Positions 1-64,000 of a stretch of DNA of 64,000 bases are shown here, one piece after another. This DNA comes from Rhizobium sp. Leaf262. Its GTDB lineage: Bacteria; Pseudomonadota; Alphaproteobacteria; Rhizobiales; Rhizobiaceae. The first letter of the stretch is position 1; each line of letters opens with the position of its first letter. The stretch covers positions 249,422 to 313,421 of the forward strand of contig NZ_LMMM01000001.1 of the NCBI RefSeq assembly GCF_001422245.1, in the 5' to 3' direction. The notes beneath the pieces were generated by a model that saw nothing but the letters and a program-made list of their open reading frames with translations, ran no database searches and was not told the DNA's origin. Made by a program: the position numbers and the translations under genes.

Positions 1-380
1 GACGGGCTGTTTTCAATCGTATTGGGGCGCTGGAGAGACCATGCGACGTCTTCGGCTGTGAAATCGCTGCCATCCTGAAACTTGGCAGGGCGCAGTTTGA
101 ATTCCCAGGTCAGGTCGTCGATCTTCGTCCAGGATTCGGCCAGATTGGGGATGATCCGGCTGTCGGGGTCCATCTGGGTCAGGGTCTCGAACATGTTGCG
201 CGAGACGGCAATGTTCTGGCTCGCATTGTGGAATTGCGGGTCCATGGATGTTGCGGACGAGCTGTAGGCCAGATTGAGATCGGCGGCCCACGCATTGGCT
301 GCGGGGATGAGGGCCGACACCATGAGAGCGGCGGCAAATCGTCGAAAGGGTGAATAAGGCAGTTTTGCTGATGCTGGCAT
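1..380 (-). CDS. ABC transporter solute-binding protein, family 5 (dipeptide/oligopeptide type), N-terminal part only
   Basis: Periplasmic solute receptor of a peptide/nickel/opine-type ABC importer. The gene runs off the left edge, so only the first 126 codons are visible. They start at ATG 380 behind an AAGGGA ribosome site and begin with a Sec signal peptide (basic start, hydrophobic core, cleavage near ANAWA-AD, about residue 32). The mature start (LNLAYSS, then SMDPQFHNA) and the later FETLTQMDP and LAESW segments are the usual opening of SBP_bac_5 proteins, including the FQDGSDFTAEDV block. It is transcribed away from the IclR gene at 497 and may be its target. The dpp-type permease at 12.6-16.3 kb lacks its own receptor, but that partner is not demonstrated. 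The substrate cannot be read from this fragment. Confidence 0.88.
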   Translation of the reverse strand, partial: MPASAKLPYSPFRRFAAALMVSALIPAANAWAADLNLAYSSSATSMDPQFHNASQNIAVSRNMFETLTQMDPDSRIIPNLAESWTKIDDLTWEFKLRPAKFQDGSDFTAEDVAWSLQRPNTIENSP

Positions 381-439
381 TGTCTGTTCCCTTATTGAAA
401 GATGGAATTCTTTTATGTCTCTTGTAGTGGACATATGAT

Positions 440-459
440 CCCTATAAGATAGTTTAGGG
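440..459. promoter_or_regulatory. Inverted repeat between divergent binding-protein and IclR genes (candidate IclR operator)
   Basis: The arms CCCTA and TAGGG are separated by 10 AT-rich bases in the 116-base divergent region. IclR proteins often bind palindromes in such shared promoter regions and repress themselves and a neighbour. The arms are short, so this is only a candidate. Confidence 0.3.
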
Positions 460-496
460 TTATAATTTCTGCGATGTCAACGGGAGATATTTGCAA

Positions 497-1264
497 ATGC
501 ATGTGAGGGCGCGGGGAACGGATCGCTTGTTGGACGTGCTGGAACTGGTGGCAGCACAACAGCAACCAGCCACACGCAATGCCATAGCGGCAATGCTCGG
601 CGCACCCCGCTCGACGGTCTACAGCATCATCGATACCTTGATGGCGCGTGGATTTCTCGATCAAACGGAGCCAGAGGGTCTGATCGTGCCCGGCAGGCTG
701 TGCGGGCTTTTAGGCCAGGTTTATGATCGCAGCGCGCCGCTCGCCCGTCAGGCGAAGGAGGTCATCAGAAACCTCGCGCAAACCACGCGCGAAGTCTGCG
801 AACTCGATCTTCTCCATGACTGGAAGCAGTTGATTATGATATCGATTTCTGGGCGCGGCCATGGTTATCGTACCGCTGTCGAAGGATCGCGTTTTCCGCT
901 GCCATCCACCGCTGCCGCGCGTTTCCTGCTGGATGGCTACAGTGCCGAAGATCTGGAGCGCTCCATCCCGGTTGAGGATTTCACCTCGCTCACCGGCGCC
1001 GTCTCGTCACCAGCCCAGCTTCATCGGGAAGTCGAGCAGGCGCGTGAACAGGGCTATTGGGTCACCCGTGCGCTGGTGGATCCCTATGTGGCCTGCGTGA
1101 CGGCCCCTGTCCGTGAACGTCAGGGGCGTTGCATCGCCTCCATCTGCCTCGTCGTTGCCCTGCAGGATATCGATAAGCGTGAAGCTGAATATATTTTTGC
1201 CACGACACAGGCCGCGGCCGAGCTCAGCCGTCATTGCGCGCTTCTGGAGAACCCGACGTTCTGA
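497..1264 (+). CDS. IclR-family transcriptional regulator
   Basis: DNA-binding regulator of about 255 residues, the usual family length. Residues 8-65 form the winged helix-turn-helix (GTDRLLDVLELVA, then APRSTVYSIIDTLMARGFL). The rest, from about residue 80, is the IclR effector domain, with the PLPSTAAARFLLDGY and YVACVTAPVRER blocks. I prefer ATG 497 because the GGGAGA at 482-487 is well spaced from it; an in-frame TTG at 491 sits too close. The gene is divergent from the solute-binding protein at 1-380 and convergent with the amino-acid ABC permease. It probably controls one of these transport operons, but its ligand is unknown. Confidence 0.9.
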   Translation: MHVRARGTDRLLDVLELVAAQQQPATRNAIAAMLGAPRSTVYSIIDTLMARGFLDQTEPEGLIVPGRLCGLLGQVYDRSAPLARQAKEVIRNLAQTTREVCELDLLHDWKQLIMISISGRGHGYRTAVEGSRFPLPSTAAARFLLDGYSAEDLERSIPVEDFTSLTGAVSSPAQLHREVEQAREQGYWVTRALVDPYVACVTAPVRERQGRCIASICLVVALQDIDKREAEYIFATTQAAAELSRHCALLENPTF

Positions 1265-1273
1265 AAGGAAGCG

Positions 1274-1948
1274 CTATCGCGCCTTTTCCCGGCTGAATTT
1301 CTTTTCCAGCATGCCGACCAGACGCACCATCGGCCACAGGAACGCGATGTAGATCAGTGCCGCGCCGATCAGCGGCGTCGGATTGGCGTAAAGCGCCTGC
1401 GCATCCAGCCCTTCCTTCATCAGTTCCGCTAGTGCCACAGTCGATGCCAGCGACGTATCCTTGAACATGGACACGCAATTGTTCGTGGCTGGCGGAATAA
1501 CGACACGCACGGCCTGCGGCAAGATCACCTTGCGAAGTGTGATCAGAAACGGCAGGCCAAGGGCCGCTGCCGCTTCGAACTGCCCGGATGGAATGCCTTC
1601 GATACCGGATCGAAAAACCTCTGCCATATAGGCCGCCATCACCAGGGCGAAGGCCAGGATCGCGCAGGTCCAGGATGACAGGCGAATGCCGACGAAAGGC
1701 AGCGCAAAGTAGATCAGCATCAGCACGACCAGCATCGGCGCTGCGCGGAAGATGTCGATGTAAAATACTGCCATATATCGCACGGGCTTTGGCCCATAGA
1801 GCCGCAGAAGACCGATGATCAGCCCTGTCGGTATACCAAGGCCGATGCCTGCGAGGCCCAGCAGAAACGTGTTCAGCAGACCACGCAGCAGCGCCGGAAA
1901 TGCGCTGCCGAGGATTTCGGCGTTGAAGAAAGTATCGAGGATGGTCAT
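1274..1948 (-). CDS. Polar amino-acid ABC transporter permease (HisM/GlnP type)
   Basis: Inner-membrane permease subunit of a polar amino-acid importer, about 224 residues with five to six hydrophobic segments. It carries the family features: an N-terminal LLRGLLNTFLLGLAG segment, a YIDIFRAAPMLVVL block, and the EAA loop (EAAAALGLPFLITLRKVILPQA) that contacts the ATPase. The start at ATG 1948 (MTILDTFF) removes 12 weakly hydrophobic residues of the longer open frame. It lies 166 bases downstream of the binding protein at 2115-2918 on the same strand, so the two are probably co-transcribed. No ATPase gene of the same system is present, so it must use one encoded elsewhere. Confidence 0.9.
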   Translation of the reverse strand: MTILDTFFNAEILGSAFPALLRGLLNTFLLGLAGIGLGIPTGLIIGLLRLYGPKPVRYMAVFYIDIFRAAPMLVVLMLIYFALPFVGIRLSSWTCAILAFALVMAAYMAEVFRSGIEGIPSGQFEAAAALGLPFLITLRKVILPQAVRVVIPPATNNCVSMFKDTSLASTVALAELMKEGLDAQALYANPTPLIGAALIYIAFLWPMVRLVGMLEKKFSREKAR

Positions 1949-2060
1949 ATCCGTGAGCCTTTGGGGCATGCCGACCGGACGCATGGGCGCGAGGTCCAGA
2001 CATGGGCATGGGTGCCCAAACGACGTCAGGCTGCTTCCATGCTATGTTTGACGTAAGGAT

Positions 2061-2087
2061 GATGCCGAGCGACGAGCGACCGGCATC
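2061..2087 (-). other. Intercistronic hairpin between binding-protein and permease genes
   Basis: GATGCCG and CGGCATC form a perfect 7-bp stem with a 13-base loop in the gap between the two amino-acid transport genes. There is no T-run. Such hairpins often stabilise the upstream message so that the binding protein is made in excess of the permease; that role is inferred. Confidence 0.35.
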
Positions 2088-2114
2088 AGCGATTGCGGCA
2101 GAAAGCGGCCCGTC

Positions 2115-2918
2115 TCACGGCTGCGGGATAGGCATCTCGACGGCAGAGGCCGAACCGGCAGCAGGCTCGCTGCCGAACCACTTCTTGTGAATGGCGGCCA
2201 GCGTGCCGTCCTTCTTCATTGCGGTAATCGCATCATTGGCCTTGCCCAGAAGCGGATGGTTCTTGGCCATCATCAGCCCATATTGCTCGCCAGTCTTGAT
2301 GCGGACTTTTACGGCCAGATCCTTCATCTTGAGGAAGGCGTATTCCATGCCGGGAATGTCGCTGACGGCGGCGTCAGTGCGTCCAGCGGACATATCCATC
2401 AGCATATCCTGTTGAGCATTGTAGCTCTTGATATCGCTGATGCCGTATTTTTCCTTGTTTTCCTTCGCCCACTTATCGCCCGTGGAACCCGCCAGGACGC
2501 CGACGACAGCCCCCTTCAAGTCTTCCGGGCTGGCGATCTTGCTCTCCTTGCGGGTTGCGATGCCCATGTCGGCATCGTAATAGGGCTGCGTGAAGGACTG
2601 GCTGCCCAAACGTTCCTTGGTGATGGTGATGGATGAGATGGCGACATCGATGCGTCGCGAGGCGGTTGCGGCAAACAATGCCTGGAACCCGAAATCGGAA
2701 ATCTCAAGCGTCATGTCGAGCCGCTTTGCAACTTCGGCGGCGATATCGACCTCGAAACCTTCAAAAGTTCCGCTGGCATTCTTGTATTCAAAAGGCGGAT
2801 TGCTGGGATAGGCGCCAGCCACGAGTGCGGCGGCAGATGCGAGGCCTGCGCTTGCCACAGAGAAGGCGGCAGTTGCCGCAATACCCAGAAAGGCGCGGCG
2901 GAAAACGGATACGGTCAT
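2115..2918 (-). CDS. Amino-acid ABC transporter substrate-binding protein (SBP_bac_3)
   Basis: Periplasmic receptor of 267 residues for a polar amino acid or related small cation. It has a Sec signal peptide (MTVSVFRRAFLGIAATAAFSV, cleavage near LASA-A, about residue 28). The SBP_bac_3 core includes YPSNPPFEY, GFEVDIAAEVAKRL, the SSITITKERL block and the C-terminal KKDGTLAAIHKKWFG helix that ends most family members. The first gene of a two-gene unit with the permease at 1274-1948. The specificity residues do not let me name the substrate. Confidence 0.92.
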   Translation of the reverse strand: MTVSVFRRAFLGIAATAAFSVASAGLASAAALVAGAYPSNPPFEYKNASGTFEGFEVDIAAEVAKRLDMTLEISDFGFQALFAATASRRIDVAISSITITKERLGSQSFTQPYYDADMGIATRKESKIASPEDLKGAVVGVLAGSTGDKWAKENKEKYGISDIKSYNAQQDMLMDMSAGRTDAAVSDIPGMEYAFLKMKDLAVKVRIKTGEQYGLMMAKNHPLLGKANDAITAMKKDGTLAAIHKKWFGSEPAAGSASAVEMPIPQP

Positions 2919-3226
2919 GAAGCAGTTCCCTCTGTTTTCGTAACCAGCAGCGTTTCCGGGGCCGGATCGAATATTCGTTTTTGTGGTCTTCGCTGATCGC
3001 TATGAGTGGACGTGACGACTTTTCCCAACCGCACACCCGGCAGGATCACCACGAATGGTGAGACAAAATCCATCGGGATTCAAGCGAAAAGATTTAAGCT
3101 TAAAATAGCTTGCGCATTGCCAGGTGCTTATGACATGTTTTGGTTCTGAGCCATCTCATAACCCTCGATTGCCGGCGACGTGCGGTCCGCAATCTACAGC
3201 ATTTTTCCTGGACATTGGAGCCTGCG
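2919..3226. promoter_or_regulatory. Divergent intergenic region with a 12-bp palindrome
   Basis: This 308-base gap separates the amino-acid binding protein (minus) from the EthD-like gene (plus) and holds no convincing gene. It contains a perfect palindrome TTTAAGCTTAAA at 3093-3104 followed by AT-rich sequence, a plausible operator or promoter element. Confidence 0.35.
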
Positions 3227-3940
3227 ATGCGTTTCGCCTACCTCGTTTTTTTCGAGAATATGGACGACAGCCAACTCGTGGTCAGCGAGACAGATATCGA
3301 AACGGTGGAGGACATCATTGCGCTGACACCGGGGCTCACTTCTGCGAACCTCTACACGCCTGAAACGGCGCAAGACCTGTTCAATCCACAGGAAGAAGCG
3401 CCCGTTTTCGGCTTGCAGCTTCATTTCGACGAATTGTCCGCGCTGGAAGACGCAATGGCGCCGTCAGGACACTTGCACGCATTGGCCGCCCCGGGTGTCC
3501 TGTCGAGCATCCAGGGTGCCAAGGCGACGCAGCAGGCCATGTATGTCCGGCACTTTCCGGTCGATGACGCCACACTCGACATTGCGCGCAACGGTAATCC
3601 CTGTTCCTACGTCGTGCACTATCCCGGCCCGGCGCAAGACCTGAATGTGTGGATGCATTACTACATCGCGCACCACCCGCAGGTCATGCGCCAGTTTCCC
3701 GGCATTCGAGGGATTGAAATCCTGTCCCGCCTGGACTGGACCGGCTTCCTGCCTTGGGAAAGAGCCAATCACATGCAGCGTAACCGTGTGATGTTCGATA
3801 GTGGGGCGGCGCTTACCGCAGCACTCCAGTCCCCGGCGCGCATCGCCATGCGGGAAGACTTCAAGAGCTTCCCGCCCTTCGAAGGCGGCAATGCGCATTT
3901 TCCGATGGCAACGAAGATCGTCGCACCACAGAGCGCTTAA
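3227..3940 (+). CDS. EthD-like dimeric alpha/beta-barrel protein, probable double domain
   Basis: A 237-residue soluble protein with no signal peptide. The start at ATG 3227 follows a GGAG site at 3217-3220. The opening MRFAYLVFFENM and the later MHYYIAHHPQVMRQFPGIRGIEIL segment resemble the EthD/ferredoxin-like fold (hydrophobic strand, then 'HHP..M..FPG'). The two halves look like two such units. EthD-type proteins accompany monooxygenases and ring-degrading pathways, often with unclear catalytic roles. Its 3' end overlaps by 4 bases that of the convergent aldolase gene. The family call is tentative and I cannot assign a reaction. Confidence 0.5.
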   Translation: MRFAYLVFFENMDDSQLVVSETDIETVEDIIALTPGLTSANLYTPETAQDLFNPQEEAPVFGLQLHFDELSALEDAMAPSGHLHALAAPGVLSSIQGAKATQQAMYVRHFPVDDATLDIARNGNPCSYVVHYPGPAQDLNVWMHYYIAHHPQVMRQFPGIRGIEILSRLDWTGFLPWERANHMQRNRVMFDSGAALTAALQSPARIAMREDFKSFPPFEGGNAHFPMATKIVAPQSA

Positions 3941-4692
3941 GCGTCTCGTGCGGCAGTGATGCCAACAGCAAGGCTAGCGCCCAGAAACATCGTATCGCTG
4001 GCCAGGATGTAGAAACTGATGCCAGCCTGCGACCACTTGGTCACGTCATCTGCCGAGGGACGGAAAATGCCGACCGTTTTTCCTGCTCTGGTCGCTGCCT
4101 GCGTGATCTCAAGGATGGCCGTCTCAAGCCGCGGGGCTCCGTCGGGGCCCAGCGCGTTGATGGAAACCGAGAGATCGCCGGGGCCGATGAAGATGACGTC
4201 GACACCTTCGACGGCAACGATTTCCTCGACATTGGCGAGGCCTTCGGCAGTCTCGATCTGTATGGCCAAGACGAGGCTTTCATTGGCGCTCTTGAGATAG
4301 TCGGGAATTCGATAGCCATAGCCAGCCGCGCGACCGGGCCCGACGCCACGCTCGCCGACAGGCGGATAGCGGGTGGCGGCAACGGCGGCGCGGGCGTGGG
4401 CGGCGGTGGAGACGCGTGGTACCAGAACGCCAGCGGCACCGGCATCCAGCACACCCGCAATCGATTCCGGCGCATGCCCCGGCACGCGCACCATGGCTGG
4501 AACACGGTGAACATCGGCAGCGCGGATCAGGTTTTCGATCAATTCCCGCCCGATCTGCGAATGCTCCGCATCAATGCAGATGAAATCGGGGCCAGCGGCT
4601 GAAACGACTTCGACGGCGACGGGATGCGGGATAGCGGCAAACGTGCCGATCAACCGCTGTTGGCCAAGACATGCTGTGCGAAAGTCGCTCAT
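3937..4692 (-). CDS. HpcH/HpaI-family aldolase (class II, pyruvate-type)
   Basis: A 251-residue TIM-barrel enzyme of the family that cleaves 2-keto-4-hydroxy acids to pyruvate and an aldehyde at the end of aromatic degradation. Diagnostic blocks are FICIDAEHSQIG, VRVPG, GAAGVLVPRVST, the metal-ligand region IQIETAEGLANVEEI and FIGPGDLS. Length and order match HpaI/GarL relatives. It is divergent from the GntR gene at 4873, with paired operator-like repeats between them, so that regulator probably controls it together with the monooxygenase operon. Which hydroxy acid it cleaves is not visible. Confidence 0.9.
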   Translation of the reverse strand: MSDFRTACLGQQRLIGTFAAIPHPVAVEVVSAAGPDFICIDAEHSQIGRELIENLIRAADVHRVPAMVRVPGHAPESIAGVLDAGAAGVLVPRVSTAAHARAAVAATRYPPVGERGVGPGRAAGYGYRIPDYLKSANESLVLAIQIETAEGLANVEEIVAVEGVDVIFIGPGDLSVSINALGPDGAPRLETAILEITQAATRAGKTVGIFRPSADDVTKWSQAGISFYILASDTMFLGASLAVGITAARDA

Positions 4693-4780
4693 AGGACCTC
4701 TGGGAGACGGGGGTTTCGGTGATCGAGATACGGCTTATAAATTAGTTTAGGTGTCAATCATCGCAGCGGCAAGTGTGAAA

Positions 4781-4855
4781 ACTGTATACGATATAAGGCC
4801 GTATTTTGCATAATAAATCTTTTATGCTTGAAATATGTTGAAATCGGTATACGAT
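4781..4855. promoter_or_regulatory. Two GntR-type operator half-palindromes in the divergent aldolase/GntR promoter
   Basis: The word GTATACGAT occurs twice, at 4784-4792 and 4847-4855, exactly 63 bases apart (about six helical turns). Each copy sits in an imperfect palindrome: ACTGTATACGAT at 4781-4792 and ATCGGTATACGAT at 4843-4855. FCD-type GntR proteins recognise related TnGTnnnACnA-like sites. The second copy ends 18 bases before the GntR start codon. Autoregulation and control of both directions is the natural reading. Confidence 0.6.
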
Positions 4856-4872
4856 TTTTGCAGGAGTTTACG

Positions 4873-5580
4873 ATGCAGAAGCCTAGCGAAAATATCGTTG
4901 ATGCCATTTATGCGGATCTGCGCTTGCAGCTCCAACGTAGCGCGATTTCGCCAGCGGACCGGCTGGTCGATACCGCGGTTGCCGCTCGTTACGGCGTTTC
5001 GCGCGTACCAGCACGCGAAGCTCTGCTGCGTTTGGTAGCCGAGGGTTATCTTGTCGGAACGACACGCGGTTTTGCCCTGCGTGAGCTTTCGTTAGAGGAT
5101 ATTTCCAACCTGTTCGAACTGCGCCGCCAGCTGGAGCCACGCGCGGCAGCAAATGCCGCGCGCGATATGACGCCCGACATCGAGGTGGACCTCAACGAAG
5201 CGATGAGCCGCATCAAATCCGCACTGACAAAAAGCGATATGTCTCTTCTGCTGGATGCCAATGTCGATTTTCGCAATGCCTGGCTGAAGGCGGTTCGCAA
5301 TGAACATCTGGCGGAGACCGTTGCGCGGTTCATCAACTATTTCCAGTCGGTGCGGCTGGATAGTTTTGGCGACGCAGACATGGTCAAGCACTACATAGAC
5401 GGCCTTTCGCGTATTCACGCAGCCTTTGTGTCGCGCGATTCCGTGGCTGTTGCGGAATATATGACGCTTTACATGTTTGCGGCGGAAGAGGCCTTCCTCA
5501 CCATTCGCCGCCGCCAGTTGGATCAGACCAAGACAGGGCGCGGGTCGCGCCGAAAAACAATCAAAAAGGGAACGTCATGA
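4873..5580 (+). CDS. GntR-family regulator (FadR subfamily, FCD domain)
   Basis: DNA-binding regulator of 235 residues. It has an N-terminal winged helix (IVDAIYADLRLQL, then VAARYGVSRVPAREALLRLVAEGYL, residues about 8-65) and an all-helical FCD ligand domain (ELRRQLEPRAAANAA, then FRNAWLKAVRNEHL). The start at ATG 4873 follows an AGGAG site. It is the first gene of a tightly coupled operon: its stop overlaps the monooxygenase ATG by four bases (ATGA at 5577). It probably senses a substrate or intermediate of that pathway and acts at the repeats at 4781-4855. Confidence 0.92.
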   Translation: MQKPSENIVDAIYADLRLQLQRSAISPADRLVDTAVAARYGVSRVPAREALLRLVAEGYLVGTTRGFALRELSLEDISNLFELRRQLEPRAAANAARDMTPDIEVDLNEAMSRIKSALTKSDMSLLLDANVDFRNAWLKAVRNEHLAETVARFINYFQSVRLDSFGDADMVKHYIDGLSRIHAAFVSRDSVAVAEYMTLYMFAAEEAFLTIRRRQLDQTKTGRGSRRKTIKKGTS

Positions 5581-6671
5581 TCAAGCCTCACCCCTTGAAA
5601 GGTCCGAGCAAGCTGAAGCTCGGTGTCTTCTCGCCCAACGCCGATGGCGGCCTCGCCATTACAGATGTGCCGGAACGCTGGCAGGCGCGGTGGCAGGACA
5701 ATCTGAATGCCGCACAGATCGCCGATCGCGGCGGTTTGGATTTTCTGCTGCCAATCGCCCGCTGGAAGGGCTTTGGCGGCAAGAACCGGGTGCGGGAATG
5801 GTCTTACGAAACCTTCACCTGGGCCGCAGGCCTTGCCGCCGTCACGGAACGCATCGCGCTGTTCATGACGGTCCATGTTCCCCTGGTCCATCCGCTTTAT
5901 GCGGCAAAGTCGCTGGCAACCGTCGATCATATCAGTGGCGGTCGTGCGGGCCTCAACATCGTTTGCGGCTGGAACCCGAAGGAATTCGGCATGTTCGGTG
6001 TGCCGCTGGTGGAAAAAGGCTATGATCAGGCTGCGGAATGGCTGGAGATTGTTGAGCGCGCCTATGGCGCTGAGGCACCTTTCGATTATGAGGGCACGTA
6101 TTACAAGCTGAAAGATGTGGTCAGCCGCCCCGCCAGCCTGCAATCGCCGCGCCCCGTCACCATGAACGCCGCTTTTGGCGGGCCAGGCCGGGATTTCGCT
6201 GCAAGGAACTGCGAATATCTTTTCACCACCTTTAGCGAGATCGCTGAAGCGGGAAAGCATGTCGAGGATATCCGCGCGCGGGCAGATGCGCAGGGCCGGG
6301 ACGTCGGTGCCTATACCGTATGTCATGTCGTTTGCCGCGAGACCCAGAAAGAGGCAGAAGACTATTACGAGCGTTACGCCGTCACCCTTGCCGACCATGA
6401 GGCGGTTGATGCGCATATGGCAGGCAAGAAGGAGTTCTCCCAGTCCCATGACAAGGAAAGCTATGAGCGTTACCGAAAGCGGTTTGCAGGCGGTGCGGGT
6501 GGCTATCCGCTCGTCGGAACCCCGGAAAAAATTGTCGAAGACATGATCGCAATTTCGCAGCAGGGCTATTCCGGCATCGCCCTGTCCTTCGTCAACTATA
6601 CCTACGAGCTGCCATTCTTCTGCGACCGCGTCATGCCGCTCTTGAAGCAAGCCGGGCTGCGTGTCGAATGA
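5577..6671 (+). CDS. LLM-class FMN-dependent monooxygenase, RutA/SfnG-like
   Basis: A 364-residue bacterial-luciferase-like TIM barrel that uses reduced FMN and oxygen to open or cleave C-N, C-S or ring bonds. The blocks GFGGK, TWAAGLAAVTERI, SGGRAGLNIVCGW and GTYYKLKD, and the ending GYPLVGTPEKIVEDM, follow the RutA/SfnG branch rather than NtaA or LadA. Reduced flavin would come from the reductase encoded immediately downstream (ATGA overlap at 6668). Rut enzymes act on uracil, but no rutB-E or rutG gene is nearby, so this is a different substrate. The GntR, aldolase and indolepyruvate oxidoreductase context points to an aromatic or heterocyclic compound; that is inference. Confidence 0.88.
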   Translation: MIKPHPLKGPSKLKLGVFSPNADGGLAITDVPERWQARWQDNLNAAQIADRGGLDFLLPIARWKGFGGKNRVREWSYETFTWAAGLAAVTERIALFMTVHVPLVHPLYAAKSLATVDHISGGRAGLNIVCGWNPKEFGMFGVPLVEKGYDQAAEWLEIVERAYGAEAPFDYEGTYYKLKDVVSRPASLQSPRPVTMNAAFGGPGRDFAARNCEYLFTTFSEIAEAGKHVEDIRARADAQGRDVGAYTVCHVVCRETQKEAEDYYERYAVTLADHEAVDAHMAGKKEFSQSHDKESYERYRKRFAGGAGGYPLVGTPEKIVEDMIAISQQGYSGIALSFVNYTYELPFFCDRVMPLLKQAGLRVE

Positions 6672-7174
6672 ACGCGCACGCTGCACCCCATGATGTCGAA
6701 GCTTTGCGGCTTGCCTTTCGCGAGGGCATGTCGCGATTGGCCGCCGCCGTCAACATCGTCACGACCGATGGCCCGGGTGGTAAGGCCGGGTTCACGGCAT
6801 CCGCCGTTTGCAGCGTAACCGATCAGCCGCCGACTTTGCTGGTCTGTCTTAACCGGTCCAGCTCGGTGGCCAGCATGTTCGAAACGAACCGTGTGCTCTG
6901 CGTCAACACGCTTGCCAACGGCCATGAAGATTTGTCGCGGCGTTTTGGCGGCGCGACATTGCAAGAACAGCGGTTTTTGGAAGGAACGTGGTCGACAGGC
7001 GCAACGGGCTCGCCGCGATTGGACGGTGCGCTTCTGTCCTTCGATTGCGAAATCGAAACGATGGTCGAAAGCGGCACCCATCAGGTCCTGTTCTGCCGCA
7101 TCATCGAACTCGTTCAAGGATCGGACGAAAACGCTCTGGTCTATTTCCGGCGACGTTACCACGCGGTTGGCTGA
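6668..7174 (+). CDS. Flavin reductase (RutF/HpaC-like), reductase component of the two-component monooxygenase
   Basis: A 168-residue flavin reductase-like split-barrel protein. It has the family opening FREGMSRLAAAVNIVTTDG, the flavin-binding FTASAVCSVTDQPPTLLVCLN segment, FCVNTLA-like VLCVNTLANGHEDLSRRFGG and the late HQVLFCRIIEL strand. It reduces FMN or FAD with NAD(P)H and hands it to the monooxygenase upstream, with which it is translationally coupled by a 4-base overlap. It is the last gene of the operon; a terminator-like hairpin follows at 7189. Confidence 0.92.
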   Translation: MNAHAAPHDVEALRLAFREGMSRLAAAVNIVTTDGPGGKAGFTASAVCSVTDQPPTLLVCLNRSSSVASMFETNRVLCVNTLANGHEDLSRRFGGATLQEQRFLEGTWSTGATGSPRLDGALLSFDCEIETMVESGTHQVLFCRIIELVQGSDENALVYFRRRYHAVG

Positions 7175-7188
7175 ACCTGATCGCGGTC

Positions 7189-7223
7189 ACGCTCAGGCTT
7201 TGAGCGTCGCGCCTTTGTTTTTT
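7189..7223 (+). terminator. Rho-independent terminator after the monooxygenase/reductase operon
   Basis: ACGCTCA and TGAGCGT form a perfect 7-bp stem with a 5-base loop (7189-7207). It is followed by a C-poor, T-rich tract ending in a six-T run near 7218-7223. It lies 15 bases after the flavin reductase stop. Confidence 0.65.
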
Positions 7224-7360
7224 ATGCAGATGCATTTTAAACCAGCAAATCCGTAATTTTTTAAGATGAAAGTCGCGCTTTCTATCGTTGTCATTTGACA
7301 ATGCTATAAGCTTCAACTTATGAATATGCATATAAATGCGTGACACATAAGGGGAAGACC

Positions 7361-9514
7361 ATGGCAGAACGGTCATTCGCGCGTGAAGTCGAGGATCTCA
7401 AGCTCGGGGAGGGTGAAATCTTCCGGGGCGAAGGCATTCTAGCCATCACCAAAGCATTGCTTCAATCCGGCGTGTCCTATGTCGGCGGCTATCAGGGTTC
7501 GCCGATCTCGCACCTGATGGACGTGTTGGCGGATGCCAAGGACGTCATGGAAGACCTTGGCATTCATTTCGAAACCTCGGCTTCCGAAGCCGCCGCTGCT
7601 GCCATGCTGTCTGCCTCCGTCATGTATCCCGTGCGCGGTGCGGTCACCTGGAAATCCACGGCTGGAACGAATGTCGCGTCCGACGCCCTATCGAACCTGT
7701 CCTCTGGCGGCGTCACCGGTGGAGCCCTCATCATTCTCGGTGAAGACTTCGGCGAAGGCTCCTCCATCATGCAGGAGCGCAGCCACGCCTTTGCGATGAA
7801 ATCCCAGATGTGGCTGCTCGATCCGCGCCCCAACCTGCCGTCCATCGTGCAATCCGTTGAAGATGGTTTCCAACTATCGGAAGCTTCTAACACGCCTGTC
7901 ATGTTGCAGGTCCGCATTCGTGCCTGTCACGTCCACGGCCAGTTCGTCGCCAAGGACAACAAGCGCCCGGAATATACGTTGAGGCAGGCGCTGGAAAATC
8001 CTGTCAGGGACGTCAACCGCATCGTCCTGCCACCCGCCAATTTCGCGCATGAGAAAGACAAGCTGGAGCGCCGCTGGCCAGCCGCCGTCAACTTCATCAA
8101 GGAGCGTAAACTCAACGAGTTCTTCGGCCCTGAACAGGGTGACATCGGCATCATCCTTTTGGGCGGCATGTATAATGGCGTCATGCGCGGTTTGCAGCAG
8201 CTCGGTCTCGCCGATGTCTACGGCAATTCAGCCGTTCCGCTCTACGTGATGAACGTTGCCTACCCGACCATCGATGACGAAGTCGTCGATTTCTGCGTCG
8301 GCAAGAAGGCCGTCATCATCATCGAAGAAGGCGCGCCTGAATATATCGAGCAGACGTTGAATACGCTGCTTCGCCGCCGCGATATCCAGACGAAGCTGCA
8401 CGGCAAGGACATGCTGTCGCTGGGTGGAGAATATACCGCGCCGGTGATGATGAAGGGTCTGAAAGCCTTCATCGAAACCTATGACCGTCAGCTTCTCGGT
8501 AACCAGCCACCGGTGCCGGATCCATCGGATGTTCTGAACGACCCCAAGGTCAAGGCACTGGCCGAAGTCGTGCCCGCCCGTCCCGCGGGTTTCTGCACGG
8601 GCTGTCCTGAAAGGCCGATCTTTGCAGCTATGAAACTGGTCGAAAAGGAACTCGGAGAACATCACGTTTCGGCGGATATCGGCTGTCACCTCTTCTCCAT
8701 CCTGCCGCCCTTCAATATTGGCGGCACGACAATGGGCTATGGTCTCGGCCCAGCCTCTGCGTCTGCCTTCAACGTCGAGTCCGACAAGCGTTCGATTGCC
8801 GTCATGGGCGATGGTGGTTTCTGGCACAATGGTCTTGCAACGTCTGTCGGCAATGCCGTCTTCAACAAGCAGGATGGCGTCATTCTCGTTGTCGACAATT
8901 TCTATTCCGCCGCAACGGGCGGGCAGGACATTCTTTCGTCGCGCGCCACCAACCCGAACCGCAAGACCAACAATTCCATCGTCAATGCCGTCAAAGGTAT
9001 CGGTGCCACATGGGTGCGCCAGATCGACCGCACCTATGATGTCGCCAAAATGCGCGATACGTTGAAGGAAGCACTGACATCCAAGGAAAAAGGCCCGAAA
9101 ATCATCGTCGCCTCCTCGGAATGCATGCTGAACAAGCAGCGTCGCATCAAGCCGCAATTTGCCAAGGCGGTGAAGGACGGCAAACGCATGGTGAAGGAAC
9201 GCTTCGGCGTGGATGAGGATGTCTGCACGGGCGATCACGCCTGCATTCGCCTGTCCGGCTGTCCGTCGCTTTCGGTCAAGCACACGGATGATCCGTTGAA
9301 GGACGATCCGGTCGCAGCCATCGACAATTCCTGCGTCGGCTGCGGCAATTGCGGTGAGGTCTCGGAGGCAGCCGTCCTCTGTCCGTCCTTCTACCGCGCC
9401 GATATCATCCACAACCCCACCAGTTGGGACAGGTTCATGGCCAAAATCCGCGCTTCCGTCATCGGTTGGCTTCAGGCGCGCCGTGCATCCAGCCGCATCG
9501 TGTTTGCAGATTGA
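7361..9514 (+). CDS. iorA: Indolepyruvate:ferredoxin oxidoreductase, alpha subunit
   Basis: Thiamine-diphosphate and Fe-S enzyme subunit of about 717 residues. It oxidatively decarboxylates arylpyruvates (indole-, phenyl-, hydroxyphenylpyruvate) to arylacetyl-CoA, passing electrons to ferredoxin. Evidence includes the N-terminal pyrimidine-binding region (YVGGYQGSPISHLMD), GFCTGCPERPIF near residue 410, the TPP-binding GDGGFWHNG motif with VVDNFYSAATGG, and two C-terminal cysteine clusters near residues 620 and 657 (CVGCGNCGE and a late CP). The first cluster has wide spacing (C-x5-C-x5-C), unlike classic ferredoxin repeats. ATG 7361 has an AGGGGAAG site. It pairs with the gene at 9525. Confidence 0.93.
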   Translation: MAERSFAREVEDLKLGEGEIFRGEGILAITKALLQSGVSYVGGYQGSPISHLMDVLADAKDVMEDLGIHFETSASEAAAAAMLSASVMYPVRGAVTWKSTAGTNVASDALSNLSSGGVTGGALIILGEDFGEGSSIMQERSHAFAMKSQMWLLDPRPNLPSIVQSVEDGFQLSEASNTPVMLQVRIRACHVHGQFVAKDNKRPEYTLRQALENPVRDVNRIVLPPANFAHEKDKLERRWPAAVNFIKERKLNEFFGPEQGDIGIILLGGMYNGVMRGLQQLGLADVYGNSAVPLYVMNVAYPTIDDEVVDFCVGKKAVIIIEEGAPEYIEQTLNTLLRRRDIQTKLHGKDMLSLGGEYTAPVMMKGLKAFIETYDRQLLGNQPPVPDPSDVLNDPKVKALAEVVPARPAGFCTGCPERPIFAAMKLVEKELGEHHVSADIGCHLFSILPPFNIGGTTMGYGLGPASASAFNVESDKRSIAVMGDGGFWHNGLATSVGNAVFNKQDGVILVVDNFYSAATGGQDILSSRATNPNRKTNNSIVNAVKGIGATWVRQIDRTYDVAKMRDTLKEALTSKEKGPKIIVASSECMLNKQRRIKPQFAKAVKDGKRMVKERFGVDEDVCTGDHACIRLSGCPSLSVKHTDDPLKDDPVAAIDNSCVGCGNCGEVSEAAVLCPSFYRADIIHNPTSWDRFMAKIRASVIGWLQARRASSRIVFAD

Positions 9515-9524
9515 GGTTAGCACC

Positions 9525-11072
9525 ATGAATGAGACGGTAAACCTCAAGACAACGCTCGCCTCCGACAAGCCCCTGACGCTCGCCATCATGGCCATGGGTG
9601 GGCAGGGTGGTGGCGTGCTGGCGGACTGGATCGTTGGTCTTGCCGAAGAACAGGGCTGGATGGCGCAATCCACATCCGTCCAGGGCGTTGCCCAGCGCAC
9701 GGGCGCGACCATCTATTATATCGAGATGCTGCCCGCGCGCGACGGCGTCTCCCCCATCTTCTCGCTGATGCCGACACCGGGTGACGTCGATGTCGTTCTG
9801 GCCTCCGAACTGATGGAAGCCGGACGCTCGGTGCTGCGTGGTCTGGTGACACCCGAGAGAACGACGCTGATCGCCTCGACCCACCGTTCCTTTGCCGTTG
9901 GCGAAAAGGAAAAGCCGGGCGACGGCATCGGTGACCCGACAGTCGTGGTGGGAGCGACGGATTTTGCCGCGAAGCGCACCATTGCTTTCGACATGGATAC
10001 GCTTGCGCTGAAAAACGGCAGCGTCATCTCGTCTTCCATGTTCGGCGCGCTGGCCGCAGCGGACGTTTTGCCGTTTCCCAAGGAAGCCTTCGAAGCAACC
10101 ATCCGTGGCGGCGGCAAGGGTGTGGAAGCAAGCCTTCGCGCCTTCAACGCATCCTATGATCGCGCCAAGGCCAAACCGCGTGATGAGGTGAGCGCCTCAC
10201 CGCACAAGCGGTTCGACACCATGCCGGAAACGGCTGGCCATCCGCAGCTCGACCGCCTCGTTCACCGAATGCGCGCCGAATTTCCCGAGGCCGCATGGCC
10301 CCTGCTTTTCGCAGGTGTGAAGAAACTTACTGAATTCCAGGACCCGGCCTATGCCGGTGAATATCTCGACCGCGTCGCCAAGCTTCACGCGCTCGACAAG
10401 GCAAATGACGGCGAGGGGAAAGACTACGCGTTTACGGTACAAGCCGCCAAATATGTCGCCATCTCCATGGCCTATGATGATATCATCCGCGTCGCGGACC
10501 TCAAAACACGTGGCACCCGCTTTGATCGCGTGCGCAAGGAGGTGGGCGTTAAGCCAGACCAGCTTCTCTACATGACGGAATACATGCATCCACGCATGGA
10601 AGAAGTCTGCGGCACCCTGCCGAAGGGGCTGGGCCTGTGGATCGAAAGCAATCCCAAGCTCTTCGCGTTCTTTGATCGCCTCATCAACAAGGGACGACGG
10701 GTACAGACAGGCACGCTATTCTGGTTCATGTCGCTTTACGTCATCTCCGCCCTGCGCCGCATGCGTCGCAGCACTTTGCGCCATTTCCGCGAAATCGAAC
10801 ATCGCGAAGCCTGGCTCGGCACGGCGGCCTCGCTGGTATCTCGCAATTACGATCTTGCAGTCGAAGTGCTCAACAACAGACGGCTGGTCAAGGGCTACTC
10901 CGATACCCACACCCGCGGCCTGTCGAAATTCGACCGGGTCATGTCGGCCCTGCCATCGCTGGAACATCGAGATGACGGTGCCGCATGGATGCGCAGACTG
11001 CGACAGGCAGCACTTCTGGATGAACAGGGGATCGCGTTGGATGGAGCGCTGAAGACGGTCTCAACGCTTTAG
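9525..11072 (+). CDS. iorB: Indolepyruvate oxidoreductase, beta subunit family protein with C-terminal extension
   Basis: A 515-residue partner of IorA. The first about 190 residues form the gamma/beta-type domain of 2-oxoacid:ferredoxin oxidoreductases (AIMAMGGQGGGVLADWI, STSVQGVAQRTGAT, YYIEM). The remainder is a long extension of the DUF6537 type seen in aerobic proteobacterial IorB (LHALDKANDGEGKDYAFTVQ and RFDRVRKE-like segments), making the protein much longer than archaeal IorB. The start at ATG 9525 lies 10 bases after the iorA stop, behind GAGG. Together with IorA it forms the enzyme; no ferredoxin gene is adjacent. Confidence 0.9.
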   Translation: MNETVNLKTTLASDKPLTLAIMAMGGQGGGVLADWIVGLAEEQGWMAQSTSVQGVAQRTGATIYYIEMLPARDGVSPIFSLMPTPGDVDVVLASELMEAGRSVLRGLVTPERTTLIASTHRSFAVGEKEKPGDGIGDPTVVVGATDFAAKRTIAFDMDTLALKNGSVISSSMFGALAAADVLPFPKEAFEATIRGGGKGVEASLRAFNASYDRAKAKPRDEVSASPHKRFDTMPETAGHPQLDRLVHRMRAEFPEAAWPLLFAGVKKLTEFQDPAYAGEYLDRVAKLHALDKANDGEGKDYAFTVQAAKYVAISMAYDDIIRVADLKTRGTRFDRVRKEVGVKPDQLLYMTEYMHPRMEEVCGTLPKGLGLWIESNPKLFAFFDRLINKGRRVQTGTLFWFMSLYVISALRRMRRSTLRHFREIEHREAWLGTAASLVSRNYDLAVEVLNNRRLVKGYSDTHTRGLSKFDRVMSALPSLEHRDDGAAWMRRLRQAALLDEQGIALDGALKTVSTL

Positions 11073-11077
11073 ATATT

Positions 11078-11105
11078 GATCGGCGCTGAAGGAAGAGCGC
11101 TGATC
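11078..11105. other. Hairpin between iorB and the MFS gene
   Basis: Ten-base arms (GATCGGCGCT and AGCGCTGATC, nine pairs matching) flank an 8-base loop just after the iorB stop. There is no T-run. It could attenuate transcription or protect the iorAB message before the MFS gene. Confidence 0.4.
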
Positions 11106-11195
11106 TGTAACCGCACTGTTGAGGAAGCAGCGCGGTCACAGCGGGACATGATGAATAAAATCGCGAAGGAAAAATCCTCGCAGGGGAACGTTCTA

Positions 11196-12515
11196 ATGGA
11201 CAAAGTCACAACGACCATACCAACGGACTATGCATCGAAAGCCGAAATATCGCGCTCCAAAAGCCTGCTCGTCGTGGCGCTTTGCTGGTTTGCGATCTTT
11301 GCGGAAGGATATGATGTCGGCGTGCTTGGCGCCATACTGCCCGCTCTCTCCACCGATCCCGTCTGGCAGCTGACGCCGCTCCAGCTTGGGGCGATGGGAA
11401 GCTACACCGTCATCGGCATGCTGATCGGCGGTATTCTGGCGGGCACTGTCAGCGAAGTTTATGGTCGCAAGCCTGTCTTCATCGGTTGCCTCACTCTGTT
11501 TGCACTCTGCATGGTCGCAACGGCCTACGCGCCGACACCGACGTTTTTTGCCGTTAGCCGTTTCGTGGCGGGTTTGGGTCTGGGCGGTATCATTCCTGTC
11601 GCGGCGGCCCTGACGGTGGAATATTCGCCGAAAAACAGCAAAAGCTTCAATTACGGCCTGATGTATTCGGGCTATTCCATGGGCATTCTGGCTGCGGCGC
11701 TGTGCTCACGGGCATTTCTGGCAGAACATGGCTGGCGTACGATCGTCCTGCTCGGCGCTCTGCCCGTTCTCGTCGTGCCGTTCTTCATGATTTTCCTGCC
11801 AGAATCCGTCGAGTCTCTTATGCTGCGTGGAAAGCGCGCTGCTGCTGAAAAAACGGCAAAACGAATGGGCGTTCCCGTCGTCGTCAACACTAAGCAGACG
11901 TCGACCGACCGAAGCTGGACAGCCGTCCTACGACAGATTTTTTCGCCCGAGAAAGCTTTTGAGACCATCTGTTTCTGGGCGGCACTTTTTATGGGATTGC
12001 TGCTGGTCTACGGACTTGCGCAGTGGCTGCCGCAGATCATGCGCAAGAACGGTTATGACCTTGGCGACAGTCTGCTGTTTCTTGCGGTCTTCAGTCTCAG
12101 CTCCGCAATCGGCGGTATCGTCCTTGGCACGTGGGCCGATCGCTTCGGAACCCGCTTGGTGGTTGCCCTCTCATACATCCTTGGCGCAGCCGGAATTGCC
12201 GCCCTGGCCTTCAAGGGCTCCCTGATCGTCAACTATGTCTTCGTGGCGATTGCCGGTTTCGGCACCGTCTCGGCCTCGCTCATTCTGACAGGCTTTCTCG
12301 CGCAGCGCCTGGACGCAACGATACGCTCCGCCGGTACGGGTTTTGCGCTGAGTTTCTCCCGCATCGGTGCTCTGACGGGCCCGCTGCTGGGTGGTTTCAT
12401 TGCCAGCACGAATGCAGCGCCCGAGTGGAATTTCTACATTTTCGCAGGCGTAGCCGCGCTGGCAGCGATTGCCACACTGCTCATTCCGGCCGCCAAAACG
12501 AATTCGGGACGATGA
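11196..12515 (+). CDS. MFS transporter, aromatic acid:H+ symporter (AAHS) type
   Basis: Inner-membrane 12-helix secondary transporter of about 439 residues. The first helix carries the AAHS signature: an aspartate in EGYDVGVLGAILPAL, as in PcaK, BenK and MhpT. The loop 2-3 motif reads GTVSEVYGRKPVF, and the second-half equivalent is GTWADRFGTRL. The start at ATG 11196 has an AGGGGAAC site 8 bases upstream. Following iorAB, it probably imports an aromatic or heteroaromatic acid for that pathway. The exact substrate is not readable from sequence. Confidence 0.88.
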   Translation: MDKVTTTIPTDYASKAEISRSKSLLVVALCWFAIFAEGYDVGVLGAILPALSTDPVWQLTPLQLGAMGSYTVIGMLIGGILAGTVSEVYGRKPVFIGCLTLFALCMVATAYAPTPTFFAVSRFVAGLGLGGIIPVAAALTVEYSPKNSKSFNYGLMYSGYSMGILAAALCSRAFLAEHGWRTIVLLGALPVLVVPFFMIFLPESVESLMLRGKRAAAEKTAKRMGVPVVVNTKQTSTDRSWTAVLRQIFSPEKAFETICFWAALFMGLLLVYGLAQWLPQIMRKNGYDLGDSLLFLAVFSLSSAIGGIVLGTWADRFGTRLVVALSYILGAAGIAALAFKGSLIVNYVFVAIAGFGTVSASLILTGFLAQRLDATIRSAGTGFALSFSRIGALTGPLLGGFIASTNAAPEWNFYIFAGVAALAAIATLLIPAAKTNSGR

Positions 12516-12552
12516 AGAATTGCTCAAACGTCAAAGGAACAGGAGAGCGGGC

Positions 12553-12627
12553 ATGTTTATGACGAATCTTTGCCAGCCGCGACACGTTTTCTCGCATGAT
12601 GCGACCAGTCAGGAGTTGGGCGGATGA
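12553..12627 (+). CDS. Short coupled open frame upstream of the peptide-type permease gene (candidate leader peptide)
   Basis: A 24-codon frame beginning MFMTNLCQPR and ending in ELGG. It has its own AGGAG site at 12541-12545, seven bases before the ATG. Its TGA overlaps the next gene's ATG by four bases (ATGA at 12624-12627), the same coupling used throughout this operon. It could be a leader ORF that couples translation of the ABC permease, or simply a chance frame. It resembles no family I know. Confidence 0.35.
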   Translation: MFMTNLCQPRHVFSHDATSQELGG

Positions 12628-13574
12628 TCCGTTTTCTACTTCTTAGACTATCTGTCGCGATACCGACGATGTTCATCATTTCGGTCCTCGTTTTCAGCCT
12701 GCAAATGCTGCTTCCTGGTGATGCGGCTCTGGTGATTGCCGGCGGTGAAGCCTCGCCCGAAGTCGTCGCGCAAATCCGTGAGGAGCAAGGGTTGAATGAT
12801 CCGCTGCCGGTGCAATATCTGCGCTGGAGTGCGGCGGCCCTGCAGGGTGATTTCGGGATATCCTATCGCACCCGCGACGAGATCGGCCCGATGCTGCTGG
12901 ACAAGATCCCGGTTACCCTGACGCTTGCGACGGCGGCCCTTCTGATTTCCTTGCTGATCGGTATTCCAGCCGGGATCATGGCTGCTATCTGGCGCGGCAA
13001 GGGTTGGGACCATGCGGTAACGGTGGTTTCGCTGACGGGCATATCGATCCCGAATTTCTGGCTCGGCATCATGCTGATCCTTATCTTCGCGGTGAAGCTC
13101 GGCTGGTTGCCAGCCGGTGGTTATGTCAGCCCGTTCGAAGACCCCATCCGGGGCCTCAAATCCATCATCCTACCGGCCACCGTGCTGGGTGCCGCCCTTG
13201 CTGCGGCCATGATGCGCCATACGCGTGGTGCCATGCTGACCGTGATGCAGCATGATTACATCCGCACCGCCCGGGCTAAGGGGCTGACCGAACGCAAGGT
13301 CATCACCAAACACGGCTTCCGAAATGCGCTGGTGCCGATCATCACGCTGGCAACCCTGCAATTCGGCGCACTGATGGCCGGTGCTGTCCTGACCGAGCAG
13401 GTCTTCTCGATCCCCGGTCTCGGCAAGATGGTCGTCGATGCGGTGTTCAACCGAGAATATGCGGCGGTTCAGGCCGTCACGCTTCTGTCGGGCTTCACCT
13501 TCGTGATGCTGAACCTGCTCGCCGACATTCTTTACTTCTGGGCCAACCCCAAGCTGAGGAGCCGGTCGCTATGA
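12624..13574 (+). CDS. Peptide-type ABC transporter permease (DppB family)
   Basis: Inner-membrane permease of 316 residues. It shows the DppB/OppB layout: an N-terminal helix (LLLRLSVAIPTMFIISVLVFSL), a periplasmic region with GEASPEVVAQIREEQGLNDPL, and a core with the EAA-type loop (YIRTARAKGLTERKVITKHGFRNAL) near the C-terminus. It has its own AGGAG eight bases before ATG 12624 and overlaps dppC by four bases. The importer (permeases plus fused ATPase) lacks an adjacent binding protein. Members of this family carry peptides, nickel, opines or sugars, so the name does not fix the substrate. Confidence 0.92.
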   Translation: MIRFLLLRLSVAIPTMFIISVLVFSLQMLLPGDAALVIAGGEASPEVVAQIREEQGLNDPLPVQYLRWSAAALQGDFGISYRTRDEIGPMLLDKIPVTLTLATAALLISLLIGIPAGIMAAIWRGKGWDHAVTVVSLTGISIPNFWLGIMLILIFAVKLGWLPAGGYVSPFEDPIRGLKSIILPATVLGAALAAAMMRHTRGAMLTVMQHDYIRTARAKGLTERKVITKHGFRNALVPIITLATLQFGALMAGAVLTEQVFSIPGLGKMVVDAVFNREYAAVQAVTLLSGFTFVMLNLLADILYFWANPKLRSRSL

Positions 13575-14436
13575 CGAATATTGCCACCGCAACACCGCCC
13601 CGCCGCCGTCTGATCCAATCCCGTGTGCTGCGCCGTTTCATGGCGCACAGGCTGGCCCTGATCGGTGCGATCATCGTACTCCTCTTTGCCATCATGGCGA
13701 TTGCGGCTCCGCTGATTGCGCCCTATGAGCCGAATGCATCCAGCTGGTCTGCCATCCGCAAGGCGCCGACATGGCTGCATTGGTTCGGAACGGATGAGTT
13801 GGGCCGCGACGTGATGTCCCGCGTCATCTGGGGGGCGCGCGCCTCGCTGCTGGCCGGTGTTGTCTCCGTTGCAATCGCCTTTGTGATCGGCGTTCCTATC
13901 GGGATGCTGGCTGGGTACTTTGGTGGCCCGCTCGACACCGTTATCATGCGGATCATCGATGCGTTTCTCGCGATTCCCTTCCTCATCCTTGCAATCGCCA
14001 TGGCCGCCTTTCTCGGGCCAAGCCTGACCAACGCGATGATCGCCATCGGCGTTTCCACCGCACCCGTCTTTGCCCGTATCGCGCGCGGGCAGACCATGGC
14101 CGTCAAGGTGGAGGAATATATCGAGGCGGCGCATGCCATAGGCACCGGCCATGTCGCCATTCTCATCCGGCATGTCTTCATCAACATCACGCCGCAACTC
14201 GTCGTTCAGTCTACGCTGGCAATCGCGACAGCCATCATCGCCGAAGCGGCACTGGCCTTTCTGGGGCTTGGCCAGCAGCCACCGGATGCCAGCTGGGGTT
14301 CGATGCTGAACTCGGCAAGTTCTTCGCTTTCGATTGCGCCCTGGATCGCCATTTGGCCGGGCCTTGCGATCTTCCTCACCGTTCTCGGCTTCAACCTGCT
14401 TGGTGATGGCTTGCAGGACGCGTTGGACGTGAAGGG

Positions 14437-14440
<4 letters not shown>
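13571..14440 (+). CDS. Peptide-type ABC transporter permease (DppC family)
   Basis: Second membrane subunit, 289 residues. Recognisable parts are an N-terminal cytoplasmic stretch and helix (RFMAHRLALIGAIIVLLF), the WFGTDELGRDVMSRVIWGAR block typical of DppC, and the EAA loop (YIEAAHAIGTGHVAILIRHVF). It overlaps the DppB gene (4 bases) and the ATPase gene (ATGA at 14437), so all three are made together and should form one importer. Confidence 0.93.
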
Positions 14441-16341
<1,901 letters not shown>

Positions 16342-16364
16342 GCGGCATTGGCCGTGAGAAAGCG

Positions 16365-16389
16365 GCAGGCTGCAAGACGTGCAGCCTGC
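16365..16389. terminator. Perfect hairpin between convergent transporter operon and hydrolase gene
   Basis: GCAGGCTGCA and TGCAGCCTGC pair perfectly over 10 bp with a 5-base loop. It lies in the 59-base gap between convergent genes, so it can stop transcription from both sides. It lacks a T-run, so it may act only as an RNA 3' end barrier. Confidence 0.5.
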
Positions 16390-16400
16390 GCTCGTGGCTG

Positions 16401-17231
16401 TCAAATGTCGGTCAGCGCCCGGGTCAGCGCATGATCGGGATCCAGCAATCCGTCGAGAACATCGAAGTGATGCCGGTTCGGCTCCGCATAGCACGCGGTT
16501 GCCACGCCGAGACCGGTCCATATATTGGCCAGCAATGCGTTCTGACGCAGAAACTCGTGCCTCTCCGCACCGCCCACCCAGGCACAAAGACGTGCATGGC
16601 CGGCCGGGCGCAAAAGGGCCGGACTTTCCGCAAGCGCTTCCGCTTCATCTATGCGCAGGGTCTCGTTCAGCTCGCTGCGCATCAACGGGCGAAGATCATG
16701 CAAGCCGGAAATGGGGGCGACAATCTTCACGCGGTCAAGTACCGCACCTGGAAGCGGGGTGCCTGCGCTAACCATACGCGCAGACAAATGCCCGCCTGCC
16801 GAATGGCCGGTGATGGTGATCGGCCCCGTAATCTGTTCAGCCGCGCGCGTCACGGCAGCCCCGATCTGGCGGGTGATATCCGCAATGCGGACCTCCGGGC
16901 AGAGATCATAGGAAGGGATAGCCATGGCAAATCCCCGTGCGACGCAGCCTTGCGCGAAATGCGACCAGTAGGTCCGGTCAAGGCTTTTCCAGTAACCGCC
17001 GTGGATGAAGATGACGAGGCCACGCGGTGCGCTTTCTGGAAGAAACAGATCGAGAGCATTGCGTTCGCCGGTGCCGTATTTCAACCCGATTTCGGCACGG
17101 TCCGCAGCCAACATGGATGCGCGGTATTCGGCAGCTGGTTTGACCCAATCGCTTGGCCAACGCTCGGCACGAGCGATGTGCGCGCCGTTGGAATAGGCAT
17201 CCGTGTAGTCTGCAATGCGGTGATAATTCAT
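16401..17231 (-). CDS. Alpha/beta hydrolase, arylformamidase (kynurenine formamidase)-like
   Basis: A 276-residue cytosolic hydrolase. The oxyanion motif HGGYW lies at residues 77-81 and the nucleophile elbow GHSAG at 142-146 (Ser144). The late NRHHFDVLDGL segment supplies the catalytic His. HGGxW is characteristic of arylformamidases, which hydrolyse N-formylkynurenine and other aryl formamides. The gene faces the peptide-type operon and is divergent from an EamA transporter. With iorAB nearby, a role in aryl or indole catabolism is plausible but not shown. Confidence 0.82.
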   Translation of the reverse strand: MNYHRIADYTDAYSNGAHIARAERWPSDWVKPAAEYRASMLAADRAEIGLKYGTGERNALDLFLPESAPRGLVIFIHGGYWKSLDRTYWSHFAQGCVARGFAMAIPSYDLCPEVRIADITRQIGAAVTRAAEQITGPITITGHSAGGHLSARMVSAGTPLPGAVLDRVKIVAPISGLHDLRPLMRSELNETLRIDEAEALAESPALLRPAGHARLCAWVGGAERHEFLRQNALLANIWTGLGVATACYAEPNRHHFDVLDGLLDPDHALTRALTDI

Positions 17232-17322
17232 CCTGCGGGCTCCCCTCTATGATTCAATCGAACATCAAGACATCCGATCTTTGCGTAAAGGTCAAAAAGG
17301 ACGAAAACTGGAGGAAAGACAC

Positions 17323-18183
17323 GTGAGATGGTCACGAATGAGTGGGAATGCCCGTGGCGCCATCCTCATGCTGTTCAACGCGCTGATCTATTCCATCATG
17401 GTTTTGATCATCAAATCCGCATCCTCGGATGTGCCGCTCTTCGTCATCATGTTCTTCACGGTGGCGATGCAACTTCTCTTTGTCGGAGGGCGCAGCTTCC
17501 GGCGGGTTGGACCGTTGCTCGTGGCGGGAGAGCGGCGCGCTGCGCATATACTACGGGCCACCGCCCTGATATCGAGCATGCTGGCGGGATTTTATTCCGT
17601 TACGGCTTTACCGCTTGCCATCTCGACATCCCTCAGTTTTTCCAAGGCCATGTTCGTTACGCTGTTCGAGGCTCTGATCCTTGCCGAAACGGTCGGGCCG
17701 TGGCGTTGGGTTTCCGTCCTCATCGGCTTTACCGGCGTGATTATCCTCTCGGCTCCAGGTGGAATGGAGGCAATTGCCGTTGCCGGTGTGGCTGCAGGCA
17801 TCATCTCAGCGGCGGCGGCAGCACTCGGCGCAATCCTGACACGCCGTCTGGCCAGTGATCCATCTGAGGTGCTGCTGCTGAATCAGTCTCTGATAGGAAC
17901 TCTGGTGCTGGCCCCTCTGGCCTTCTGGACGTGGCAAGCGATCGATCTGCCGACGTTTGGACTACTGGTCCTGACAGGGCTGCTGAGTGTCGTTGGAAAC
18001 ACCAGCATGATCGCGGCTCTTCGTATGGGCGAGGCCTCGGCGCTTGCGCCGGTAGATTTCTCTCGCGCAATTTTTGCTGGCATCATCGGCTATCTGGCGT
18101 TTGAAGAAACACCCGGTCCGGCCGCCTTGGTTGGCATGAGTATCATCGTCGTCGGCGCGTTGATGTCTCTGCGGCAGCGTTGA
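17323..18183 (+). CDS. EamA/DMT-family membrane transporter
   Basis: Ten-helix drug/metabolite transporter of about 286 residues with two EamA repeats (MLFNALIYSIMVLIIKSA at the start; GIISAAAAALGAILTRRLA in the middle). Family members mostly export metabolites or amino-acid derivatives. I use GTG 17323 because GGAGG lies eight bases upstream; ATG 17338 is an alternative. It sits between two alpha/beta hydrolases, so it may export or import their substrate or product. Its stop is 2 bases from the convergent hydrolase end. Confidence 0.88.
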   Translation: MRWSRMSGNARGAILMLFNALIYSIMVLIIKSASSDVPLFVIMFFTVAMQLLFVGGRSFRRVGPLLVAGERRAAHILRATALISSMLAGFYSVTALPLAISTSLSFSKAMFVTLFEALILAETVGPWRWVSVLIGFTGVIILSAPGGMEAIAVAGVAAGIISAAAAALGAILTRRLASDPSEVLLLNQSLIGTLVLAPLAFWTWQAIDLPTFGLLVLTGLLSVVGNTSMIAALRMGEASALAPVDFSRAIFAGIIGYLAFEETPGPAALVGMSIIVVGALMSLRQR

Positions 18184-18185
18184 CC

Positions 18186-19121
18186 TTATCCCGCAATTGC
18201 TCTCAATTCTTCCACGACGGCTTGGTGAAAGGCATTAGCGGCATGCCCTGCGTCCAGATGAACGGAAAAGTGGTCGGCATTCTCGAAGGGCTGTCGTCGG
18301 ACGATCACTCCACGACCCTCCAGCAAAGCCGCAAAGTCCCGTCCGGACTGTTGTACCGTGTCCCGTTCAAGATTGCCCCACGCCAGTGTGAATCTCGCGG
18401 ATGTCGGTCCGCTGAAATCGGCTGCGCAATCCGGTTGATCGACGGGAAGCCTGAGCGCCGGGTCGGAATGCACGTCGCCTGTGCGTTTATGATAGCTGCC
18501 GCTCATCGCCATGACCGCGGAAATCGCGCCGTCGGGAATACCGGCAGCGCGGCGACGTTGCTCATCCAGCTCCAGCCGGGCAGAGATGACAGCACCTGCC
18601 GAATGTCCGCCGATAACCAAGCGGTTCGGATTGCCGCCATAGTTCGAAATATTGTCCAGCACCCAGCGGACTGCCGCTCGTGCATCATCCATCAGTTCCT
18701 CAGACGTTACTTGCGGCAGTAGCCTGTAATTCGCGGAAATGAAAATCGCTGGAACAGAAAGCAACGGTGGCGCCATGAAACCACACCACTCTTTATGTCC
18801 ATGTGTGAAACCGCCGCCGTGCCAGAACAGAAACACGGGCAGGTTGCTATGTCCCCGCAGGCCGTAATCCGGCAGATAGATGTCCATCCGTTGTGCCGGG
18901 TCAGGCCCGAAAGGAATATCCGCAAGGCGCGCAATGCCTGAAGACCGCAACAAGCTCGTTTCCGCATAGGCATCGGCGGCGTCGTTGATGGAACCTTGCA
19001 GCGGCAAATCTCTGGCAAACACGGGCTTCTCCTTGTTGGTTCGGTCAATCGCAAAAGGTTGCTGCGCGTCATTCAGCGACAGTCCTATCTGCGGACCTGT
19101 CTCGGTATCGTCTGCGCCCAT
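18186..19121 (-). CDS. Alpha/beta hydrolase (hormone-sensitive-lipase/carboxylesterase type)
   Basis: A 311-residue hydrolase. The oxyanion motif HGGGF is at residues 101-105, the nucleophile elbow GHSAG at 172-176 (Ser174), and a late NADHFSVHLDAG segment supplies the catalytic His. A general esterase or formamidase activity is expected. Its 5' end overlaps the 3' end of the upstream LysR gene by 37 bases, so the two are co-transcribed unless translation starts further in. It is the second hydrolase of this fold within 3 kb, but its motif differs (HGGGF versus HGGYW), so they are not recent duplicates. Confidence 0.85.
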   Translation of the reverse strand: MGADDTETGPQIGLSLNDAQQPFAIDRTNKEKPVFARDLPLQGSINDAADAYAETSLLRSSGIARLADIPFGPDPAQRMDIYLPDYGLRGHSNLPVFLFWHGGGFTHGHKEWCGFMAPPLLSVPAIFISANYRLLPQVTSEELMDDARAAVRWVLDNISNYGGNPNRLVIGGHSAGAVISARLELDEQRRRAAGIPDGAISAVMAMSGSYHKRTGDVHSDPALRLPVDQPDCAADFSGPTSARFTLAWGNLERDTVQQSGRDFAALLEGRGVIVRRQPFENADHFSVHLDAGHAANAFHQAVVEELRAIAG

Positions 19122-20008
19122 TGGCGCAACAAACGTTCAAGGGCCACCAGAAAACGCGCCGGCGCACCTTCAAGCTTGCGTCCGGCACGCAGAATGAGGC
19201 TCACGCTGGTCTTTTCCATCATGTCCTCGGCAATCGGTACGCTGACCATCGTGCCGCGTTGCAGATCGGACCACACGGAAAGCTGCGGAAGAATGGTGAG
19301 TGCCACCCCGGCTCTTACCGCTTCCAGCATGACGAAGATGGAATTTGTCGTGATAGCGGGCTCAATACGCTGGCCGCTATGCGCTTCGGCCTCGCTCAAT
19401 ATCTGTCGCAGTCGAAAGCTGCGTTCGGAAAGGCAGAGAGGATAGTCCTGCAATTGCGCAATGGTGACGCTATCTTCGCGTGCAAAAGGGTGGTCAGGCG
19501 GAACAATCACCATCAGGGGCTGGGCAATGGCGGAGCGGACCTGGATTTTCATGTCGTGCGGTGTCTGGAAGACCAGCCCCATATGGGCTTCGTCGTCGGC
19601 GACCATGCGGGCGATTTCCTGGCTTGCACCTATATTGATGTTCAGCCGGACTTTTGGATTGTCGCGATTGAAGGCGTTGATCAGGTCGGTGAATGTTTCA
19701 CCCAGAAATCCCTCGCCCGCTGAAAGCGTCACGCTACCCGTCTTGACCGATCGCAAATCCTCGAGCTTGGCGCGCAAGGCTTCGCGATCCGAGATCTGGT
19801 TACGATAATGCTCCATGACCATTTCGCCCGCGTCGGTCAGCTTGATGCCTCGGCGACCTTTGACGATCAGCGCGATACCATGCTGCTCTTCGAGTTGTGC
19901 GATCTGGCGACTGACGGAAGACGCGGCCACGTTGAGCCGATCACCCGCCGCACGCATGGAACCGGCGTTAAGGGCTTCCAAAAGGTATCTCAGTCCCGAT
20001 TCAGACAT
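19085..20008 (-). CDS. LysR-family transcriptional regulator
   Basis: A 307-residue regulator. The N-terminal winged helix is at residues 5-62 (LLEALNAGSMRAAGDRLNVAASSVSRQIAQLEEQHGIAL). The substrate-binding-like effector domain runs from about residue 90 (GSVTLSAGEGFLGETFTDLINAF, and VTIAQLQDYPLCLSERSF). It is upstream of and overlapping the hydrolase at 18186, which it probably regulates together with the EamA gene. No inducer can be inferred. The 148-base gap before the siderophore ATPase gene probably holds its promoter. Confidence 0.92.
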   Translation of the reverse strand: MSESGLRYLLEALNAGSMRAAGDRLNVAASSVSRQIAQLEEQHGIALIVKGRRGIKLTDAGEMVMEHYRNQISDREALRAKLEDLRSVKTGSVTLSAGEGFLGETFTDLINAFNRDNPKVRLNINIGASQEIARMVADDEAHMGLVFQTPHDMKIQVRSAIAQPLMVIVPPDHPFAREDSVTIAQLQDYPLCLSERSFRLRQILSEAEAHSGQRIEPAITTNSIFVMLEAVRAGVALTILPQLSVWSDLQRGTMVSVPIAEDMMEKTSVSLILRAGRKLEGAPARFLVALERLLRQWAQTIPRQVRR

Positions 20009-20156
20009 GATCGCTTTCTCAGCCCGCAGGTTCAGTCACATGGAGATAGTGTGACATTTTTGGACCGTCAATGACAACCGTCAAACCATTGGCGGGCATA
20101 ATGCTGAACGGTAAAATGCCGATGCGTGGCAACAAAAACTCATGGAGACAGCCTGT

Positions 20157-20933
20157 TCAGGCAGAGGGCGGCGAAGATTGAAAAGGCAGGGCAATCCGCT
20201 GCTGGCCGACATCAGTGACCGGTATGTGGAAACCATAGATCGTGTGTAGCACTTTCGATGACATGATATCTTTGGGAGAGCCATCAGCAACAATTTCGCC
20301 GCCACGCATTCCGATAATTCTATCGGCAAATCCGCTGGCATAATTGATGTCGTGAAGGACGATGACGATCGTCTTGGCGTCGTTGTCTGCGATTTTACGC
20401 AAAGATCGCATCAGTTCCTGGGCGAAATACATATCGAGATTGTTGAGTGGCTCGTCCAGAAGCAGATAGTCGGTATCCTGGCAAAAGGCCATGGCCACCA
20501 GAGCTCTTTGGCGCTGCCCCCCGGAAAGGGTTTCCAGAAAACGGCCTGAGAGATCGGAAAGGTCGAACAGTTTTAACGCCGTCTCGATCTTATCCATATC
20601 GTCTTTGGTTTTATGCCCACGATTGTGCGGGAAGCGCCCGAAACCCACGAGTTCCTTAACGGTCAACCGGCTTGCAACCTGATTGTCCTGACGCAAGATG
20701 GCCAGTTTCCTGGCAAGTTCGCGTGTTGGTGTCGAGGCGATCGATCGATCATCCACGCTGATCGAGCCACCCTGCAGTGGCTGAAGACGGGCTATGAGGC
20801 CGAGAAGGGATGATTTTCCAGCGCCATTTGGGCCGATGAGAGCGGTTATTCCACCCTTGGGCAGAGCGACGGAGATATCGTTCAGAATTCTCGTTTTGCC
20901 ATAATGCAGCGAGACATGGTCGATCCGGATCAT
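20157..20933 (-). CDS. Ferric-siderophore ABC transporter ATP-binding protein
   Basis: A 258-residue ATPase of the FecE/FepC/YclP group. Walker A GPNGAGKSS lies near residue 37, the Q-loop is LRQDNQVASRL, the signature is LSGGQRQRA, and Walker B is DYLLLDEPLNNLD, followed by an H-loop VLHDINYA. It powers import of the ferric siderophore from periplasm to cytoplasm through the two permeases encoded upstream. It overlaps the permease gene by 4 bases (ATGA at 20930-20933). It is the last gene of the iron locus. The sequence resembles petrobactin-type ATPases such as YclP by eye; specificity is inferred from context. Confidence 0.92.
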   Translation of the reverse strand: MIRIDHVSLHYGKTRILNDISVALPKGGITALIGPNGAGKSSLLGLIARLQPLQGGSISVDDRSIASTPTRELARKLAILRQDNQVASRLTVKELVGFGRFPHNRGHKTKDDMDKIETALKLFDLSDLSGRFLETLSGGQRQRALVAMAFCQDTDYLLLDEPLNNLDMYFAQELMRSLRKIADNDAKTIVIVLHDINYASGFADRIIGMRGGEIVADGSPKDIMSSKVLHTIYGFHIPVTDVGQQRIALPFQSSPPSA

Positions 20934-21871
20934 CTGCGGCTCCTGCGCCAGAGTAGGATGAGGAAGACGATTCCACCGGCAAATTCGGTGACCACGCCAA
21001 GCGTCGAACTGTTTCCGAGACCATGCTGGAACACAGTCTGTCCACCGATCAGGACGATGATCGCGACGAGGGATGCGGCAGGGATCAGCACGGCATGGCG
21101 GCGCGATTGAACGATTTGTTCGGCTAGCGCAACGAACAACAACCCCAGAAAGGCGACAGGCCCGACCAAAGCCGTCGAAACAGCGACGAGTGCCGAAACC
21201 ATGAGAAGGCAGGCAATCTGGGTTTTGGACCAATCGATACCCAACCCGATTGCCGTATCCCGGCCAAGCGCAACGATATCGAGGCGATGTCGGGCGCGCC
21301 ATGTCCAGATCAACGCTCCGACGGTCAATAAAGACGCAATAGCAAGAAGATCGGTTTCGATGTCGTTGAAATTGACGAAACTGCCACCCTGTACGATAGC
21401 GAAATCATTTGGGTCGATTAGTCTGGCGAGAAGTGCATGAAGGCTGCGAAACAGGACGCCGACCACGACTCCGCACAGCAGCATCAACCCCATGTCCCAG
21501 CGCGCCCGCAGCATCGGAAGAACCAGAGCACATGTCAGCGTCATCAGCAGGATGATTTCCCCTGCAAATTTCAGGCGTGTATCCAGCGTGGAATAGGCAA
21601 GGCCACCAAACAGAAAAACGAGCAGAATTTGTCCGAAGACATAGAGTGCATCTATGCCCATGATGGATGGCGTGAGAATTCTGTTTGCGGTGACGGTCTG
21701 GAAGACAACGGTTGAGACCGCGATGGCGACACCGACCTCTATCAATGCCGCCAGCTTTACGGCGCGCAAGCCGAGAACGAAAGCAAGGTTGCCGCGCAGG
21801 CCGATCGTCATGAAACAAATGATACAGGCTAGTGCCACCAGGGTCAGAATGATCAATGGCCGCTTAAGCAT
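20930..21871 (-). CDS. Ferric-siderophore ABC transporter permease (FecCD family), second copy
   Basis: Inner-membrane permease of about 313 residues. It contains the FecCD hallmarks LTPSIMGIDALYVFGQ, a coupling-helix region ALGRDTAIGLGIDWSKTQ and GPVAFLGLLFVALAEQIV. ATG 21871 overlaps the preceding permease's stop by 8 bases, which argues against the longer in-frame start at 21913. It forms a heterodimeric channel with the product of 21864-22841. Confidence 0.9.
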   Translation of the reverse strand: MLKRPLIILTLVALACIICFMTIGLRGNLAFVLGLRAVKLAALIEVGVAIAVSTVVFQTVTANRILTPSIMGIDALYVFGQILLVFLFGGLAYSTLDTRLKFAGEIILLMTLTCALVLPMLRARWDMGLMLLCGVVVGVLFRSLHALLARLIDPNDFAIVQGGSFVNFNDIETDLLAIASLLTVGALIWTWRARHRLDIVALGRDTAIGLGIDWSKTQIACLLMVSALVAVSTALVGPVAFLGLLFVALAEQIVQSRRHAVLIPAASLVAIIVLIGGQTVFQHGLGNSSTLGVVTEFAGGIVFLILLWRRSRR

Positions 21872-22841
21872 CGGAACGCCGACGAAGGAGCAGGAGCAGA
21901 AACAGGATTGCACCGACGACGCCCATCACCGTACCGACCGGAATTTCATAGGGAAACCGAATGATCCGCCCGGCAATGTCGCAGCCCAAAGTCAGAATCG
22001 CGCCGAAAACGGCGGTGACTGGAAGCGTGATGCGCAGATTGTCACCCATCAGCCGTGAAACGAGATTGGGAACCACCAGACCGACGAATGGGATTGTGCC
22101 GATGACAACGACCGTGACCGCCGAAATAATGGCGATGATACCAAGCCCAATTTGCAGCATACGCTGGTAGTCGATCCCAAGCCCCGTGCTGGTTTCGCGA
22201 CCCAGCGCCATGATGGTCAGGCGATCGGCGGTCGCCCAGGCGGCAGCGACAAGCAGTGCGCCGAGCCAGAGTATTTCATACCGTCCCCGCAGCACGCCCG
22301 AGAAATCGCCATTGCTCCAGACGGAAAGATACTGCAGGAGATCGGCCTGCCAGGCGACAAAGGTTGCGGCGGCACCAATGACACCACCAAAGATCAGCCC
22401 GAACAGGGGGACGAGATAGGGCTGGGTCGGCGGCAGGCGATGCGCCGTCATGAGAAACAAGCTGGTTCCGGCGAGGGCGGCAATGCTGGCAAACACCGTC
22501 TTGATGCCAAGGGTCGCCGCAGGCCAGAGGATCGTAACAAGAAGAATGCCAAGCTCTGCGGATTGGGCGGTCCCTGCGGTGGCTGGTTCAACGAAGCGAT
22601 TGCGGGTGATGGCTTGCATGATCAACCCGGCAATTGCCAGTCCCGCACCCGCAAGCACGGCTGCAAGGGTGCGCGGCAGACGGCTGATGCCCAGCAATTC
22701 CGCCTTATCGGAGGATGTCCAAAGAGCACCGAGAGAAACATCGCCTGCACCGACGCCGAGGCTGACGATACACAAAAAGGCGAGCAATAAGCCCGCCAGT
22801 CCAGATAGCCTTTTTGGATGTCGTTGTACTGAAGCCATCAT
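21864..22841 (-). CDS. Ferric-siderophore ABC transporter permease (FecCD family), first copy
   Basis: A 325-residue permease. Features include the N-terminal helix (LAGLLLAFLCIVSLGVG), SRLPRTLAAVLAGAGLAIAG, RNRFVEPATAGTAQSAELG, ALGRETSTGLGIDYQRM and GTIPFVGLVVPNLVSRLMG, all typical of FecC/FepD relatives. It starts inside the binding-protein stop (ATGA at 22838) and overlaps the second permease. Gene order is binding protein-permease-permease-ATPase. Confidence 0.93.
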   Translation of the reverse strand: MMASVQRHPKRLSGLAGLLLAFLCIVSLGVGAGDVSLGALWTSSDKAELLGISRLPRTLAAVLAGAGLAIAGLIMQAITRNRFVEPATAGTAQSAELGILLVTILWPAATLGIKTVFASIAALAGTSLFLMTAHRLPPTQPYLVPLFGLIFGGVIGAAATFVAWQADLLQYLSVWSNGDFSGVLRGRYEILWLGALLVAAAWATADRLTIMALGRETSTGLGIDYQRMLQIGLGIIAIISAVTVVVIGTIPFVGLVVPNLVSRLMGDNLRITLPVTAVFGAILTLGCDIAGRIIRFPYEIPVGTVMGVVGAILFLLLLLRRRSDA

Positions 22842-23731
22842 TGCGTCGCGGAGAAAGCCTCTTTGATGGTGGCAAGCACTCGCTGCGTCGCCTGAATGCC
22901 GCCAGCCGCGATATAGAAATCGGCAGCGGGCAGGTAAACCACCTGACCTTTTTTCCAGGCTGTCGTGTTGGCGACCAACTCATTGTCGAGAGTGGCGCGC
23001 GCGCCCTGTTCACCAGAGCCGATTGCGGCTGCACGATCAACCACCAGCAGCCAGTCGGGATTAGCCTTGTGAATAAATTCGAAAGAGACAGCCTCTCCGT
23101 GGATAGCAGTCTGCATGGCCTCCACCGCTGGCGGCAGGGCAAGGGTGGCATGAACCCAGCCAAAGCGCGAACCGGGACCATACGCCGTGACTTTAGGTCC
23201 ATTCGTCATCACGATCAGGGCTTTGCCCTTCCCGGTGACTGCCTTGCGCGTTGTCTCTATCTCTTGATCGAGTTCTCCTGCGATAGCTTTTGCTTCTGCC
23301 TGCTTGCCGAAGAGAGTTCCGTAGTCGAGAAGCCGAAGCTTTGCCTGCTCTACCAGGTCGTCGCCATCCATCGTCATGTCGATGCTGGTAGCGACACGGG
23401 CGGTCGCCGCGAGCTTCGGTGAGGATCTGCCTCCCAAAATGATGAGATCGGGTTCAAGGGCGCTCAGCGCCTCCAGGTCAGGCTCGAAGATATCGCCAAC
23501 CGCTTCCGCTTCGGATTTGAGATGCTCCAGTTGCGGAAGGTAGAGCTTCTGCGGCAAGCCTGCCGGCGTGATGCCCAGCCGGTCGAGAGTGTCGAGCGCA
23601 GCCAGATCAAAGACCGCGACCCGGTGCGGTGTTTCGGCAATATCCACCGTGCCGCGTGCCGTCGTGATCTCGGCGCTGTCTGCGCTGGTCGCAATGAGGC
23701 TTGTCAGGATGAAAAGTCGAAATAGTCTCAT
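22838..23731 (-). CDS. Siderophore-binding periplasmic protein (FatB/CeuE/YclQ type)
   Basis: A 297-residue class III binding protein with a Sec signal peptide (MRLFRLFILTSLIATSADS-A). The Peripla_BP_2 fold shows as RVAVFDLAALDTLDRLGI, LEALSALEPDLIILGG and LALPPAVEAM. The mature end VLATIKEAFSA is typical. FatB/YclQ/CeuE members bind catecholate or mixed catecholate-citrate siderophores, including petrobactin, which agrees with the asb genes upstream. It starts five bases after the DUF2218 gene. No lipobox cysteine is visible, as expected for a free periplasmic protein. Confidence 0.9.
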   Translation of the reverse strand: MRLFRLFILTSLIATSADSAEITTARGTVDIAETPHRVAVFDLAALDTLDRLGITPAGLPQKLYLPQLEHLKSEAEAVGDIFEPDLEALSALEPDLIILGGRSSPKLAATARVATSIDMTMDGDDLVEQAKLRLLDYGTLFGKQAEAKAIAGELDQEIETTRKAVTGKGKALIVMTNGPKVTAYGPGSRFGWVHATLALPPAVEAMQTAIHGEAVSFEFIHKANPDWLLVVDRAAAIGSGEQGARATLDNELVANTTAWKKGQVVYLPAADFYIAAGGIQATQRVLATIKEAFSATQ

Positions 23732-23736
23732 GAATG

Positions 23737-24060
23737 TCAGATCTTGGCTTCAAGCGTATCCGTTTTGCCCATTGGTGAAGACGGCAACCATTGCAGTGGC
23801 TGCAACTCTTCGCGAAAGGCAAAGCGCAGAAGGTGGCTTTCGATAACGTGCTGGGTTTCCTTCAACTGGCTTTCGTCAAAAGCCGTGCAGCGAATAGTCA
23901 ACACATCGGTATCCGCATCCATGATGGCGGTGCCGCACGTAAAGCGGCATTCGCCATGACCTTCAGAATGGGACGTATCGACCTTGTGGGCGAAATGCTT
24001 GCAAAGCTGCGCTATGTATTTCGCGGCCTGTTCGGTGCGCAGTGTTGCCGTGGTTTCCAT
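23737..24060 (-). CDS. DUF2218 small protein of siderophore loci
   Basis: A 107-residue soluble protein matching the DUF2218 pattern: AAKYIAQLCKHFAHKV, a Cys/His-bearing strand GHGECRFTCGTAIM, LTIRCTAFDES and HVIESHLLRFAFREEL. Such proteins recur beside siderophore uptake genes, but I know of no established function. It has a good AGGAG site, lies between the receptor and the binding-protein gene, and is probably co-transcribed. Helping to release iron or handle the siderophore in the cytoplasm is a guess from context. Confidence 0.85.
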   Translation of the reverse strand: METTATLRTEQAAKYIAQLCKHFAHKVDTSHSEGHGECRFTCGTAIMDADTDVLTIRCTAFDESQLKETQHVIESHLLRFAFREELQPLQWLPSSPMGKTDTLEAKI

Positions 24061-24122
24061 GGTGACTTTCTCCTGTTGTGCGCCACCGGCAAGTATGCCG
24101 ACGACGCCTGGAATTCATCGGC

Positions 24123-26426
24123 TCAGAACGTTGCCTTGGCTGTGATCAGCAGGCTACGGCCCGGTTCGAAAAGGGGTGTCACATTGCCGAATTCCTGTCC
24201 ATATGTGGCTCGGTCGGAATAGCTCTCGTCAAAGAGGTTCTTCACCTCGGCGCGGAACGTGAAATTCTGCAACTGCTCTGGCTTCCATTCTGTGAAGACA
24301 TTGACGACTTCATAGGCTTTGTATGGGGCGTTGCCCGCAGCCACGTGGTCGTACTCCGGCGCGATCTCGATATCGCCGCCGACCGTCAGGTTCCATTGAT
24401 CGAATGTATGTGCAGCGGTGATGGTGATGATGTCACCCACGGGAGAAGCCAGGTAATTTCCACTGTCAGAGTCGGCTGGCGAACCGTTTACGTCCACGTC
24501 GATATGGGCGTATTTGACCTTGATGTAAGAGCTTGTCCATTCGTAACCGGCACCGACTTCAAAGCCCTTTGAAAGCAGGTTTTTATGCGCTAGGGCGCCT
24601 GTCGCGATGGGTCTATATGTTGGGATGCGGGCATTGTCGATGTCGGTGCGGAACAGGCTCACGTTGGCAGTGAAGCCATTATACTCGGCGTCCAGGCCAA
24701 TCATGTAGTTATCAGCTTTGACCGGCTCCGGGCCTTCACTGCCATAACTCCAATTCGGATTCATGATGAAGTTTTCCGCCAGTGGAACTCCAGCCCAGAC
24801 ATGAGAAAAGCCGGCTTTGGCGGTGAAAATATCCGTCAGGTCATATTCGCCTGATATATTGGCACTGATACCGTTATTGCTGAATTCGGCATTGTTGGTT
24901 CCCGTGAACCATTGTTGATCGGCTCTTGCGCCGAAGGATAGGCGTGTCCGCTCCCAAGGTTCGAGACGGGCCTGTGCGTAAATACCCAGATTATGTGCTC
25001 TTTCACGACTGCCGTCACTCGGGTCGCTCAACGTTGCCCGGTCGTTGTAAAAATCAAAACCAGCGACAACATTGCCGATATCGAAAGAGAACTTGTTTTC
25101 AAACTTGCCGTTTAAAGTCGAGGTCTTCCCGCTGTTATCATATTGATAAACACCAGAGGAAAAGTAAGGTACGGTCACTTTCGTGGATCCGTAAGCGACC
25201 ACAAACGTTGGGTCCCACCATCCCTCGGGTGTTTCATCTGTGTAGGTGAACACTAGGTTTTGCCGGTCCAGTCGGTAGTTTCGGGTCGCCGGATCAGGGA
25301 TACGGGGTGGGGGTGGGATAACGACGCTTGCATTCGCACGGTATGGGCGAATTGCATCATCCAAGACACGGTCGTAGCTGATTTCGAAACGGTCGCCGCT
25401 GTCGAATTCATAACCGACTTTACCTAACCCGCTCAGGAGATTGGTTCCGGTCCCGTCAACAACGTCGCCATTGCCGCCATGGAAATCGTCACCCTTGCCG
25501 TAGGTGAAATATCCGAGATAATCCAACCCATCTTTCTCGCCATAGGCCGACAGGCCGGTCACCACCGTCTCACTGTTGAAGTTATAGGTAGAGGAGACGA
25601 AGCCGCCAAAGGTTTTGCCGTCGGTCAGCAAGTCTTTCGCGTCTTTGGTTTCGTAGTTGATCGCGCCCGCAAGGGCTCCGGGACCGGCGTCGGCGGGCGC
25701 AATACCCGAATCCACATCCACGGCCTTGAGGATCGACGGATCGATCAGATTGGTGGCGTTGTGGTGGAACACCTTGTTGTTCTGACGTGCACCATCGATG
25801 CTGACGGCGAGGTTGGTTTCTTCGACGCCGTGAACATAGACTTTTTGCGACATGGGCAAAGAGCTGCCGACCTGAACACCGGCCTCTTCGCGGAACACAT
25901 CTGCAATGCTGCTGGGGTTGATCCTCTCCAGTTCCTTTAGTCCGATGACAGTCTCGCCGACGTCACCCTGACCGACGGATTGTCCTTGCACGACAATCGG
26001 CTCGAGAACGGTGCCATCGCCATTGCTGACAACGGGTGCGGATGCTGACCGACCGATGACTGCCGTGCCGTTGGAGATACTGTAGGGAATCCCAGTGCCT
26101 TCCAGCAGCTGCCCAAGAGCGGCCTGCGACGACAGCGTGCCGGAAACCGCGCGGGAGGTGATGCCCTGCGATGTGGACGCGGCAAGCGAGACTTGTAAAC
26201 CGGACTGTCGCCCGAAGGCATTCAATGCAGATGCCAATGGCTGTGCCGGAATGTTGAAGCTGCGTTGGGCGGTCTGCGCCATAGCTGCCGGTGTCTGTAC
26301 CAGTGCTGTGACACTCACCGCTGCCGAAGCCATCAGTCTGAGGGCCACAACGGTCCCTCGGTTCGATCTTTTCGACCGTTCCACATTTACCAGAAGCGTC
26401 ATTCCGCCCCGTCTCCCCATACGCAT
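24123..26426 (-). CDS. TonB-dependent siderophore receptor with N-terminal signalling (STN) domain
   Basis: Outer-membrane receptor of about 767 residues. A signal peptide (core LMASAAVSVTALVQTPAAMA) is followed by an STN domain at about residues 60-115 (RSFNIPAQPLASALNAFGRQSGLQV, ending GTAVIGR). Next come the plug (ELERINPSSIADVF, VYVHGVEETNLAVSIDGARQ) and the 22-strand barrel ending in F (LLITAKATF) after NLFDESY. The STN domain transmits ligand binding to FecR. Start choice is uncertain: I use ATG 26426 behind AGGGGG, with ATG 26402 and 26450 possible. The expected ligand is ferric petrobactin, by neighbourhood. This is a transducing receptor like FecA. Confidence 0.9.
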   Translation of the reverse strand: MRMGRRGGMTLLVNVERSKRSNRGTVVALRLMASAAVSVTALVQTPAAMAQTAQRSFNIPAQPLASALNAFGRQSGLQVSLAASTSQGITSRAVSGTLSSQAALGQLLEGTGIPYSISNGTAVIGRSASAPVVSNGDGTVLEPIVVQGQSVGQGDVGETVIGLKELERINPSSIADVFREEAGVQVGSSLPMSQKVYVHGVEETNLAVSIDGARQNNKVFHHNATNLIDPSILKAVDVDSGIAPADAGPGALAGAINYETKDAKDLLTDGKTFGGFVSSTYNFNSETVVTGLSAYGEKDGLDYLGYFTYGKGDDFHGGNGDVVDGTGTNLLSGLGKVGYEFDSGDRFEISYDRVLDDAIRPYRANASVVIPPPPRIPDPATRNYRLDRQNLVFTYTDETPEGWWDPTFVVAYGSTKVTVPYFSSGVYQYDNSGKTSTLNGKFENKFSFDIGNVVAGFDFYNDRATLSDPSDGSRERAHNLGIYAQARLEPWERTRLSFGARADQQWFTGTNNAEFSNNGISANISGEYDLTDIFTAKAGFSHVWAGVPLAENFIMNPNWSYGSEGPEPVKADNYMIGLDAEYNGFTANVSLFRTDIDNARIPTYRPIATGALAHKNLLSKGFEVGAGYEWTSSYIKVKYAHIDVDVNGSPADSDSGNYLASPVGDIITITAAHTFDQWNLTVGGDIEIAPEYDHVAAGNAPYKAYEVVNVFTEWKPEQLQNFTFRAEVKNLFDESYSDRATYGQEFGNVTPLFEPGRSLLITAKATF

Positions 26427-26520
26427 ACATTGCAAGCCCCCTGCCTGCATTCAGCTTAGAGACGACCGTGGCGTCGGTTTTTTTCACTGCACCCAGAAAA
26501 AATCGTGAAACTTTTAAATA

Positions 26521-27501
26521 TTAGAAGAATGAAAGAACGCGAAGATAGGGCGATACTCGGTGAATCTTTGCGCCATAGGGGCTAACGAGCGCTTCCAAAG
26601 CCCGATCAGGATCGGACAAATCATAAAGCCCTGTCACACGACGCTCTCCCAGTTCGTCGCTTGCCACAGTGATCCATGATGGGTGATAGCGCTGCAGTTC
26701 CGCGACGACCGTCTTGATCGCAACATCCTGCACGAAAAGCTTCCCATCACGCCAGGCGGCGATGGAATCGATATCTGTTTGGCCGCGAGAGAGCTGCCCG
26801 TTGCTGCGATCGAGGGTAACGACATCACCGGGACGAAGCTGCATCTCCTTTCCCGATTGACTGGCAAGGAGATCGACGGTCCCTTGAGCCAGTTGAATGC
26901 TGGCGTCTTGAGGCGTGATATTGACGTCAAAAGCCGTGCCGACCACCGTGATCTTCAACTCGCCGCCCGCGTCGACGATGAAAGGTCGATTTGTGTTCGG
27001 TCGCACATCGAAAAAGGCTTCGCCGGAAAGCAGGCGAACCTGTCGTGCGGTGCCGGAAAAATTGACGGCAATGGCGCTTTCTGCGCCCATGTCCACCGTG
27101 GAACCATCCTCCAGTGTGATGCGGCGAAGTTCAGCAGTTGTCGTCATATAATCAGCTTGATAGCGGATCGCGGCAGTTGGGCCAACCACTACCGCGACGA
27201 GACAGGCAGCAAGCGCGGCGATGCCAAGACCGACAGCATGCCGCCGACCAATGCGCCTCGGTTTGGCGGAACGGTGCGTTGGCGACGATTGCCAGGCTGG
27301 AATATTGACAGGTTGCGTTTCGCCCATGATTTCCCAGGCGCGACAAGCTTTTGCCCAAGCCCGTTCGTGTTGCGGCGAACGGCTAATCCATGCGGCGAAA
27401 GAGAGATCGTCTATGTCGGAGCGTGCAGGATCGCGCAGGCGCAGGAACCAGTCCATCGCTTCTTCGAGCAGTTCTTCATCTGTGTGGTCGTGCCGCGTCA
27501 C
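26521..27501 (-). CDS. fecR: FecR-family anti-sigma/sigma-regulator membrane protein
   Basis: A 326-residue bitopic inner-membrane protein. The cytoplasmic N-terminus (DUF4880-like: EEAMDWFLRLRD and FAAWISRSPQHERAWA) is followed by a single membrane segment at about residues 88-108. The periplasmic FecR domain includes LRRITLEDGSTVDM, RQVRLLSGEAFFDV, PFIVDAGGELKITVVGTAFDV and LRPGDVV. It couples the receptor's STN domain to the sigma factor. It sits between the sigma and receptor genes in the canonical fecI-fecR-fecA order. Confidence 0.95.
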   Translation of the reverse strand: MTRHDHTDEELLEEAMDWFLRLRDPARSDIDDLSFAAWISRSPQHERAWAKACRAWEIMGETQPVNIPAWQSSPTHRSAKPRRIGRRHAVGLGIAALAACLVAVVVGPTAAIRYQADYMTTTAELRRITLEDGSTVDMGAESAIAVNFSGTARQVRLLSGEAFFDVRPNTNRPFIVDAGGELKITVVGTAFDVNITPQDASIQLAQGTVDLLASQSGKEMQLRPGDVVTLDRSNGQLSRGQTDIDSIAAWRDGKLFVQDVAIKTVVAELQRYHPSWITVASDELGERRVTGLYDLSDPDRALEALVSPYGAKIHRVSPYLRVLSFF

Positions 27502-27599
27502 TTCATACCTGCTTGGGGTCTCGACAAGCTCTTATCCGAGTTTGCTTATCGAGAGTAGTACGATTGAAGCGGGAAGATTTTTCTTGATGATCGCGAAGA

Positions 27600-28139
27600 T
27601 CAGGCATTTTTTCTATCGAGCGCGATGGCAATCTTCACCATGGCCGTTTTGACGTGCCGGTGAGCTGTCGCAACGGAGATACCGAGATGCTCTGCTACAG
27701 CTTCCAGCGTGCAGCCGCCATGCCGATGCATTTCGACGGCGATCTGGATATCCTTGGGCAGGGACGCGAGCACTTGCTGTGCAATACGAACTTCGTCGCA
27801 AAACAGCGTTGTCTGCTCGGGCGTTTCGGCAGCACGCGGCACGATCCAGAACGGCGGATCGTCATTTTGAGCCCGTTGCTCGATTTTGCGACGCTTGACG
27901 ATGTCGAGCGAGAGATTACGGACGATGCGGTAGAGATAAGCCAATGCCTCGCGCGCCGTTTGTGCTGGCGAATTGCTGATGCCGAAACGAAGATAGGCTT
28001 CCTGAACGATGTCTTCAGCGACATCCCGTGAGCCCAGAATCCTTGCCGAATAGCTGATCAACGCCTTGCGATGCCCCATGAATAGGGCATCCGCGTCGAG
28101 GCTGACATCCAAGTGCTGCTTCGCTTGTCGTTCCTGCAC
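27600..28139 (-). CDS. fecI: ECF sigma factor, FecI type
   Basis: A 179-residue extracytoplasmic-function sigma factor. Region 2 is at residues 20-90 (HRKALISYSARILGSRDVAEDIVQEAYLRF and YLYRIVRNLSLDIVKRRK). Region 4 is at 125-175 (LASLPKDIQIAVEMHRHGGCTLEAVAEHLGIS). The start codon is GTG 28139, with GGAAG upstream. It probably activates the receptor, transport and perhaps asb genes when ferric siderophore occupies the receptor. It lies 98 bases after asbF, with a possible iron-responsive box between. Confidence 0.94.
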   Translation of the reverse strand: MQERQAKQHLDVSLDADALFMGHRKALISYSARILGSRDVAEDIVQEAYLRFGISNSPAQTAREALAYLYRIVRNLSLDIVKRRKIEQRAQNDDPPFWIVPRAAETPEQTTLFCDEVRIAQQVLASLPKDIQIAVEMHRHGGCTLEAVAEHLGISVATAHRHVKTAMVKIAIALDRKNA

Positions 28140-28225
28140 GCTGTCTTCCGATAGGCGGTCGATTGACGGAATAGTCGCTCACGCCCATGGAGGCGCTTAG
28201 GCGCAACTCCCTAACAGCAAAAACA

Positions 28226-28240
28226 TGATCAATAAAGTCA
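28226..28240. promoter_or_regulatory. TGA-N9-TCA sequence upstream of fecI (candidate RirA iron-responsive box)
   Basis: TGACTTTATTGATCA on the minus strand matches the TGA-N9-TCA core of rhizobial iron-responsive operators. It lies about 90 bases before the sigma-factor start. Its first TGA is the asbF stop codon, so part of the match is forced; only a candidate. Confidence 0.35.
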
Positions 28241-29119
28241 TATTTGAATGTTTATGGGCAAGGCGTGTGGAGAAGCCGTGTTTTGCCTGATTTCGTGCGC
28301 GCTTTCAAAACCGAATTCCTGGCGAAGCGTTTGGCAATCCCGACTTAGGACGGCCATTGGGTCGTTGCCGAACCATTCCAGCGACACATCAGCCGCCATG
28401 ATGTCTGGGATCCGCACGATCACCGCAGCATAATCGACAGCACCCTCGAAAAGGGGTGTCATGCCTTTGCGATCACCTGCTGCCGAATAGACATTGCCGG
28501 GGCTGAAAACGTGAAAGTGACGGCGGTCTGTGATATTCTTCAAATGGTAGTGCTGGACGAATTCACCTATCGATCTGTGCAGTGCCACCGGGTCGTCTCC
28601 GGCTTCCCAGACGTGCAGAACATCGAAATTGATCGCCAGTGCCGGATGGTTCACTTCTTCGATGAGCCGGATCGTGGACGCTGCCGTATCGGCCAGCGTG
28701 TTTGGATGGGTCTCCACCAGAAGATGGATGCCATAGCTTTCTACGATGGCTGCGACTTGGCGCAGGCGGGCAACGAGGTGCTGGCGATCGGTGGCGGTCG
28801 TATCGACGCTTGCCTTACCGCCGGCAAAGGTCCTGATCTTGCTGGCTTTCCAGCGGCGTGCCAGCAGGCAGAGCTCCACCGTCTTGCGGCGCAGGCTTTC
28901 TTCATCGCCTTCAAGCGGCAGGTAATCGCTGATCATCGGAACGGTCAGGCCGTAATCGCTCAGCCAGTCGGCATGCTTGTCTTTGTGTGTGCTCAGACTG
29001 CGTGCGTGCGCGCCCCAGAGTTCAATGCCATCGAAGCCGCTGGTGCGGGCAAAGCTTGCGATTTCTCCAAGCGAAATCAACTGGTGCCGGAAGCTGATGG
29101 TGCACAGAGAAATGGTCAC
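28238..29119 (-). CDS. asbF: 3-dehydroshikimate dehydratase of petrobactin synthesis
   Basis: A 293-residue TIM-barrel enzyme converting 3-dehydroshikimate to 3,4-dihydroxybenzoate, the catechol unit of petrobactin. It matches AsbF closely by eye: SLCTISFRHQLIS at the start, GIELWGAHA, MISDYL, KIRTFAG, NVYSAAGDRKGM and SLEWFGN. The metal ligands of the known AsbF site align to Glu136 (LVETHPN), Asp166 (NFDVLH), His192 (QHYHLKN) and Glu248 (LEWF). I choose GTG 29119, which gives a 4-base GTGA overlap with the upstream gene and has GGAGG nearby. It is the last gene of the biosynthetic operon. Confidence 0.95.
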   Translation of the reverse strand: MTISLCTISFRHQLISLGEIASFARTSGFDGIELWGAHARSLSTHKDKHADWLSDYGLTVPMISDYLPLEGDEESLRRKTVELCLLARRWKASKIRTFAGGKASVDTTATDRQHLVARLRQVAAIVESYGIHLLVETHPNTLADTAASTIRLIEEVNHPALAINFDVLHVWEAGDDPVALHRSIGEFVQHYHLKNITDRRHFHVFSPGNVYSAAGDRKGMTPLFEGAVDYAAVIVRIPDIMAADVSLEWFGNDPMAVLSRDCQTLRQEFGFESAHEIRQNTASPHALPINIQI

Positions 29120-30426
29120 CCGGCCAGCCTCCGCAGATTGATCTCCGTTGATGCACAATATTCGTCGCACCATTGCGCGAAAACAGTCGCGAGCTTGGTC
29201 TTTAGCTTCGTTTCGAGACGATCCGCTTCATCCAGTTGCGCAAAGACCGCCGCCGCCTGCGCCGGATCGCTTGTCTGCGAAAGCTTCATGCACGCATAGT
29301 GCAGGGTCTTCAGCGACTGAACCAGTGCTTCGATCTCCTCGCACCAGAGCTCGAATTCCGCTGCGGGCAGTTTCAGTGCACGCCAGAAAAAGGCAAAGCC
29401 GTGCTCATAGGCATATTTGCGGATGGTCAGCACGGGTAACTCGCGCACGGCGGGTTCCAGGTCCCGGAGGGACAGGCCTTGGCTGCCATCCAGATGAGCC
29501 GCAACGATGGTCCGCAGTGCATCAACGATCGGATTATGATCGAACACGAAGCAGCTTTGGAAAAAAGCCTTGAGGTCTTCGGCGTGGGGCGTTCGCGCCT
29601 GCGCAATGTCAAAGGCGTAACCGCCGCCGACTGTCGGCTGCATGATGGCGTGAATGACCTTCTCGCGTGCCATCACGCCTTCCCAGCGATAATCGGGATC
29701 ATGCACGAACCATGTTTCGGGATCGCCCGTCTCCTGCAGCATCAGGTAATGCGGAAAAGGGTTCTGGTTGAACTTGTTCTCGCGCTCCGGCATGTGGAAC
29801 ATGTCCAGCATGACCATGACGCAATCCGTCTCTCCGCGTTTGCGCACCAGATCGGTCATAACAGCCAGGTTGTCCGCCTTGCTCAGTGCCGGGTCGTACC
29901 ATTCGTGGACCTTCACGCCATAGAGACGCTCGAACCATGCGCGGTAAAACTCCTGGCTGATGTCATTGGCATGATAGCGCAGTTGGTAACGGTCGCTGAC
30001 GGCAAATTTCGCATCCCAGATGCCGCAATAGAATGGCCGCTGGTCTAGCCCGCGCTTCTTCAGTCCATCGCAGACGCAACTGACGAAGCAATGAACTTTG
30101 ATGTCGTAATAGGCCTCGCCATGCACACCTTCATCCGTATCCCCGCCGGTCATCGGAAAACTGGGAATTGGCAGCGTCGGTGCTTTTGGCAGATAGAGGC
30201 CGATCAGATCATCGACGGTCCGAACATGACTATTGGCGATGGCCTCCTCGGGCATGGCGAGGTTGAATTCGAGCTCAAGGTTTAGAAAAATCTGAAGGAT
30301 GAGGACGGAGTCGAGATACAGATCCTCGTTCAACCGTGCATCCGGCGCAAACCCGGCCATATGTGGATGGTCCATATGGGTGGTGAGAAGGGTTTCGATG
30401 GCGGAAAAAATCTCGTCACGGGTCAT
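29116..30426 (-). CDS. asbDE: Fused aryl carrier protein (AsbD) and condensing protein (AsbE)
   Basis: A 436-residue fusion. Residues 1-80 are an aryl carrier protein with the phosphopantetheine serine at Ser40 in YLDSVLILQ. A short Pro/Gly-rich linker follows (about 80-104). Residues 105-436 match AsbE: VHCFVSCVCDGL, RPFYCGIWDAKFAVSD, VHEWYDPALSK, MLDMFHMPERENKFNQ, PFPHYLML and FVHDPDYRWEGVM. In Bacillus these are separate proteins of roughly 90 and 330 residues. AsbC loads dihydroxybenzoate on the carrier; AsbE transfers it to a spermidine amine. ATG 30426 overlaps the asbC stop by four bases. The gene is much like asbD joined to asbE without a stop. Confidence 0.9.
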   Translation of the reverse strand: MTRDEIFSAIETLLTTHMDHPHMAGFAPDARLNEDLYLDSVLILQIFLNLELEFNLAMPEEAIANSHVRTVDDLIGLYLPKAPTLPIPSFPMTGGDTDEGVHGEAYYDIKVHCFVSCVCDGLKKRGLDQRPFYCGIWDAKFAVSDRYQLRYHANDISQEFYRAWFERLYGVKVHEWYDPALSKADNLAVMTDLVRKRGETDCVMVMLDMFHMPERENKFNQNPFPHYLMLQETGDPETWFVHDPDYRWEGVMAREKVIHAIMQPTVGGGYAFDIAQARTPHAEDLKAFFQSCFVFDHNPIVDALRTIVAAHLDGSQGLSLRDLEPAVRELPVLTIRKYAYEHGFAFFWRALKLPAAEFELWCEEIEALVQSLKTLHYACMKLSQTSDPAQAAAVFAQLDEADRLETKLKTKLATVFAQWCDEYCASTEINLRRLAG

Positions 30427-31697
30427 GAAGCCACTCCGGTTGGAACTGGGAGAAAGGCGCCCGCGGCGTGGCGTTCTGCAACATCGCGACGGCTGATCTT
30501 GCCGTTGGCCTGGCGGGGAATGTCGCTGACCTGGATCATTTCGGACGGCAACTGGTGGGTGGCCAATTGCCTGCTCAGCCATTCCCGCAGCGCGCCTGAT
30601 GACACCGGGTTTTCAGCGCTGAAGAGAAGCGCTACCCGCTCACCCGCAAATCGGTCGCCCTTGCGAAACGCAACGGCATCGGTAATGCCGGGCATCGCGG
30701 TGACGGCATCTTCGACATCCTTTGGATAGACGTTGAGACCAGCGACATTGATCATGTCGTCCATGCGCGACACGAAGACCAGCATGCCATCGGCCCTGAT
30801 ATATCCAAGGTCGCGGGTGTGGATCGGCTGGCCATCGGCTTTGCGGATCACGATATCCGCCGCCGTCTCAAGATCGCTGCCAGTGTCCGCAGTCACGTGG
30901 GGCAGAATGTAGCCCATATCATGCGCGGCGGTGAGGTCGGGGTTGATGGCGACACAGCCTGCTTCCGAGCAACCATATTGTTGGAAGAGATTGTCGCATT
31001 TCTCGCGAATGCGCGTGAACCATGGTTCTGGCAGCAGCGTGCCCGAGGTCATGGCGGCGTGCATCTTTTCGCCAGCGGGCAGAAGTTGTGCCAGCATGTG
31101 CAGAATGGCGGGCGAGGAATAGAGCAGGGGCCGTTCGGTCTCGCGCATGACTTTCAGAATATATTTCGGATTTTTGGTATCCACGACGACAGGCGTGACG
31201 CTGCGGTGCAGCCCCACCAGAATGCCGCAGATCAGTCCGTAGGAATGCGTTGTCGGGCAGGCTACGATGGGGGTCATCTCGGCGGGCGCTGCGAACGTCT
31301 GCACATAGCTGGCGATCTCGGTCTCGATATTCTGCCATGTGCGGGCAATCAGCTTTGGCGCGCCTGTGGTGCCAGAGCTCATTTGCAGCAATTCACCATC
31401 GCCACCGGTCGCGGTGCTGTCCGGCAAGGCTTCACCTGTAAAACTGTTATAGAACAGTCGCTCGCAACCGGCCTGCACGGCCAGCTTCCGCGCCGCCGCA
31501 TAGGGCGTGCCGGGGTGGATCGGCAGAACACTGGCACCGGCTTCCCGAATTGCGAAGAAAAGCGCCAGCCATTCGACAGAATCTGCAAAGCAAACCGCAT
31601 AACGCACGGAGCGCGAAAGACCTGTCAACGCGGTAAGCTCTGTCGACCGCCTCTCGAAATAGCCCTTGTCATAAAGGGTGTCGCCGATCCTGATCAT
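30423..31697 (-). CDS. asbC: 3,4-dihydroxybenzoate AMP ligase
   Basis: A 424-residue adenylate-forming enzyme, shorter than typical aryl-AMP ligases and close to AsbC. P-loop MSSGTTGAPK lies at residues 106-115. Further motifs are YGCSEAGC, the hinge and ribose region TRDLGYIRADG, and a C-terminal PRQANGKISRRD with the catalytic lysine. It activates 3,4-dihydroxybenzoate and loads it on the carrier domain encoded just downstream. It overlaps asbB and asbDE by 4 bases each. Confidence 0.92.
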   Translation of the reverse strand: MIRIGDTLYDKGYFERRSTELTALTGLSRSVRYAVCFADSVEWLALFFAIREAGASVLPIHPGTPYAAARKLAVQAGCERLFYNSFTGEALPDSTATGGDGELLQMSSGTTGAPKLIARTWQNIETEIASYVQTFAAPAEMTPIVACPTTHSYGLICGILVGLHRSVTPVVVDTKNPKYILKVMRETERPLLYSSPAILHMLAQLLPAGEKMHAAMTSGTLLPEPWFTRIREKCDNLFQQYGCSEAGCVAINPDLTAAHDMGYILPHVTADTGSDLETAADIVIRKADGQPIHTRDLGYIRADGMLVFVSRMDDMINVAGLNVYPKDVEDAVTAMPGITDAVAFRKGDRFAGERVALLFSAENPVSSGALREWLSRQLATHQLPSEMIQVSDIPRQANGKISRRDVAERHAAGAFLPVPTGVAS

Positions 31698-33418
31698 CGC
31701 ATTGTTCTCCGTTCGGCCGTGGCCTTCGTAAAGAAGTTCGGCACGTCGTGATGGTATTCCGGCTCGCGGGCGAGCAGTTTTCGGGTGAGAAGAGATTCCG
31801 TCTGGATGGTCGCCGCATTATAACCGAGCGCTGCCATCCGCTGGCTGGCCCCGTTGCTTGCTGCATAGGTTTCGAGCAGCGCCTCGACCCGCTGCCAGAA
31901 GCTGGCTTCGGGCAGTTGATAGACATGGTCGAGGAGATGTGCGACCTCCGCGAGATTGTAGACGAACAGGGTGTCAGCCACGAGTTCACGCAGGGAATCG
32001 AGATTGTCCATCCAATAATACTGGTTTGGCGGTGCGTCTCGATAACGCGCATCGAGCGACGGGAAATCTGGTGCTTTAGCAGGATGGCGCAGAAAGAACG
32101 GGCAGAACTCGACGCTTTCGTGAAAATCGCGAAGCACAAGGCGTACCGGCCAGCCATCACGATGCACAAGCAGCATGTTCTGCCCGTGCGCCTCCACGGC
32201 GAGACCGTGATGGACGAGAAGATGCCAGACGGGCAGGATGGAGATTTCCAGCAGGCGGTTCAGCCAGGGCATCAGGCCGAACCGTTCGATCCATGGATGG
32301 ACGAACGGTTTCTCATCCGCTTCCAGCATCATCAGAGCGTTGAAGGGAATGACCTCTTCTCCGGGCAGTAAATCTTTCAGCGCGGTTTCGCGCCAGATGG
32401 CACCGATCTGGCCGGACAGATCGCCATCATGCTCGGCCAGAACCGCAGCATATTCCTGAAGGATCGTCAGCGGGTAACGGTCACGAAATGCCGCGTCCTC
32501 ACCCACCATCCCGGCAATCCATCGCGACAATATCGGGGCGGTGCAGACGGAGTGCGGATCGAGAGTACGCCGCGACGAGGTGTTGACGACATCAAGCGGC
32601 AGCTTGATGCTTGCGGCCAAGGGACGATCGAGATTGTGCAAACTGCGCAGCGATTGGCTGGCGAGATAACGGTCTCCAAAGTGCCCAAGCCCATGCAGTT
32701 TGCCGCGAGCGATGAGGTCGGAACCCGCACCGTCCCTCAAACGCTGCCATTGCCATGGATGCATCGGCACCAGCGCGAAATCGTTCCAATCGAGACTTTT
32801 CGCCTGACGCGCGTCATCGATCTTGTTCCAGACGTCCTCACCGAGTTCACTCTTCCAAAAACTTGTTTCGTCGCGATCAAGCGCCTGCCTTATGGTGTCA
32901 CGCGCGTGCAATGCCCAAAAAAGCTGGAACGGTTTTGCCGATTCCGGGCCGAAACGCAGGTTGTCTTCGATCGTAAAACCGTATCGTGCCTTGAAACATG
33001 GATGATAGGGGTGGCCCTCGTGCAATGCGCCGTCCAACTCCGCGAATGCCATGTCACGCCGGTCGCGAGGCGGAATATTGTCTTCGTTCCACTGGCAAAG
33101 CGTGACGGTGTGCTCGAGTTCCCGAAGGAGCTTGTCGCGGGTGATGCCGTTACCGGGCAGACCCGTGACAATTGCCAAAAGAGACGCTGGCACCCAGTTG
33201 CCATCAGATTTCATCTCGATGGAATGCGGGTGAATACGCGGACGGCCAAAGGTGCCGAGCGTGGCGCGGCAACGGTACTGGTGGCCACCAGAGGTCCAGG
33301 TCAAACGATCCAGCGGCTCGATCCGAAAAGGCACAAGACCTTCAAACAGCGTTGCCGCCACCAGTTGGCGCAAGACACGATCCTGCGGCGCAGACGAAAT
33401 TTCAAGAGGCAATGGCAT
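31694..33418 (-). CDS. asbB: NIS siderophore synthetase (IucA/IucC family), AsbB-like
   Basis: A 574-residue NRPS-independent siderophore synthetase. These enzymes adenylate a carboxylate and condense it with an amine. The N-terminal half has HEGHPYHPCFKARYGF and LVPMHPWQWQRL, and the C-terminal FhuF-like half has VEAHGQNMLLVHRDGWPVRLVLRDF. Family length and motifs are intact. In petrobactin synthesis AsbB completes the second citrate-spermidine amide or transfer step. Its start ATG 33418 lies inside asbA (17-base overlap) behind GGAGAGG. Assignment as B rather than A rests on gene order. Confidence 0.92.
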   Translation of the reverse strand: MPLPLEISSAPQDRVLRQLVAATLFEGLVPFRIEPLDRLTWTSGGHQYRCRATLGTFGRPRIHPHSIEMKSDGNWVPASLLAIVTGLPGNGITRDKLLRELEHTVTLCQWNEDNIPPRDRRDMAFAELDGALHEGHPYHPCFKARYGFTIEDNLRFGPESAKPFQLFWALHARDTIRQALDRDETSFWKSELGEDVWNKIDDARQAKSLDWNDFALVPMHPWQWQRLRDGAGSDLIARGKLHGLGHFGDRYLASQSLRSLHNLDRPLAASIKLPLDVVNTSSRRTLDPHSVCTAPILSRWIAGMVGEDAAFRDRYPLTILQEYAAVLAEHDGDLSGQIGAIWRETALKDLLPGEEVIPFNALMMLEADEKPFVHPWIERFGLMPWLNRLLEISILPVWHLLVHHGLAVEAHGQNMLLVHRDGWPVRLVLRDFHESVEFCPFFLRHPAKAPDFPSLDARYRDAPPNQYYWMDNLDSLRELVADTLFVYNLAEVAHLLDHVYQLPEASFWQRVEALLETYAASNGASQRMAALGYNAATIQTESLLTRKLLAREPEYHHDVPNFFTKATAERRTMR

Positions 33419-35183
33419 GTGGCCTCTCCGTTTCGGTCTCGGTGATCGTGGTCAGCCTCAACGGATTGGGCATTTTGCGGTAAAGCGCGTGGTCGCCCAC
33501 CGAACTCAATTCGTCCACATCGGCCAGCCGCGTCGCAAGGTTAGCTTTGGTGCCGATATCAGCCTCATCCAGAATATGCCGGATGAAATCGCGGCCAAGT
33601 CCACGCATGGAAAGCGCAAGCTTTTCCAGATGATCACGCAGAATTCGTAAGACCGTGATTTCGTCGGCAAGCCCATCATGCGCCATGCGGCTGATGACGG
33701 AAAACACCTGATTGACGATCAGATAATAGGCGAAGCGGTCGCGAATGTCTGCTTCCGGGAAATAGAGGGAGCTTATGGTTTCCGTCTCGGGCACGGCGTT
33801 CGCTATCGCTGGCCTGTGTCGTTCCGAGAGGTAGAAACCCTGATTGTCACGGTAGTATCCGAGCCGTGGATAACCGGTACCGATATCAACGAGGCTGTTC
33901 TGCTGATGCGCTTCGAGCGCGATGCCGTGCCGCTCGTAAAGCTCGATCAATGGCACCACCGCACAATCGAGATACCGGCGAAACCAGAGCGCGGCGGTTG
34001 CTGCAATATTACCGCTTTCGCGCGCATGAACCTGTCTGATGAGCCGTTCCAGCCGGGACGGACGCCCCGGAACGGGTTCCGCCGTTAGCGCCGCCAATGT
34101 CACAACGCCTATACCAGCCTCTGCCCGGAAAGGGTTTTCTCGGAGAATCGTCTCGAATCCGCTTTCTTTGCGGCCTAGAATATCCAGCGTTATAAAGGCG
34201 GGATCCCGGATGATGCGGAACGATGGCATTTGACGTGCAAGCTCGAACCGGTCGATCAGCTTTGCCATGGCAACGCCAGCATCCAGTTCGTCACGCCCGT
34301 TGGTTCGCACAGAATTGGTGATGCGAACGGGCAGTGAAAATTTCAGCATCCAGTCGGCATCATCGCTCCAGACCGTGCGCACCGAAGATGTTGCAGTGAA
34401 GTCTGGACCCGCAGGGCCAAGGCTTCGAAGGGTGCCCTCTGCCATCATCGCGCTAATGTCTGGATCGAGCAGCAATGCCTGCGCCTGCAAGGGGTGCATC
34501 GGCAGAAGTGTCTCATTGTCGCGAATGCCGAAGTCTCTGATACCGGAACCGGCAAGTTGGGTGACGATATGGTCCGCAGGTTGATTGGTGGCCGAGGCAT
34601 GCGTTACGAAGTCCGTTCTCGCGGCAAAATAATGCAATTGGAAACGACCGTGGAACTCCGGCGCATAGGTTTTCTGCTGCCAAAATGTTATGCCTTGCCG
34701 GCTTTTCGGCGTCGGGTGCAGCCAGTGCCCGAATACGAGTGATTGTTCGGCAGCGATGAAGTCGTCACCCTCGTACGGTGTGGCGAGTGCATGCTCGATA
34801 TTGGTGCTGATCTGCTGGTGGCTGTCCATCACGCGCAGCAGAAGTTCCGTCTCGCAGCCCGGCTGCGTGGTGCCTTCGGGTTTGCCGTGATAGGCTTCCC
34901 GCATCAGCGCCTGCAACGCGGGCATGGGGGACCACACATGCCACGCCGTGTCTGACACGGCACGCTGCCATATGCGGCCAAAACGATATGGGCCACAAAG
35001 CGAGGCCGACATCACTTCGACCCTGATGGCCATTCTGTTGGCACGCAACATCCATTCGAGGCAGTCGATTTCTCTTGCGAACATCTTATGGCGAACAGCT
35101 GCGCCAGCATCGATCTCGCGTCTATAGCAATTGGCAAAACTTTGAAACGTGGCCGTCTCGGCTGCATTCCACGCGACGGACAT
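33402..35183 (-). CDS. asbA: NIS siderophore synthetase (IucA/IucC family), AsbA-like
   Basis: A 593-residue IucA/IucC synthetase, first gene of the biosynthetic operon. It has the catalytic motifs FGHWLHPTPKSRQG and LLPMHPLQAQALLL and the C-terminal EAHQQNSLVDIG block. In petrobactin synthesis AsbA links citrate to spermidine. The start is taken at ATG 35183 (MSVAWNAAETA); ATG 35195 is an alternative. Overlaps of 17, 4, 4 and 4 bases join asbA-B-C-DE-F, so the whole pathway is translationally coupled. Confidence 0.92.
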   Translation of the reverse strand: MSVAWNAAETATFQSFANCYRREIDAGAAVRHKMFAREIDCLEWMLRANRMAIRVEVMSASLCGPYRFGRIWQRAVSDTAWHVWSPMPALQALMREAYHGKPEGTTQPGCETELLLRVMDSHQQISTNIEHALATPYEGDDFIAAEQSLVFGHWLHPTPKSRQGITFWQQKTYAPEFHGRFQLHYFAARTDFVTHASATNQPADHIVTQLAGSGIRDFGIRDNETLLPMHPLQAQALLLDPDISAMMAEGTLRSLGPAGPDFTATSSVRTVWSDDADWMLKFSLPVRITNSVRTNGRDELDAGVAMAKLIDRFELARQMPSFRIIRDPAFITLDILGRKESGFETILRENPFRAEAGIGVVTLAALTAEPVPGRPSRLERLIRQVHARESGNIAATAALWFRRYLDCAVVPLIELYERHGIALEAHQQNSLVDIGTGYPRLGYYRDNQGFYLSERHRPAIANAVPETETISSLYFPEADIRDRFAYYLIVNQVFSVISRMAHDGLADEITVLRILRDHLEKLALSMRGLGRDFIRHILDEADIGTKANLATRLADVDELSSVGDHALYRKMPNPLRLTTITETETERPHAIAS

Positions 35184-35195
35184 TATGCGTCGCAC

Positions 35196-35442
35196 CCTGT
35201 GGCGGACCGTGAAACACTGTCACTGAATTTCGCAAACAAGAGCACATGTATCTGTGTTTCTAAGAAACGTTCTGCCGTCATCATGCGGTTCCTCGTCGAA
35301 CTTCTGGATGTGCCACGAAGGAGAGACGAACGAACCGTCAGATTTTTTCATGCGAGAAAAGTTTTTCTGGGTTGTTTGCGAATTGTCGGCGCTCACTGCA
35401 TACCTACTGGTGCAATGGAGATTTGGCAGGTCGGAGATCAGG
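35196..35442. promoter_or_regulatory. Promoter region of the asb operon with a GTTTCT-A-AGAAAC palindrome
   Basis: No gene is convincing here. A perfect 13-base palindrome GTTTCTAAGAAAC lies at 35256-35268, about 75 bases upstream of asbA. Its TTCTAAG part resembles one half of the rhizobial Irr box (TTTAGAA-Nx-TTCTAAA) but is not a full match. An iron-dependent or sigma-dependent operator is plausible. The rest is unremarkable. Confidence 0.4.
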
Positions 35443-35661
35443 CTAGCGTTCCGTTTCACTCGTTCTAAAGCACTGAGCAAACAGCGAGCCGATCGCTCCA
35501 CCTGTCACAATGATCGGACCTTCGGCCCCAAAAGAACCTCCGGTTCCGATCGATATTGCTGAAGAAATCGGCTTCAGGACGGCGATCTTTGGCGACATGC
35601 GGCTGCCGCTTATCAAAATCGCCTCGATGGCTTCCGAAATGCCGTGACCGCAGATTCCAAC
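35443..35661 (-). pseudogene. Fragment of a ClC-family chloride channel gene
   Basis: Read on the minus strand, these 73 codons give a clear internal piece of a voltage-gated ClC channel (GHGISEAIEAIL, SPKIAVLKPI, then the anion-pathway motif GSFGAEGP and IIVTGGAIGSLFAQ) ending in a TAG. A full ClC has 400 or more residues, so both ends are missing and there is no start codon. It begins immediately after the lyase stop at 35662. It is a relic of a gene broken by a rearrangement between the asb locus and the tct locus. Confidence 0.85.
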
Positions 35662-36630
35662 TCATCCTCTCGGGTCGTATTCTCCAAGCGACCCTGCATA
35701 TTTCGCGAGACTTTCTTCCGGCAGAAAGCGCTTCTCGATATCAAGCACGGCCGGGAAGCCGGTGAGGTCAAGATAAGAGAAGGTGCCCAGCTTCGATGAT
35801 TTCTGGGTCTCCATGAAATCGTTGAAAGCGTCAGCGTTTCGTTCGTGGCAATCGCGCAGAAAAGCTTCCATCATCAACTGGGAAACCTTTGAGATGGAGA
35901 TATTGTAAACGGCCGCACCGCTTGCCTCATATTCCGCCGCAGAAAGCGCCGGTTTGACCGAGCTTGCATTGATATAGATATCAGCCTCCGGGAAGGCTTC
36001 CAGCACGCGCTGCATTTCTTCGCGGCTCTGAAGCGCCATAACCATCAGCATATCGACGCCGCATGACAGATAGGCCTCGCAGCGACGCAGAACCTCATCG
36101 ACGCTGCCGCCCACCGCGGCTCTCGAATCCGTTCTAGCAATGACGACGACATCCGGGTCCAGCTCGTCGCGCTTGGCGCAAGCGGCGCGGTATTTGGCGC
36201 TCGCCTCGGCGATCGAAACCACCTCGACACCCTTGGTGAAGCCGCAGCGCTTGGGAAAGGTCTGATCCTCGAGGAAAAAACCAGCAACGCCGGCAGTGAT
36301 AAACTCGTGCACGGCGCGTGTGGTGTTCACCGCGTTGCCAAAACCCGTTTCGCAATCGGCAATGACGGGAATGGTAATGGACTGGCAGATGCGGCGGATA
36401 TTATCGACAGCTTCAGTCAGAGTCATCAGGCCAGCATCCGGCATGCCCATAATGTGAGCTGCGGCTTGTGAGCCGGACTGAAAGAACAGCCGAAATCCTG
36501 CGGCCTCGGTCAACTGAGCGTGGTGCGGTGTTGCGCCGGAAATGCCGACCAGCGGTTTGCGGTCTTCCCGCAACTGACGCCGGAGCTCTGCGCTCATGCG
36601 GCCGGATATGACGGTGGGGCGAAGATGCAT
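35662..36630 (-). CDS. Isocitrate lyase/PEP-mutase family lyase (divergent from tct operon)
   Basis: A 322-residue TIM-barrel enzyme that cleaves or makes C-C bonds in 2-hydroxy-di/tricarboxylates (methylisocitrate, dimethylmalate and related). Evidence includes IPVIADCETGFGNAVNTTRAVHEF, the catalytic loop EDQTFPKRCGF, and VIARTDSRA. The family active-site motif K-K/R-C-G-H has Phe in place of His. ATG 36630 follows GGGAGG. It is transcribed away from tctB across a shared operator-like inverted repeat. It likely works on the acid imported by the tct system. Confidence 0.86.
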   Translation of the reverse strand: MHLRPTVISGRMSAELRRQLREDRKPLVGISGATPHHAQLTEAAGFRLFFQSGSQAAAHIMGMPDAGLMTLTEAVDNIRRICQSITIPVIADCETGFGNAVNTTRAVHEFITAGVAGFFLEDQTFPKRCGFTKGVEVVSIAEASAKYRAACAKRDELDPDVVVIARTDSRAAVGGSVDEVLRRCEAYLSCGVDMLMVMALQSREEMQRVLEAFPEADIYINASSVKPALSAAEYEASGAAVYNISISKVSQLMMEAFLRDCHERNADAFNDFMETQKSSKLGTFSYLDLTGFPAVLDIEKRFLPEESLAKYAGSLGEYDPRG

Positions 36631-36680
36631 GTGAAAACCTCCCTTGGATATTGCGATATGCTTCCATAGCACGTCATTTA

Positions 36681-36773
36681 TGTCAACATTTTAAGGGAAT
36701 AATCGCGCTAATAGCCGATATTATCAATTTTTATCCAAATTATGTTGACAGATTTTCAGTTTTTGGATTTATT
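36681..36773. promoter_or_regulatory. Divergent promoter with a 9-bp inverted repeat (candidate GntR operator) for lyase and tct operon
   Basis: TGTCAACAT at 36681-36689 and its exact inverse ATGTTGACA at 36742-36750 are 61 bases apart (start to start). The second overlaps a -35-like TTGACA (36745-36750) that is 17 bases from TTTATT (36768-36773), about 35 bases before tctB. On the other strand the first copy also gives TTGACA facing the lyase gene. A repressor binding both would shut both directions. The GntR regulator at 41898 is the obvious candidate. Confidence 0.55.
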
Positions 36774-36807
36774 AGGGCGACATTAATATGACGGCATGGG
36801 AGGAGCT

Positions 36808-37287
36808 ATGACTGTCAGGAACTGGCCACTGGCCACATTCGGCATCACCATATTTGCAATCGGCATTGCGGTGTTTTTCAACGCGCGCGGCATTCAGGGC
36901 GGCTTCGGCTATGACGCAGTCGGCCCGGCCGTTTTTCCGATGATTATCGGTGGCGGCTTCATGGTCGCCGCGGTGATGATCTGTCTCGAAAGTCTCGGCG
37001 TCGATGCCGATGCAAGCGACGGCGATGAAAAAACAAATGTCTGGCCGGTCATCGTCATTTCGGCCGCGGTACTGATCGAAGCTCTGCTGATCAAAAAAGC
37101 CGGTTGGGTGCCGATGGCGACGGTCGTCTTCGTGGCGGGTGCCTGGGCATTCGGCGACCGAAGACTGCTTTTGAACACGGTGTTCGGTCTCGTGCTTTCA
37201 GGCTTCATTCTCTTCGCATTCAACTGGGGGCTCGGCCTCGATCTTCCGCTCGGCCTTCTCGCGCCGATCCTTCCTGCCAACCAGTAG
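36808..37287 (+). CDS. tctB: Tripartite tricarboxylate transporter, small membrane subunit (TctB)
   Basis: A 159-residue protein with four hydrophobic segments and the TctB features [20 protein letters not shown] and the late LPLGLL. It forms the inner-membrane translocator with TctA. ATG 36808 follows GGAGG. The first gene of a unit with tctA, an isocitrate-lyase-like enzyme, tctC and an AbrB-type protein, which indicates coordinated uptake and breakdown of a carboxylic acid. Confidence 0.9.
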
Positions 37288-37298
37288 GTCCGGCTCAA

Positions 37299-38813
37299 AT
37301 GGATACTTTCTTCGATCTCATGAACGGCTTTGCCGTTGCCCTCACCCCTGCCAATATCGGCTGGTCACTGCTTGGCGTGACATTGGGAACCGCCATCGGC
37401 GTGCTGCCCGGTATCGGCCCGGCCACAACGGTGGCACTCCTGATGCCGCTGACCCTCGGCCTTGATCCGATCTCTGCCTTCATCATGTTCGCGGGCATCT
37501 ATTATGGTGCTCAGTACGGCGGCTCCACAGCATCCATTTTGCTCAACACCCCCGGTGAAGCCGGAGCGATGATGACGGCGCTCGATGGTAACGCCATGGC
37601 CCGCAAGGGTCGCGGTGCGCAAGCGCTGGCAACGGCGGCCATCGGCTCGTTCGTTGCCGGAACGATTGCCACCATCGGCCTGACATTCGCAGCACCACTT
37701 CTCGTCAACGTCGCCTTGCTTTTGACCGCGCCTGATTACTTCGCGTTGATGATTCTGTCGCTGGCGACGGTGACGACCGTGATCGGGCGGTCCATCGGCA
37801 AGGGTATCGCTGCCCTCTGCTTCGGTCTGTTCCTTGGCTGCATAGGCCTTGACCCGCAAACCGGGCAGGAACGTTTCACCTTTGGCATTATCGAGCTTCT
37901 CGATGGCATCGATACGGTGGTTGTGGCTGTCGGCCTGTTTGCTGTCGGCGAAACGCTGTTCGTTGCGGCCCGTGAAGGCGGCGTCGCCGACAAGATTCAT
38001 GCCCTCAAAGGCTCGATCTGGATGAGCCGTGAGGACTGGTCGCGGTCCTGGAAACCTTGGCTGCGTGGCACAATCATCGGCTTTCCCATCGGCGCCATTC
38101 CGGCAGGCGGAAGCGAATTGCCGACAATCCTGTCCTACACACTGGAAAAGAAGCTGTCCCGTAAACCCGAAGAATTCGGCAAGGGTGCGATCGAAGGTGT
38201 CGCGGGGCCGGAAGCTGCCAACAATGCCTCAGCGGCAGGTGCGTTGTCTCCTTTGCTGGCGCTTGGTTTGCCGACTTCTACAACGGCTGCGGTTCTGCTT
38301 GCCGCCTTCCAGCAATATGGTTTGCGTCCAGGCCCCATGCTGTTCGAAAGCAACAGCGATCTGGTCTGGGGTCTGATTGCCAGCCTCTATATTGGCAACG
38401 TGCTGCTGCTCATTCTCAACCTGCCCATGGTCGGCATCTGGGTGAAACTGCTGTCGATCCCCAAGCCATGGCTTTATGGTGGCATTCTGGTGCTGGCATC
38501 GCTTGGCACCTACAGCATCAACGGCAATGCAATCGATATCTTCCTGCTCTGGATCATCGGCATCATCGGCTTCTTCTGCCGGGTTCTGGATGTGCCCATC
38601 GTGCCCTGCATTCTCGGTCTCATTCTTGGGCCTATGATCGAACAGCAGATGCGCCGCTCACTGGCCATCAGCCAGGGTGACTGGACTGTATTCCTGACCC
38701 ACCCGGCATCGGCAGTCATGCTGGCGCTGGCGGCCTCCATCATCTTTGTCCCGGCCCTGATGCGTCTTCGCCGGTCCAACGACCCGGCTCCCGACGCTAC
38801 CAAAGCGCCCTGA
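37299..38813 (+). CDS. tctA: Tripartite tricarboxylate transporter, large permease subunit (TctA)
   Basis: A 504-residue inner-membrane permease with about 12 helices, the usual TctA length. It has the repeat motifs [19 protein letters not shown] and [19 protein letters not shown], together with [20 protein letters not shown] and [20 protein letters not shown]. It imports the ligand delivered by the binding protein using the ion gradient. It follows tctB after 11 bases. Confidence 0.94.
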
Positions 38814-38829
38814 ACGAACGGAAATCATA

Positions 38830-39777
38830 ATGTCGCTGAGAGCCGAATATCGAAAACTCATCCGTGAACGCGCAGGACACGTCATGCCCGGCGTCTACGA
38901 TGCCCTATCTGCCAGAATCGCAGAACGCGCAGGCTTCAAGCTGATCGGCGGCGGTGGCTTTGCCGCCATCGGCACCATGCTGGGTGGGGCTGATATGGGG
39001 CAGTCCAACATGCGCGACTATGCGGACCATTACGGACGCATCTGTGCGGCGGTGAACGTGCCGGTTTCCGTGGATGCCGACACCGGGTTTGGAGATGTGC
39101 ACAACGTCACGCAGATGGTGCGAAGCTTCGAGACGGCAGGCGTCTCCGGCATCATGATCGGCGACCAGAGCTTTCCCAACCGCTGCGGATATCTGCCGGG
39201 AAAGGATGTCATATCTGTCGAGGAAATGATCGCGAAAATAAGAGCTGCCGTCGCCGCCCGGCGCGATCCCGATCTCGTCATCATTGCACGCACGGACAGC
39301 CGCTCGGATTTCGGACTCGATGAAGCGATCCTGCGTTGCAAGCTCTACCTTGAAGCAGGTGCAGACCTCGCCAAGCCGCAAGGTGTCGACAGGCCGGAGG
39401 AAATTGCCCGCTGTATGGAGGAAATCCCTTGCGAGTTCGCCGCAACGCTCTCTCAGGCGGCGCGGCAACGTTTTACCGATATTGCCGAGTTGAAGGCTCA
39501 GGGCGTGGCGACCATCAGCATGCCGTCGATCTCGCTGTTTGCAGCCGCCCACGCGGTCGATGCGACTCTACGATCGCTCGCAACGGCTGGCTCGCTGTCT
39601 TCGGTCGAAGGCGAGCTGATGCAACTCGACGATTATAATGAACTCGTTGATCTCAACGGCATGATCGCCAATGAAATCACGTTTCGGGAGGAGGCCACAC
39701 GCCTCGTTCAGCGCCACAGCGCACATTCTCAGCCAAAAACTTCAGAAACCATCGATATGGGAGGAAACGTTCGATGA
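38830..39777 (+). CDS. Isocitrate lyase/PEP-mutase family lyase (within tct operon)
   Basis: A 315-residue TIM-barrel lyase. VPVSVDADTGFGDVHNVTQMVRSFE, the catalytic loop GDQSFPNRCGYLPGKDV and VIIARTDSRSDFG place it in the methylisocitrate/dimethylmalate-lyase group. Compared with the usual K-K/R-C-G-H, this enzyme has N-R-C-G-Y, so both the lysine and histidine are changed. That makes genuine isocitrate lyase activity unlikely; a carboxymutase, oxaloacetate-type hydrolase or other lyase is possible. It is followed, with a 4-base overlap, by tctC. Confidence 0.85.
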   Translation: MSLRAEYRKLIRERAGHVMPGVYDALSARIAERAGFKLIGGGGFAAIGTMLGGADMGQSNMRDYADHYGRICAAVNVPVSVDADTGFGDVHNVTQMVRSFETAGVSGIMIGDQSFPNRCGYLPGKDVISVEEMIAKIRAAVAARRDPDLVIIARTDSRSDFGLDEAILRCKLYLEAGADLAKPQGVDRPEEIARCMEEIPCEFAATLSQAARQRFTDIAELKAQGVATISMPSISLFAAAHAVDATLRSLATAGSLSSVEGELMQLDDYNELVDLNGMIANEITFREEATRLVQRHSAHSQPKTSETIDMGGNVR

Positions 39778-40742
39778 TCTCACGCAGACTTTTAATGGCA
39801 GCTTTTGCCACCACGCTTGCAATGCCGGCACTACCTGTCGCAGCGCAAAATATCAGAACCCTCGACGTGACCGTGCCGGGCGGGCCGGGCAGTGGGCTTG
39901 ATCAGGTGGCACGCGCCATCGAAGACACGGTGCGGCATGAAAAGCTGGCGCCATCCGTCAAGGTCACCAACATTCCCGGTGGCGGCGGCTTTGTCGCCAT
40001 CTCGCAATTCGTGACCAGTAAGGAAGGCAATGGCAACGCCGTTGTCGTGCAGGGTGCCGGCACGGTGTTCTTCCCGCTGACCAACAAAACGCCTGTGACC
40101 TTGGCGGATGTGCGTCCGCTCGCGCGCCTTGCGGGCGAATATGAAGTGATCGCGACCCGTGCCGATTCCGAACTCACCTCCTTCAAAGACCTGATGGACA
40201 AGTTCAAGGCCAATCCGGGCAGCGTCGCATGGGGCGGCGGTTCTCCGGGCTCGACTGAAAACATCTTCTTCGCCCGTCTGGCCAAGCAGGCCGGTCTTCA
40301 GCCGAAGCAGGTGAACTTCATTCCCCACCCGAACACAGGCGAAGTCGTTGTCTCGGCACTGAACGGTCAGGCAACCGTTGTCGGGGGTGGTTTGCAGGAC
40401 TTTCTCACGCAGGTGCAGGCCGGAAAGATGAAAATTCTGGCCGTTGCCGCACCGGAACGCCTGCCGGGCGTGGATGCTCCCACTTTGCGTGAACTTGGTA
40501 TTGACGTGGTGTTCGCCAACTGGCGCGGCATCTCGGTCCACAAGAGCCTCGATGATGCGCAGGCCAAGACGCTTGCCACCTTCGTGGAGAAAATGAAGGA
40601 CACACCACGCTGGAAGCAAATCCTTCAGGATCGCGGCTGGCTGGATATGTACCTCAATGAGGCCGACTATCAGGCCTTCATCCAGAAAGAGACAGCCAGC
40701 GCCAAGGAAATCCTGAGCGAGTTGGGACTGGCTGCAAACTGA
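39774..40742 (+). CDS. tctC: Tripartite tricarboxylate transporter substrate-binding protein (TctC/Bug family)
   Basis: A 322-residue periplasmic receptor with a Sec signal peptide (RRLLMAAFATTLAMPALPVAA-Q, about residue 24). The Bug-family core includes VTVPGGPGSGLDQVARAIE, NIPGGGGFVAISQF and NPGSVAWGGGSPGSTE. It overlaps the lyase gene before it and the AbrB-type gene after it by 4 bases and 1 base. Bug proteins bind di- or tricarboxylates or related acids; the ligand is not determined. Confidence 0.93.
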   Translation: MISRRLLMAAFATTLAMPALPVAAQNIRTLDVTVPGGPGSGLDQVARAIEDTVRHEKLAPSVKVTNIPGGGGFVAISQFVTSKEGNGNAVVVQGAGTVFFPLTNKTPVTLADVRPLARLAGEYEVIATRADSELTSFKDLMDKFKANPGSVAWGGGSPGSTENIFFARLAKQAGLQPKQVNFIPHPNTGEVVVSALNGQATVVGGGLQDFLTQVQAGKMKILAVAAPERLPGVDAPTLRELGIDVVFANWRGISVHKSLDDAQAKTLATFVEKMKDTPRWKQILQDRGWLDMYLNEADYQAFIQKETASAKEILSELGLAAN

Positions 40743-41806
40743 TGCCTCCCAGGGCGAAATCCCTCACTGTCCTGCTGGTGCTGGCGGCGGGGGTGGCAGG
40801 CGGACTTTTGTTCCGCCTGCTCCATCTTCCATTACCCTGGACGCTGGGGGCCATGTTTGGCGCAGCGCTTCTTTCTTTCTACGACCGTAACCGGGTTCTA
40901 CCCACCATCTTTCGCGATGGCGCACGCCCGGTGATCGGCGTCATGGCTGGAAGCGCTTTCACGCCTCTCGTCGTCCAGACGATCACCGGCTGGTGGATGC
41001 TGGTGCCGATACTGGTCTTCTTCTTTCTGCTGGTCACGACCTGCGGCTTCTATTTCTTTCGTCTGCTGGGCTATGACCGCTCCACCGCCATCTTCGCCTC
41101 GATGCCCGGAGGGCTCGGTGAAATGACATTGCTGGGCGCGCAGTTCGGGGCGGATATTCGCAAGCTGGTGCTTGTGCATTCCGTGCGCATCATCATCGTC
41201 GTCTCCGCCGTGCCGTTTCTTTTGACGCTGATGACCGATGTCAACCTGGTGAAAGGTGCAGCACCCGTTGGGGATCACGCCGTTGCCAGCGCTGTCGATT
41301 GGCTGATTTTGCTGTTGTGCGCGTGCCTTGGTTATCTGGCAGGGCGACCGTTGCGATCCTTTGGCGGCATCATGATCATGCCGCTGCTGTTCAGCGCTGT
41401 GGCGCACGGAACGGGGATGACCGCAATCGCGCCGCCAGCGTGGCTGGTAGCGGGTATGCAGGTCGTCATCGGCTGCATCACCGGCGCACGGTTTGCGGGC
41501 ATCAAGTTTCATGAGGCGCGGCTTGCTCTGATGCAGGGCGTATTCTGGACATCAATCCTCATCGGTCTCTCACTTGTAGCGGCAGAGGTCACCAGCATCA
41601 TCGTCGACCAACCCTTTGCCGCGCTGTTCCTCGCCTTTGCGCCCGGCGGTTTTGCCGAAATGAGCATCATCGCTTTCGCAGCCAATATCGAGGTTGCCTT
41701 CGTGGTGACCTGCCATGTCTTTCGCACCATCTACGTCGTATTGGCGGGGCCTTCCATTCATCGTCTTCTTGCCGGTAAAAAAGATATGGAGACCGACAGG
41801 CCATGA
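40742..41806 (+). CDS. AbrB-family membrane protein (putative transporter)
   Basis: A 354-residue integral membrane protein of about ten helices. It has two AbrB-type repeats, each with the GxGGLGEMT-like block: FASMPGGLGEMTLLGAQFGAD in the first half and LAFAPGGFAEMSIIAFAAN in the second. Sometimes mislabelled ammonia monooxygenase, these proteins often sit beside tripartite carboxylate transporters and may export or exchange the acid. It begins directly at the tctC stop. Confidence 0.85.
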   Translation: MPPRAKSLTVLLVLAAGVAGGLLFRLLHLPLPWTLGAMFGAALLSFYDRNRVLPTIFRDGARPVIGVMAGSAFTPLVVQTITGWWMLVPILVFFFLLVTTCGFYFFRLLGYDRSTAIFASMPGGLGEMTLLGAQFGADIRKLVLVHSVRIIIVVSAVPFLLTLMTDVNLVKGAAPVGDHAVASAVDWLILLLCACLGYLAGRPLRSFGGIMIMPLLFSAVAHGTGMTAIAPPAWLVAGMQVVIGCITGARFAGIKFHEARLALMQGVFWTSILIGLSLVAAEVTSIIVDQPFAALFLAFAPGGFAEMSIIAFAANIEVAFVVTCHVFRTIYVVLAGPSIHRLLAGKKDMETDRP

Positions 41807-41897
41807 ATGCATGCGTCTTCGTCTTCGAAAATCCATTCCGGTCTTTGGACCGATGCGCTAGTGTTGCACTGATAGATAAACGAGATTGGCATTGAGC

Positions 41898-42665
41898 ATG
41901 GATCGTATCGACCCCTTGGACACAGGCACTGAGGACCGCGTGATGGAAGTCGAGGGCACGCTGGCCGAGAGACTATTCCACCAATTGACCGAGGCCATCC
42001 TCATGGGCGAAATTCCGCTCGGCTCGAAAATCAGCGAGCCAGCGCTGGCCCAGCGTTTCGGTGTCAGCCGCGGCCCCCTTCGCGAAGCCATGCACCGTTT
42101 GCAGGAACGCCGGCTGATCACGCGCACCGCAAACCAGGGCGCACGCGTCACCGAAGCAACGCCGGAGCGCCTGTCCTCTCTGTTTTCCGTCCGCGAAATG
42201 CTGGAAGGTCTCGCCGCGCGGGAAGCGGCCATCAAGATGACATCTGCCGATTTCGGCAAGCTGCGTGAGACGATCGAGCATCACGAGGCCGGGCTTGCCG
42301 GGTTGGAGCCGGGCCAGCATAACGCGCTCGGCACCGTCGATCGGGATTTTCACTTCCAGATCGCCCAGTCCAGCCAAAACGACCTATTGATCAAGCTCCT
42401 CTGCGAAGAACTTTATCCGCTGCTGCGTCTTTATCGTAGCCGAAACGACAGTCTCGTTCTACGCCAACGTGCGGTGGTGGAACACAAACGGATTTACGAT
42501 GCAATCGTCGACCGGGATGCCGATCTTGCCGAAATCATGATGCGTCGCCACATCGGCAGCGCCAAAACGCGCCGTGTCGAGGCGATGCAGCGCGATATTG
42601 CGCTTGAGCAGGAAGCCATTTCTTCCGCCGGGAGACGAAAGCTGAAACCGAATGGGCGGCGCTGA
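41898..42665 (+). CDS. GntR-family regulator (FadR/FCD type), likely regulator of the tct locus
   Basis: A regulator of about 255 residues with a winged helix (LFHQLTEAILMGEIPLGSKI, then LAQRFGVSRGPLREAMHRL) and a C-terminal FCD domain (LFSVREMLEGLAAREAA, DRDFHFQIAQSSQND, EHKRIYDAIVDRD). ATG 41898 is chosen over TTG 41886. It follows the tct/AbrB gene by 91 bases on the same strand and is the candidate repressor for the inverted repeat at 36681-36750; the same repeat is not seen before its own gene. Confidence 0.92.
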   Translation: MDRIDPLDTGTEDRVMEVEGTLAERLFHQLTEAILMGEIPLGSKISEPALAQRFGVSRGPLREAMHRLQERRLITRTANQGARVTEATPERLSSLFSVREMLEGLAAREAAIKMTSADFGKLRETIEHHEAGLAGLEPGQHNALGTVDRDFHFQIAQSSQNDLLIKLLCEELYPLLRLYRSRNDSLVLRQRAVVEHKRIYDAIVDRDADLAEIMMRRHIGSAKTRRVEAMQRDIALEQEAISSAGRRKLKPNGRR

Positions 42666-42682
42666 GACACCCGCTCGATGTA

Positions 42683-43081
42683 TCAGCCTCGAATGATCTT
42701 CCAGACGCCTCTTGCGGCAGCTACGACTTCACCTTCGACCGTCAATTTTCCTTCGAGAAAAATCAGCGTACGCGTTTCCTTCAAAACCCCGCATTTAATA
42801 TCGACGGTCTCACCGATCCGTACTGCGCGCATGAACTGCATGTCGAACTGAACCGTGCTTTGTCGACGGTCGGGCACGTGGCTCCGCGCGGCGGTTCCCA
42901 TGGCCCGATCCGCAAAGGTCATCAACATTCCACCCTGAACGAAGCCAGCCCGGTTCTTGTGCTTGGTCACGGCATCGAAGCGATAGTGAAACGGATCCTG
43001 ATCGCAGGTCAGAATAGGGCCGACCAGTCCGATAAATCCATCGTCCTCGATAGCCGACCATGTTTTTACATCATTCGCCAT
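42683..43081 (-). CDS. Hotdog-fold thioesterase (PaaI/YbgC-like)
   Basis: A 132-residue single-domain hotdog protein. The characteristic helix and active-site region read NRAGFVQGGMLMTFADRAMGTAA, with later strands including FMRAVRIGETVDI. These proteins hydrolyse acyl-CoA or phenylacetyl-CoA-like thioesters. The gene ends the acid-oxidation operon, and probably releases CoA from dead-end intermediates. It starts 73 bases after the 3-hydroxyacyl-CoA dehydrogenase stop and is convergent with the GntR gene. Confidence 0.85.
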   Translation of the reverse strand: MANDVKTWSAIEDDGFIGLVGPILTCDQDPFHYRFDAVTKHKNRAGFVQGGMLMTFADRAMGTAARSHVPDRRQSTVQFDMQFMRAVRIGETVDIKCGVLKETRTLIFLEGKLTVEGEVVAAARGVWKIIRG

Positions 43082-43154
43082 TGTCTGATCTCAAACTTTC
43101 TGAATGTTTCAGAGCCATCTACTAAAGGTTCGCCTCGAAACGATGGGGCAAAAG

Positions 43155-45191
43155 CTACTGATCCGTTGTCGGAAAGACGATGTCCAAACGACCTTGCCGA
43201 TAGCCCGGATGGGGGTTGTCTTTAAGAGATTGCATTGCGGACATCGTCCAGTCTGTTGATTGCTGGGCAACCCAGTGAAGTGGGCCGCCCAGCTTGGCGG
43301 GGAAGCCATAACCATTGACCCAGACGAGATCGATGTCGGAGGCGCGTGCGGCGATGCCCTCTTCAAGGACCAAAGCTGCTTCATTGACGATTGCCGCAAT
43401 AGCCCGTTTCTGGATGTCATCCTCGCTGAGTTGACGTTGGGCCACAGCGCGCTCGTCGCGCCAGCTTTGAAGCATGTTTGTAACGTCTGTGCTTTGCGCA
43501 CCTCGACGTTCATCTTTGCGATAATCATACCAGCCCGCAGATGTTTTCCGTCCGAGCCTACCGTGCTCGACCAGCCGCTCGAGAAACGTGACCGCATCTG
43601 CCGGATCGGTTCCTTCGGCCCGCCGTCGTTTCCGGTTTGCTGCGGCAATATCGAGACCGGAGAGATCACCCACGGCAAACGGGCCCATGGCAAAGCCGAA
43701 GGCTTCCAGCGCCTGATCGACCTGATGAGGTGCCGCTCCTTGGTCCACCATCAGCTCACATTGCAGGCGATAGGCATTGTAGATGCGGTTGCCGATGAAG
43801 CCTTCACCGACGCTTGAGACCACCGATGTCTTGCCGAGCTTGCGGCCAACGGCAAGCGCCGTCTTGAGAACAGTGCCAGATGTCCTTTGGCCTCGCACGA
43901 CTTCCAGCAGCTTCATGCGGTGCGCGGGGCTGAAGAAATGCAGCCCGACGACATTGGACGGGTCGTTTGCAGCTTCGGCGAGTTTGTCCAGATCGAGATA
44001 GGAGGTGTTGGAGGCGATGATCGTATCAGGGGCAACGACGGCGTTCAGAGAAGCGATCAGAGACTTCTTGACCTCCATGTTCTCGAAAACGGCCTCAACG
44101 ACCATATCGCAGTCCGCAAATGTTGCGATGTCGGCAGAAGTTGAAAACCGGGTCGTGATCACCTCTTCTGCGGATGGTGTGACGAGCATGGTCTCCAGAC
44201 GTTCCGGCAGGGAGGCCAGTGCATCGACGTTCTGATCTACAAGCCGCACCCTATATCCGGCGGACAGAAAACAGGCGGCGATGCCGGCACCCATCGTGCC
44301 TGCGCCGACGATGCCGATGGTTTGCAGATCGCGCGCCGCAACGTCTTTTGTATCTCCGGTATCACCCGCGCGCCGTTCGGCAAAAAACAGATGCCGAAGG
44401 GCGGCGGATTCGTCGGTCATTCGCAATCTCTGGAAGACGGCGCGTTCCTCAGCAAGAGCGGCATCGAAATCCAGCGTGACAGCACGTCTGACGGCGGCGA
44501 TGGCGTCCTCGACGCCGGGATGGCCACGGCGCTTGCGCCTCGCAGTGGCAACGGCCTCTTCCAGAGCGTCGTTGCTGAAGGTGATGACGGGCATATCACG
44601 CACGCGCCATTTTCCCGGCAGCGATCTTGCCAATGCGGCAGCGCCGACGCGTAAATCCGTTGCGATACGGTCGATCAGCCCCAGCGCGAGCGCCTCTGAT
44701 GCCTTGACGCGGCGGCAAGACGTGATGATCTCGATTGCGGTGGCGGCATCTGTCAGACGCGGCAGACGCACCGTGCCGCCAGCACCGGGAATGATACCGA
44801 AGGTGACTTCCGGCAGACCGACAACGGCATCGGCAGTGGCGATGCGCGCATCACAGCCGAGCGCCAGTTCGAACCCGCCGCCAAGGGCTGCACCATGCAG
44901 CGCTGCAACAATGGGCTTCGGGAATTGCTCAAAAGCTGCGATGACAGCGGGAACCTGCGGGTCGGCAAGCGGGGCGGAAAACTCCCGCAGATCCGATCCC
45001 GCCACAAAGGTTTTGCCTGCGCCGATCAGAACGGCAGCGGTTACCGTATCGTCGGCTTCCAGGGTTGCCAGCGCATCCAGAAGTCCGCGGCGCACCTCGA
45101 TGGAGCCTGCATTGATCGGCGGATTGTCGATGACGATGAAGGCGATGTCGCCATCGCGCTCGATACGAACGCGTGAGGTCTCTGTTTGCAT
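43155..45191 (-). CDS. Bifunctional enoyl-CoA hydratase/3-hydroxyacyl-CoA dehydrogenase (FadB/FadJ-like)
   Basis: A 678-residue two-module enzyme. Residues 1-190 form the crotonase domain (oxyanion segments AGSDLREF and HGAALGGGFELALG, then GIIPGAGGT). After a linker, residues about 290-670 form the NAD-binding dehydrogenase (GIVGAGTMGAG, then GFIGNRI, and the two C-terminal domains). It hydrates enoyl-CoA and oxidises the product to 3-oxoacyl-CoA. No thiolase gene accompanies it, so another enzyme must cleave the product. Confidence 0.92.
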   Translation of the reverse strand: MQTETSRVRIERDGDIAFIVIDNPPINAGSIEVRRGLLDALATLEADDTVTAAVLIGAGKTFVAGSDLREFSAPLADPQVPAVIAAFEQFPKPIVAALHGAALGGGFELALGCDARIATADAVVGLPEVTFGIIPGAGGTVRLPRLTDAATAIEIITSCRRVKASEALALGLIDRIATDLRVGAAALARSLPGKWRVRDMPVITFSNDALEEAVATARRKRRGHPGVEDAIAAVRRAVTLDFDAALAEERAVFQRLRMTDESAALRHLFFAERRAGDTGDTKDVAARDLQTIGIVGAGTMGAGIAACFLSAGYRVRLVDQNVDALASLPERLETMLVTPSAEEVITTRFSTSADIATFADCDMVVEAVFENMEVKKSLIASLNAVVAPDTIIASNTSYLDLDKLAEAANDPSNVVGLHFFSPAHRMKLLEVVRGQRTSGTVLKTALAVGRKLGKTSVVSSVGEGFIGNRIYNAYRLQCELMVDQGAAPHQVDQALEAFGFAMGPFAVGDLSGLDIAAANRKRRRAEGTDPADAVTFLERLVEHGRLGRKTSAGWYDYRKDERRGAQSTDVTNMLQSWRDERAVAQRQLSEDDIQKRAIAAIVNEAALVLEEGIAARASDIDLVWVNGYGFPAKLGGPLHWVAQQSTDWTMSAMQSLKDNPHPGYRQGRLDIVFPTTDQ

Positions 45192-45206
45192 GATCTGGTC
45201 TAACCC

Positions 45207-46649
45207 TTATGCCTGGCTGACATATTTGACGGTCTGGAACGCTTCCAGCCCTTCGATGCCGCCTTCGCGGCCTTGCCCGCTATCCTTGATGCCCCCGAAC
45301 GGGGTTTCTGGCAGCGACGCCTGCCAATGATTGATGATGACATTGCCGCTTTCCACCTGCTCGGAAACCTCGGAGATGATGCGGCTGTCATGGGTGAAGG
45401 CATAGGCTGCAAGCCCGAAGGGCAGCCGGTTCGCCAGCCGGAATGCCTCTTCTGTGGACGCGAAGGGCTGTGTTACGGCGAGCGGCCCGAACGGCTCCTC
45501 GTTCATCGCAAGGCTTGTATCATCGGCATGGACCAGCAACGTCGGCTCGAAGAAGAAGCCTTGGTTGTTGATGCGGTTACCACCGGCAGCCACCGTCGTG
45601 CCACGGGCATGGGCGTCGTCGACAAATTGCTCGATGGCTGTGATGCGGCGCGCATGGGCCAGCGGCCCCATCTGCGTCGATGTCACGCGCCCGTCTCCCA
45701 CCTTGATGGCGCGGGCGGCCTCGGCGAAGGCTTCGGCAAAGCGGTCGTGCTTGCTTTCATGCACGAAAAAGCGCGTCGGCGAGGTGCAAATCTGCCCGGC
45801 ATTGCGGTATTTGGCCCTGGCGGCAGAGAGCGCCACTGCCTCTATATCTGCGTCGGCAAAGATCAGCACGGGCGCGTGACCGCCAAGTTCGGAGATCATC
45901 CGTTTCATGCCGAGTGCGGCCTGTGCGGCCAGTGATTTTCCGACAGCCGTCGAGCCCGTGAAGGTGACGCCCTTGATGACGGGCGAGGCGATCAGCTGTT
46001 TCGATATATCCGCCGGGTTGCCGGTGACGACGCTGAGCGCGCCTGCGGGAAGGCCTGCCTCCTCCAAAATGGCGGCCAGCGCGAAGGTGCAGGCAGGCGT
46101 TTCTTCGGCAGGCTTCATGACCACGGTACAACCGGCGGCCAGCGCGCCGCTGATCTTGCGCGATGGTGTGATCAAGGGCGCATTCCACGGTGCGAAGGCC
46201 GCGATGGGGCCGAGCGGCTCCTTCAGAGCCATCTGGCGAATACCGGACTGACGCGACGGGATGATCCGTCCATAGGCGCGACGGCCTTCCTCGGCATCCC
46301 AGGTGAAAATACCTGCTGCTGTCTCGACTTCGACTTTTGCCTCGGCCAGCGGCTTGCCAAGCTCGGTGCTGATCAGCCAGGCCAGGGCATCGGCGCGCTC
46401 GCGCATCAGACTTGCGGCTTTGAGCAGAATGGCGGCGCGATCATGCGGCGACTTTGCGCGCCACGTCTGAAAAGCATTGCCAGCCGCATCGATGGCTTCT
46501 TCGACCTGCGCTGGTGTTGCATGGGGCATCTGCCCCAGAACTTCGCCGGTGGCAGGGTCGAGAACATCCGTGCTGACATCGGGCCGATCATCGACCCAAC
46601 GTCCGGCAATGAACAATCTCAAGGCGGGATAGCGTCTGTCCGCATCCAT
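45207..46649 (-). CDS. NAD(P)-dependent aldehyde dehydrogenase (succinate-semialdehyde/vanillin type)
   Basis: A 480-residue aldehyde dehydrogenase. The catalytic Cys is in NAGQICTSPTRF and the general base Glu in SELGGHAP. The cofactor-binding region is GPIAAFAPWNAP and FTGSTAVGKSL. ATG 46649 follows GAGGAG. It oxidises an aldehyde to the acid. With the zinc alcohol dehydrogenase at 57222, it could convert an alcohol to an acid for the acyl-CoA ligase. Members of this subgroup accept semialdehydes and aromatic aldehydes; the actual substrate is unclear. Confidence 0.92.
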   Translation of the reverse strand: MDADRRYPALRLFIAGRWVDDRPDVSTDVLDPATGEVLGQMPHATPAQVEEAIDAAGNAFQTWRAKSPHDRAAILLKAASLMRERADALAWLISTELGKPLAEAKVEVETAAGIFTWDAEEGRRAYGRIIPSRQSGIRQMALKEPLGPIAAFAPWNAPLITPSRKISGALAAGCTVVMKPAEETPACTFALAAILEEAGLPAGALSVVTGNPADISKQLIASPVIKGVTFTGSTAVGKSLAAQAALGMKRMISELGGHAPVLIFADADIEAVALSAARAKYRNAGQICTSPTRFFVHESKHDRFAEAFAEAARAIKVGDGRVTSTQMGPLAHARRITAIEQFVDDAHARGTTVAAGGNRINNQGFFFEPTLLVHADDTSLAMNEEPFGPLAVTQPFASTEEAFRLANRLPFGLAAYAFTHDSRIISEVSEQVESGNVIINHWQASLPETPFGGIKDSGQGREGGIEGLEAFQTVKYVSQA

Positions 46650-46663
46650 GGCGCGGTCTCCTC

Positions 46664-47527
46664 TCACGCTTTGGCCGGACCCGTTGACCTGATCTTGTCT
46701 AATACGGGACCAAGATGGGTCATGAAGCCCTGATGATCCTCGCTCATAGGAAAATGGCCGAGACCTTTCATGATGACCGCTTCAGCGCCGCTGATGGTTT
46801 CCACCAGCGCCATCGTGTCCTCCGGCGTGCAGGAGTAGTCATACTCGCCGGTCAGCAGGTAGAGCGGGCATTTTCCGGTATCGATGCGCGCGACATCGCC
46901 GCGAATATCGCCATCCTGCTTGTAGAAGAACAGATCGCCCTTGAAGATGCCGGGGCCGCCCTGCATGTAATGCCACAGCGTTTCCCAGCGTTCGCCGTCG
47001 GTCGCAAGCGGACCGATGAGGCCCGAAACGATGGCCGCGCAGACTTCGCCACCATGAACGTCGGGCCGGTGTGTCCAGGAAATATCGTAATAGGGGTTCA
47101 CATGCGCGCCCGACTGAAGGCCGACGGCGGCGCGGAACAGTTCGGGATGGTGGAGTGCGAGGTGAAGCACAGCGCGACCGCCGATCGAGCAGCCCATCAC
47201 GACAGGCTTGTCCAGTTCCAGCGCCTTCATGACGGAAAGAATGATGTCGACATAGCCTGCCGATGTCAGGCGATACTCTTCCTCATGCCAGCCGGTGGGC
47301 GGCGAGGATTTTCCGTGCCATGGCATATCGAAGACGACGACGCGGAAGTTTTCCAGCACCTTTTCGTCATTGAGAAGATTGCGATACTGGCGACCATCGG
47401 AGCCTGCGGTGTGAAGGCACAGAAGCGGAATGCCCTGACCGGCCTCTTCCACATATATCCGGTGGCTGCGACCGGCGATATCGAGCTTGAGATAACGTCC
47501 GACAATGGGTTCGAAGCTGGCGGTCAC
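46664..47527 (-). CDS. Alpha/beta hydrolase (MhpC-like)
   Basis: A 287-residue hydrolase of the epoxide-hydrolase/MhpC group. The oxyanion region is LCLHTAGSDGRQYRNLL, the nucleophile Ser114 is in MGCSIGG, and a late GLGHFPMSEDH supplies the catalytic His. The start is GTG 47527, overlapping the previous gene by 4 bases. Its place in a beta-oxidation-like operon without thiolase suggests it may cleave a C-C bond in a 3-oxo (beta-diketone-like) or ring intermediate, or a CoA ester. That is inference. Confidence 0.82.
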   Translation of the reverse strand: MTASFEPIVGRYLKLDIAGRSHRIYVEEAGQGIPLLCLHTAGSDGRQYRNLLNDEKVLENFRVVVFDMPWHGKSSPPTGWHEEEYRLTSAGYVDIILSVMKALELDKPVVMGCSIGGRAVLHLALHHPELFRAAVGLQSGAHVNPYYDISWTHRPDVHGGEVCAAIVSGLIGPLATDGERWETLWHYMQGGPGIFKGDLFFYKQDGDIRGDVARIDTGKCPLYLLTGEYDYSCTPEDTMALVETISGAEAVIMKGLGHFPMSEDHQGFMTHLGPVLDKIRSTGPAKA

Positions 47528-47889
47528 GTGTTCACCTCCTCACGAACGGCAGAGAAAATCTCTTTGAAATATCGAAGATTGGCCATGAAGGGATGAAGGT
47601 CGCCCTCAATCTTCAGATGGCGCGATTTCAGAAGGGCGAAGAGATCGTGATAGCCCGGTGCAGGCACCGCTTCAAAAAACCGCGCCCAGGAATCGGCCGA
47701 AGCACGCAACGCAAAGGTCCAGCTTGGCATGACGAAAGGACCTGTTTGAACCGAGGTGATGCGACCCTTGTCGACATCGACCAGAAAGGCCTGTTCGCCG
47801 ATCTCGACCAGAAAACGCAGGCTGACATATTGTCCGCGTCTGACCAGACCTTCCTTATGGTTGATGATATCAGGAAGCGCTTCCAGCAT
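47524..47889 (-). CDS. Small SCP2-like protein, function unknown
   Basis: A 121-residue soluble protein. The central WTFALRASADSWARFFEAVP and DLFALLKSRHLKIEGDLHPFMANLRYF segments resemble the sterol-carrier-protein-2 (SCP2) fold, where a hydrophobic pocket binds lipid or acyl-CoA. It lies between the acyl-CoA ligase and the hydrolase in the same operon. A role as a carrier or accessory subunit is a guess; similarity is by eye only. Confidence 0.5.
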   Translation of the reverse strand: MLEALPDIINHKEGLVRRGQYVSLRFLVEIGEQAFLVDVDKGRITSVQTGPFVMPSWTFALRASADSWARFFEAVPAPGYHDLFALLKSRHLKIEGDLHPFMANLRYFKEIFSAVREEVNT

Positions 47890-47906
47890 GTTTCCTCCTC
47901 ATTCTT

Positions 47907-49985
47907 TTAATTTTCCGACGCCTGCATCAGTGCGTCCACGGCCACCACTCCCTGTCCTTCTGGCAGGACCAGAAACGGGTTAACCTCCGCCTCCTGTATC
48001 GCCAGGTCCGGACGGACAGCAAGTGAAGACAAAGCGACGATGGCGGCGGCAAGGGCTTCGATATCGCCGCGCGGCTTTCCTCTGAAGCCCTTGAGCGCCT
48101 GGAAAGCCTTGACCTCGTCAATCATCTCGCGGGCCGTTTCGATGGTGACAGGCGCGAGCCTGACGGCGCGGTCCTGATAAATTTCGGTCATTACACCGCC
48201 TGCGGCCACCATGATGATCGGCCCGGCTTCTTGGTCGATGCGATACCCCACCAGCGCCTCGCCGATGCCCTTGACCATGGCCTGCACGAGAATGTCGGAA
48301 CCCCTGGCTTCAGGCACATGCGCCGAGACATTCTTGCCGATATCCAGCGCTGCCTTTTCAAGACCGGCACGGTCGGCAATGCCCAGCACCACGCCGCCGA
48401 CATCGGTCTTGTGCAGGACATGCGAAGACAGAACCTTGGCGACAACCGGATAGCCAAATGGCAACTCCCCGGTCACCTTGCCTTGCGGCAACACATGAAT
48501 GGGTGCACGTTGCACACCGAGCGATTGCAGAACACCATAGGCTTCGCGCTCATCGAGGTTGCGACCGGTCTCGGAGCGGTTGACTTTCGAAGCCGCGCCA
48601 GCATCGGGGCGCCTGCGCCGGAATGCCGCCGCCACGACATCGGCGCAGGCTTCGGGCGACCGGAAAACCGGTATGCCCTTCTCGGAAAGAAGTCTCAAAG
48701 CCTCGGGGGCATCGGGAACGAGAAAGACGGCGAGCGGGACATCCTTGCCCGCGACGTCGAAAATGGGCTTTACCGCCAGATCGGGGTGGTTGCGGGCCGA
48801 GGAACCGACAACGGCAATCATCAGATCGAACTGCTTGGAGTCGACCATGGTCGAGAGAGCCGCCTTCATGACCTCCGGCTTGACGCCTGCGAGTGTCAAA
48901 TCAACGATACGACCGCGCTCGACCTCGACACCTGATGATTTGAATGTATCGAAAGTGGCAGGCGCAGGTTCCTCGACCGCAATGCCGCGCACGCCGAGCT
49001 GATCGACCACCATGGCCGCACCGCCGCCCGTGGTGGTGACAACGCCAACCTTTGGCGCGTAGCCATGGGCCTGCGTTTTCGTTCTGGAAAGAAGGGGCAA
49101 TGCGCCGAGAAGTCCTTCGAGCGTATCGACGCGGGCAATGCCGCAGTCACGCAGGAAGGCATCGGCCACGGCATCTTCACCGGCCAGAGCGCCGGTGTGG
49201 GACAGCGCCAGTTCGGCGGCCTGTTGCGAGCGGCCAAGTTTCAGCGCGACGATGGGCTTGTTATGACGATGCGCCAGTTCCGCAAAGCGCCGGAGATGAT
49301 CGGCATTGCGCAGGCTTTCGAGGAACAGCAGGTAACCGCCGACCTCGGGGTCTTCGAGCACGGCCTCACAAAGCTCGCCCAGCGACAGGTCGATCTCGTT
49401 GCCGACGGAGACCAGACCGGCAAAGCCGATGCCCAGCGATTTGCCACGCGACAAAAGCGCGCCGATCATGCTGCCGCTGTGGGAGGCGACGAAGATATTG
49501 CCTTTCGGCAGGCCTTCTTCGGCAAAGGCCGCGTTGGCCGTCATCACCGTCTTGCGGTGAATATTGACCATGCCGAGGCTGGAGGGGCCAATAATGCGCA
49601 AACCCGATTGTTTCGCTGCCGCCAGCATTCGCTCTGTGCGCTCGTGTCCGGCACTGCCACCCTCGGAAAAGCCGTTGGCGAGAACGGTCGCGACCTTCAC
49701 GCCCTTTGCCGCGCATTCTGCCACCGCATCCACGGCGGTATCGGCACCCGTCAGAATGAAAGCGTGATCGACCACCTCCGGCAGATCATCAAGGGAAGCC
49801 CAGGCCTTCTCGCCCAGAACCGAGGTTCTGCGGGGATTGATCGGGTAGAGATTGCCTTCGAAACCCGCGCGCCGCAGATAGGATAGCGGGCGTCCCGCCG
49901 TTTTCGTGGCATCATCGGATGCACCGATTATGGCGATGCTGCGGGGTGCGAAGAAGGCGGAATGGAACGCGCTGTCAACAGGCAT
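47907..49985 (-). CDS. NDP-forming acyl-CoA synthetase (acetate-CoA ligase family)
   Basis: A protein of about 692 residues, one chain containing CoA-binding (IAIIGASDDATKTAG), two succinyl-CoA-ligase-like domains, and a C-terminal ATP-grasp domain (HKTDVGGVVLGI, DILVQAMVKG, VGYRIDQEAGPIIMVAAGG). The phospho-histidine candidate is in ALSHTGALAGEDAV. It activates a carboxylic acid to its CoA ester with ATP. ATG 49985 follows GAAGG and lies 13 bases after the acyl-CoA dehydrogenase stop, which excludes the longer 5' reading. Confidence 0.9.
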   Translation of the reverse strand: MPVDSAFHSAFFAPRSIAIIGASDDATKTAGRPLSYLRRAGFEGNLYPINPRRTSVLGEKAWASLDDLPEVVDHAFILTGADTAVDAVAECAAKGVKVATVLANGFSEGGSAGHERTERMLAAAKQSGLRIIGPSSLGMVNIHRKTVMTANAAFAEEGLPKGNIFVASHSGSMIGALLSRGKSLGIGFAGLVSVGNEIDLSLGELCEAVLEDPEVGGYLLFLESLRNADHLRRFAELAHRHNKPIVALKLGRSQQAAELALSHTGALAGEDAVADAFLRDCGIARVDTLEGLLGALPLLSRTKTQAHGYAPKVGVVTTTGGGAAMVVDQLGVRGIAVEEPAPATFDTFKSSGVEVERGRIVDLTLAGVKPEVMKAALSTMVDSKQFDLMIAVVGSSARNHPDLAVKPIFDVAGKDVPLAVFLVPDAPEALRLLSEKGIPVFRSPEACADVVAAAFRRRRPDAGAASKVNRSETGRNLDEREAYGVLQSLGVQRAPIHVLPQGKVTGELPFGYPVVAKVLSSHVLHKTDVGGVVLGIADRAGLEKAALDIGKNVSAHVPEARGSDILVQAMVKGIGEALVGYRIDQEAGPIIMVAAGGVMTEIYQDRAVRLAPVTIETAREMIDEVKAFQALKGFRGKPRGDIEALAAAIVALSSLAVRPDLAIQEAEVNPFLVLPEGQGVVAVDALMQASEN

Positions 49986-49998
49986 TACGGTTGGACCT

Positions 49999-51168
49999 TC
50001 ATTCTGCAGCCGTTGGAACGCGCGGCGCGCGCTGTTCGAAACGGCGATCAAAGACATGCTCCGCAATGCGGTTCTTGAGAACCTCGATGGAGCCACCGGC
50101 AATCATCCAGCCTCTTGTTCTGCGCATGCAATATTCCGCAAGCGCCTCGGTACTGTAGCCAAGCCCGCCCATGATCTGGATCGCCTCGTTGGCCGCATCG
50201 AAACCGGCCTGGTTGCAGGCAAGTTTCGCCAGAGCCGTATCGGCGGCGCTCGGCAATTCGCCTTCGCCAACCGATGCGCTTCGGTAAAGAAGAAGCTGTG
50301 CAGATTCGAGCTTCAGCAGCAAGTCGGCAAATTTCCACTGCAAGCCCTGGAATTCGCAGAGCGGTCGACCGAATTGCTTGCGCACCAACGCATGCTCGCG
50401 GGCAAGATTGAAGGCGTAGCGCCCCAGAGCCAACGAACGGGCAGCATTGCCCAACCGCTCCACATTGAAGCCCGAAATCTGCTTCTTGAAACCGCCGGGG
50501 CCGAGCAGAATATTGGCTGCCGGAATACGGCAATTGTCGAAATGCAGTTCCGACCATTCTTCGCCGCTCATGAAGGCCGATGGCTTGCTGACGGTAAAGC
50601 CCGGCGCATTGCGTTCGACCAGAACCGAGCCGATGCCACCGGCACCGGGGCCAAAGCGGACATAGATGAGATAGAGAGAGGCATCCGGGCTGTGCGTGGA
50701 AAACACCTTCGAGCCGTTGACGATGACCTCATCGCCTTCGATGCGCGCAGAGGTCTTGAGTTCGGTGACCGCAGAACCCGCATCCGGTTCGGACATGCCA
50801 AGGCTGATGACCTTTCGTCCGCCGATCAGATCGGCCAGAAAGCGTTCCTTCTGGTCGGCACTGGCATATTCGACAAAGGTTCTGATCGGGCCGAAATTGC
50901 CCGCCTGCACCACGTCGGCGCTGCGTGGGCACACGGCTGCGACCTGCTCGATGGCGATGATCGCGTCGAGCAATGTACCGCCCTGACCGCCATCTTCCTC
51001 GGAAAATGCGATACCCAGCAGACCTTGCTCCGCCATGAGTTTGGCGACATCGAAGGGGAACCCCGGCGTATGGGCGCGTTCGAGGGCACCTGCTGCCAAA
51101 TTCTGTTCTGCAAAACGGCGAACTGAATCCGCAAACATTTTTTGCTCTTCGCTCAGGGCAAAATCCAT
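49999..51168 (-). CDS. Acyl-CoA dehydrogenase
   Basis: A 389-residue flavoenzyme that inserts the alpha-beta double bond into an acyl-CoA. It has the N-terminal helix (LSEEQKMFADSVRRFAEQ), the FAD/substrate region SLGMSEPDAGSAVTEL and the C-terminal AGGSIEVLKNRIAEH segment, where the usual 'GTSEI' becomes 'GSIEV'. It is the first gene of the minus-strand acid-oxidation operon and is divergent from the LysR regulator. Confidence 0.92.
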   Translation of the reverse strand: MDFALSEEQKMFADSVRRFAEQNLAAGALERAHTPGFPFDVAKLMAEQGLLGIAFSEEDGGQGGTLLDAIIAIEQVAAVCPRSADVVQAGNFGPIRTFVEYASADQKERFLADLIGGRKVISLGMSEPDAGSAVTELKTSARIEGDEVIVNGSKVFSTHSPDASLYLIYVRFGPGAGGIGSVLVERNAPGFTVSKPSAFMSGEEWSELHFDNCRIPAANILLGPGGFKKQISGFNVERLGNAARSLALGRYAFNLAREHALVRKQFGRPLCEFQGLQWKFADLLLKLESAQLLLYRSASVGEGELPSAADTALAKLACNQAGFDAANEAIQIMGGLGYSTEALAEYCMRRTRGWMIAGGSIEVLKNRIAEHVFDRRFEQRAPRVPTAAE

Positions 51169-51396
51169 GATCAATGCTCTCTCGTTAGACCGACATTGGC
51201 ACGCTCTTGTGCCGCTGTCAGGATTTGGCCGAAAATGTCGGGTCTTCGCAACTTACTAGGCATCGGGAGGCCATGAGTTTTCCGCTCAACAGAACTCCAT
51301 ACCAACGCTTAACAACGGAACGATTGCTCGATATGACTCCTCACAGCGCTTGTTTGGCTGCCCTTTGCCGCAGGCGTTTTTGCATGGAGGAAGCAA

Positions 51397-52293
51397 ATGG
51401 CAGTGACCGGGATGCCGCCTTTAAACCCGCTATACGTTTTCGAGGTTGCGGCTCGGCATGGCGGCTTTGGCAAGGCGGCGCAGGAGCTGAACGTTACCCA
51501 ATCCGCCGTCAGTCGCCAGATTTCCGTGCTAGAGAGCTATCTGGGCGTGCGGCTGTTTCACCGCGAACGCACCGGCTCCAAACTGACCGAAGCTGGGGAG
51601 GAATTTGCCGCAGAGATCGCCGAGCCCTTCGCAAAACTCGCTGCCGCCTCGCATCGTCTGGTGGAGCGCAAGCCGAATTCGCCACTCAAGCTACGTGCCT
51701 ATGCCACCTTCGCCAGCCGGTGGCTCATTCCGCGCCTCTCGAATTTCCACAAGCGCTATCCGAAGATACAGATCACCGTCAGCAATACGGTCAAACCCGT
51801 CGATTTTTCACGCGAAACGGTGGAGATCGCCATTCAGGTCGGCAATGGCAACTGGCCGGGCATGAATGCCATTCACCTTTTCGACGATGTCATCCAGCCG
51901 GTGGCCAGCCCCGCATTGTTGAAACGCACGCCGTTGAACACGCCTGCGGATTTGCTGAAACATGCCAGACTGCATTCCTATTACCGCAGACGTGATTGGG
52001 CGGACTGGTTCGCCGCTGCCGGTGTGGATTTGCCGGACGATCGTGGCACGGTCTTCGAATCCTCGAACCTGACCTATCAGGCGGCTATCGAGGGTCTGGG
52101 TGTGGCGATTGGCCAGAAGGCGCTTTTGGGTGAAGAGCTGGCGTCTGGCAAACTGGTGGCGCTGTTCGATAGCGTGAAACGACCGCTGGCCTATTATCTG
52201 GTATGGCCGATGGATCGGCCTGAATCCAGAAAGCTGCAATCGTTTCGTGACTGGCTTCTGGACGAAATCAAAAACGACCCGGCGCTTCGTTAG
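51397..52293 (+). CDS. LysR-family regulator (GcvA-like)
   Basis: A 298-residue regulator. Winged helix at residues 8-66 (LNPLYVFEVAARHGGFGKAAQELNVTQSAVSRQISVLE) and effector domain with LKLRAYATFASRWLIPRL, as in GcvA relatives. ATG 51397 follows GGAGG. It is divergent from the acyl-CoA dehydrogenase operon and convergent with the Liv-type binding protein, so it probably activates that operon. Confidence 0.92.
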   Translation: MAVTGMPPLNPLYVFEVAARHGGFGKAAQELNVTQSAVSRQISVLESYLGVRLFHRERTGSKLTEAGEEFAAEIAEPFAKLAAASHRLVERKPNSPLKLRAYATFASRWLIPRLSNFHKRYPKIQITVSNTVKPVDFSRETVEIAIQVGNGNWPGMNAIHLFDDVIQPVASPALLKRTPLNTPADLLKHARLHSYYRRRDWADWFAAAGVDLPDDRGTVFESSNLTYQAAIEGLGVAIGQKALLGEELASGKLVALFDSVKRPLAYYLVWPMDRPESRKLQSFRDWLLDEIKNDPALR

Positions 52294-52307
52294 GGAAGAA
52301 CCGGGTC
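52276..52307. terminator. Hairpin at the convergent LysR/binding-protein junction
   Basis: GACCCGG and CCGGGTC form a 7-bp stem with an 18-base loop, partly inside the end of the LysR gene. There is no T-run; it may be a bidirectional barrier. Confidence 0.3.
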
Positions 52308-52315
52308 ACGAGGGG

Positions 52316-53539
52316 CTATTTGGCAGGAATCGAGCATCCGCCGTCTGCCTGCGACCGGAAGGCCTTATCCGCCGGAACTGTTTCCAGAAGCTTGTAGAAA
52401 TCCCAGTCATATTTCGATTCTTCCGGGGTTTTCACCTGAAAGAGATACATGTCGCGCATCACGCGTCCATCGGTGCGGATGGTCGCATTCTTCGTGTAGA
52501 AATCATTGATCGGGATTTCGCGCATTTTTGCGACAGTGGATTTCGCCTCATCGCTGCCATTGGCATCGATCGATTTCAGGTAATGCGTGACCGCACCGTA
52601 GACCGCGGCCTGCAAGCTGCCCGGGGCTTTTCCTCCCGAACGCTCCATGAAGCGCTTGCTCCATTTGCGGGTGTCGTCATTCATGTCCCAATAGAAGCTA
52701 TCGGCAAGGATCAGGTCCTTTGCGCTGGCCAGCCCAAGCGATTTGATATCGGGAAGGTTGACGAGAAGTGCTGCCAGACTTTGCCCGGCTTGCGTAATGC
52801 CGAATTCCTGCGCCTGCTTGACCGTGTTCACCATGTCGGCACCGGCATTGGCGATGCCGATGACCTGCGCGCCAGACCCTTGGGCCTGAAGCAGATAGGA
52901 CGACATATCCGTGCTGTTGAGAGGTGCGCGAACGGCGCCCAGAGCCTCGCCGCCATTGGCCTTGATGACCTGCGTTGCAGCGCCTTCGAGCGTGTGGCCG
53001 AAGCTGTAATCTGCCGTCAGGAAGTACCAGCTTTTCAACCCGCGCCGCACCGTGGCACCGGCCACGACGTTGGCATAAGCGTAATTGTCATAGGCCCAGT
53101 GAACGCCGACCGGCGAGCAGGCTTTTCCCGTCAAATCCGGTGTGCCCGGACCTGTTGCCAGAAACACCTTATTCTTAGCCTTTGAAATTTCCTGCACTGA
53201 CAAGGCGACTGCGGACGACACGACTTCGGTGATGGCATCGACCTTTTCGGTGTCGTACCATTTGTTCGCAACGGCGCTGCCGACATCGGCCTTGTTCTGG
53301 TGGTCGGCCTGAACGATCTCGATCGGCACGCCCTGAACCTTTCCGCCAAAATCTTCGGCAGCCATCTGCGCGGCGAGCACGGCACCGGCGCCGACATTGT
53401 CGGCATAAGGACCAGACATATCGGTGAGAACACCGATCTTCACGACGCCATCCGAAATATCGGCGGCGAATGCGGATGTTGTTGCAAGAAGCGCTCCCAA
53501 CACGCTTGCAGCAGCACAGGCTCTATTCTTGTTTTTCAT
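52316..53539 (-). CDS. Liv-type ABC transporter substrate-binding protein (first copy)
   Basis: A 407-residue periplasmic binding protein (Peripla_BP_6) with a signal peptide (core ASVLGALLATTSAFA-A, about residue 25). Features: VVKIGVLTDMSGPYADNVG, VEIVQADHQNKADVG, DAITEVVSSAVAL, and the TGKACSPVGVHWAYDNY segment, which recurs almost unchanged in the protein at 58320. It is divergent from the permease and ATPase genes. Family members bind branched-chain amino acids, amides, urea or aromatic acids. Confidence 0.93.
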   Translation of the reverse strand: MKNKNRACAAASVLGALLATTSAFAADISDGVVKIGVLTDMSGPYADNVGAGAVLAAQMAAEDFGGKVQGVPIEIVQADHQNKADVGSAVANKWYDTEKVDAITEVVSSAVALSVQEISKAKNKVFLATGPGTPDLTGKACSPVGVHWAYDNYAYANVVAGATVRRGLKSWYFLTADYSFGHTLEGAATQVIKANGGEALGAVRAPLNSTDMSSYLLQAQGSGAQVIGIANAGADMVNTVKQAQEFGITQAGQSLAALLVNLPDIKSLGLASAKDLILADSFYWDMNDDTRKWSKRFMERSGGKAPGSLQAAVYGAVTHYLKSIDANGSDEAKSTVAKMREIPINDFYTKNATIRTDGRVMRDMYLFQVKTPEESKYDWDFYKLLETVPADKAFRSQADGGCSIPAK

Positions 53540-53849
53540 GAATACCTCCCCGGTTAGACGAACAATGCTCTATCAATTGCGTCTAGCCTAGGTTGCCCTC
53601 TTCACAAGAACGCACAACAGACAAAAACTCATGGGCTGCTGCTCAATTCGAATATCGACGGCACCTCGCCGCGAAATCACCGTGTTGCGCCAAAACGGAA
53701 TGACCCCGTGACTTATAGGCTCTTGCAGAAAGCGCCCGCCCGCCGACAATGCCCCCTGCATGGATCAGGTATCCCTGCCATGATCTGCAAAGACGGATCA
53801 ACTGATACGGGAATGCCCTTCTTGTGCGAAGGGGTCTGGGAGGAAGCAC
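53540..53849. promoter_or_regulatory. Divergent region between Liv-type binding protein and Liv-type ATPase operon
   Basis: This 310-base stretch holds the promoters of two divergent transcripts and no gene I can support. A GGGAGGAAG ribosome site immediately precedes the ATPase start. I see no strong palindrome. Confidence 0.4.
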
Positions 53850-54611
53850 ATGACAAACGGGGACGTCATTCTGGCGGCCAAAGACCTATGCATCGAATTC
53901 AACGGCTTTAAAGCCGTGAATGGTGCGTCCTTCAATGTGAAGCGCGGCCATATCCATGCGCTGATCGGACCCAACGGTGCGGGCAAGACCACTTGTTTCA
54001 ACCTCTTGACCCGTTTCCTGACGCCGACATCCGGTTCGATCCATTTCAACGGTCAGGATATTACGCGTTTGGCCCCCGACGAGATTGCCCGCCGCGGCAT
54101 GGTTCGCTCGTTCCAGATTTCTGCCGTTTTTGGCGACATGACGGTTCTGGAGAATGTGCGCGTTGCGCTGCAAAGGCGCAAACACGGGGCTTCCTTCGAT
54201 TTCTGGCGCAGCGAACGCAGCTTAAGCGCACTGGACGGCGAGGCCGAAAGCCTCGTGGAATCCGTCGGCCTCAGCCGTTACATCAATTCGCGCGCCGCCG
54301 AACTTTCCTATGGACGCAAACGCGCCCTGGAAGTGGCGACGACACTGGCGCTCGACCCTGAAATGCTGCTGCTGGACGAGCCGATGGCCGGCATGGGTCA
54401 CGAAGATGTAGAGCGCACGGCCTTACTCATCCGTGAAATCGCCAAGACACGCACCGTCCTGATGGTCGAACATAACCTGAAAGTCGTGGCGCAGCTCTCC
54501 GACCGGATCACCGTACTCGCCAGGGGGCAGGTTCTTGCCGAGGGCGATTATGCCACCGTTTCGGCTGATCCGAAGGTCATCGAAGCCTATATTGGAGCCT
54601 CCCATGACTGA
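53850..54611 (+). CDS. Liv-type ABC transporter ATP-binding protein (LivG type)
   Basis: A 253-residue ATPase. Walker A GPNGAGKTT near residue 40, the signature is LSYGRKRALEVA, the Walker B is MLLLDEPMAGM, and the C-terminal NLKVVAQLSDRITVLARGQVLAEG is the LivG type. The first gene of a five-gene unit (two ATPases, two permeases, a dehydrogenase, then a second receptor). It overlaps the next ATPase gene by 8 bases. Confidence 0.93.
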   Translation: MTNGDVILAAKDLCIEFNGFKAVNGASFNVKRGHIHALIGPNGAGKTTCFNLLTRFLTPTSGSIHFNGQDITRLAPDEIARRGMVRSFQISAVFGDMTVLENVRVALQRRKHGASFDFWRSERSLSALDGEAESLVESVGLSRYINSRAAELSYGRKRALEVATTLALDPEMLLLDEPMAGMGHEDVERTALLIREIAKTRTVLMVEHNLKVVAQLSDRITVLARGQVLAEGDYATVSADPKVIEAYIGASHD

Positions 54612-55332
54612 CGCAATCGCAAGAGCGCAGACGGCATCAACGGCTGCGGCCATCTCCGTCGAAGGGCTTCAGGCCTGGTATGGCGAGAGCCACATCCTCC
54701 ACGGGATCACCATGCACGTGAACAAGGGTGAGGTCGTGACCCTGCTGGGGCGCAATGGTGCCGGAAAGACCACGACGCTCAGGTCGATCATGGGCCTTCT
54801 GGGCAAGCGAACCGGTTCGGTCAATATTCAGGGCCAGCAGACCATCAGCCTGCCAGCGCGCCGTATCGCGCGTCTGGGCATCGGCTACGTTCCCGAAGAG
54901 CGCGGTATTTTCTCCGAGCTTTCCGTCGAAGAAAACTTGCTGCTGCCTCCAAAACTCAAAGATGGTGGCTTTTCACTAGAACAAATCTTCACGCTGTTTC
55001 CAAACCTGAAATCCAGACTGCAAAGCCAGGGCACGAAACTTTCCGGTGGCGAACAGCAGATGCTGGCCATGGCACGCGTGCTGCGTACAGGTGCCGACGT
55101 CCTGCTGCTGGACGAGCCAACGGAAGGGCTTGCCCCGGTCATCGTTCAGCAGATCGAGGCCGTGCTTCGCATGCTGAAAGAAAGCGGTTTTACCATCATT
55201 CTCGTTGAGCAGAACCTGCGCTTTGCCGCCTCTCTGGCTGACCGCCATTACGTTGTCGAACAGGGCAAGGTCGTGGCCGAAGCGGATGGCAGCGAAAACA
55301 TCGACACTCTTCAACACTATCTCGGGGTTTGA
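54604..55332 (+). CDS. Liv-type ABC transporter ATP-binding protein (LivF type)
   Basis: A 242-residue ATPase. Walker A GRNGAGKTT near residue 45, the LivF-typical GYVPEERGIFSELSVEENL, signature LSGGEQQMLAMARVL and Walker B VLLLDEPTEGLAPV. It forms the nucleotide-binding pair with the LivG-type subunit. ATG 54604 lies inside the end of the previous gene (8-base overlap). Confidence 0.94.
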   Translation: MTDAIARAQTASTAAAISVEGLQAWYGESHILHGITMHVNKGEVVTLLGRNGAGKTTTLRSIMGLLGKRTGSVNIQGQQTISLPARRIARLGIGYVPEERGIFSELSVEENLLLPPKLKDGGFSLEQIFTLFPNLKSRLQSQGTKLSGGEQQMLAMARVLRTGADVLLLDEPTEGLAPVIVQQIEAVLRMLKESGFTIILVEQNLRFAASLADRHYVVEQGKVVAEADGSENIDTLQHYLGV

Positions 55333-55334
55333 CC

Positions 55335-56225
55335 ATGGCGACAATCTTCGGCGTGCCTCTCGTTGCACTCATGGGGCAACTTCTATTGGGCCTGATCAAC
55401 GGCGCATTCTATGCCATCCTCAGTCTCGGCCTTGCCATCATCTTTGGCCTTCTGCGCATCGTGAACTTCGCGCATGGCGCGCTCTACATGATGGGCGCGT
55501 TCGTGGCGTGGATGCTCTCCAACTATCTGGGCCTCGGCTACTGGTGGGCGCTCATTCTGGCACCCGTCACCGTCGGTCTGTTCGGCATCGTTCTGGAACG
55601 TCTGCTTCTGTCGCGGATCTCATCGCTCGACCACGTCTATGGCCTGCTTCTGACATTCGGCGTTGCGCTGATCGTGCAGGGGCTGTTCATGAACGGCTAC
55701 GGTTCCTCGGGCATGAGTTATGCGACACCTGCGGCTCTTACCGGCGGCTTCAACCTCGGCTTCATGTTCCTGCCGATCTATCGCGGATGGGTGATTGTCG
55801 CCTCCATCGTCGTGTGCCTTCTCACCTGGTTCGTCATCGAGAAAACCAAGCTCGGCTCCTACCTCAGAGCCGCCACTGAAAATCCCGGCCTCGTCGGTGC
55901 TTTCGGCGTCAATGTCCCCTTGATGATCACTATCACCTACGGCGTCGGCGTCGGTCTGGCCGCCTTTGCCGGTGTGCTGGCAGCGCCGATCTACTCGGTC
56001 AGCCCGACCATGGGCGTCGATCTGATCATCGTTGTCTTCGCCGTTGTCGTCATCGGCGGCATGGGGTCGATCCTCGGCGCTGTCATCACCGGCTTTGGAC
56101 TTGGCCTCATCGAGGGTTTAACGAAGGTCTTCTACCCAGAGGCTTCCTCGACCGTCATTTTCATCATCATGGCCATCGTCCTTCTTATCAAACCGAATGG
56201 CCTGTTCGGAAAGGGTATCGCATGA
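55335..56225 (+). CDS. Liv-type ABC transporter permease (LivH type)
   Basis: A 296-residue inner-membrane permease of about eight helices. It has the LivH motifs NGAFYAILSLGLAIIFGLLR, VNFAHGALYMMGAF and VIGGMGSILGAVITGFGLG. The start at ATG 55335 lies 2 bases after the LivF stop. It overlaps the LivM gene by 4 bases. Confidence 0.94.
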   Translation: MATIFGVPLVALMGQLLLGLINGAFYAILSLGLAIIFGLLRIVNFAHGALYMMGAFVAWMLSNYLGLGYWWALILAPVTVGLFGIVLERLLLSRISSLDHVYGLLLTFGVALIVQGLFMNGYGSSGMSYATPAALTGGFNLGFMFLPIYRGWVIVASIVVCLLTWFVIEKTKLGSYLRAATENPGLVGAFGVNVPLMITITYGVGVGLAAFAGVLAAPIYSVSPTMGVDLIIVVFAVVVIGGMGSILGAVITGFGLGLIEGLTKVFYPEASSTVIFIIMAIVLLIKPNGLFGKGIA

Positions 56226-57205
56226 GTGGCACCGCTCCCCTGTCAGCAGCGATGGGCGCACGACCTGTCGCCCGTCATTCAAAGACATCCTACATCGCGG
56301 CCTTCGTCGTTATCGTAGCCCTTCTGGCGATAGCGCCATTCGTCGCCTACCCCGTCTTCGTGATGAAGGTTCTGTGCTTTGCGCTGTTTGCGCTGGCCTT
56401 CAACCTGCTCTTCGGCTTCGGTGGAATGCTGTCCTTTGGGCATGCGGCCTATTTCGGAATGGCCAGTTATGTCTCGGCCTATACCGCCAAATACTGGGGC
56501 GTGACGCCGGAGATTTCCATTCTCGCCGGAATCTTCGTCGCAGCTGTACTTGGCCTGATCATTGGTGGCCTGGCCATCCGCAGCAAAGGCATCTACTTCT
56601 CGATGGTGACGCTTGCCTTCGCGCAGATGATCTATTTCTTCTCGCTCCAGGTCCCATCCTTTACTGGTGGAGAAGACGGCATCCAAACCGTGCCGCGCCG
56701 GGCTTTGTTCGGCCTGATCGACATATCCAGCGACAGGTCCATTTATGTGCTGGTCTGCGCGATATTTCTATTCGGCCTCTTCACCATCTATCGTACCATC
56801 CACTCGCCCTTCGGGCAGGTGCTGAAGTGCATTCGTGAAAACGAGAACCGTGCCCTTTCGCTCGGCTACAATGTGCCCCGCTACAAGCTTCTTGTCTTCG
56901 TCCTGTCGGCCTCTCTCGCAGGGATGGCAGGCGCGACCAAGGCACTCGTGTTCCAGCTTGCATCGCTGACCGACGTTCACTGGGCCATGTCGGGCGAAGT
57001 GGTGTTGATGGCTATTCTGGGGGGTATAGGAACGATCTTCGGGCCGATCCTCGGTGCCTCCGTCATCGTCGGCATGCAGAACTATCTCGCATCGATGGGG
57101 GCATGGGTGATGGTCATTCAAGGCTGCGTCTTCGTGGTCTGCGTCCTTGTCTTCCGCGAGGGGATCCTCGGGCTCGTCGCTCGCCTTGCGAAAATCAAAC
57201 TGTAG
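56222..57205 (+). CDS. Liv-type ABC transporter permease (LivM type)
   Basis: A 327-residue permease. Identifying blocks: FALFALAFNLLFGFGGMLSFG, the LivM-type AYFGMASYVSAYTAKY, TGGEDGIQTVPR, GQVLKCIRENENRALSLGY and AILGGIGTIFGPILGASVI. It completes the importer with LivH, LivF and LivG. The alcohol dehydrogenase follows after 16 bases. Confidence 0.94.
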   Translation: MSGTAPLSAAMGARPVARHSKTSYIAAFVVIVALLAIAPFVAYPVFVMKVLCFALFALAFNLLFGFGGMLSFGHAAYFGMASYVSAYTAKYWGVTPEISILAGIFVAAVLGLIIGGLAIRSKGIYFSMVTLAFAQMIYFFSLQVPSFTGGEDGIQTVPRRALFGLIDISSDRSIYVLVCAIFLFGLFTIYRTIHSPFGQVLKCIRENENRALSLGYNVPRYKLLVFVLSASLAGMAGATKALVFQLASLTDVHWAMSGEVVLMAILGGIGTIFGPILGASVIVGMQNYLASMGAWVMVIQGCVFVVCVLVFREGILGLVARLAKIKL

Positions 57206-57221
57206 TCGGGGGCGGTTTCAG

Positions 57222-58292
57222 ATGGATAACTACACACTGACCGAGTTTGGACAGCCACTCGTCATGCGATGCGAACCCGAGCTTGCACCGCGTGGTACAG
57301 AAGTCCTCATCGAAGTCTCCTGCTGCGGCGTCTGCCAGACCGATCTCAGCATCAAGAAGGGCTATTACGATCTTGGCGGCGGCAAGAAAATGGCCATGCG
57401 CGACCGGGGCATGGTTCCGCCGATCGTGCTGGGTCACGAAATTTCAGGACGGCTTGTCGCACTTGGACCGGACGCGGCCATGTCCGAAGACCAGATCGGT
57501 CGCACCTTCGTCGTCTATCCGTGGATTGGCTGCGGCCAATGCGTGATGTGCAAGGAGGGGGACGAAAACCTCTGCCTCGCGCCGCAATTCCTTGGTCTCC
57601 AGCGACCCGGAGGGCATGCCGAGCGCATCATCGTTCCCCACGCCAGATACCTTGTCGATATCGGCAATGTCGATCCCGCGCTCGCCGCGACCTATGCCTG
57701 TTCCGGTTTGACCAGCTATGGCGCTCTAAGCAAGCTTGCTCCGCAAGCACATAAGGCACCGCTATTGCTTATCGGCGGCGGTGGTCTAGGCCAGAGTGCG
57801 CTCAACATCGCAAAGGCGCTGGGCTACAAAAGCGTGGTGGTCGCCGATGTCGACCGCACCAAGCGGGAAATTGCCATAGCCGCAGGCGCGACAAAGGCCA
57901 TCGACCCTTCCGCAGGCGCGGACGAGGATTTTGCTGGTCAGTTCGCCAGCGTCATCGATTTCGTCGGAAACGCAGCCACCTACGAATTCGGACTGAAAGC
58001 GCTCCGGCGCGGCGGTCGCTATGTGATTGTCGGCCTCTCCGGCGGCGAGATCACGCAGGCGCTACCGCCGATCTCGCTGCGCCCCATCTCGATCATCGGC
58101 TCGCTGACCGGCAGTCTGGACGATCTTCGCGCCCTGCTGGACCTGGCCAAGGCCGGAAAACTGAAGCCCATGGATATCGAACGCCAACCGCGCAGCGCGA
58201 CCAATGACGCGCTCGACCGGGTTCGCGACGGCAAGGTTCGCGGCCGTCTCGTGCTCGTTTCGCAAAAGAGCGAGGCCTACGACCGGGAATAA
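57222..58292 (+). CDS. Zinc-dependent alcohol dehydrogenase
   Basis: A 356-residue medium-chain dehydrogenase. The catalytic zinc ligands are Cys in CCGVCQTDLS and His/Glu in LGHEISG. The structural zinc has four cysteines in GCGQCVMCKEGDENLC. The NAD-binding Rossmann motif is GGGGLGQSALNIAKALG. It oxidises a primary or secondary alcohol. It sits in the import operon between the permease and a second binding protein, so the imported compound is likely an alcohol or gives one. ATG 57222 has a GGGGG site upstream. Confidence 0.91.
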   Translation: MDNYTLTEFGQPLVMRCEPELAPRGTEVLIEVSCCGVCQTDLSIKKGYYDLGGGKKMAMRDRGMVPPIVLGHEISGRLVALGPDAAMSEDQIGRTFVVYPWIGCGQCVMCKEGDENLCLAPQFLGLQRPGGHAERIIVPHARYLVDIGNVDPALAATYACSGLTSYGALSKLAPQAHKAPLLLIGGGGLGQSALNIAKALGYKSVVVADVDRTKREIAIAAGATKAIDPSAGADEDFAGQFASVIDFVGNAATYEFGLKALRRGGRYVIVGLSGGEITQALPPISLRPISIIGSLTGSLDDLRALLDLAKAGKLKPMDIERQPRSATNDALDRVRDGKVRGRLVLVSQKSEAYDRE

Positions 58293-58319
58293 CAAGCTTC
58301 AATGGAGGAGGAGGACAAC

Positions 58320-59549
58320 ATGATCAATAGAAGACAATTTCTGGGCGGGGCAACAGCCGCGACCGTGCTGAGCATGACCGGTATCGGTCGCGCCCAGGAT
58401 AACAAGACGATACGCATAGGTGTGCTGCTCGATCTTTCCGGGCCGTACCGGGATACCGGTGGTGAAACGGCGGTGGCTTGCGCACGCCAGGCGGTGAAGG
58501 ATTCCGGAGTTCTGGAGCGGGGGTTCAATGTCGAGGTGCTGGTGGCCGATCACCAGCAGAAGACGGATGTGGGCGTGGGAATCGTCCGCAAATGGATCGA
58601 CCAGGACGGCGTCGATGCCGTGACCGAAATCAACAACAGTGCCATTGCGCTGGGTGCAGTGGATGTCATCAAGGCCAAGGACAAGGTGTTTCTGGCCAGC
58701 GGCCCGGCCAGCGCCGATTTTACCGGCAAGGCCTGCAGCCCCAACACCGTGCACTGGGCGCTGGATACCTATTGCCGCGCAAAATCCACCGGCGGTGCCA
58801 TTCTCAAAAACGGTGGTGACAGCTGGTATTTCGTCACGGCCAATTACGCCTTCGGCCAGTCGCTTCAGGCCATGGCCACCGACGTGATTACCCATGGCGG
58901 CGGCAAGGTTCTGGGCTCTTCGGTCTATCCGTTCCCAGGAACCACGGATTTCTCGTCATTCCTGCTGAGCGCGACGTCCACCAACCCCAAGGTCATCGCC
59001 TTCGCGAATACGGCGGGCGACCTCATCAACAGCGTCAAATCGGTCAAGGAATTCGGCCTCGACCAGAGCATCACCATCGCCGCTGTCGCTGGCTTCATCA
59101 CCGAAGTCCATGCGCTGGGTCTGGAAACGGCGCAGGGGCTGATGTTAACGGAAACATTCTATTGGGACCGCAATGAGCGCACCCGCGCCTTCACGGACAA
59201 AATCAAGAAAGAAACGCCAAAAAACTACCCCAACAGCGAACACGCCGCGACCTATGCCAGCGTTTTCCATTACCTCAAGGCTGTTGGAGAAATGGGTGCA
59301 GTCGAGGCCAAGGCATCGGGCCGCAACACCGTCCGCGTCATGAAGAAAATGCCGACAGACGACGATTGCTTCGGCAAGGGCAGCATTCGTGAAGACGGAC
59401 GTGCGCTCATCCCGACCTATCTGTTGCAGGCAAAGGCACCGAGCGAAAGCAAAGGCGAATGGGATCTCTTCAAGATCGTCGCTGAGACGTCCGCAGAACA
59501 GGCGTTTCGGCCCCTCGATCAGAATTTGTGTTCGACATCTAATATGTAA
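58320..59549 (+). CDS. Liv-type ABC transporter substrate-binding protein (second copy), Tat-like signal
   Basis: A 409-residue Peripla_BP_6 receptor. The start MINRRQFLGGATAATVL carries a twin-arginine motif (RRQFLGG), unlike the Sec-type first copy at 52316. The body repeats that protein's landmarks: IGVLLDLSGPYRDTGG, VLVADHQQKTDVG, VTEINNSAIALG, TGKACSPNTVHWALDTY. ATG 58320 follows GGAGG. The two receptors are clear paralogues serving one permease, likely for related ligands. Confidence 0.92.
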   Translation: MINRRQFLGGATAATVLSMTGIGRAQDNKTIRIGVLLDLSGPYRDTGGETAVACARQAVKDSGVLERGFNVEVLVADHQQKTDVGVGIVRKWIDQDGVDAVTEINNSAIALGAVDVIKAKDKVFLASGPASADFTGKACSPNTVHWALDTYCRAKSTGGAILKNGGDSWYFVTANYAFGQSLQAMATDVITHGGGKVLGSSVYPFPGTTDFSSFLLSATSTNPKVIAFANTAGDLINSVKSVKEFGLDQSITIAAVAGFITEVHALGLETAQGLMLTETFYWDRNERTRAFTDKIKKETPKNYPNSEHAATYASVFHYLKAVGEMGAVEAKASGRNTVRVMKKMPTDDDCFGKGSIREDGRALIPTYLLQAKAPSESKGEWDLFKIVAETSAEQAFRPLDQNLCSTSNM

Positions 59550-59553
59550 AATT

Positions 59554-59585
59554 GTGGACCGCTCAGCATGTGCTGGGCGGTCCAC
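59554..59585. terminator. Long hairpin after the Liv-type binding-protein gene
   Basis: GTGGACCGC-T-CAGC and GCTG-G-GCGGTCCAC form a 14-base arm with one bulge-like mismatch and a 4-base loop, five bases after the stop. On the minus strand it is followed by AATTTTAC, so it may serve both directions. Confidence 0.6.
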
Positions 59586-59647
59586 GGGCAGGGCATCTTA
59601 GCGACGGAAATGATGCTGCGTCTGCCAGCTTTCTCTTTTCAAAATAT

Positions 59648-59675
59648 CGCCGCCTCGCTGCCAAGCGAGACGGCG
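59648..59675 (-). terminator. Terminator hairpin downstream of the chemoreceptor gene
   Basis: Arms CGCCGCCTCGCT and AGCGAGACGGCG (11 of 12 pairs) with a 4-base loop sit 13 bases beyond the chemoreceptor stop (59689). On the minus strand it is followed by ATATTTTG, a weak T-tract. Confidence 0.6.
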
Positions 59676-59688
59676 TTTGTCATTCAGG

Positions 59689-61617
59689 TCAGAATTCGTC
59701 CCAGCCATCCTTCAGCGCTGTATTGCCGGAGAATGCTTTTGCCACTTTGCCAGCCAGTTGCTTTGCAGGAGACTGAACCGGATGGTGTGCCTTCGTTGCA
59801 GCCGCGACTGAAGAGTTCTGCTGCGAACCGTTGCTCAGTTGGAATTGAGCAATCAATTCCCGCAGCCTGCCGCTTTCACTGGCAAGGGTTGCGCCTGCGG
59901 CACTTGTTTCTTCCACCATTGCAGCGTTCTGCTGCGTTACTTGATCCATCTGGTTGACGGCGGTGTTGACCTCTGCAAGCCCGACCGACTGCTCACGCGC
60001 CGATGTGGCAATGGAGTCCATATGCTGGTTGACCGTGATGATATAGCTTTCGATGGTCTTGAGCGCTTCACCCGTTTCACTGACCAGTTTGACGCCGTTT
60101 TCCACCTCTACCGATGAGTTGCGGATCAAGTCCTTGATCTCTTTGGCGGCCTTGGCGGAGCGTTGAGCCAGTTCGCGGACTTCCTGGGCAACGACGGCAA
60201 AGCCCTTGCCCGCTTCACCGGCACGCGCAGCTTCCACGCCGGCGTTCAAGGCAAGCAGGTTGGTCTGGAAGGCGATTTCGTCGATGACGCCGATAATGTT
60301 TGAAATCTGATCCGACGATTCTTCGATCCTCTGCATGGCATCGACTGCGTTGGCGACCACGCGTCCGGACTCTGCCGCGCTTTGATTGGCCTGAACGGCA
60401 ATCTTGCGGGCTTCGTCGGCGCGCTTGGAGGAATTGGCGACGTTGACGGTGATCTCGTCGAGGGCTGCCGCTGTTTCCTCCAGGGATGCTGCCTGCTGTT
60501 CGGTGCGCTTTGACAGATCATCGGCGCTGGAACTGACTTCGCGGCTGCCATTGTCGATTGCACCAGCAGCACCGGCAACAGAGCGCAAAGTATCGGCCAA
60601 TTGGGAAACGGCGCCATTGAAGTCATTGCGAAGCTGTTCGAATTCCGGCGCGAAAGGCTGCTTAAGCTGGAATGTAAGGTTGCCGTCGGCAAGATTTTTC
60701 AGACCTTCGCCCAGACCTCTCGTGGCCGTGGCGGCAGCATCTGCCTTTGCGCGCTCGATTTCGGCGTTGCGCTTGCGTTCTTCCTCCGTCATGCCACGCT
60801 GTTCTTCGGCCTGACGCTCCAGTTCGACCTTGTCTACGGCAGCCTTGCGGAAAACCTCAAGTGCATTGGCCATTTCTCCGACTTCATCCTTGCGTCCTAC
60901 GCCTGGAATGGTCAGCGTCGTGTCACCTGCGGCAAGTTTCGCCATGGCGCCATTGATCCCGGTAAGGGGGCGCACAAGTCCCAGGTTGAGGATGAAAAGG
61001 CTGATAGCTGCGATAACGAGCAGTCCGGCTGCGCCCGCGATACTCAGCCATTGCGCGGTGGCTGCAGCATTTGCAGCAGCGACCGCACGCTCGTCCAGCA
61101 GTTTGAGCTCGACGTCGGTTATTTCCTTCGCTTTGCCTGTCACGGCACTCATGTATTGGCGACCCGCACCCTGAGCGGCATGATCGAATGCTTTCTGGAG
61201 AGTCGCCGGATCTGCTGCCCAGGTCAGTCTGGGCTTTGCAACGTTATCCAGCCATCCCTGAACAGACGTATCCAGTTCATTGAGGCGAGTTTGCTGGGCA
61301 GGATTGTCTGAGGTCAACTGCCGGACTTCTGCAAGGCTATTACGATACTCTTTTTCTGCCGCAGCTTTTCCATCGAGGTATGAACTGCCAGGCGCTATGA
61401 GATAACCCCGGACATTGCTTTCCATTTGGGCCACAGACATCGTCACCTGGTCGAGAACGCCCAACACCTTATAAGTGTGTTCCGTGATGCCGGCCGCGCT
61501 CTGCTGCCTCGACAAGGAGGAGGAGCCAATGATGGCCACACCAAGGCCAATCATAATAAGAATGGAAAATGCTGTGGCAACTTTTGCCAGGATTCGCATG
61601 TCGTTGAAAAATTGCAT
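59689..61617 (-). CDS. Methyl-accepting chemotaxis protein with C-terminal CheR/CheB tether
   Basis: A 642-residue chemoreceptor. TM1 at about residues 10-32, a periplasmic helical sensor (about 35-185), TM2 about 188-212, HAMP (213-265), a second helical linker and the conserved signalling hairpin (IIGVIDEIAFQTNLLALNAGVEAARAGE). The extreme C-terminus DGWDEF fits the xWxxF pentapeptide that docks CheR and CheB, implying a full-length methylated receptor. Methylation-helix regions flank the hairpin. The ligand is unknown; the catabolic neighbours offer candidates. Confidence 0.93.
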   Translation of the reverse strand: MQFFNDMRILAKVATAFSILIMIGLGVAIIGSSSLSRQQSAAGITEHTYKVLGVLDQVTMSVAQMESNVRGYLIAPGSSYLDGKAAAEKEYRNSLAEVRQLTSDNPAQQTRLNELDTSVQGWLDNVAKPRLTWAADPATLQKAFDHAAQGAGRQYMSAVTGKAKEITDVELKLLDERAVAAANAAATAQWLSIAGAAGLLVIAAISLFILNLGLVRPLTGINGAMAKLAAGDTTLTIPGVGRKDEVGEMANALEVFRKAAVDKVELERQAEEQRGMTEEERKRNAEIERAKADAAATATRGLGEGLKNLADGNLTFQLKQPFAPEFEQLRNDFNGAVSQLADTLRSVAGAAGAIDNGSREVSSSADDLSKRTEQQAASLEETAAALDEITVNVANSSKRADEARKIAVQANQSAAESGRVVANAVDAMQRIEESSDQISNIIGVIDEIAFQTNLLALNAGVEAARAGEAGKGFAVVAQEVRELAQRSAKAAKEIKDLIRNSSVEVENGVKLVSETGEALKTIESYIITVNQHMDSIATSAREQSVGLAEVNTAVNQMDQVTQQNAAMVEETSAAGATLASESGRLRELIAQFQLSNGSQQNSSVAAATKAHHPVQSPAKQLAGKVAKAFSGNTALKDGWDEF

Positions 61618-61899
61618 CGCTCTATACCTCGGACGATTAATAATCGGTAATCAATCATCATGATTGGATCAAGCAAAATCATTGTGCGTATTTTATCTTT
61701 ATTATACTTATAAAATTAACGGCTAATTAAATTCGAAATATAGAAGGAATTTTGAGTATAAGTCGTAATTTGTCAATTTTATTAAAACTTTTAAATCCGT
61801 ATAATATTACTTTTGAAAATCTCACTGAATGTGTTTGCTAAAAGTCAGTAGGGACCTGACTATTTTAGCGGGTGTTTTTCAGACGAAGGGTACCCAATC

Positions 61900-61927
61900 C
61901 AGCGCTCGGTGAAGGGAGCGAGCGCTG
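61900..61927. other. GC-rich hairpin in the chemoreceptor-GntR interval
   Basis: The arms are CAGCGCTCG and CGAGCGCTG with a 10-base loop. The stem stands out in AT-rich DNA and has no T-run on either side. It could be an RNA structure or protein-binding site. Confidence 0.35.
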
Positions 61928-62010
61928 ACGGAGAGTGCTAACTTTTACATCATTTTTCCGCGCTGCACTAAAAAGTGGCTTGACGGTGCATTTGTTTGGG
62001 GTTTCATTGA

Positions 62011-62027
62011 ACCAATTCGAAATTGGT
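62011..62027. promoter_or_regulatory. Perfect inverted repeat at the GntR start (probable autoregulatory operator)
   Basis: ACCAATTCGAAATTGGT has 7-bp arms and a 3-base centre. The downstream TTGGTACGAACCA overlaps it and forms a second imperfect ACCA/TGGT pair running to 62035, just before the proposed start codon. FadR-type GntR operators share this TGGT-Nx-ACCA layout. Confidence 0.6.
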
Positions 62028-62035
62028 ACGAACCA

Positions 62036-62785
62036 TTGGATCAGAAATCCGACGCCAGAGCACCGGAAAATTCCAACTACGCACTTGAAAGACTGCGTGA
62101 GTTGCTGCGTGTCACCACGCTTTCGTCGGACGGGAAGTTGCCAACCGAGCGGCTGTTGTCCGAACGGTTTGGCGTTGGAAGACGAGAAATACGCCGTGCG
62201 CTAGAGGTTCTGGAAGCCGAAGGTCTGATCTGGCGCAAGCAGGGGGCGGGGACGTTCCTTGGCCAGAAGCCGGATAGCTGGAGCGACCACGCGGCCAGTC
62301 TTGTGTCTGGAACCAATTTCATGGAAATCATGGAAGTGCGCCTGCGACTGGAGCCTCAGCTTGCGCAACTGGCAGCCATGCGCGCGAAAGACAGTGATAT
62401 CCAGCGTATGCGCGATCTGCGCGACAAGATTTACGAGCGCACAGATGCGGATTGGCGCGAGCTTTGGGACGGTTCTCTTCACCGGTTGATCGCGCAGACG
62501 GCTGGAAACCAGCTCTTCCTGTCGCTTTTCGATGTCATCAACCGCGTCCGCCAGGATCCTGTGTGGCAGTCGGTGCGTGAGCGCGCCAGAAAGCAGGACA
62601 GGACATTGAAGGAATCGCGCGATCAGCACACCGATATCATTGAGGCTATTGCGTCTCGCGATCCGGAGCGCGCCGGGGAGGCCATGCGCAATCACCTGTT
62701 GACGCTTCAGGAGCGTTTGATCCGCCAGACATCGATGGCCACGCAGGACGTGTCCGCCTCTGTTGCGGAGACCGAGCCACACTGA
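62036..62785 (+). CDS. GntR-family regulator (FadR type)
   Basis: A regulator of about 249 residues with winged helix (YALERLRELLRVT, then KLPTERLLSERFGVGRREIRRALEVLEAEGLI, and KQGAGTFLG) and FCD domain (MEVRLRLEPQLAQLAAMRA, LHRLIAQTAGNQLF, HTDIIEAIASRD). No ATG precedes the helix in frame; TTG 62036 is the best start. It has no ribosome site upstream, and sits directly against the operator at 62011, so the mRNA may be leaderless or the start may be misjudged. It is followed by the peptide-type binding protein. Confidence 0.85.
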   Translation: MDQKSDARAPENSNYALERLRELLRVTTLSSDGKLPTERLLSERFGVGRREIRRALEVLEAEGLIWRKQGAGTFLGQKPDSWSDHAASLVSGTNFMEIMEVRLRLEPQLAQLAAMRAKDSDIQRMRDLRDKIYERTDADWRELWDGSLHRLIAQTAGNQLFLSLFDVINRVRQDPVWQSVRERARKQDRTLKESRDQHTDIIEAIASRDPERAGEAMRNHLLTLQERLIRQTSMATQDVSASVAETEPH

Positions 62786-62857
62786 AATCAGACGACGTCA
62801 TCAATCAGAGACCGGAAAACCGGCCGATTTGAGATAACCACCAAGGGAACAAAGACA

Positions 62858-64000
62858 ATGAAACGACTTGCTAGACTTTCCGGACTGCTTCTCCTCGGCA
62901 CCCTTTTGGCAACGCCGGCGCTGTCGGCAAATCTGCGGATTGGCCTCATGGACGATGCAGATGTGTTGGACCCGGCGCAATCGCGCACATTCGTTGGCCG
63001 CATCGTCTATACCAGCCTATGCGACAAGCTTCTCGATCTCGACAACAATCTCGCCGTCATTCCGCAGCTCGCCACCAAATGGGCGTGGGGTGACAACGGC
63101 GGTACGTTGACGATGGACTTACGTGAAGGCGTGGTTTTCCATGATGGGACGCCGTTCAACGCCGAGGCGGTTGTTTACAATATAGACCGCAACATGACGC
63201 TGCCGGAATCGCGGCGCAAGAGCGAACTTGCCTCCGTGGCCAAGGTCGAAGCGACCGGACCGTATCAGGTCAAGTTCACGCTGAAGAGCCCGGATGCCAG
63301 TCTGCTCGCGCAGCTTTCCGACCGCGCTGGCATGATGATTTCCCCGACGGCTGGCAAGGAGTTGGGCGCCAACTTCAGCAAGAAGCCGGTTTGCTCCGGT
63401 GCCTTCAAATTCGTTGAACGCGTCCAGCAGGACCGCATTGTTCTGGAGAAGTTTGCCGATTACTGGAACAAGGACAATATCTTCATCGACAAGGTCACGT
63501 TCCTGCCGATCCCCGATACGACTGTGCGTCTGGCCAACCTGCAATCGGGCGATCTCGATCTTGCAGAGCGCATTTCCGCATCGGACGTGGCGGCCGTGAA
63601 GGCAGACGGCAAGCTTAATTACGGTGAGATCGTCGGGCCCGGTTACATGGCCTTGTATGTCAACATCGGCAATGGTGCCAAGGCCGACAATCCGTTTGGC
63701 AAGGACAAGCGCCTGCGCCAGGCTTTCTCCCTGTCCATCGACCGCGAGGCTATCAATCAGGTCGTGTTTGAAGGCACCGCCATGGCGGGCAATCAGCCGT
63801 GGCCACCGACGAGCCCTTGGTACAACAAGGACATTCCGGTTCCCGCTCGCGACGTGGAGAAGGCAAAGGCGTTGATGAAAGAAGCGGGTTTCGACAAATA
63901 CGAAATCGAGCTCCAGCATGCCAACAACACCACGCAGACGCAGGCCATGCAGGTGATCCAGTCGATGGCTGCCGAAGCGGGTTTCGATGTGAAGCTAAAG
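62858..64000 (+). CDS. ABC transporter solute-binding protein, family 5, cut by the window edge
   Basis: At least 381 residues of a SBP_bac_5 protein. Signal peptide MKRLARLSGLLLLGTLLA, cleavage near ALSA-N, then LMDDADVLDPAQSRTF, the family block FHDGTPFNAEAVVYNIDR, SGAFKFVERVQQDRIVLEKF and DNPFGKDKRLRQAFSLSIDREAINQVVF. ATG 62858 follows AAGGGA. It lies 72 bases after the GntR gene, likely part of that regulon. Related in fold to the partial protein at 1-380 but not a copy. Confidence 0.93.
   Translation, partial: MKRLARLSGLLLLGTLLATPALSANLRIGLMDDADVLDPAQSRTFVGRIVYTSLCDKLLDLDNNLAVIPQLATKWAWGDNGGTLTMDLREGVVFHDGTPFNAEAVVYNIDRNMTLPESRRKSELASVAKVEATGPYQVKFTLKSPDASLLAQLSDRAGMMISPTAGKELGANFSKKPVCSGAFKFVERVQQDRIVLEKFADYWNKDNIFIDKVTFLPIPDTTVRLANLQSGDLDLAERISASDVAAVKADGKLNYGEIVGPGYMALYVNIGNGAKADNPFGKDKRLRQAFSLSIDREAINQVVFEGTAMAGNQPWPPTSPWYNKDIPVPARDVEKAKALMKEAGFDKYEIELQHANNTTQTQAMQVIQSMAAEAGFDVKLK

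Follow-up and report, generated by a model that had tools for sequence, protein, structure and literature searches.

A probable petrobactin-family siderophore locus with linked uptake and sigma/anti-sigma genes in Rhizobium sp. Leaf262

The locus and its genes

The stretch of Rhizobium sp. Leaf262 DNA analysed here (64,000 nucleotides, in the following "the window") bears a locus of 13 genes at about 20157–35195: the asb genes plus fecI, fecR, genes for a TonB-dependent receptor and a DUF2218 protein, and a four-gene siderophore ABC importer. The original prediction had described a complete five-gene system at 28238–35183; asbA, asbB, asbC, a fused asbDE and asbF all lie where it placed them, on the minus strand, but the system itself is larger. 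In the order asb, then fecI–fecR–receptor–DUF2218–ABC, the features are:

35324..35350, minus strand: FecI-type promoter motif TGAAAAA-N14-TCGTCT, perfect, upstream of asbA (motif scan)
33402..35183, minus strand: asbA, NIS (IucA/IucC) synthetase, type-A-like (domain matches; start by comparison with relatives)
31694..33418, minus strand: asbB, NIS synthetase (closest solved chain petrobactin AsbB 3to3, E 2.6e-101)
30423..31697, minus strand: asbC, aryl-AMP ligase-like, AMP-binding (PRK08308 over cut-off)
29116..30426, minus strand: asbDE, aryl carrier domain fused to AsbE (DUF6005), 436 aa (domain profiles, alignment)
28238..29173, minus strand: asbF, 3-dehydroshikimate dehydratase (solved-chain match, conserved metal-site positions)
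28226..28240, minus strand: RirA-type box, TGA-N9-TCA, before fecI (conserved in two relatives from the same genus)
27600..28139, minus strand: fecI, ECF-type sigma factor (domain profiles)
26521..27501, minus strand: fecR, anti-sigma / signal transducer (domain profiles)
26460..26486, minus strand: second perfect copy of the FecI-type promoter motif, upstream of the receptor gene (motif scan)
24123..26450, minus strand: TonB-dependent receptor, FecA-like N-terminal stretch (domain profiles, S. fredii comparison)
23737..24060, minus strand: DUF2218 protein, mllG counterpart (domain; S. fredii USDA 205 position)
22838..23731, minus strand: siderophore-binding protein (Peripla_BP_2), FatB position (family matches)
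21864..22841, minus strand: FecCD-family permease (family matches)
20930..21913, minus strand: second Fe-siderophore ABC permease (weaker family matches)
20157..20936, minus strand: Fe-siderophore ABC transporter ATPase (family matches; start chosen within a longer frame)

A PF04183 profile search of the genome returned two NIS synthetases, both at the asb locus. The AsbA-position protein is identified by its domain and by similarity to IucA (best solved chain, E 6.5e-43) and AcsD only—the list of solved chains offered these two for comparison and included no AsbA chain—and comparison with relatives favors its ATG at 35183 over a GTG at 35195. AsbC scores 538 bits against the NCBIfam model PRK08308, whose cut-off is 513. 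The asbDE frame spans 29116–30582 with a likely start at 30426. Its AsbE part matches DUF6005 with 487 bits, and its carrier domain, whose Asp39-Ser40 is invariant across 14 aligned proteins, finds its best NCBIfam match in petrobactin AsbD at 62 bits, below that model's cut-off of 100.

Residues 21–283 of AsbF align with the solved AsbF 3dx5 (E 5e-75). Hereby, Glu154, Asp184, His210 and Glu266 fall on Glu142, Asp172, His198 and Glu253 of 3dx5 (numbers counted by eye on the alignment), which we take to be the metal ligands (Pfleger 2008). The asbDE stop overlaps a GTG at 29119 of asbF as GTGA; hence, asbF might start there. Two NIS synthetases, AsbC with AsbD and AsbE, and an AsbF with intact metal site are thus present, and the calls of an AsbF-type dehydratase and of a petrobactin-type biosynthesis set are borne out: the best solved-chain matches of AsbB and AsbF are petrobactin enzymes, with AsbC and AsbDE alongside. 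Since the same A-B-C-DE order recurs in other genomes, the set is more than a chance arrangement.

The receptor is 60% identical to the S. fredii USDA 205 receptor that occupies the FprA position, and its N-terminal STN match reaches 27.5 bits against a Pfam cut-off of 28.4. In USDA 205 the DUF2218 gene takes the c14010 position, with the receptor gene on one side and asbA on the other. Among the genes of the 13-gene locus no exporter gene was recognized; the nearest other transporter checked, a DMT-family protein at 17281–18183 on the plus strand, lies outside the block conserved with the relatives G036 and G038 and was set aside.

Promoter motifs and the RirA-type box

The FecI-type motif was derived from asbA upstreams. 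Within the window it has two matches, both perfect, one at asbA and one at the receptor gene. With up to two mismatches allowed, the window's number of matches is not exceptional, as 37 of 100 shuffles give at least two; the weight of the motif lies only in perfect score, position and conservation. At most one mismatch is found before the receptor in 53 of 86 loci (duplicates kept)—including S. fredii USDA 205, with one mismatch—and none of 86 shuffled upstreams yields it even at two. Among 70 loci with distinct AsbDE, the motif is absent before the receptor in 28, and it precedes asbA in 11 of the 18 loci with asb first (absent in seven), in none of 38 with the receptor first and in none of 14 with an opposite-strand arrangement. 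Before fecI, the motif does no better than in shuffled upstreams. Here, the RirA-type box occurs in 20 of 48 loci against a shuffled rate of 0.04, the other 28 fecI upstreams being without it. Taken together, the positions of motif and box suggest a putative circuit from RirA via FecI to the asb and receptor genes.

Relatives, distribution and loss of asbF

For comparison, 114 loci were fetched, including duplicates (e.g., L040 and L075), which gave 95 distinct AsbDE counting the window. Stop-free translations of A, C and DE were required for the tree, leaving 90 rows, 79 of them also with B; all are alphaproteobacterial relatives. In the concatenated AsbA-B-C-DE tree the window falls within Rhizobiaceae; the rhizobial host originally proposed is supported. 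Its nearest relative is G038 (88%), followed by A. tumefaciens MEJ076; N. huautlense DS1307 and AFS080716 come next. FastTree issued warnings on long branches (L072, L125, L105, L071, L067, L121, L059) and on odd composition, and deep placements are unsure. As PMC8822346 already documents asb genes in S. fredii and in 245 genomes of alphaproteobacteria, and rhodopetrobactin and methylolanthanin are products of related loci (PMC13251462, PMC11317620), the window does not widen the range of petrobactin, as had been claimed, but is a further member of a known alphaproteobacterial petrobactin family, in an Agrobacterium-type genome.

Of 39 genomes in the genus, three have the locus, that of the window among them. 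The block conserved with G036 is one unbroken 15-kb stretch (window 20182–35368), and in G038 and G036 it ends at almost identical two edges, with differing flanks. The window's right flank is found in G030, G038 and G019 at 87–89%, and on the other side these genomes have no sequence in common with the left of the window, so that a clean empty site was not shown. Patchiness and changing flanks suggest movement of the locus within the rhizobial group, as judged from these alignments.

By tblastn within the fetched stretches, asbF is missing from 27 of the 90 tree rows—one of these (L123) ends soon after asbDE, and a further locus, L104, has only part of the asb genes—and its presence or absence requires at least nine state changes on the tree. 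G038 is without asbF and keeps the other 12 genes; hence, asbF may be dispensable in the window's locus. No second AsbF was detected in 12 scanned genomes lacking asbF (best E 7e-6, partial). A QuiC-length PF14696 frame (633–687 aa) occurs in nine of 10 asbF-less versus three of four asbF-bearing genomes tested. Replacement of asbF by QuiC is therefore plausible, but shows no association, as asbF-bearing genomes have the frame as well. The only two family-checked copies, those of G000 (the window's genome) and G038, reach 636 and 643 bits against the NCBIfam QuiC cut-off of 1200, and the G000 copy has its best solved match, over the full length, in 5hmq, deposited as 4-hydroxyphenylpyruvate dioxygenase. 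A 26% match in a 648-aa frame of G038 was initially taken as QuiC and dropped on frame listing; the QuiC frame of this genome is at another place.

Predicted product and known systems

We consider this a complete petrobactin-family siderophore locus that includes genes for a receptor, an importer, a sigma factor and an anti-sigma factor (probability roughly 0.87). What the sequence shows directly are the genes and their domains, the residues of the metal site, the promoter motifs, the genes for polyamines and the place among alphaproteobacterial relatives. Read along the known asb pathway, AsbF—possibly aided by a genomic QuiC-type enzyme—would convert 3-dehydroshikimate to 3,4-dihydroxybenzoate, which AsbC would adenylate and load onto the AsbDE carrier domain. 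The AsbE domain would transfer it to a triamine, spermidine (giving petrobactin proper) and/or homospermidine, and AsbA and AsbB would join two such arms to citrate. The ferric complex might then be taken up again through the FprA-like receptor and the ABC importer encoded alongside; the occupied receptor would signal through FecR and FecI to the asbA and receptor promoters, and RirA would silence fecI in iron-replete cells.

Of the 3,4-catecholate-citrate product predicted earlier, the petrobactin family holds, but the exact compound is surmised, as the genes do not fix the polyamine. The genome encodes predicted routes to both candidates: a homospermidine synthase (PDB HSS match, E 3e-231), as for rhodopetrobactin, and the carboxyspermidine dehydrogenase/decarboxylase pair (CASDH, CASDC), which would meet the spermidine supply of petrobactin. 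A product wholly or mainly with homospermidine—a non-acetylated relative of rhodopetrobactin instead of petrobactin proper—is a serious contender, though we rate it at somewhat below even odds. The synthase gene speaks for it, as does the homospermidine in rhodopetrobactin from a relative (PMC7857480). Among 20 asb genomes hand-chosen across the tree, seven have the CASDC route and 13 showed neither spermidine decarboxylase searched for. The bacterial-type AdoMet decarboxylase (PF02675) was found in none of the 20, nor in this genome, the control being positive in eight of 14 known genomes. S. fredii USDA 205 has the synthase, and neither CASDC nor a PF02675 decarboxylase was found there; the PF03435 search covered six asb genomes. 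Against such a product, CASDH and CASDC should make spermidine available in the window's genome, and polyamine uptake or another route could also supply it.

Since 13 of the 20 genomes showed neither of the two decarboxylases searched, homospermidine may take the place of spermidine in some rhizobial "petrobactins". Tentatively, and with some doubt, we suggest a joint reading: many rhizobial "petrobactin" loci, in hosts showing neither of the decarboxylase routes searched, might load homospermidine to give a congener like rhodopetrobactin but without acetyl groups; the lineage of the window, which has routes to both triamines, might mark the point of the switch and produce the two forms side by side; and asbF might be shed repeatedly, with catabolic QuiC or plant phenolics as the source of 3,4-dihydroxybenzoate. 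The S. fredii siderophore was detected by CAS assay, and the main text of PMC8822346 makes no mention of mass spectrometry, LC-MS, NMR or polyamine. With this CAS-based detection and the 13 hosts, rhizobial "petrobactin" need not have the structure of petrobactin proper.

A lanthanophore like methylolanthanin, with 4-hydroxybenzoate arms and a role in lanthanide supply, is very improbable. The mll/mlu core is alike (receptor, anti-sigma, sigma, A, BC, DE, F, DUF2218; PMC11317620), but nothing in the window matches the mll-type acetyltransferase, its FecI- and RirA-type elements speak for iron, and the window groups with Rhizobiaceae, not Methylobacterium. Moreover, no PQQ methanol/ethanol dehydrogenase that could be the lanthanide enzyme (XoxF-type PQQ alcohol dehydrogenase) exceeds the TIGR03075 cut-off in G000, G038 or G036, against three in the Methylorubrum genome. 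The original prediction had suggested horizontal acquisition; a recent one from Bacillus or Marinobacter is still less credible: the patchy occurrence and the near-identical block edges with unshared flanks would fit, but the window lies deep in the Rhizobiaceae asb clade of a tree without Bacillus or Marinobacter rows, and the GC content of the locus is 56.7% versus 58.3 and 58.1% in the flanks. Least probable of all is another NIS siderophore (vibrioferrin, achromobactin or staphyloferrin B type) mistaken for petrobactin, a grouping that the original prediction had named as its refutation and that did not turn up: SbnF, FslA and SbnC are the nearest NCBIfam NIS models, and among solved chains the protein in the AsbA position is matched by IucA and AcsD, but these models score far under cut-off (at best 288 vs 900 bits), and AsbB, best matched by 3to3, is accompanied by AsbC, AsbDE and AsbF.

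The Bacillus asbABCDEF operon encodes the same enzymes, and the solved chains matched by AsbB and AsbF of the window carry the annotations petrobactin AsbB and AsbF. In Bacillus, asbD and asbE are separate genes, whereas they are fused in the window, which also links a TonB-dependent receptor and FecIR, fitting a Gram-negative cell. The rhodopetrobactin and methylolanthanin loci of Rhodopseudomonas and Methylorubrum share the asbDE fusion, DUF2218, receptor and sigma/anti-sigma genes (PMC11317620). However, they carry an acetyltransferase gene—a linked GNAT/mll-type gene is present in 13 of the 114 fetched loci and has no match in the window—and the mll locus fuses B and C (PMC11317620). Closest is the S. 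fredii fprA-c14010-asbABCDEF-fatBDCE locus with fecIR (PMC8822346), which has the same 13 genes, at 44–76% identity between the window and USDA 205. Control of this locus by FecI and RirA has been described by experiment, and a rirA-asbA double mutant of S. fredii CCBAU45436 is nearly devoid of detectable siderophore in the CAS assay (PMC8822346). In USDA 205, fecI-fecR-receptor-DUF2218 precede asb and the ABC genes follow; in contrast, the window has asb first, with a FecI-type motif of its own, and its genome has CASDC, whereas that of USDA 205 showed neither decarboxylase searched.

Genes and edges of the asb locus

The five-gene asbABCDEF set predicted at 28238..35183 was confirmed in full and could be placed exactly, and the petrobactin-type pathway assigned to it proved right in kind.

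Genes of the asb set in the window
35183-33402, minus strand: asbA
33418-31694, minus strand: asbB, aligns to the solved AsbB 3to3 (E 2.6e-101)
31697-30423, minus strand: asbC, over the PRK08308 cut-off
30426-29116, minus strand: asbDE, fused, carrier domain plus DUF6005
29173-28238, minus strand: asbF, aligns to the solved AsbF 3dx5 (E 5e-75)

The expectation of a dehydratase with all metal ligands in place was borne out as well: Glu154, His156, Asp184, His187, His210, Lys212, and Glu266 of AsbF align with Glu142, His144, Asp172, His175, His198, Lys200, and Glu253 of 3dx5 (3dx5 numbers assigned by eye on the alignment), which we take to be the AsbF site residues. In the AsbDE carrier domain, Asp39-Ser40 is invariant in 14/14 aligned proteins. 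A PF04183 profile search of the genome found no NIS synthetases beyond AsbA and AsbB.

Further downstream on the same strand, fecI and fecR are followed by the gene for a TonB-dependent receptor whose N-terminal stretch resembles FecA; a DUF2218 gene and four siderophore ABC importer genes come next, the last of them ending at 20157. The edges of the locus were set by comparison with two asb-bearing genomes of the genus, G036 and G038. G036 shares a single unbroken conserved block (20182-35368), whereas G038 shares two (20171-28275 and 29118-35364)—asbF being the gap between them—and the genome comparison found no flanks common to the window and either genome. The neighboring stretch 35662-40742 bears a PEP mutase/isocitrate-lyase-like gene, along with what may be a tripartite tricarboxylate transporter set, an assignment made solely by reading the frames; the stretch recurs at 87-89% in G030, G019, and G038, there without an adjoining asb locus.

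Promoter motifs and a proposed control hierarchy

An alignment of the regions upstream of asbA in the window's clade shows a common FecI-type motif, TGAAAAA-N14-TCGTCT. At ≤2 mismatches, the window holds two matches, both perfect, before asbA (35324-35350) and before the receptor (26460-26486); at this threshold, 37/100 shuffles of the window also yield two or more. The motif was derived from asbA upstreams; receptor upstreams served as an independent test: 53/86 lie within one mismatch, against 0/86 shuffled upstreams within two. A perfect motif precedes asbA in 16/113 cases, and fecI upstreams of the fetched loci show no enrichment (duplicates included throughout). In a set of 70 loci, each with a distinct AsbDE, the motif precedes asbA in 11/18 asb-first, 0/38 receptor-first, and 0/14 opposite-strand loci, and the receptor in 16/18, 26/38, and 0/14, respectively.

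TGA-N9-TCA, a RirA motif according to PMC8822346, stands before fecI in 20/48 loci (shuffled rate 0.04). The RirA-type box of the window (28226-28240) is identical in G038 and differs in G036 only within N9; on its own, the pattern is common, with 21 copies in the window. A second such palindrome at the fecI/fecR boundary (27588-27602) may be due to chance. From the motifs before asbA and the receptor and the box before fecI, we infer a RirA–FecI–asb/receptor hierarchy with separate promoters for asbA and the receptor, similar to the one demonstrated by experiment in S. fredii (PMC8822346).

Supply of 3,4-dihydroxybenzoate and polyamine

By tblastn, asbF is absent from 29/114 fetched loci, and it is absent from 27/90 tree rows (one of which, L123, ends early), with at least nine state changes on the tree. 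In G038, the nearest relative, it is cleanly gone between asbDE and fecI (L039 10521-10671), and otherwise intact loci without asbF occur in several lineages (L039, L077, L085, L086, L089, L094, L095, L101, L124, L126, and others). No second AsbF was found elsewhere in 12 asbF-less genomes. A QuiC-type frame, whose product is a candidate alternative source of 3,4-dihydroxybenzoate, is present in 9/10 asbF-less and 3/4 asbF-bearing genomes tested. Away from the locus, the window's genome itself encodes a 643-aa fusion of a QuiC-type 3-dehydroshikimate dehydratase with HPPD (G000:C1:685337-685753; L171:874-2802), judged from sequence a possible second source.

On the known pathway, 3,4-dihydroxybenzoate and citrate follow as predicted chelating groups from the presence of AsbF, AsbC, and the NIS pair; the triamine does not follow from these. 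The window's genome carries a homospermidine synthase gene as well as a carboxy(nor)spermidine synthase–decarboxylase pair (decarboxylase over cut-off, synthase at 456/800 bits). Among 20 hand-chosen asb-bearing genomes, carboxyspermidine decarboxylase occurs in seven, three over cut-off and four just under (387-397 of 409 bits); none shows AdoMet decarboxylase (PF02675). For S. fredii USDA 205, homospermidine synthase is present, and neither decarboxylase was found. The S. fredii siderophore was detected by CAS (PMC8822346); the main text of that paper does not mention mass spectr, LC-MS, NMR, or polyamine, nor a later ISME paper (PMC12815270) mass spectr, LC-MS, UPLC, or spermidine.

Ancestry and relation to known loci

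DUF6005 is patchily distributed: counting the window's own genome, it occurs in 3/39 genomes of the genus and in 29/297, 3/385, and 5/398 sampled genomes of family, class, and phylum. Among the matches listed (best 120 of 722), the closest AsbDE carries the label Agrobacterium vaccinii and shares 90% identity with the window's. From a scan of named species genomes, the best 80 of 298 loci by similarity to the window were kept. The FastTree tree (AsbA + B + C + DE, 90 rows) broadly groups Rhizobiaceae, Mesorhizobium, Aminobacter, Azospirillum, and Methylobacterium rows. G038 is sister to the window (88%), followed outward by A. tumefaciens MEJ076, N. huautlense DS1307 with AFS080716, and Rhizobium sp. 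NFR07, all forks starred. For the suggested horizontal acquisition, a Bacillus or Marinobacter donor is unsupported, the window lying among Rhizobiaceae on a tree without Bacillus or Marinobacter rows. On that same tree, this placement and the patchy counts fit an alphaproteobacterial pathway with frequent losses and with transfers inside Rhizobiaceae better than they fit a recent import. L063, from a 3.8-Mb genome of the window's family (G308), bears the acetyltransferase known from rhodopetrobactin and methylolanthanin loci and groups among Methylobacterium, possibly reflecting transfer between families. L065, L066, and L067 (G173, G290, G059) form a divergent asb subfamily whose AsbDE proteins share 37-39% identity with that of the window, with no asbF or fecIR match in the fetched stretch.

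Rhodopetrobactin and methylolanthanin contain homospermidine (PMC7857480 and PMC11317620, respectively). Their loci carry an acetyltransferase, matched in 13/114 fetched loci, whereas the window shows no match to it. The asbDE fusion and DUF2218 were already noted in PMC11317620; no title found in the open-access literature on petrobactin in rhizobia/Alphaproteobacteria states the polyamine split or the asbF loss. The claimed extension of range into Agrobacterium/Rhizobium was mistaken, since rhizobial petrobactin asb loci with fecIR, fprA, and fat are already published, 245 alphaproteobacterial genomes being counted in PMC8822346. The locus of the window belongs to this known petrobactin-type kind and has a variant gene order.
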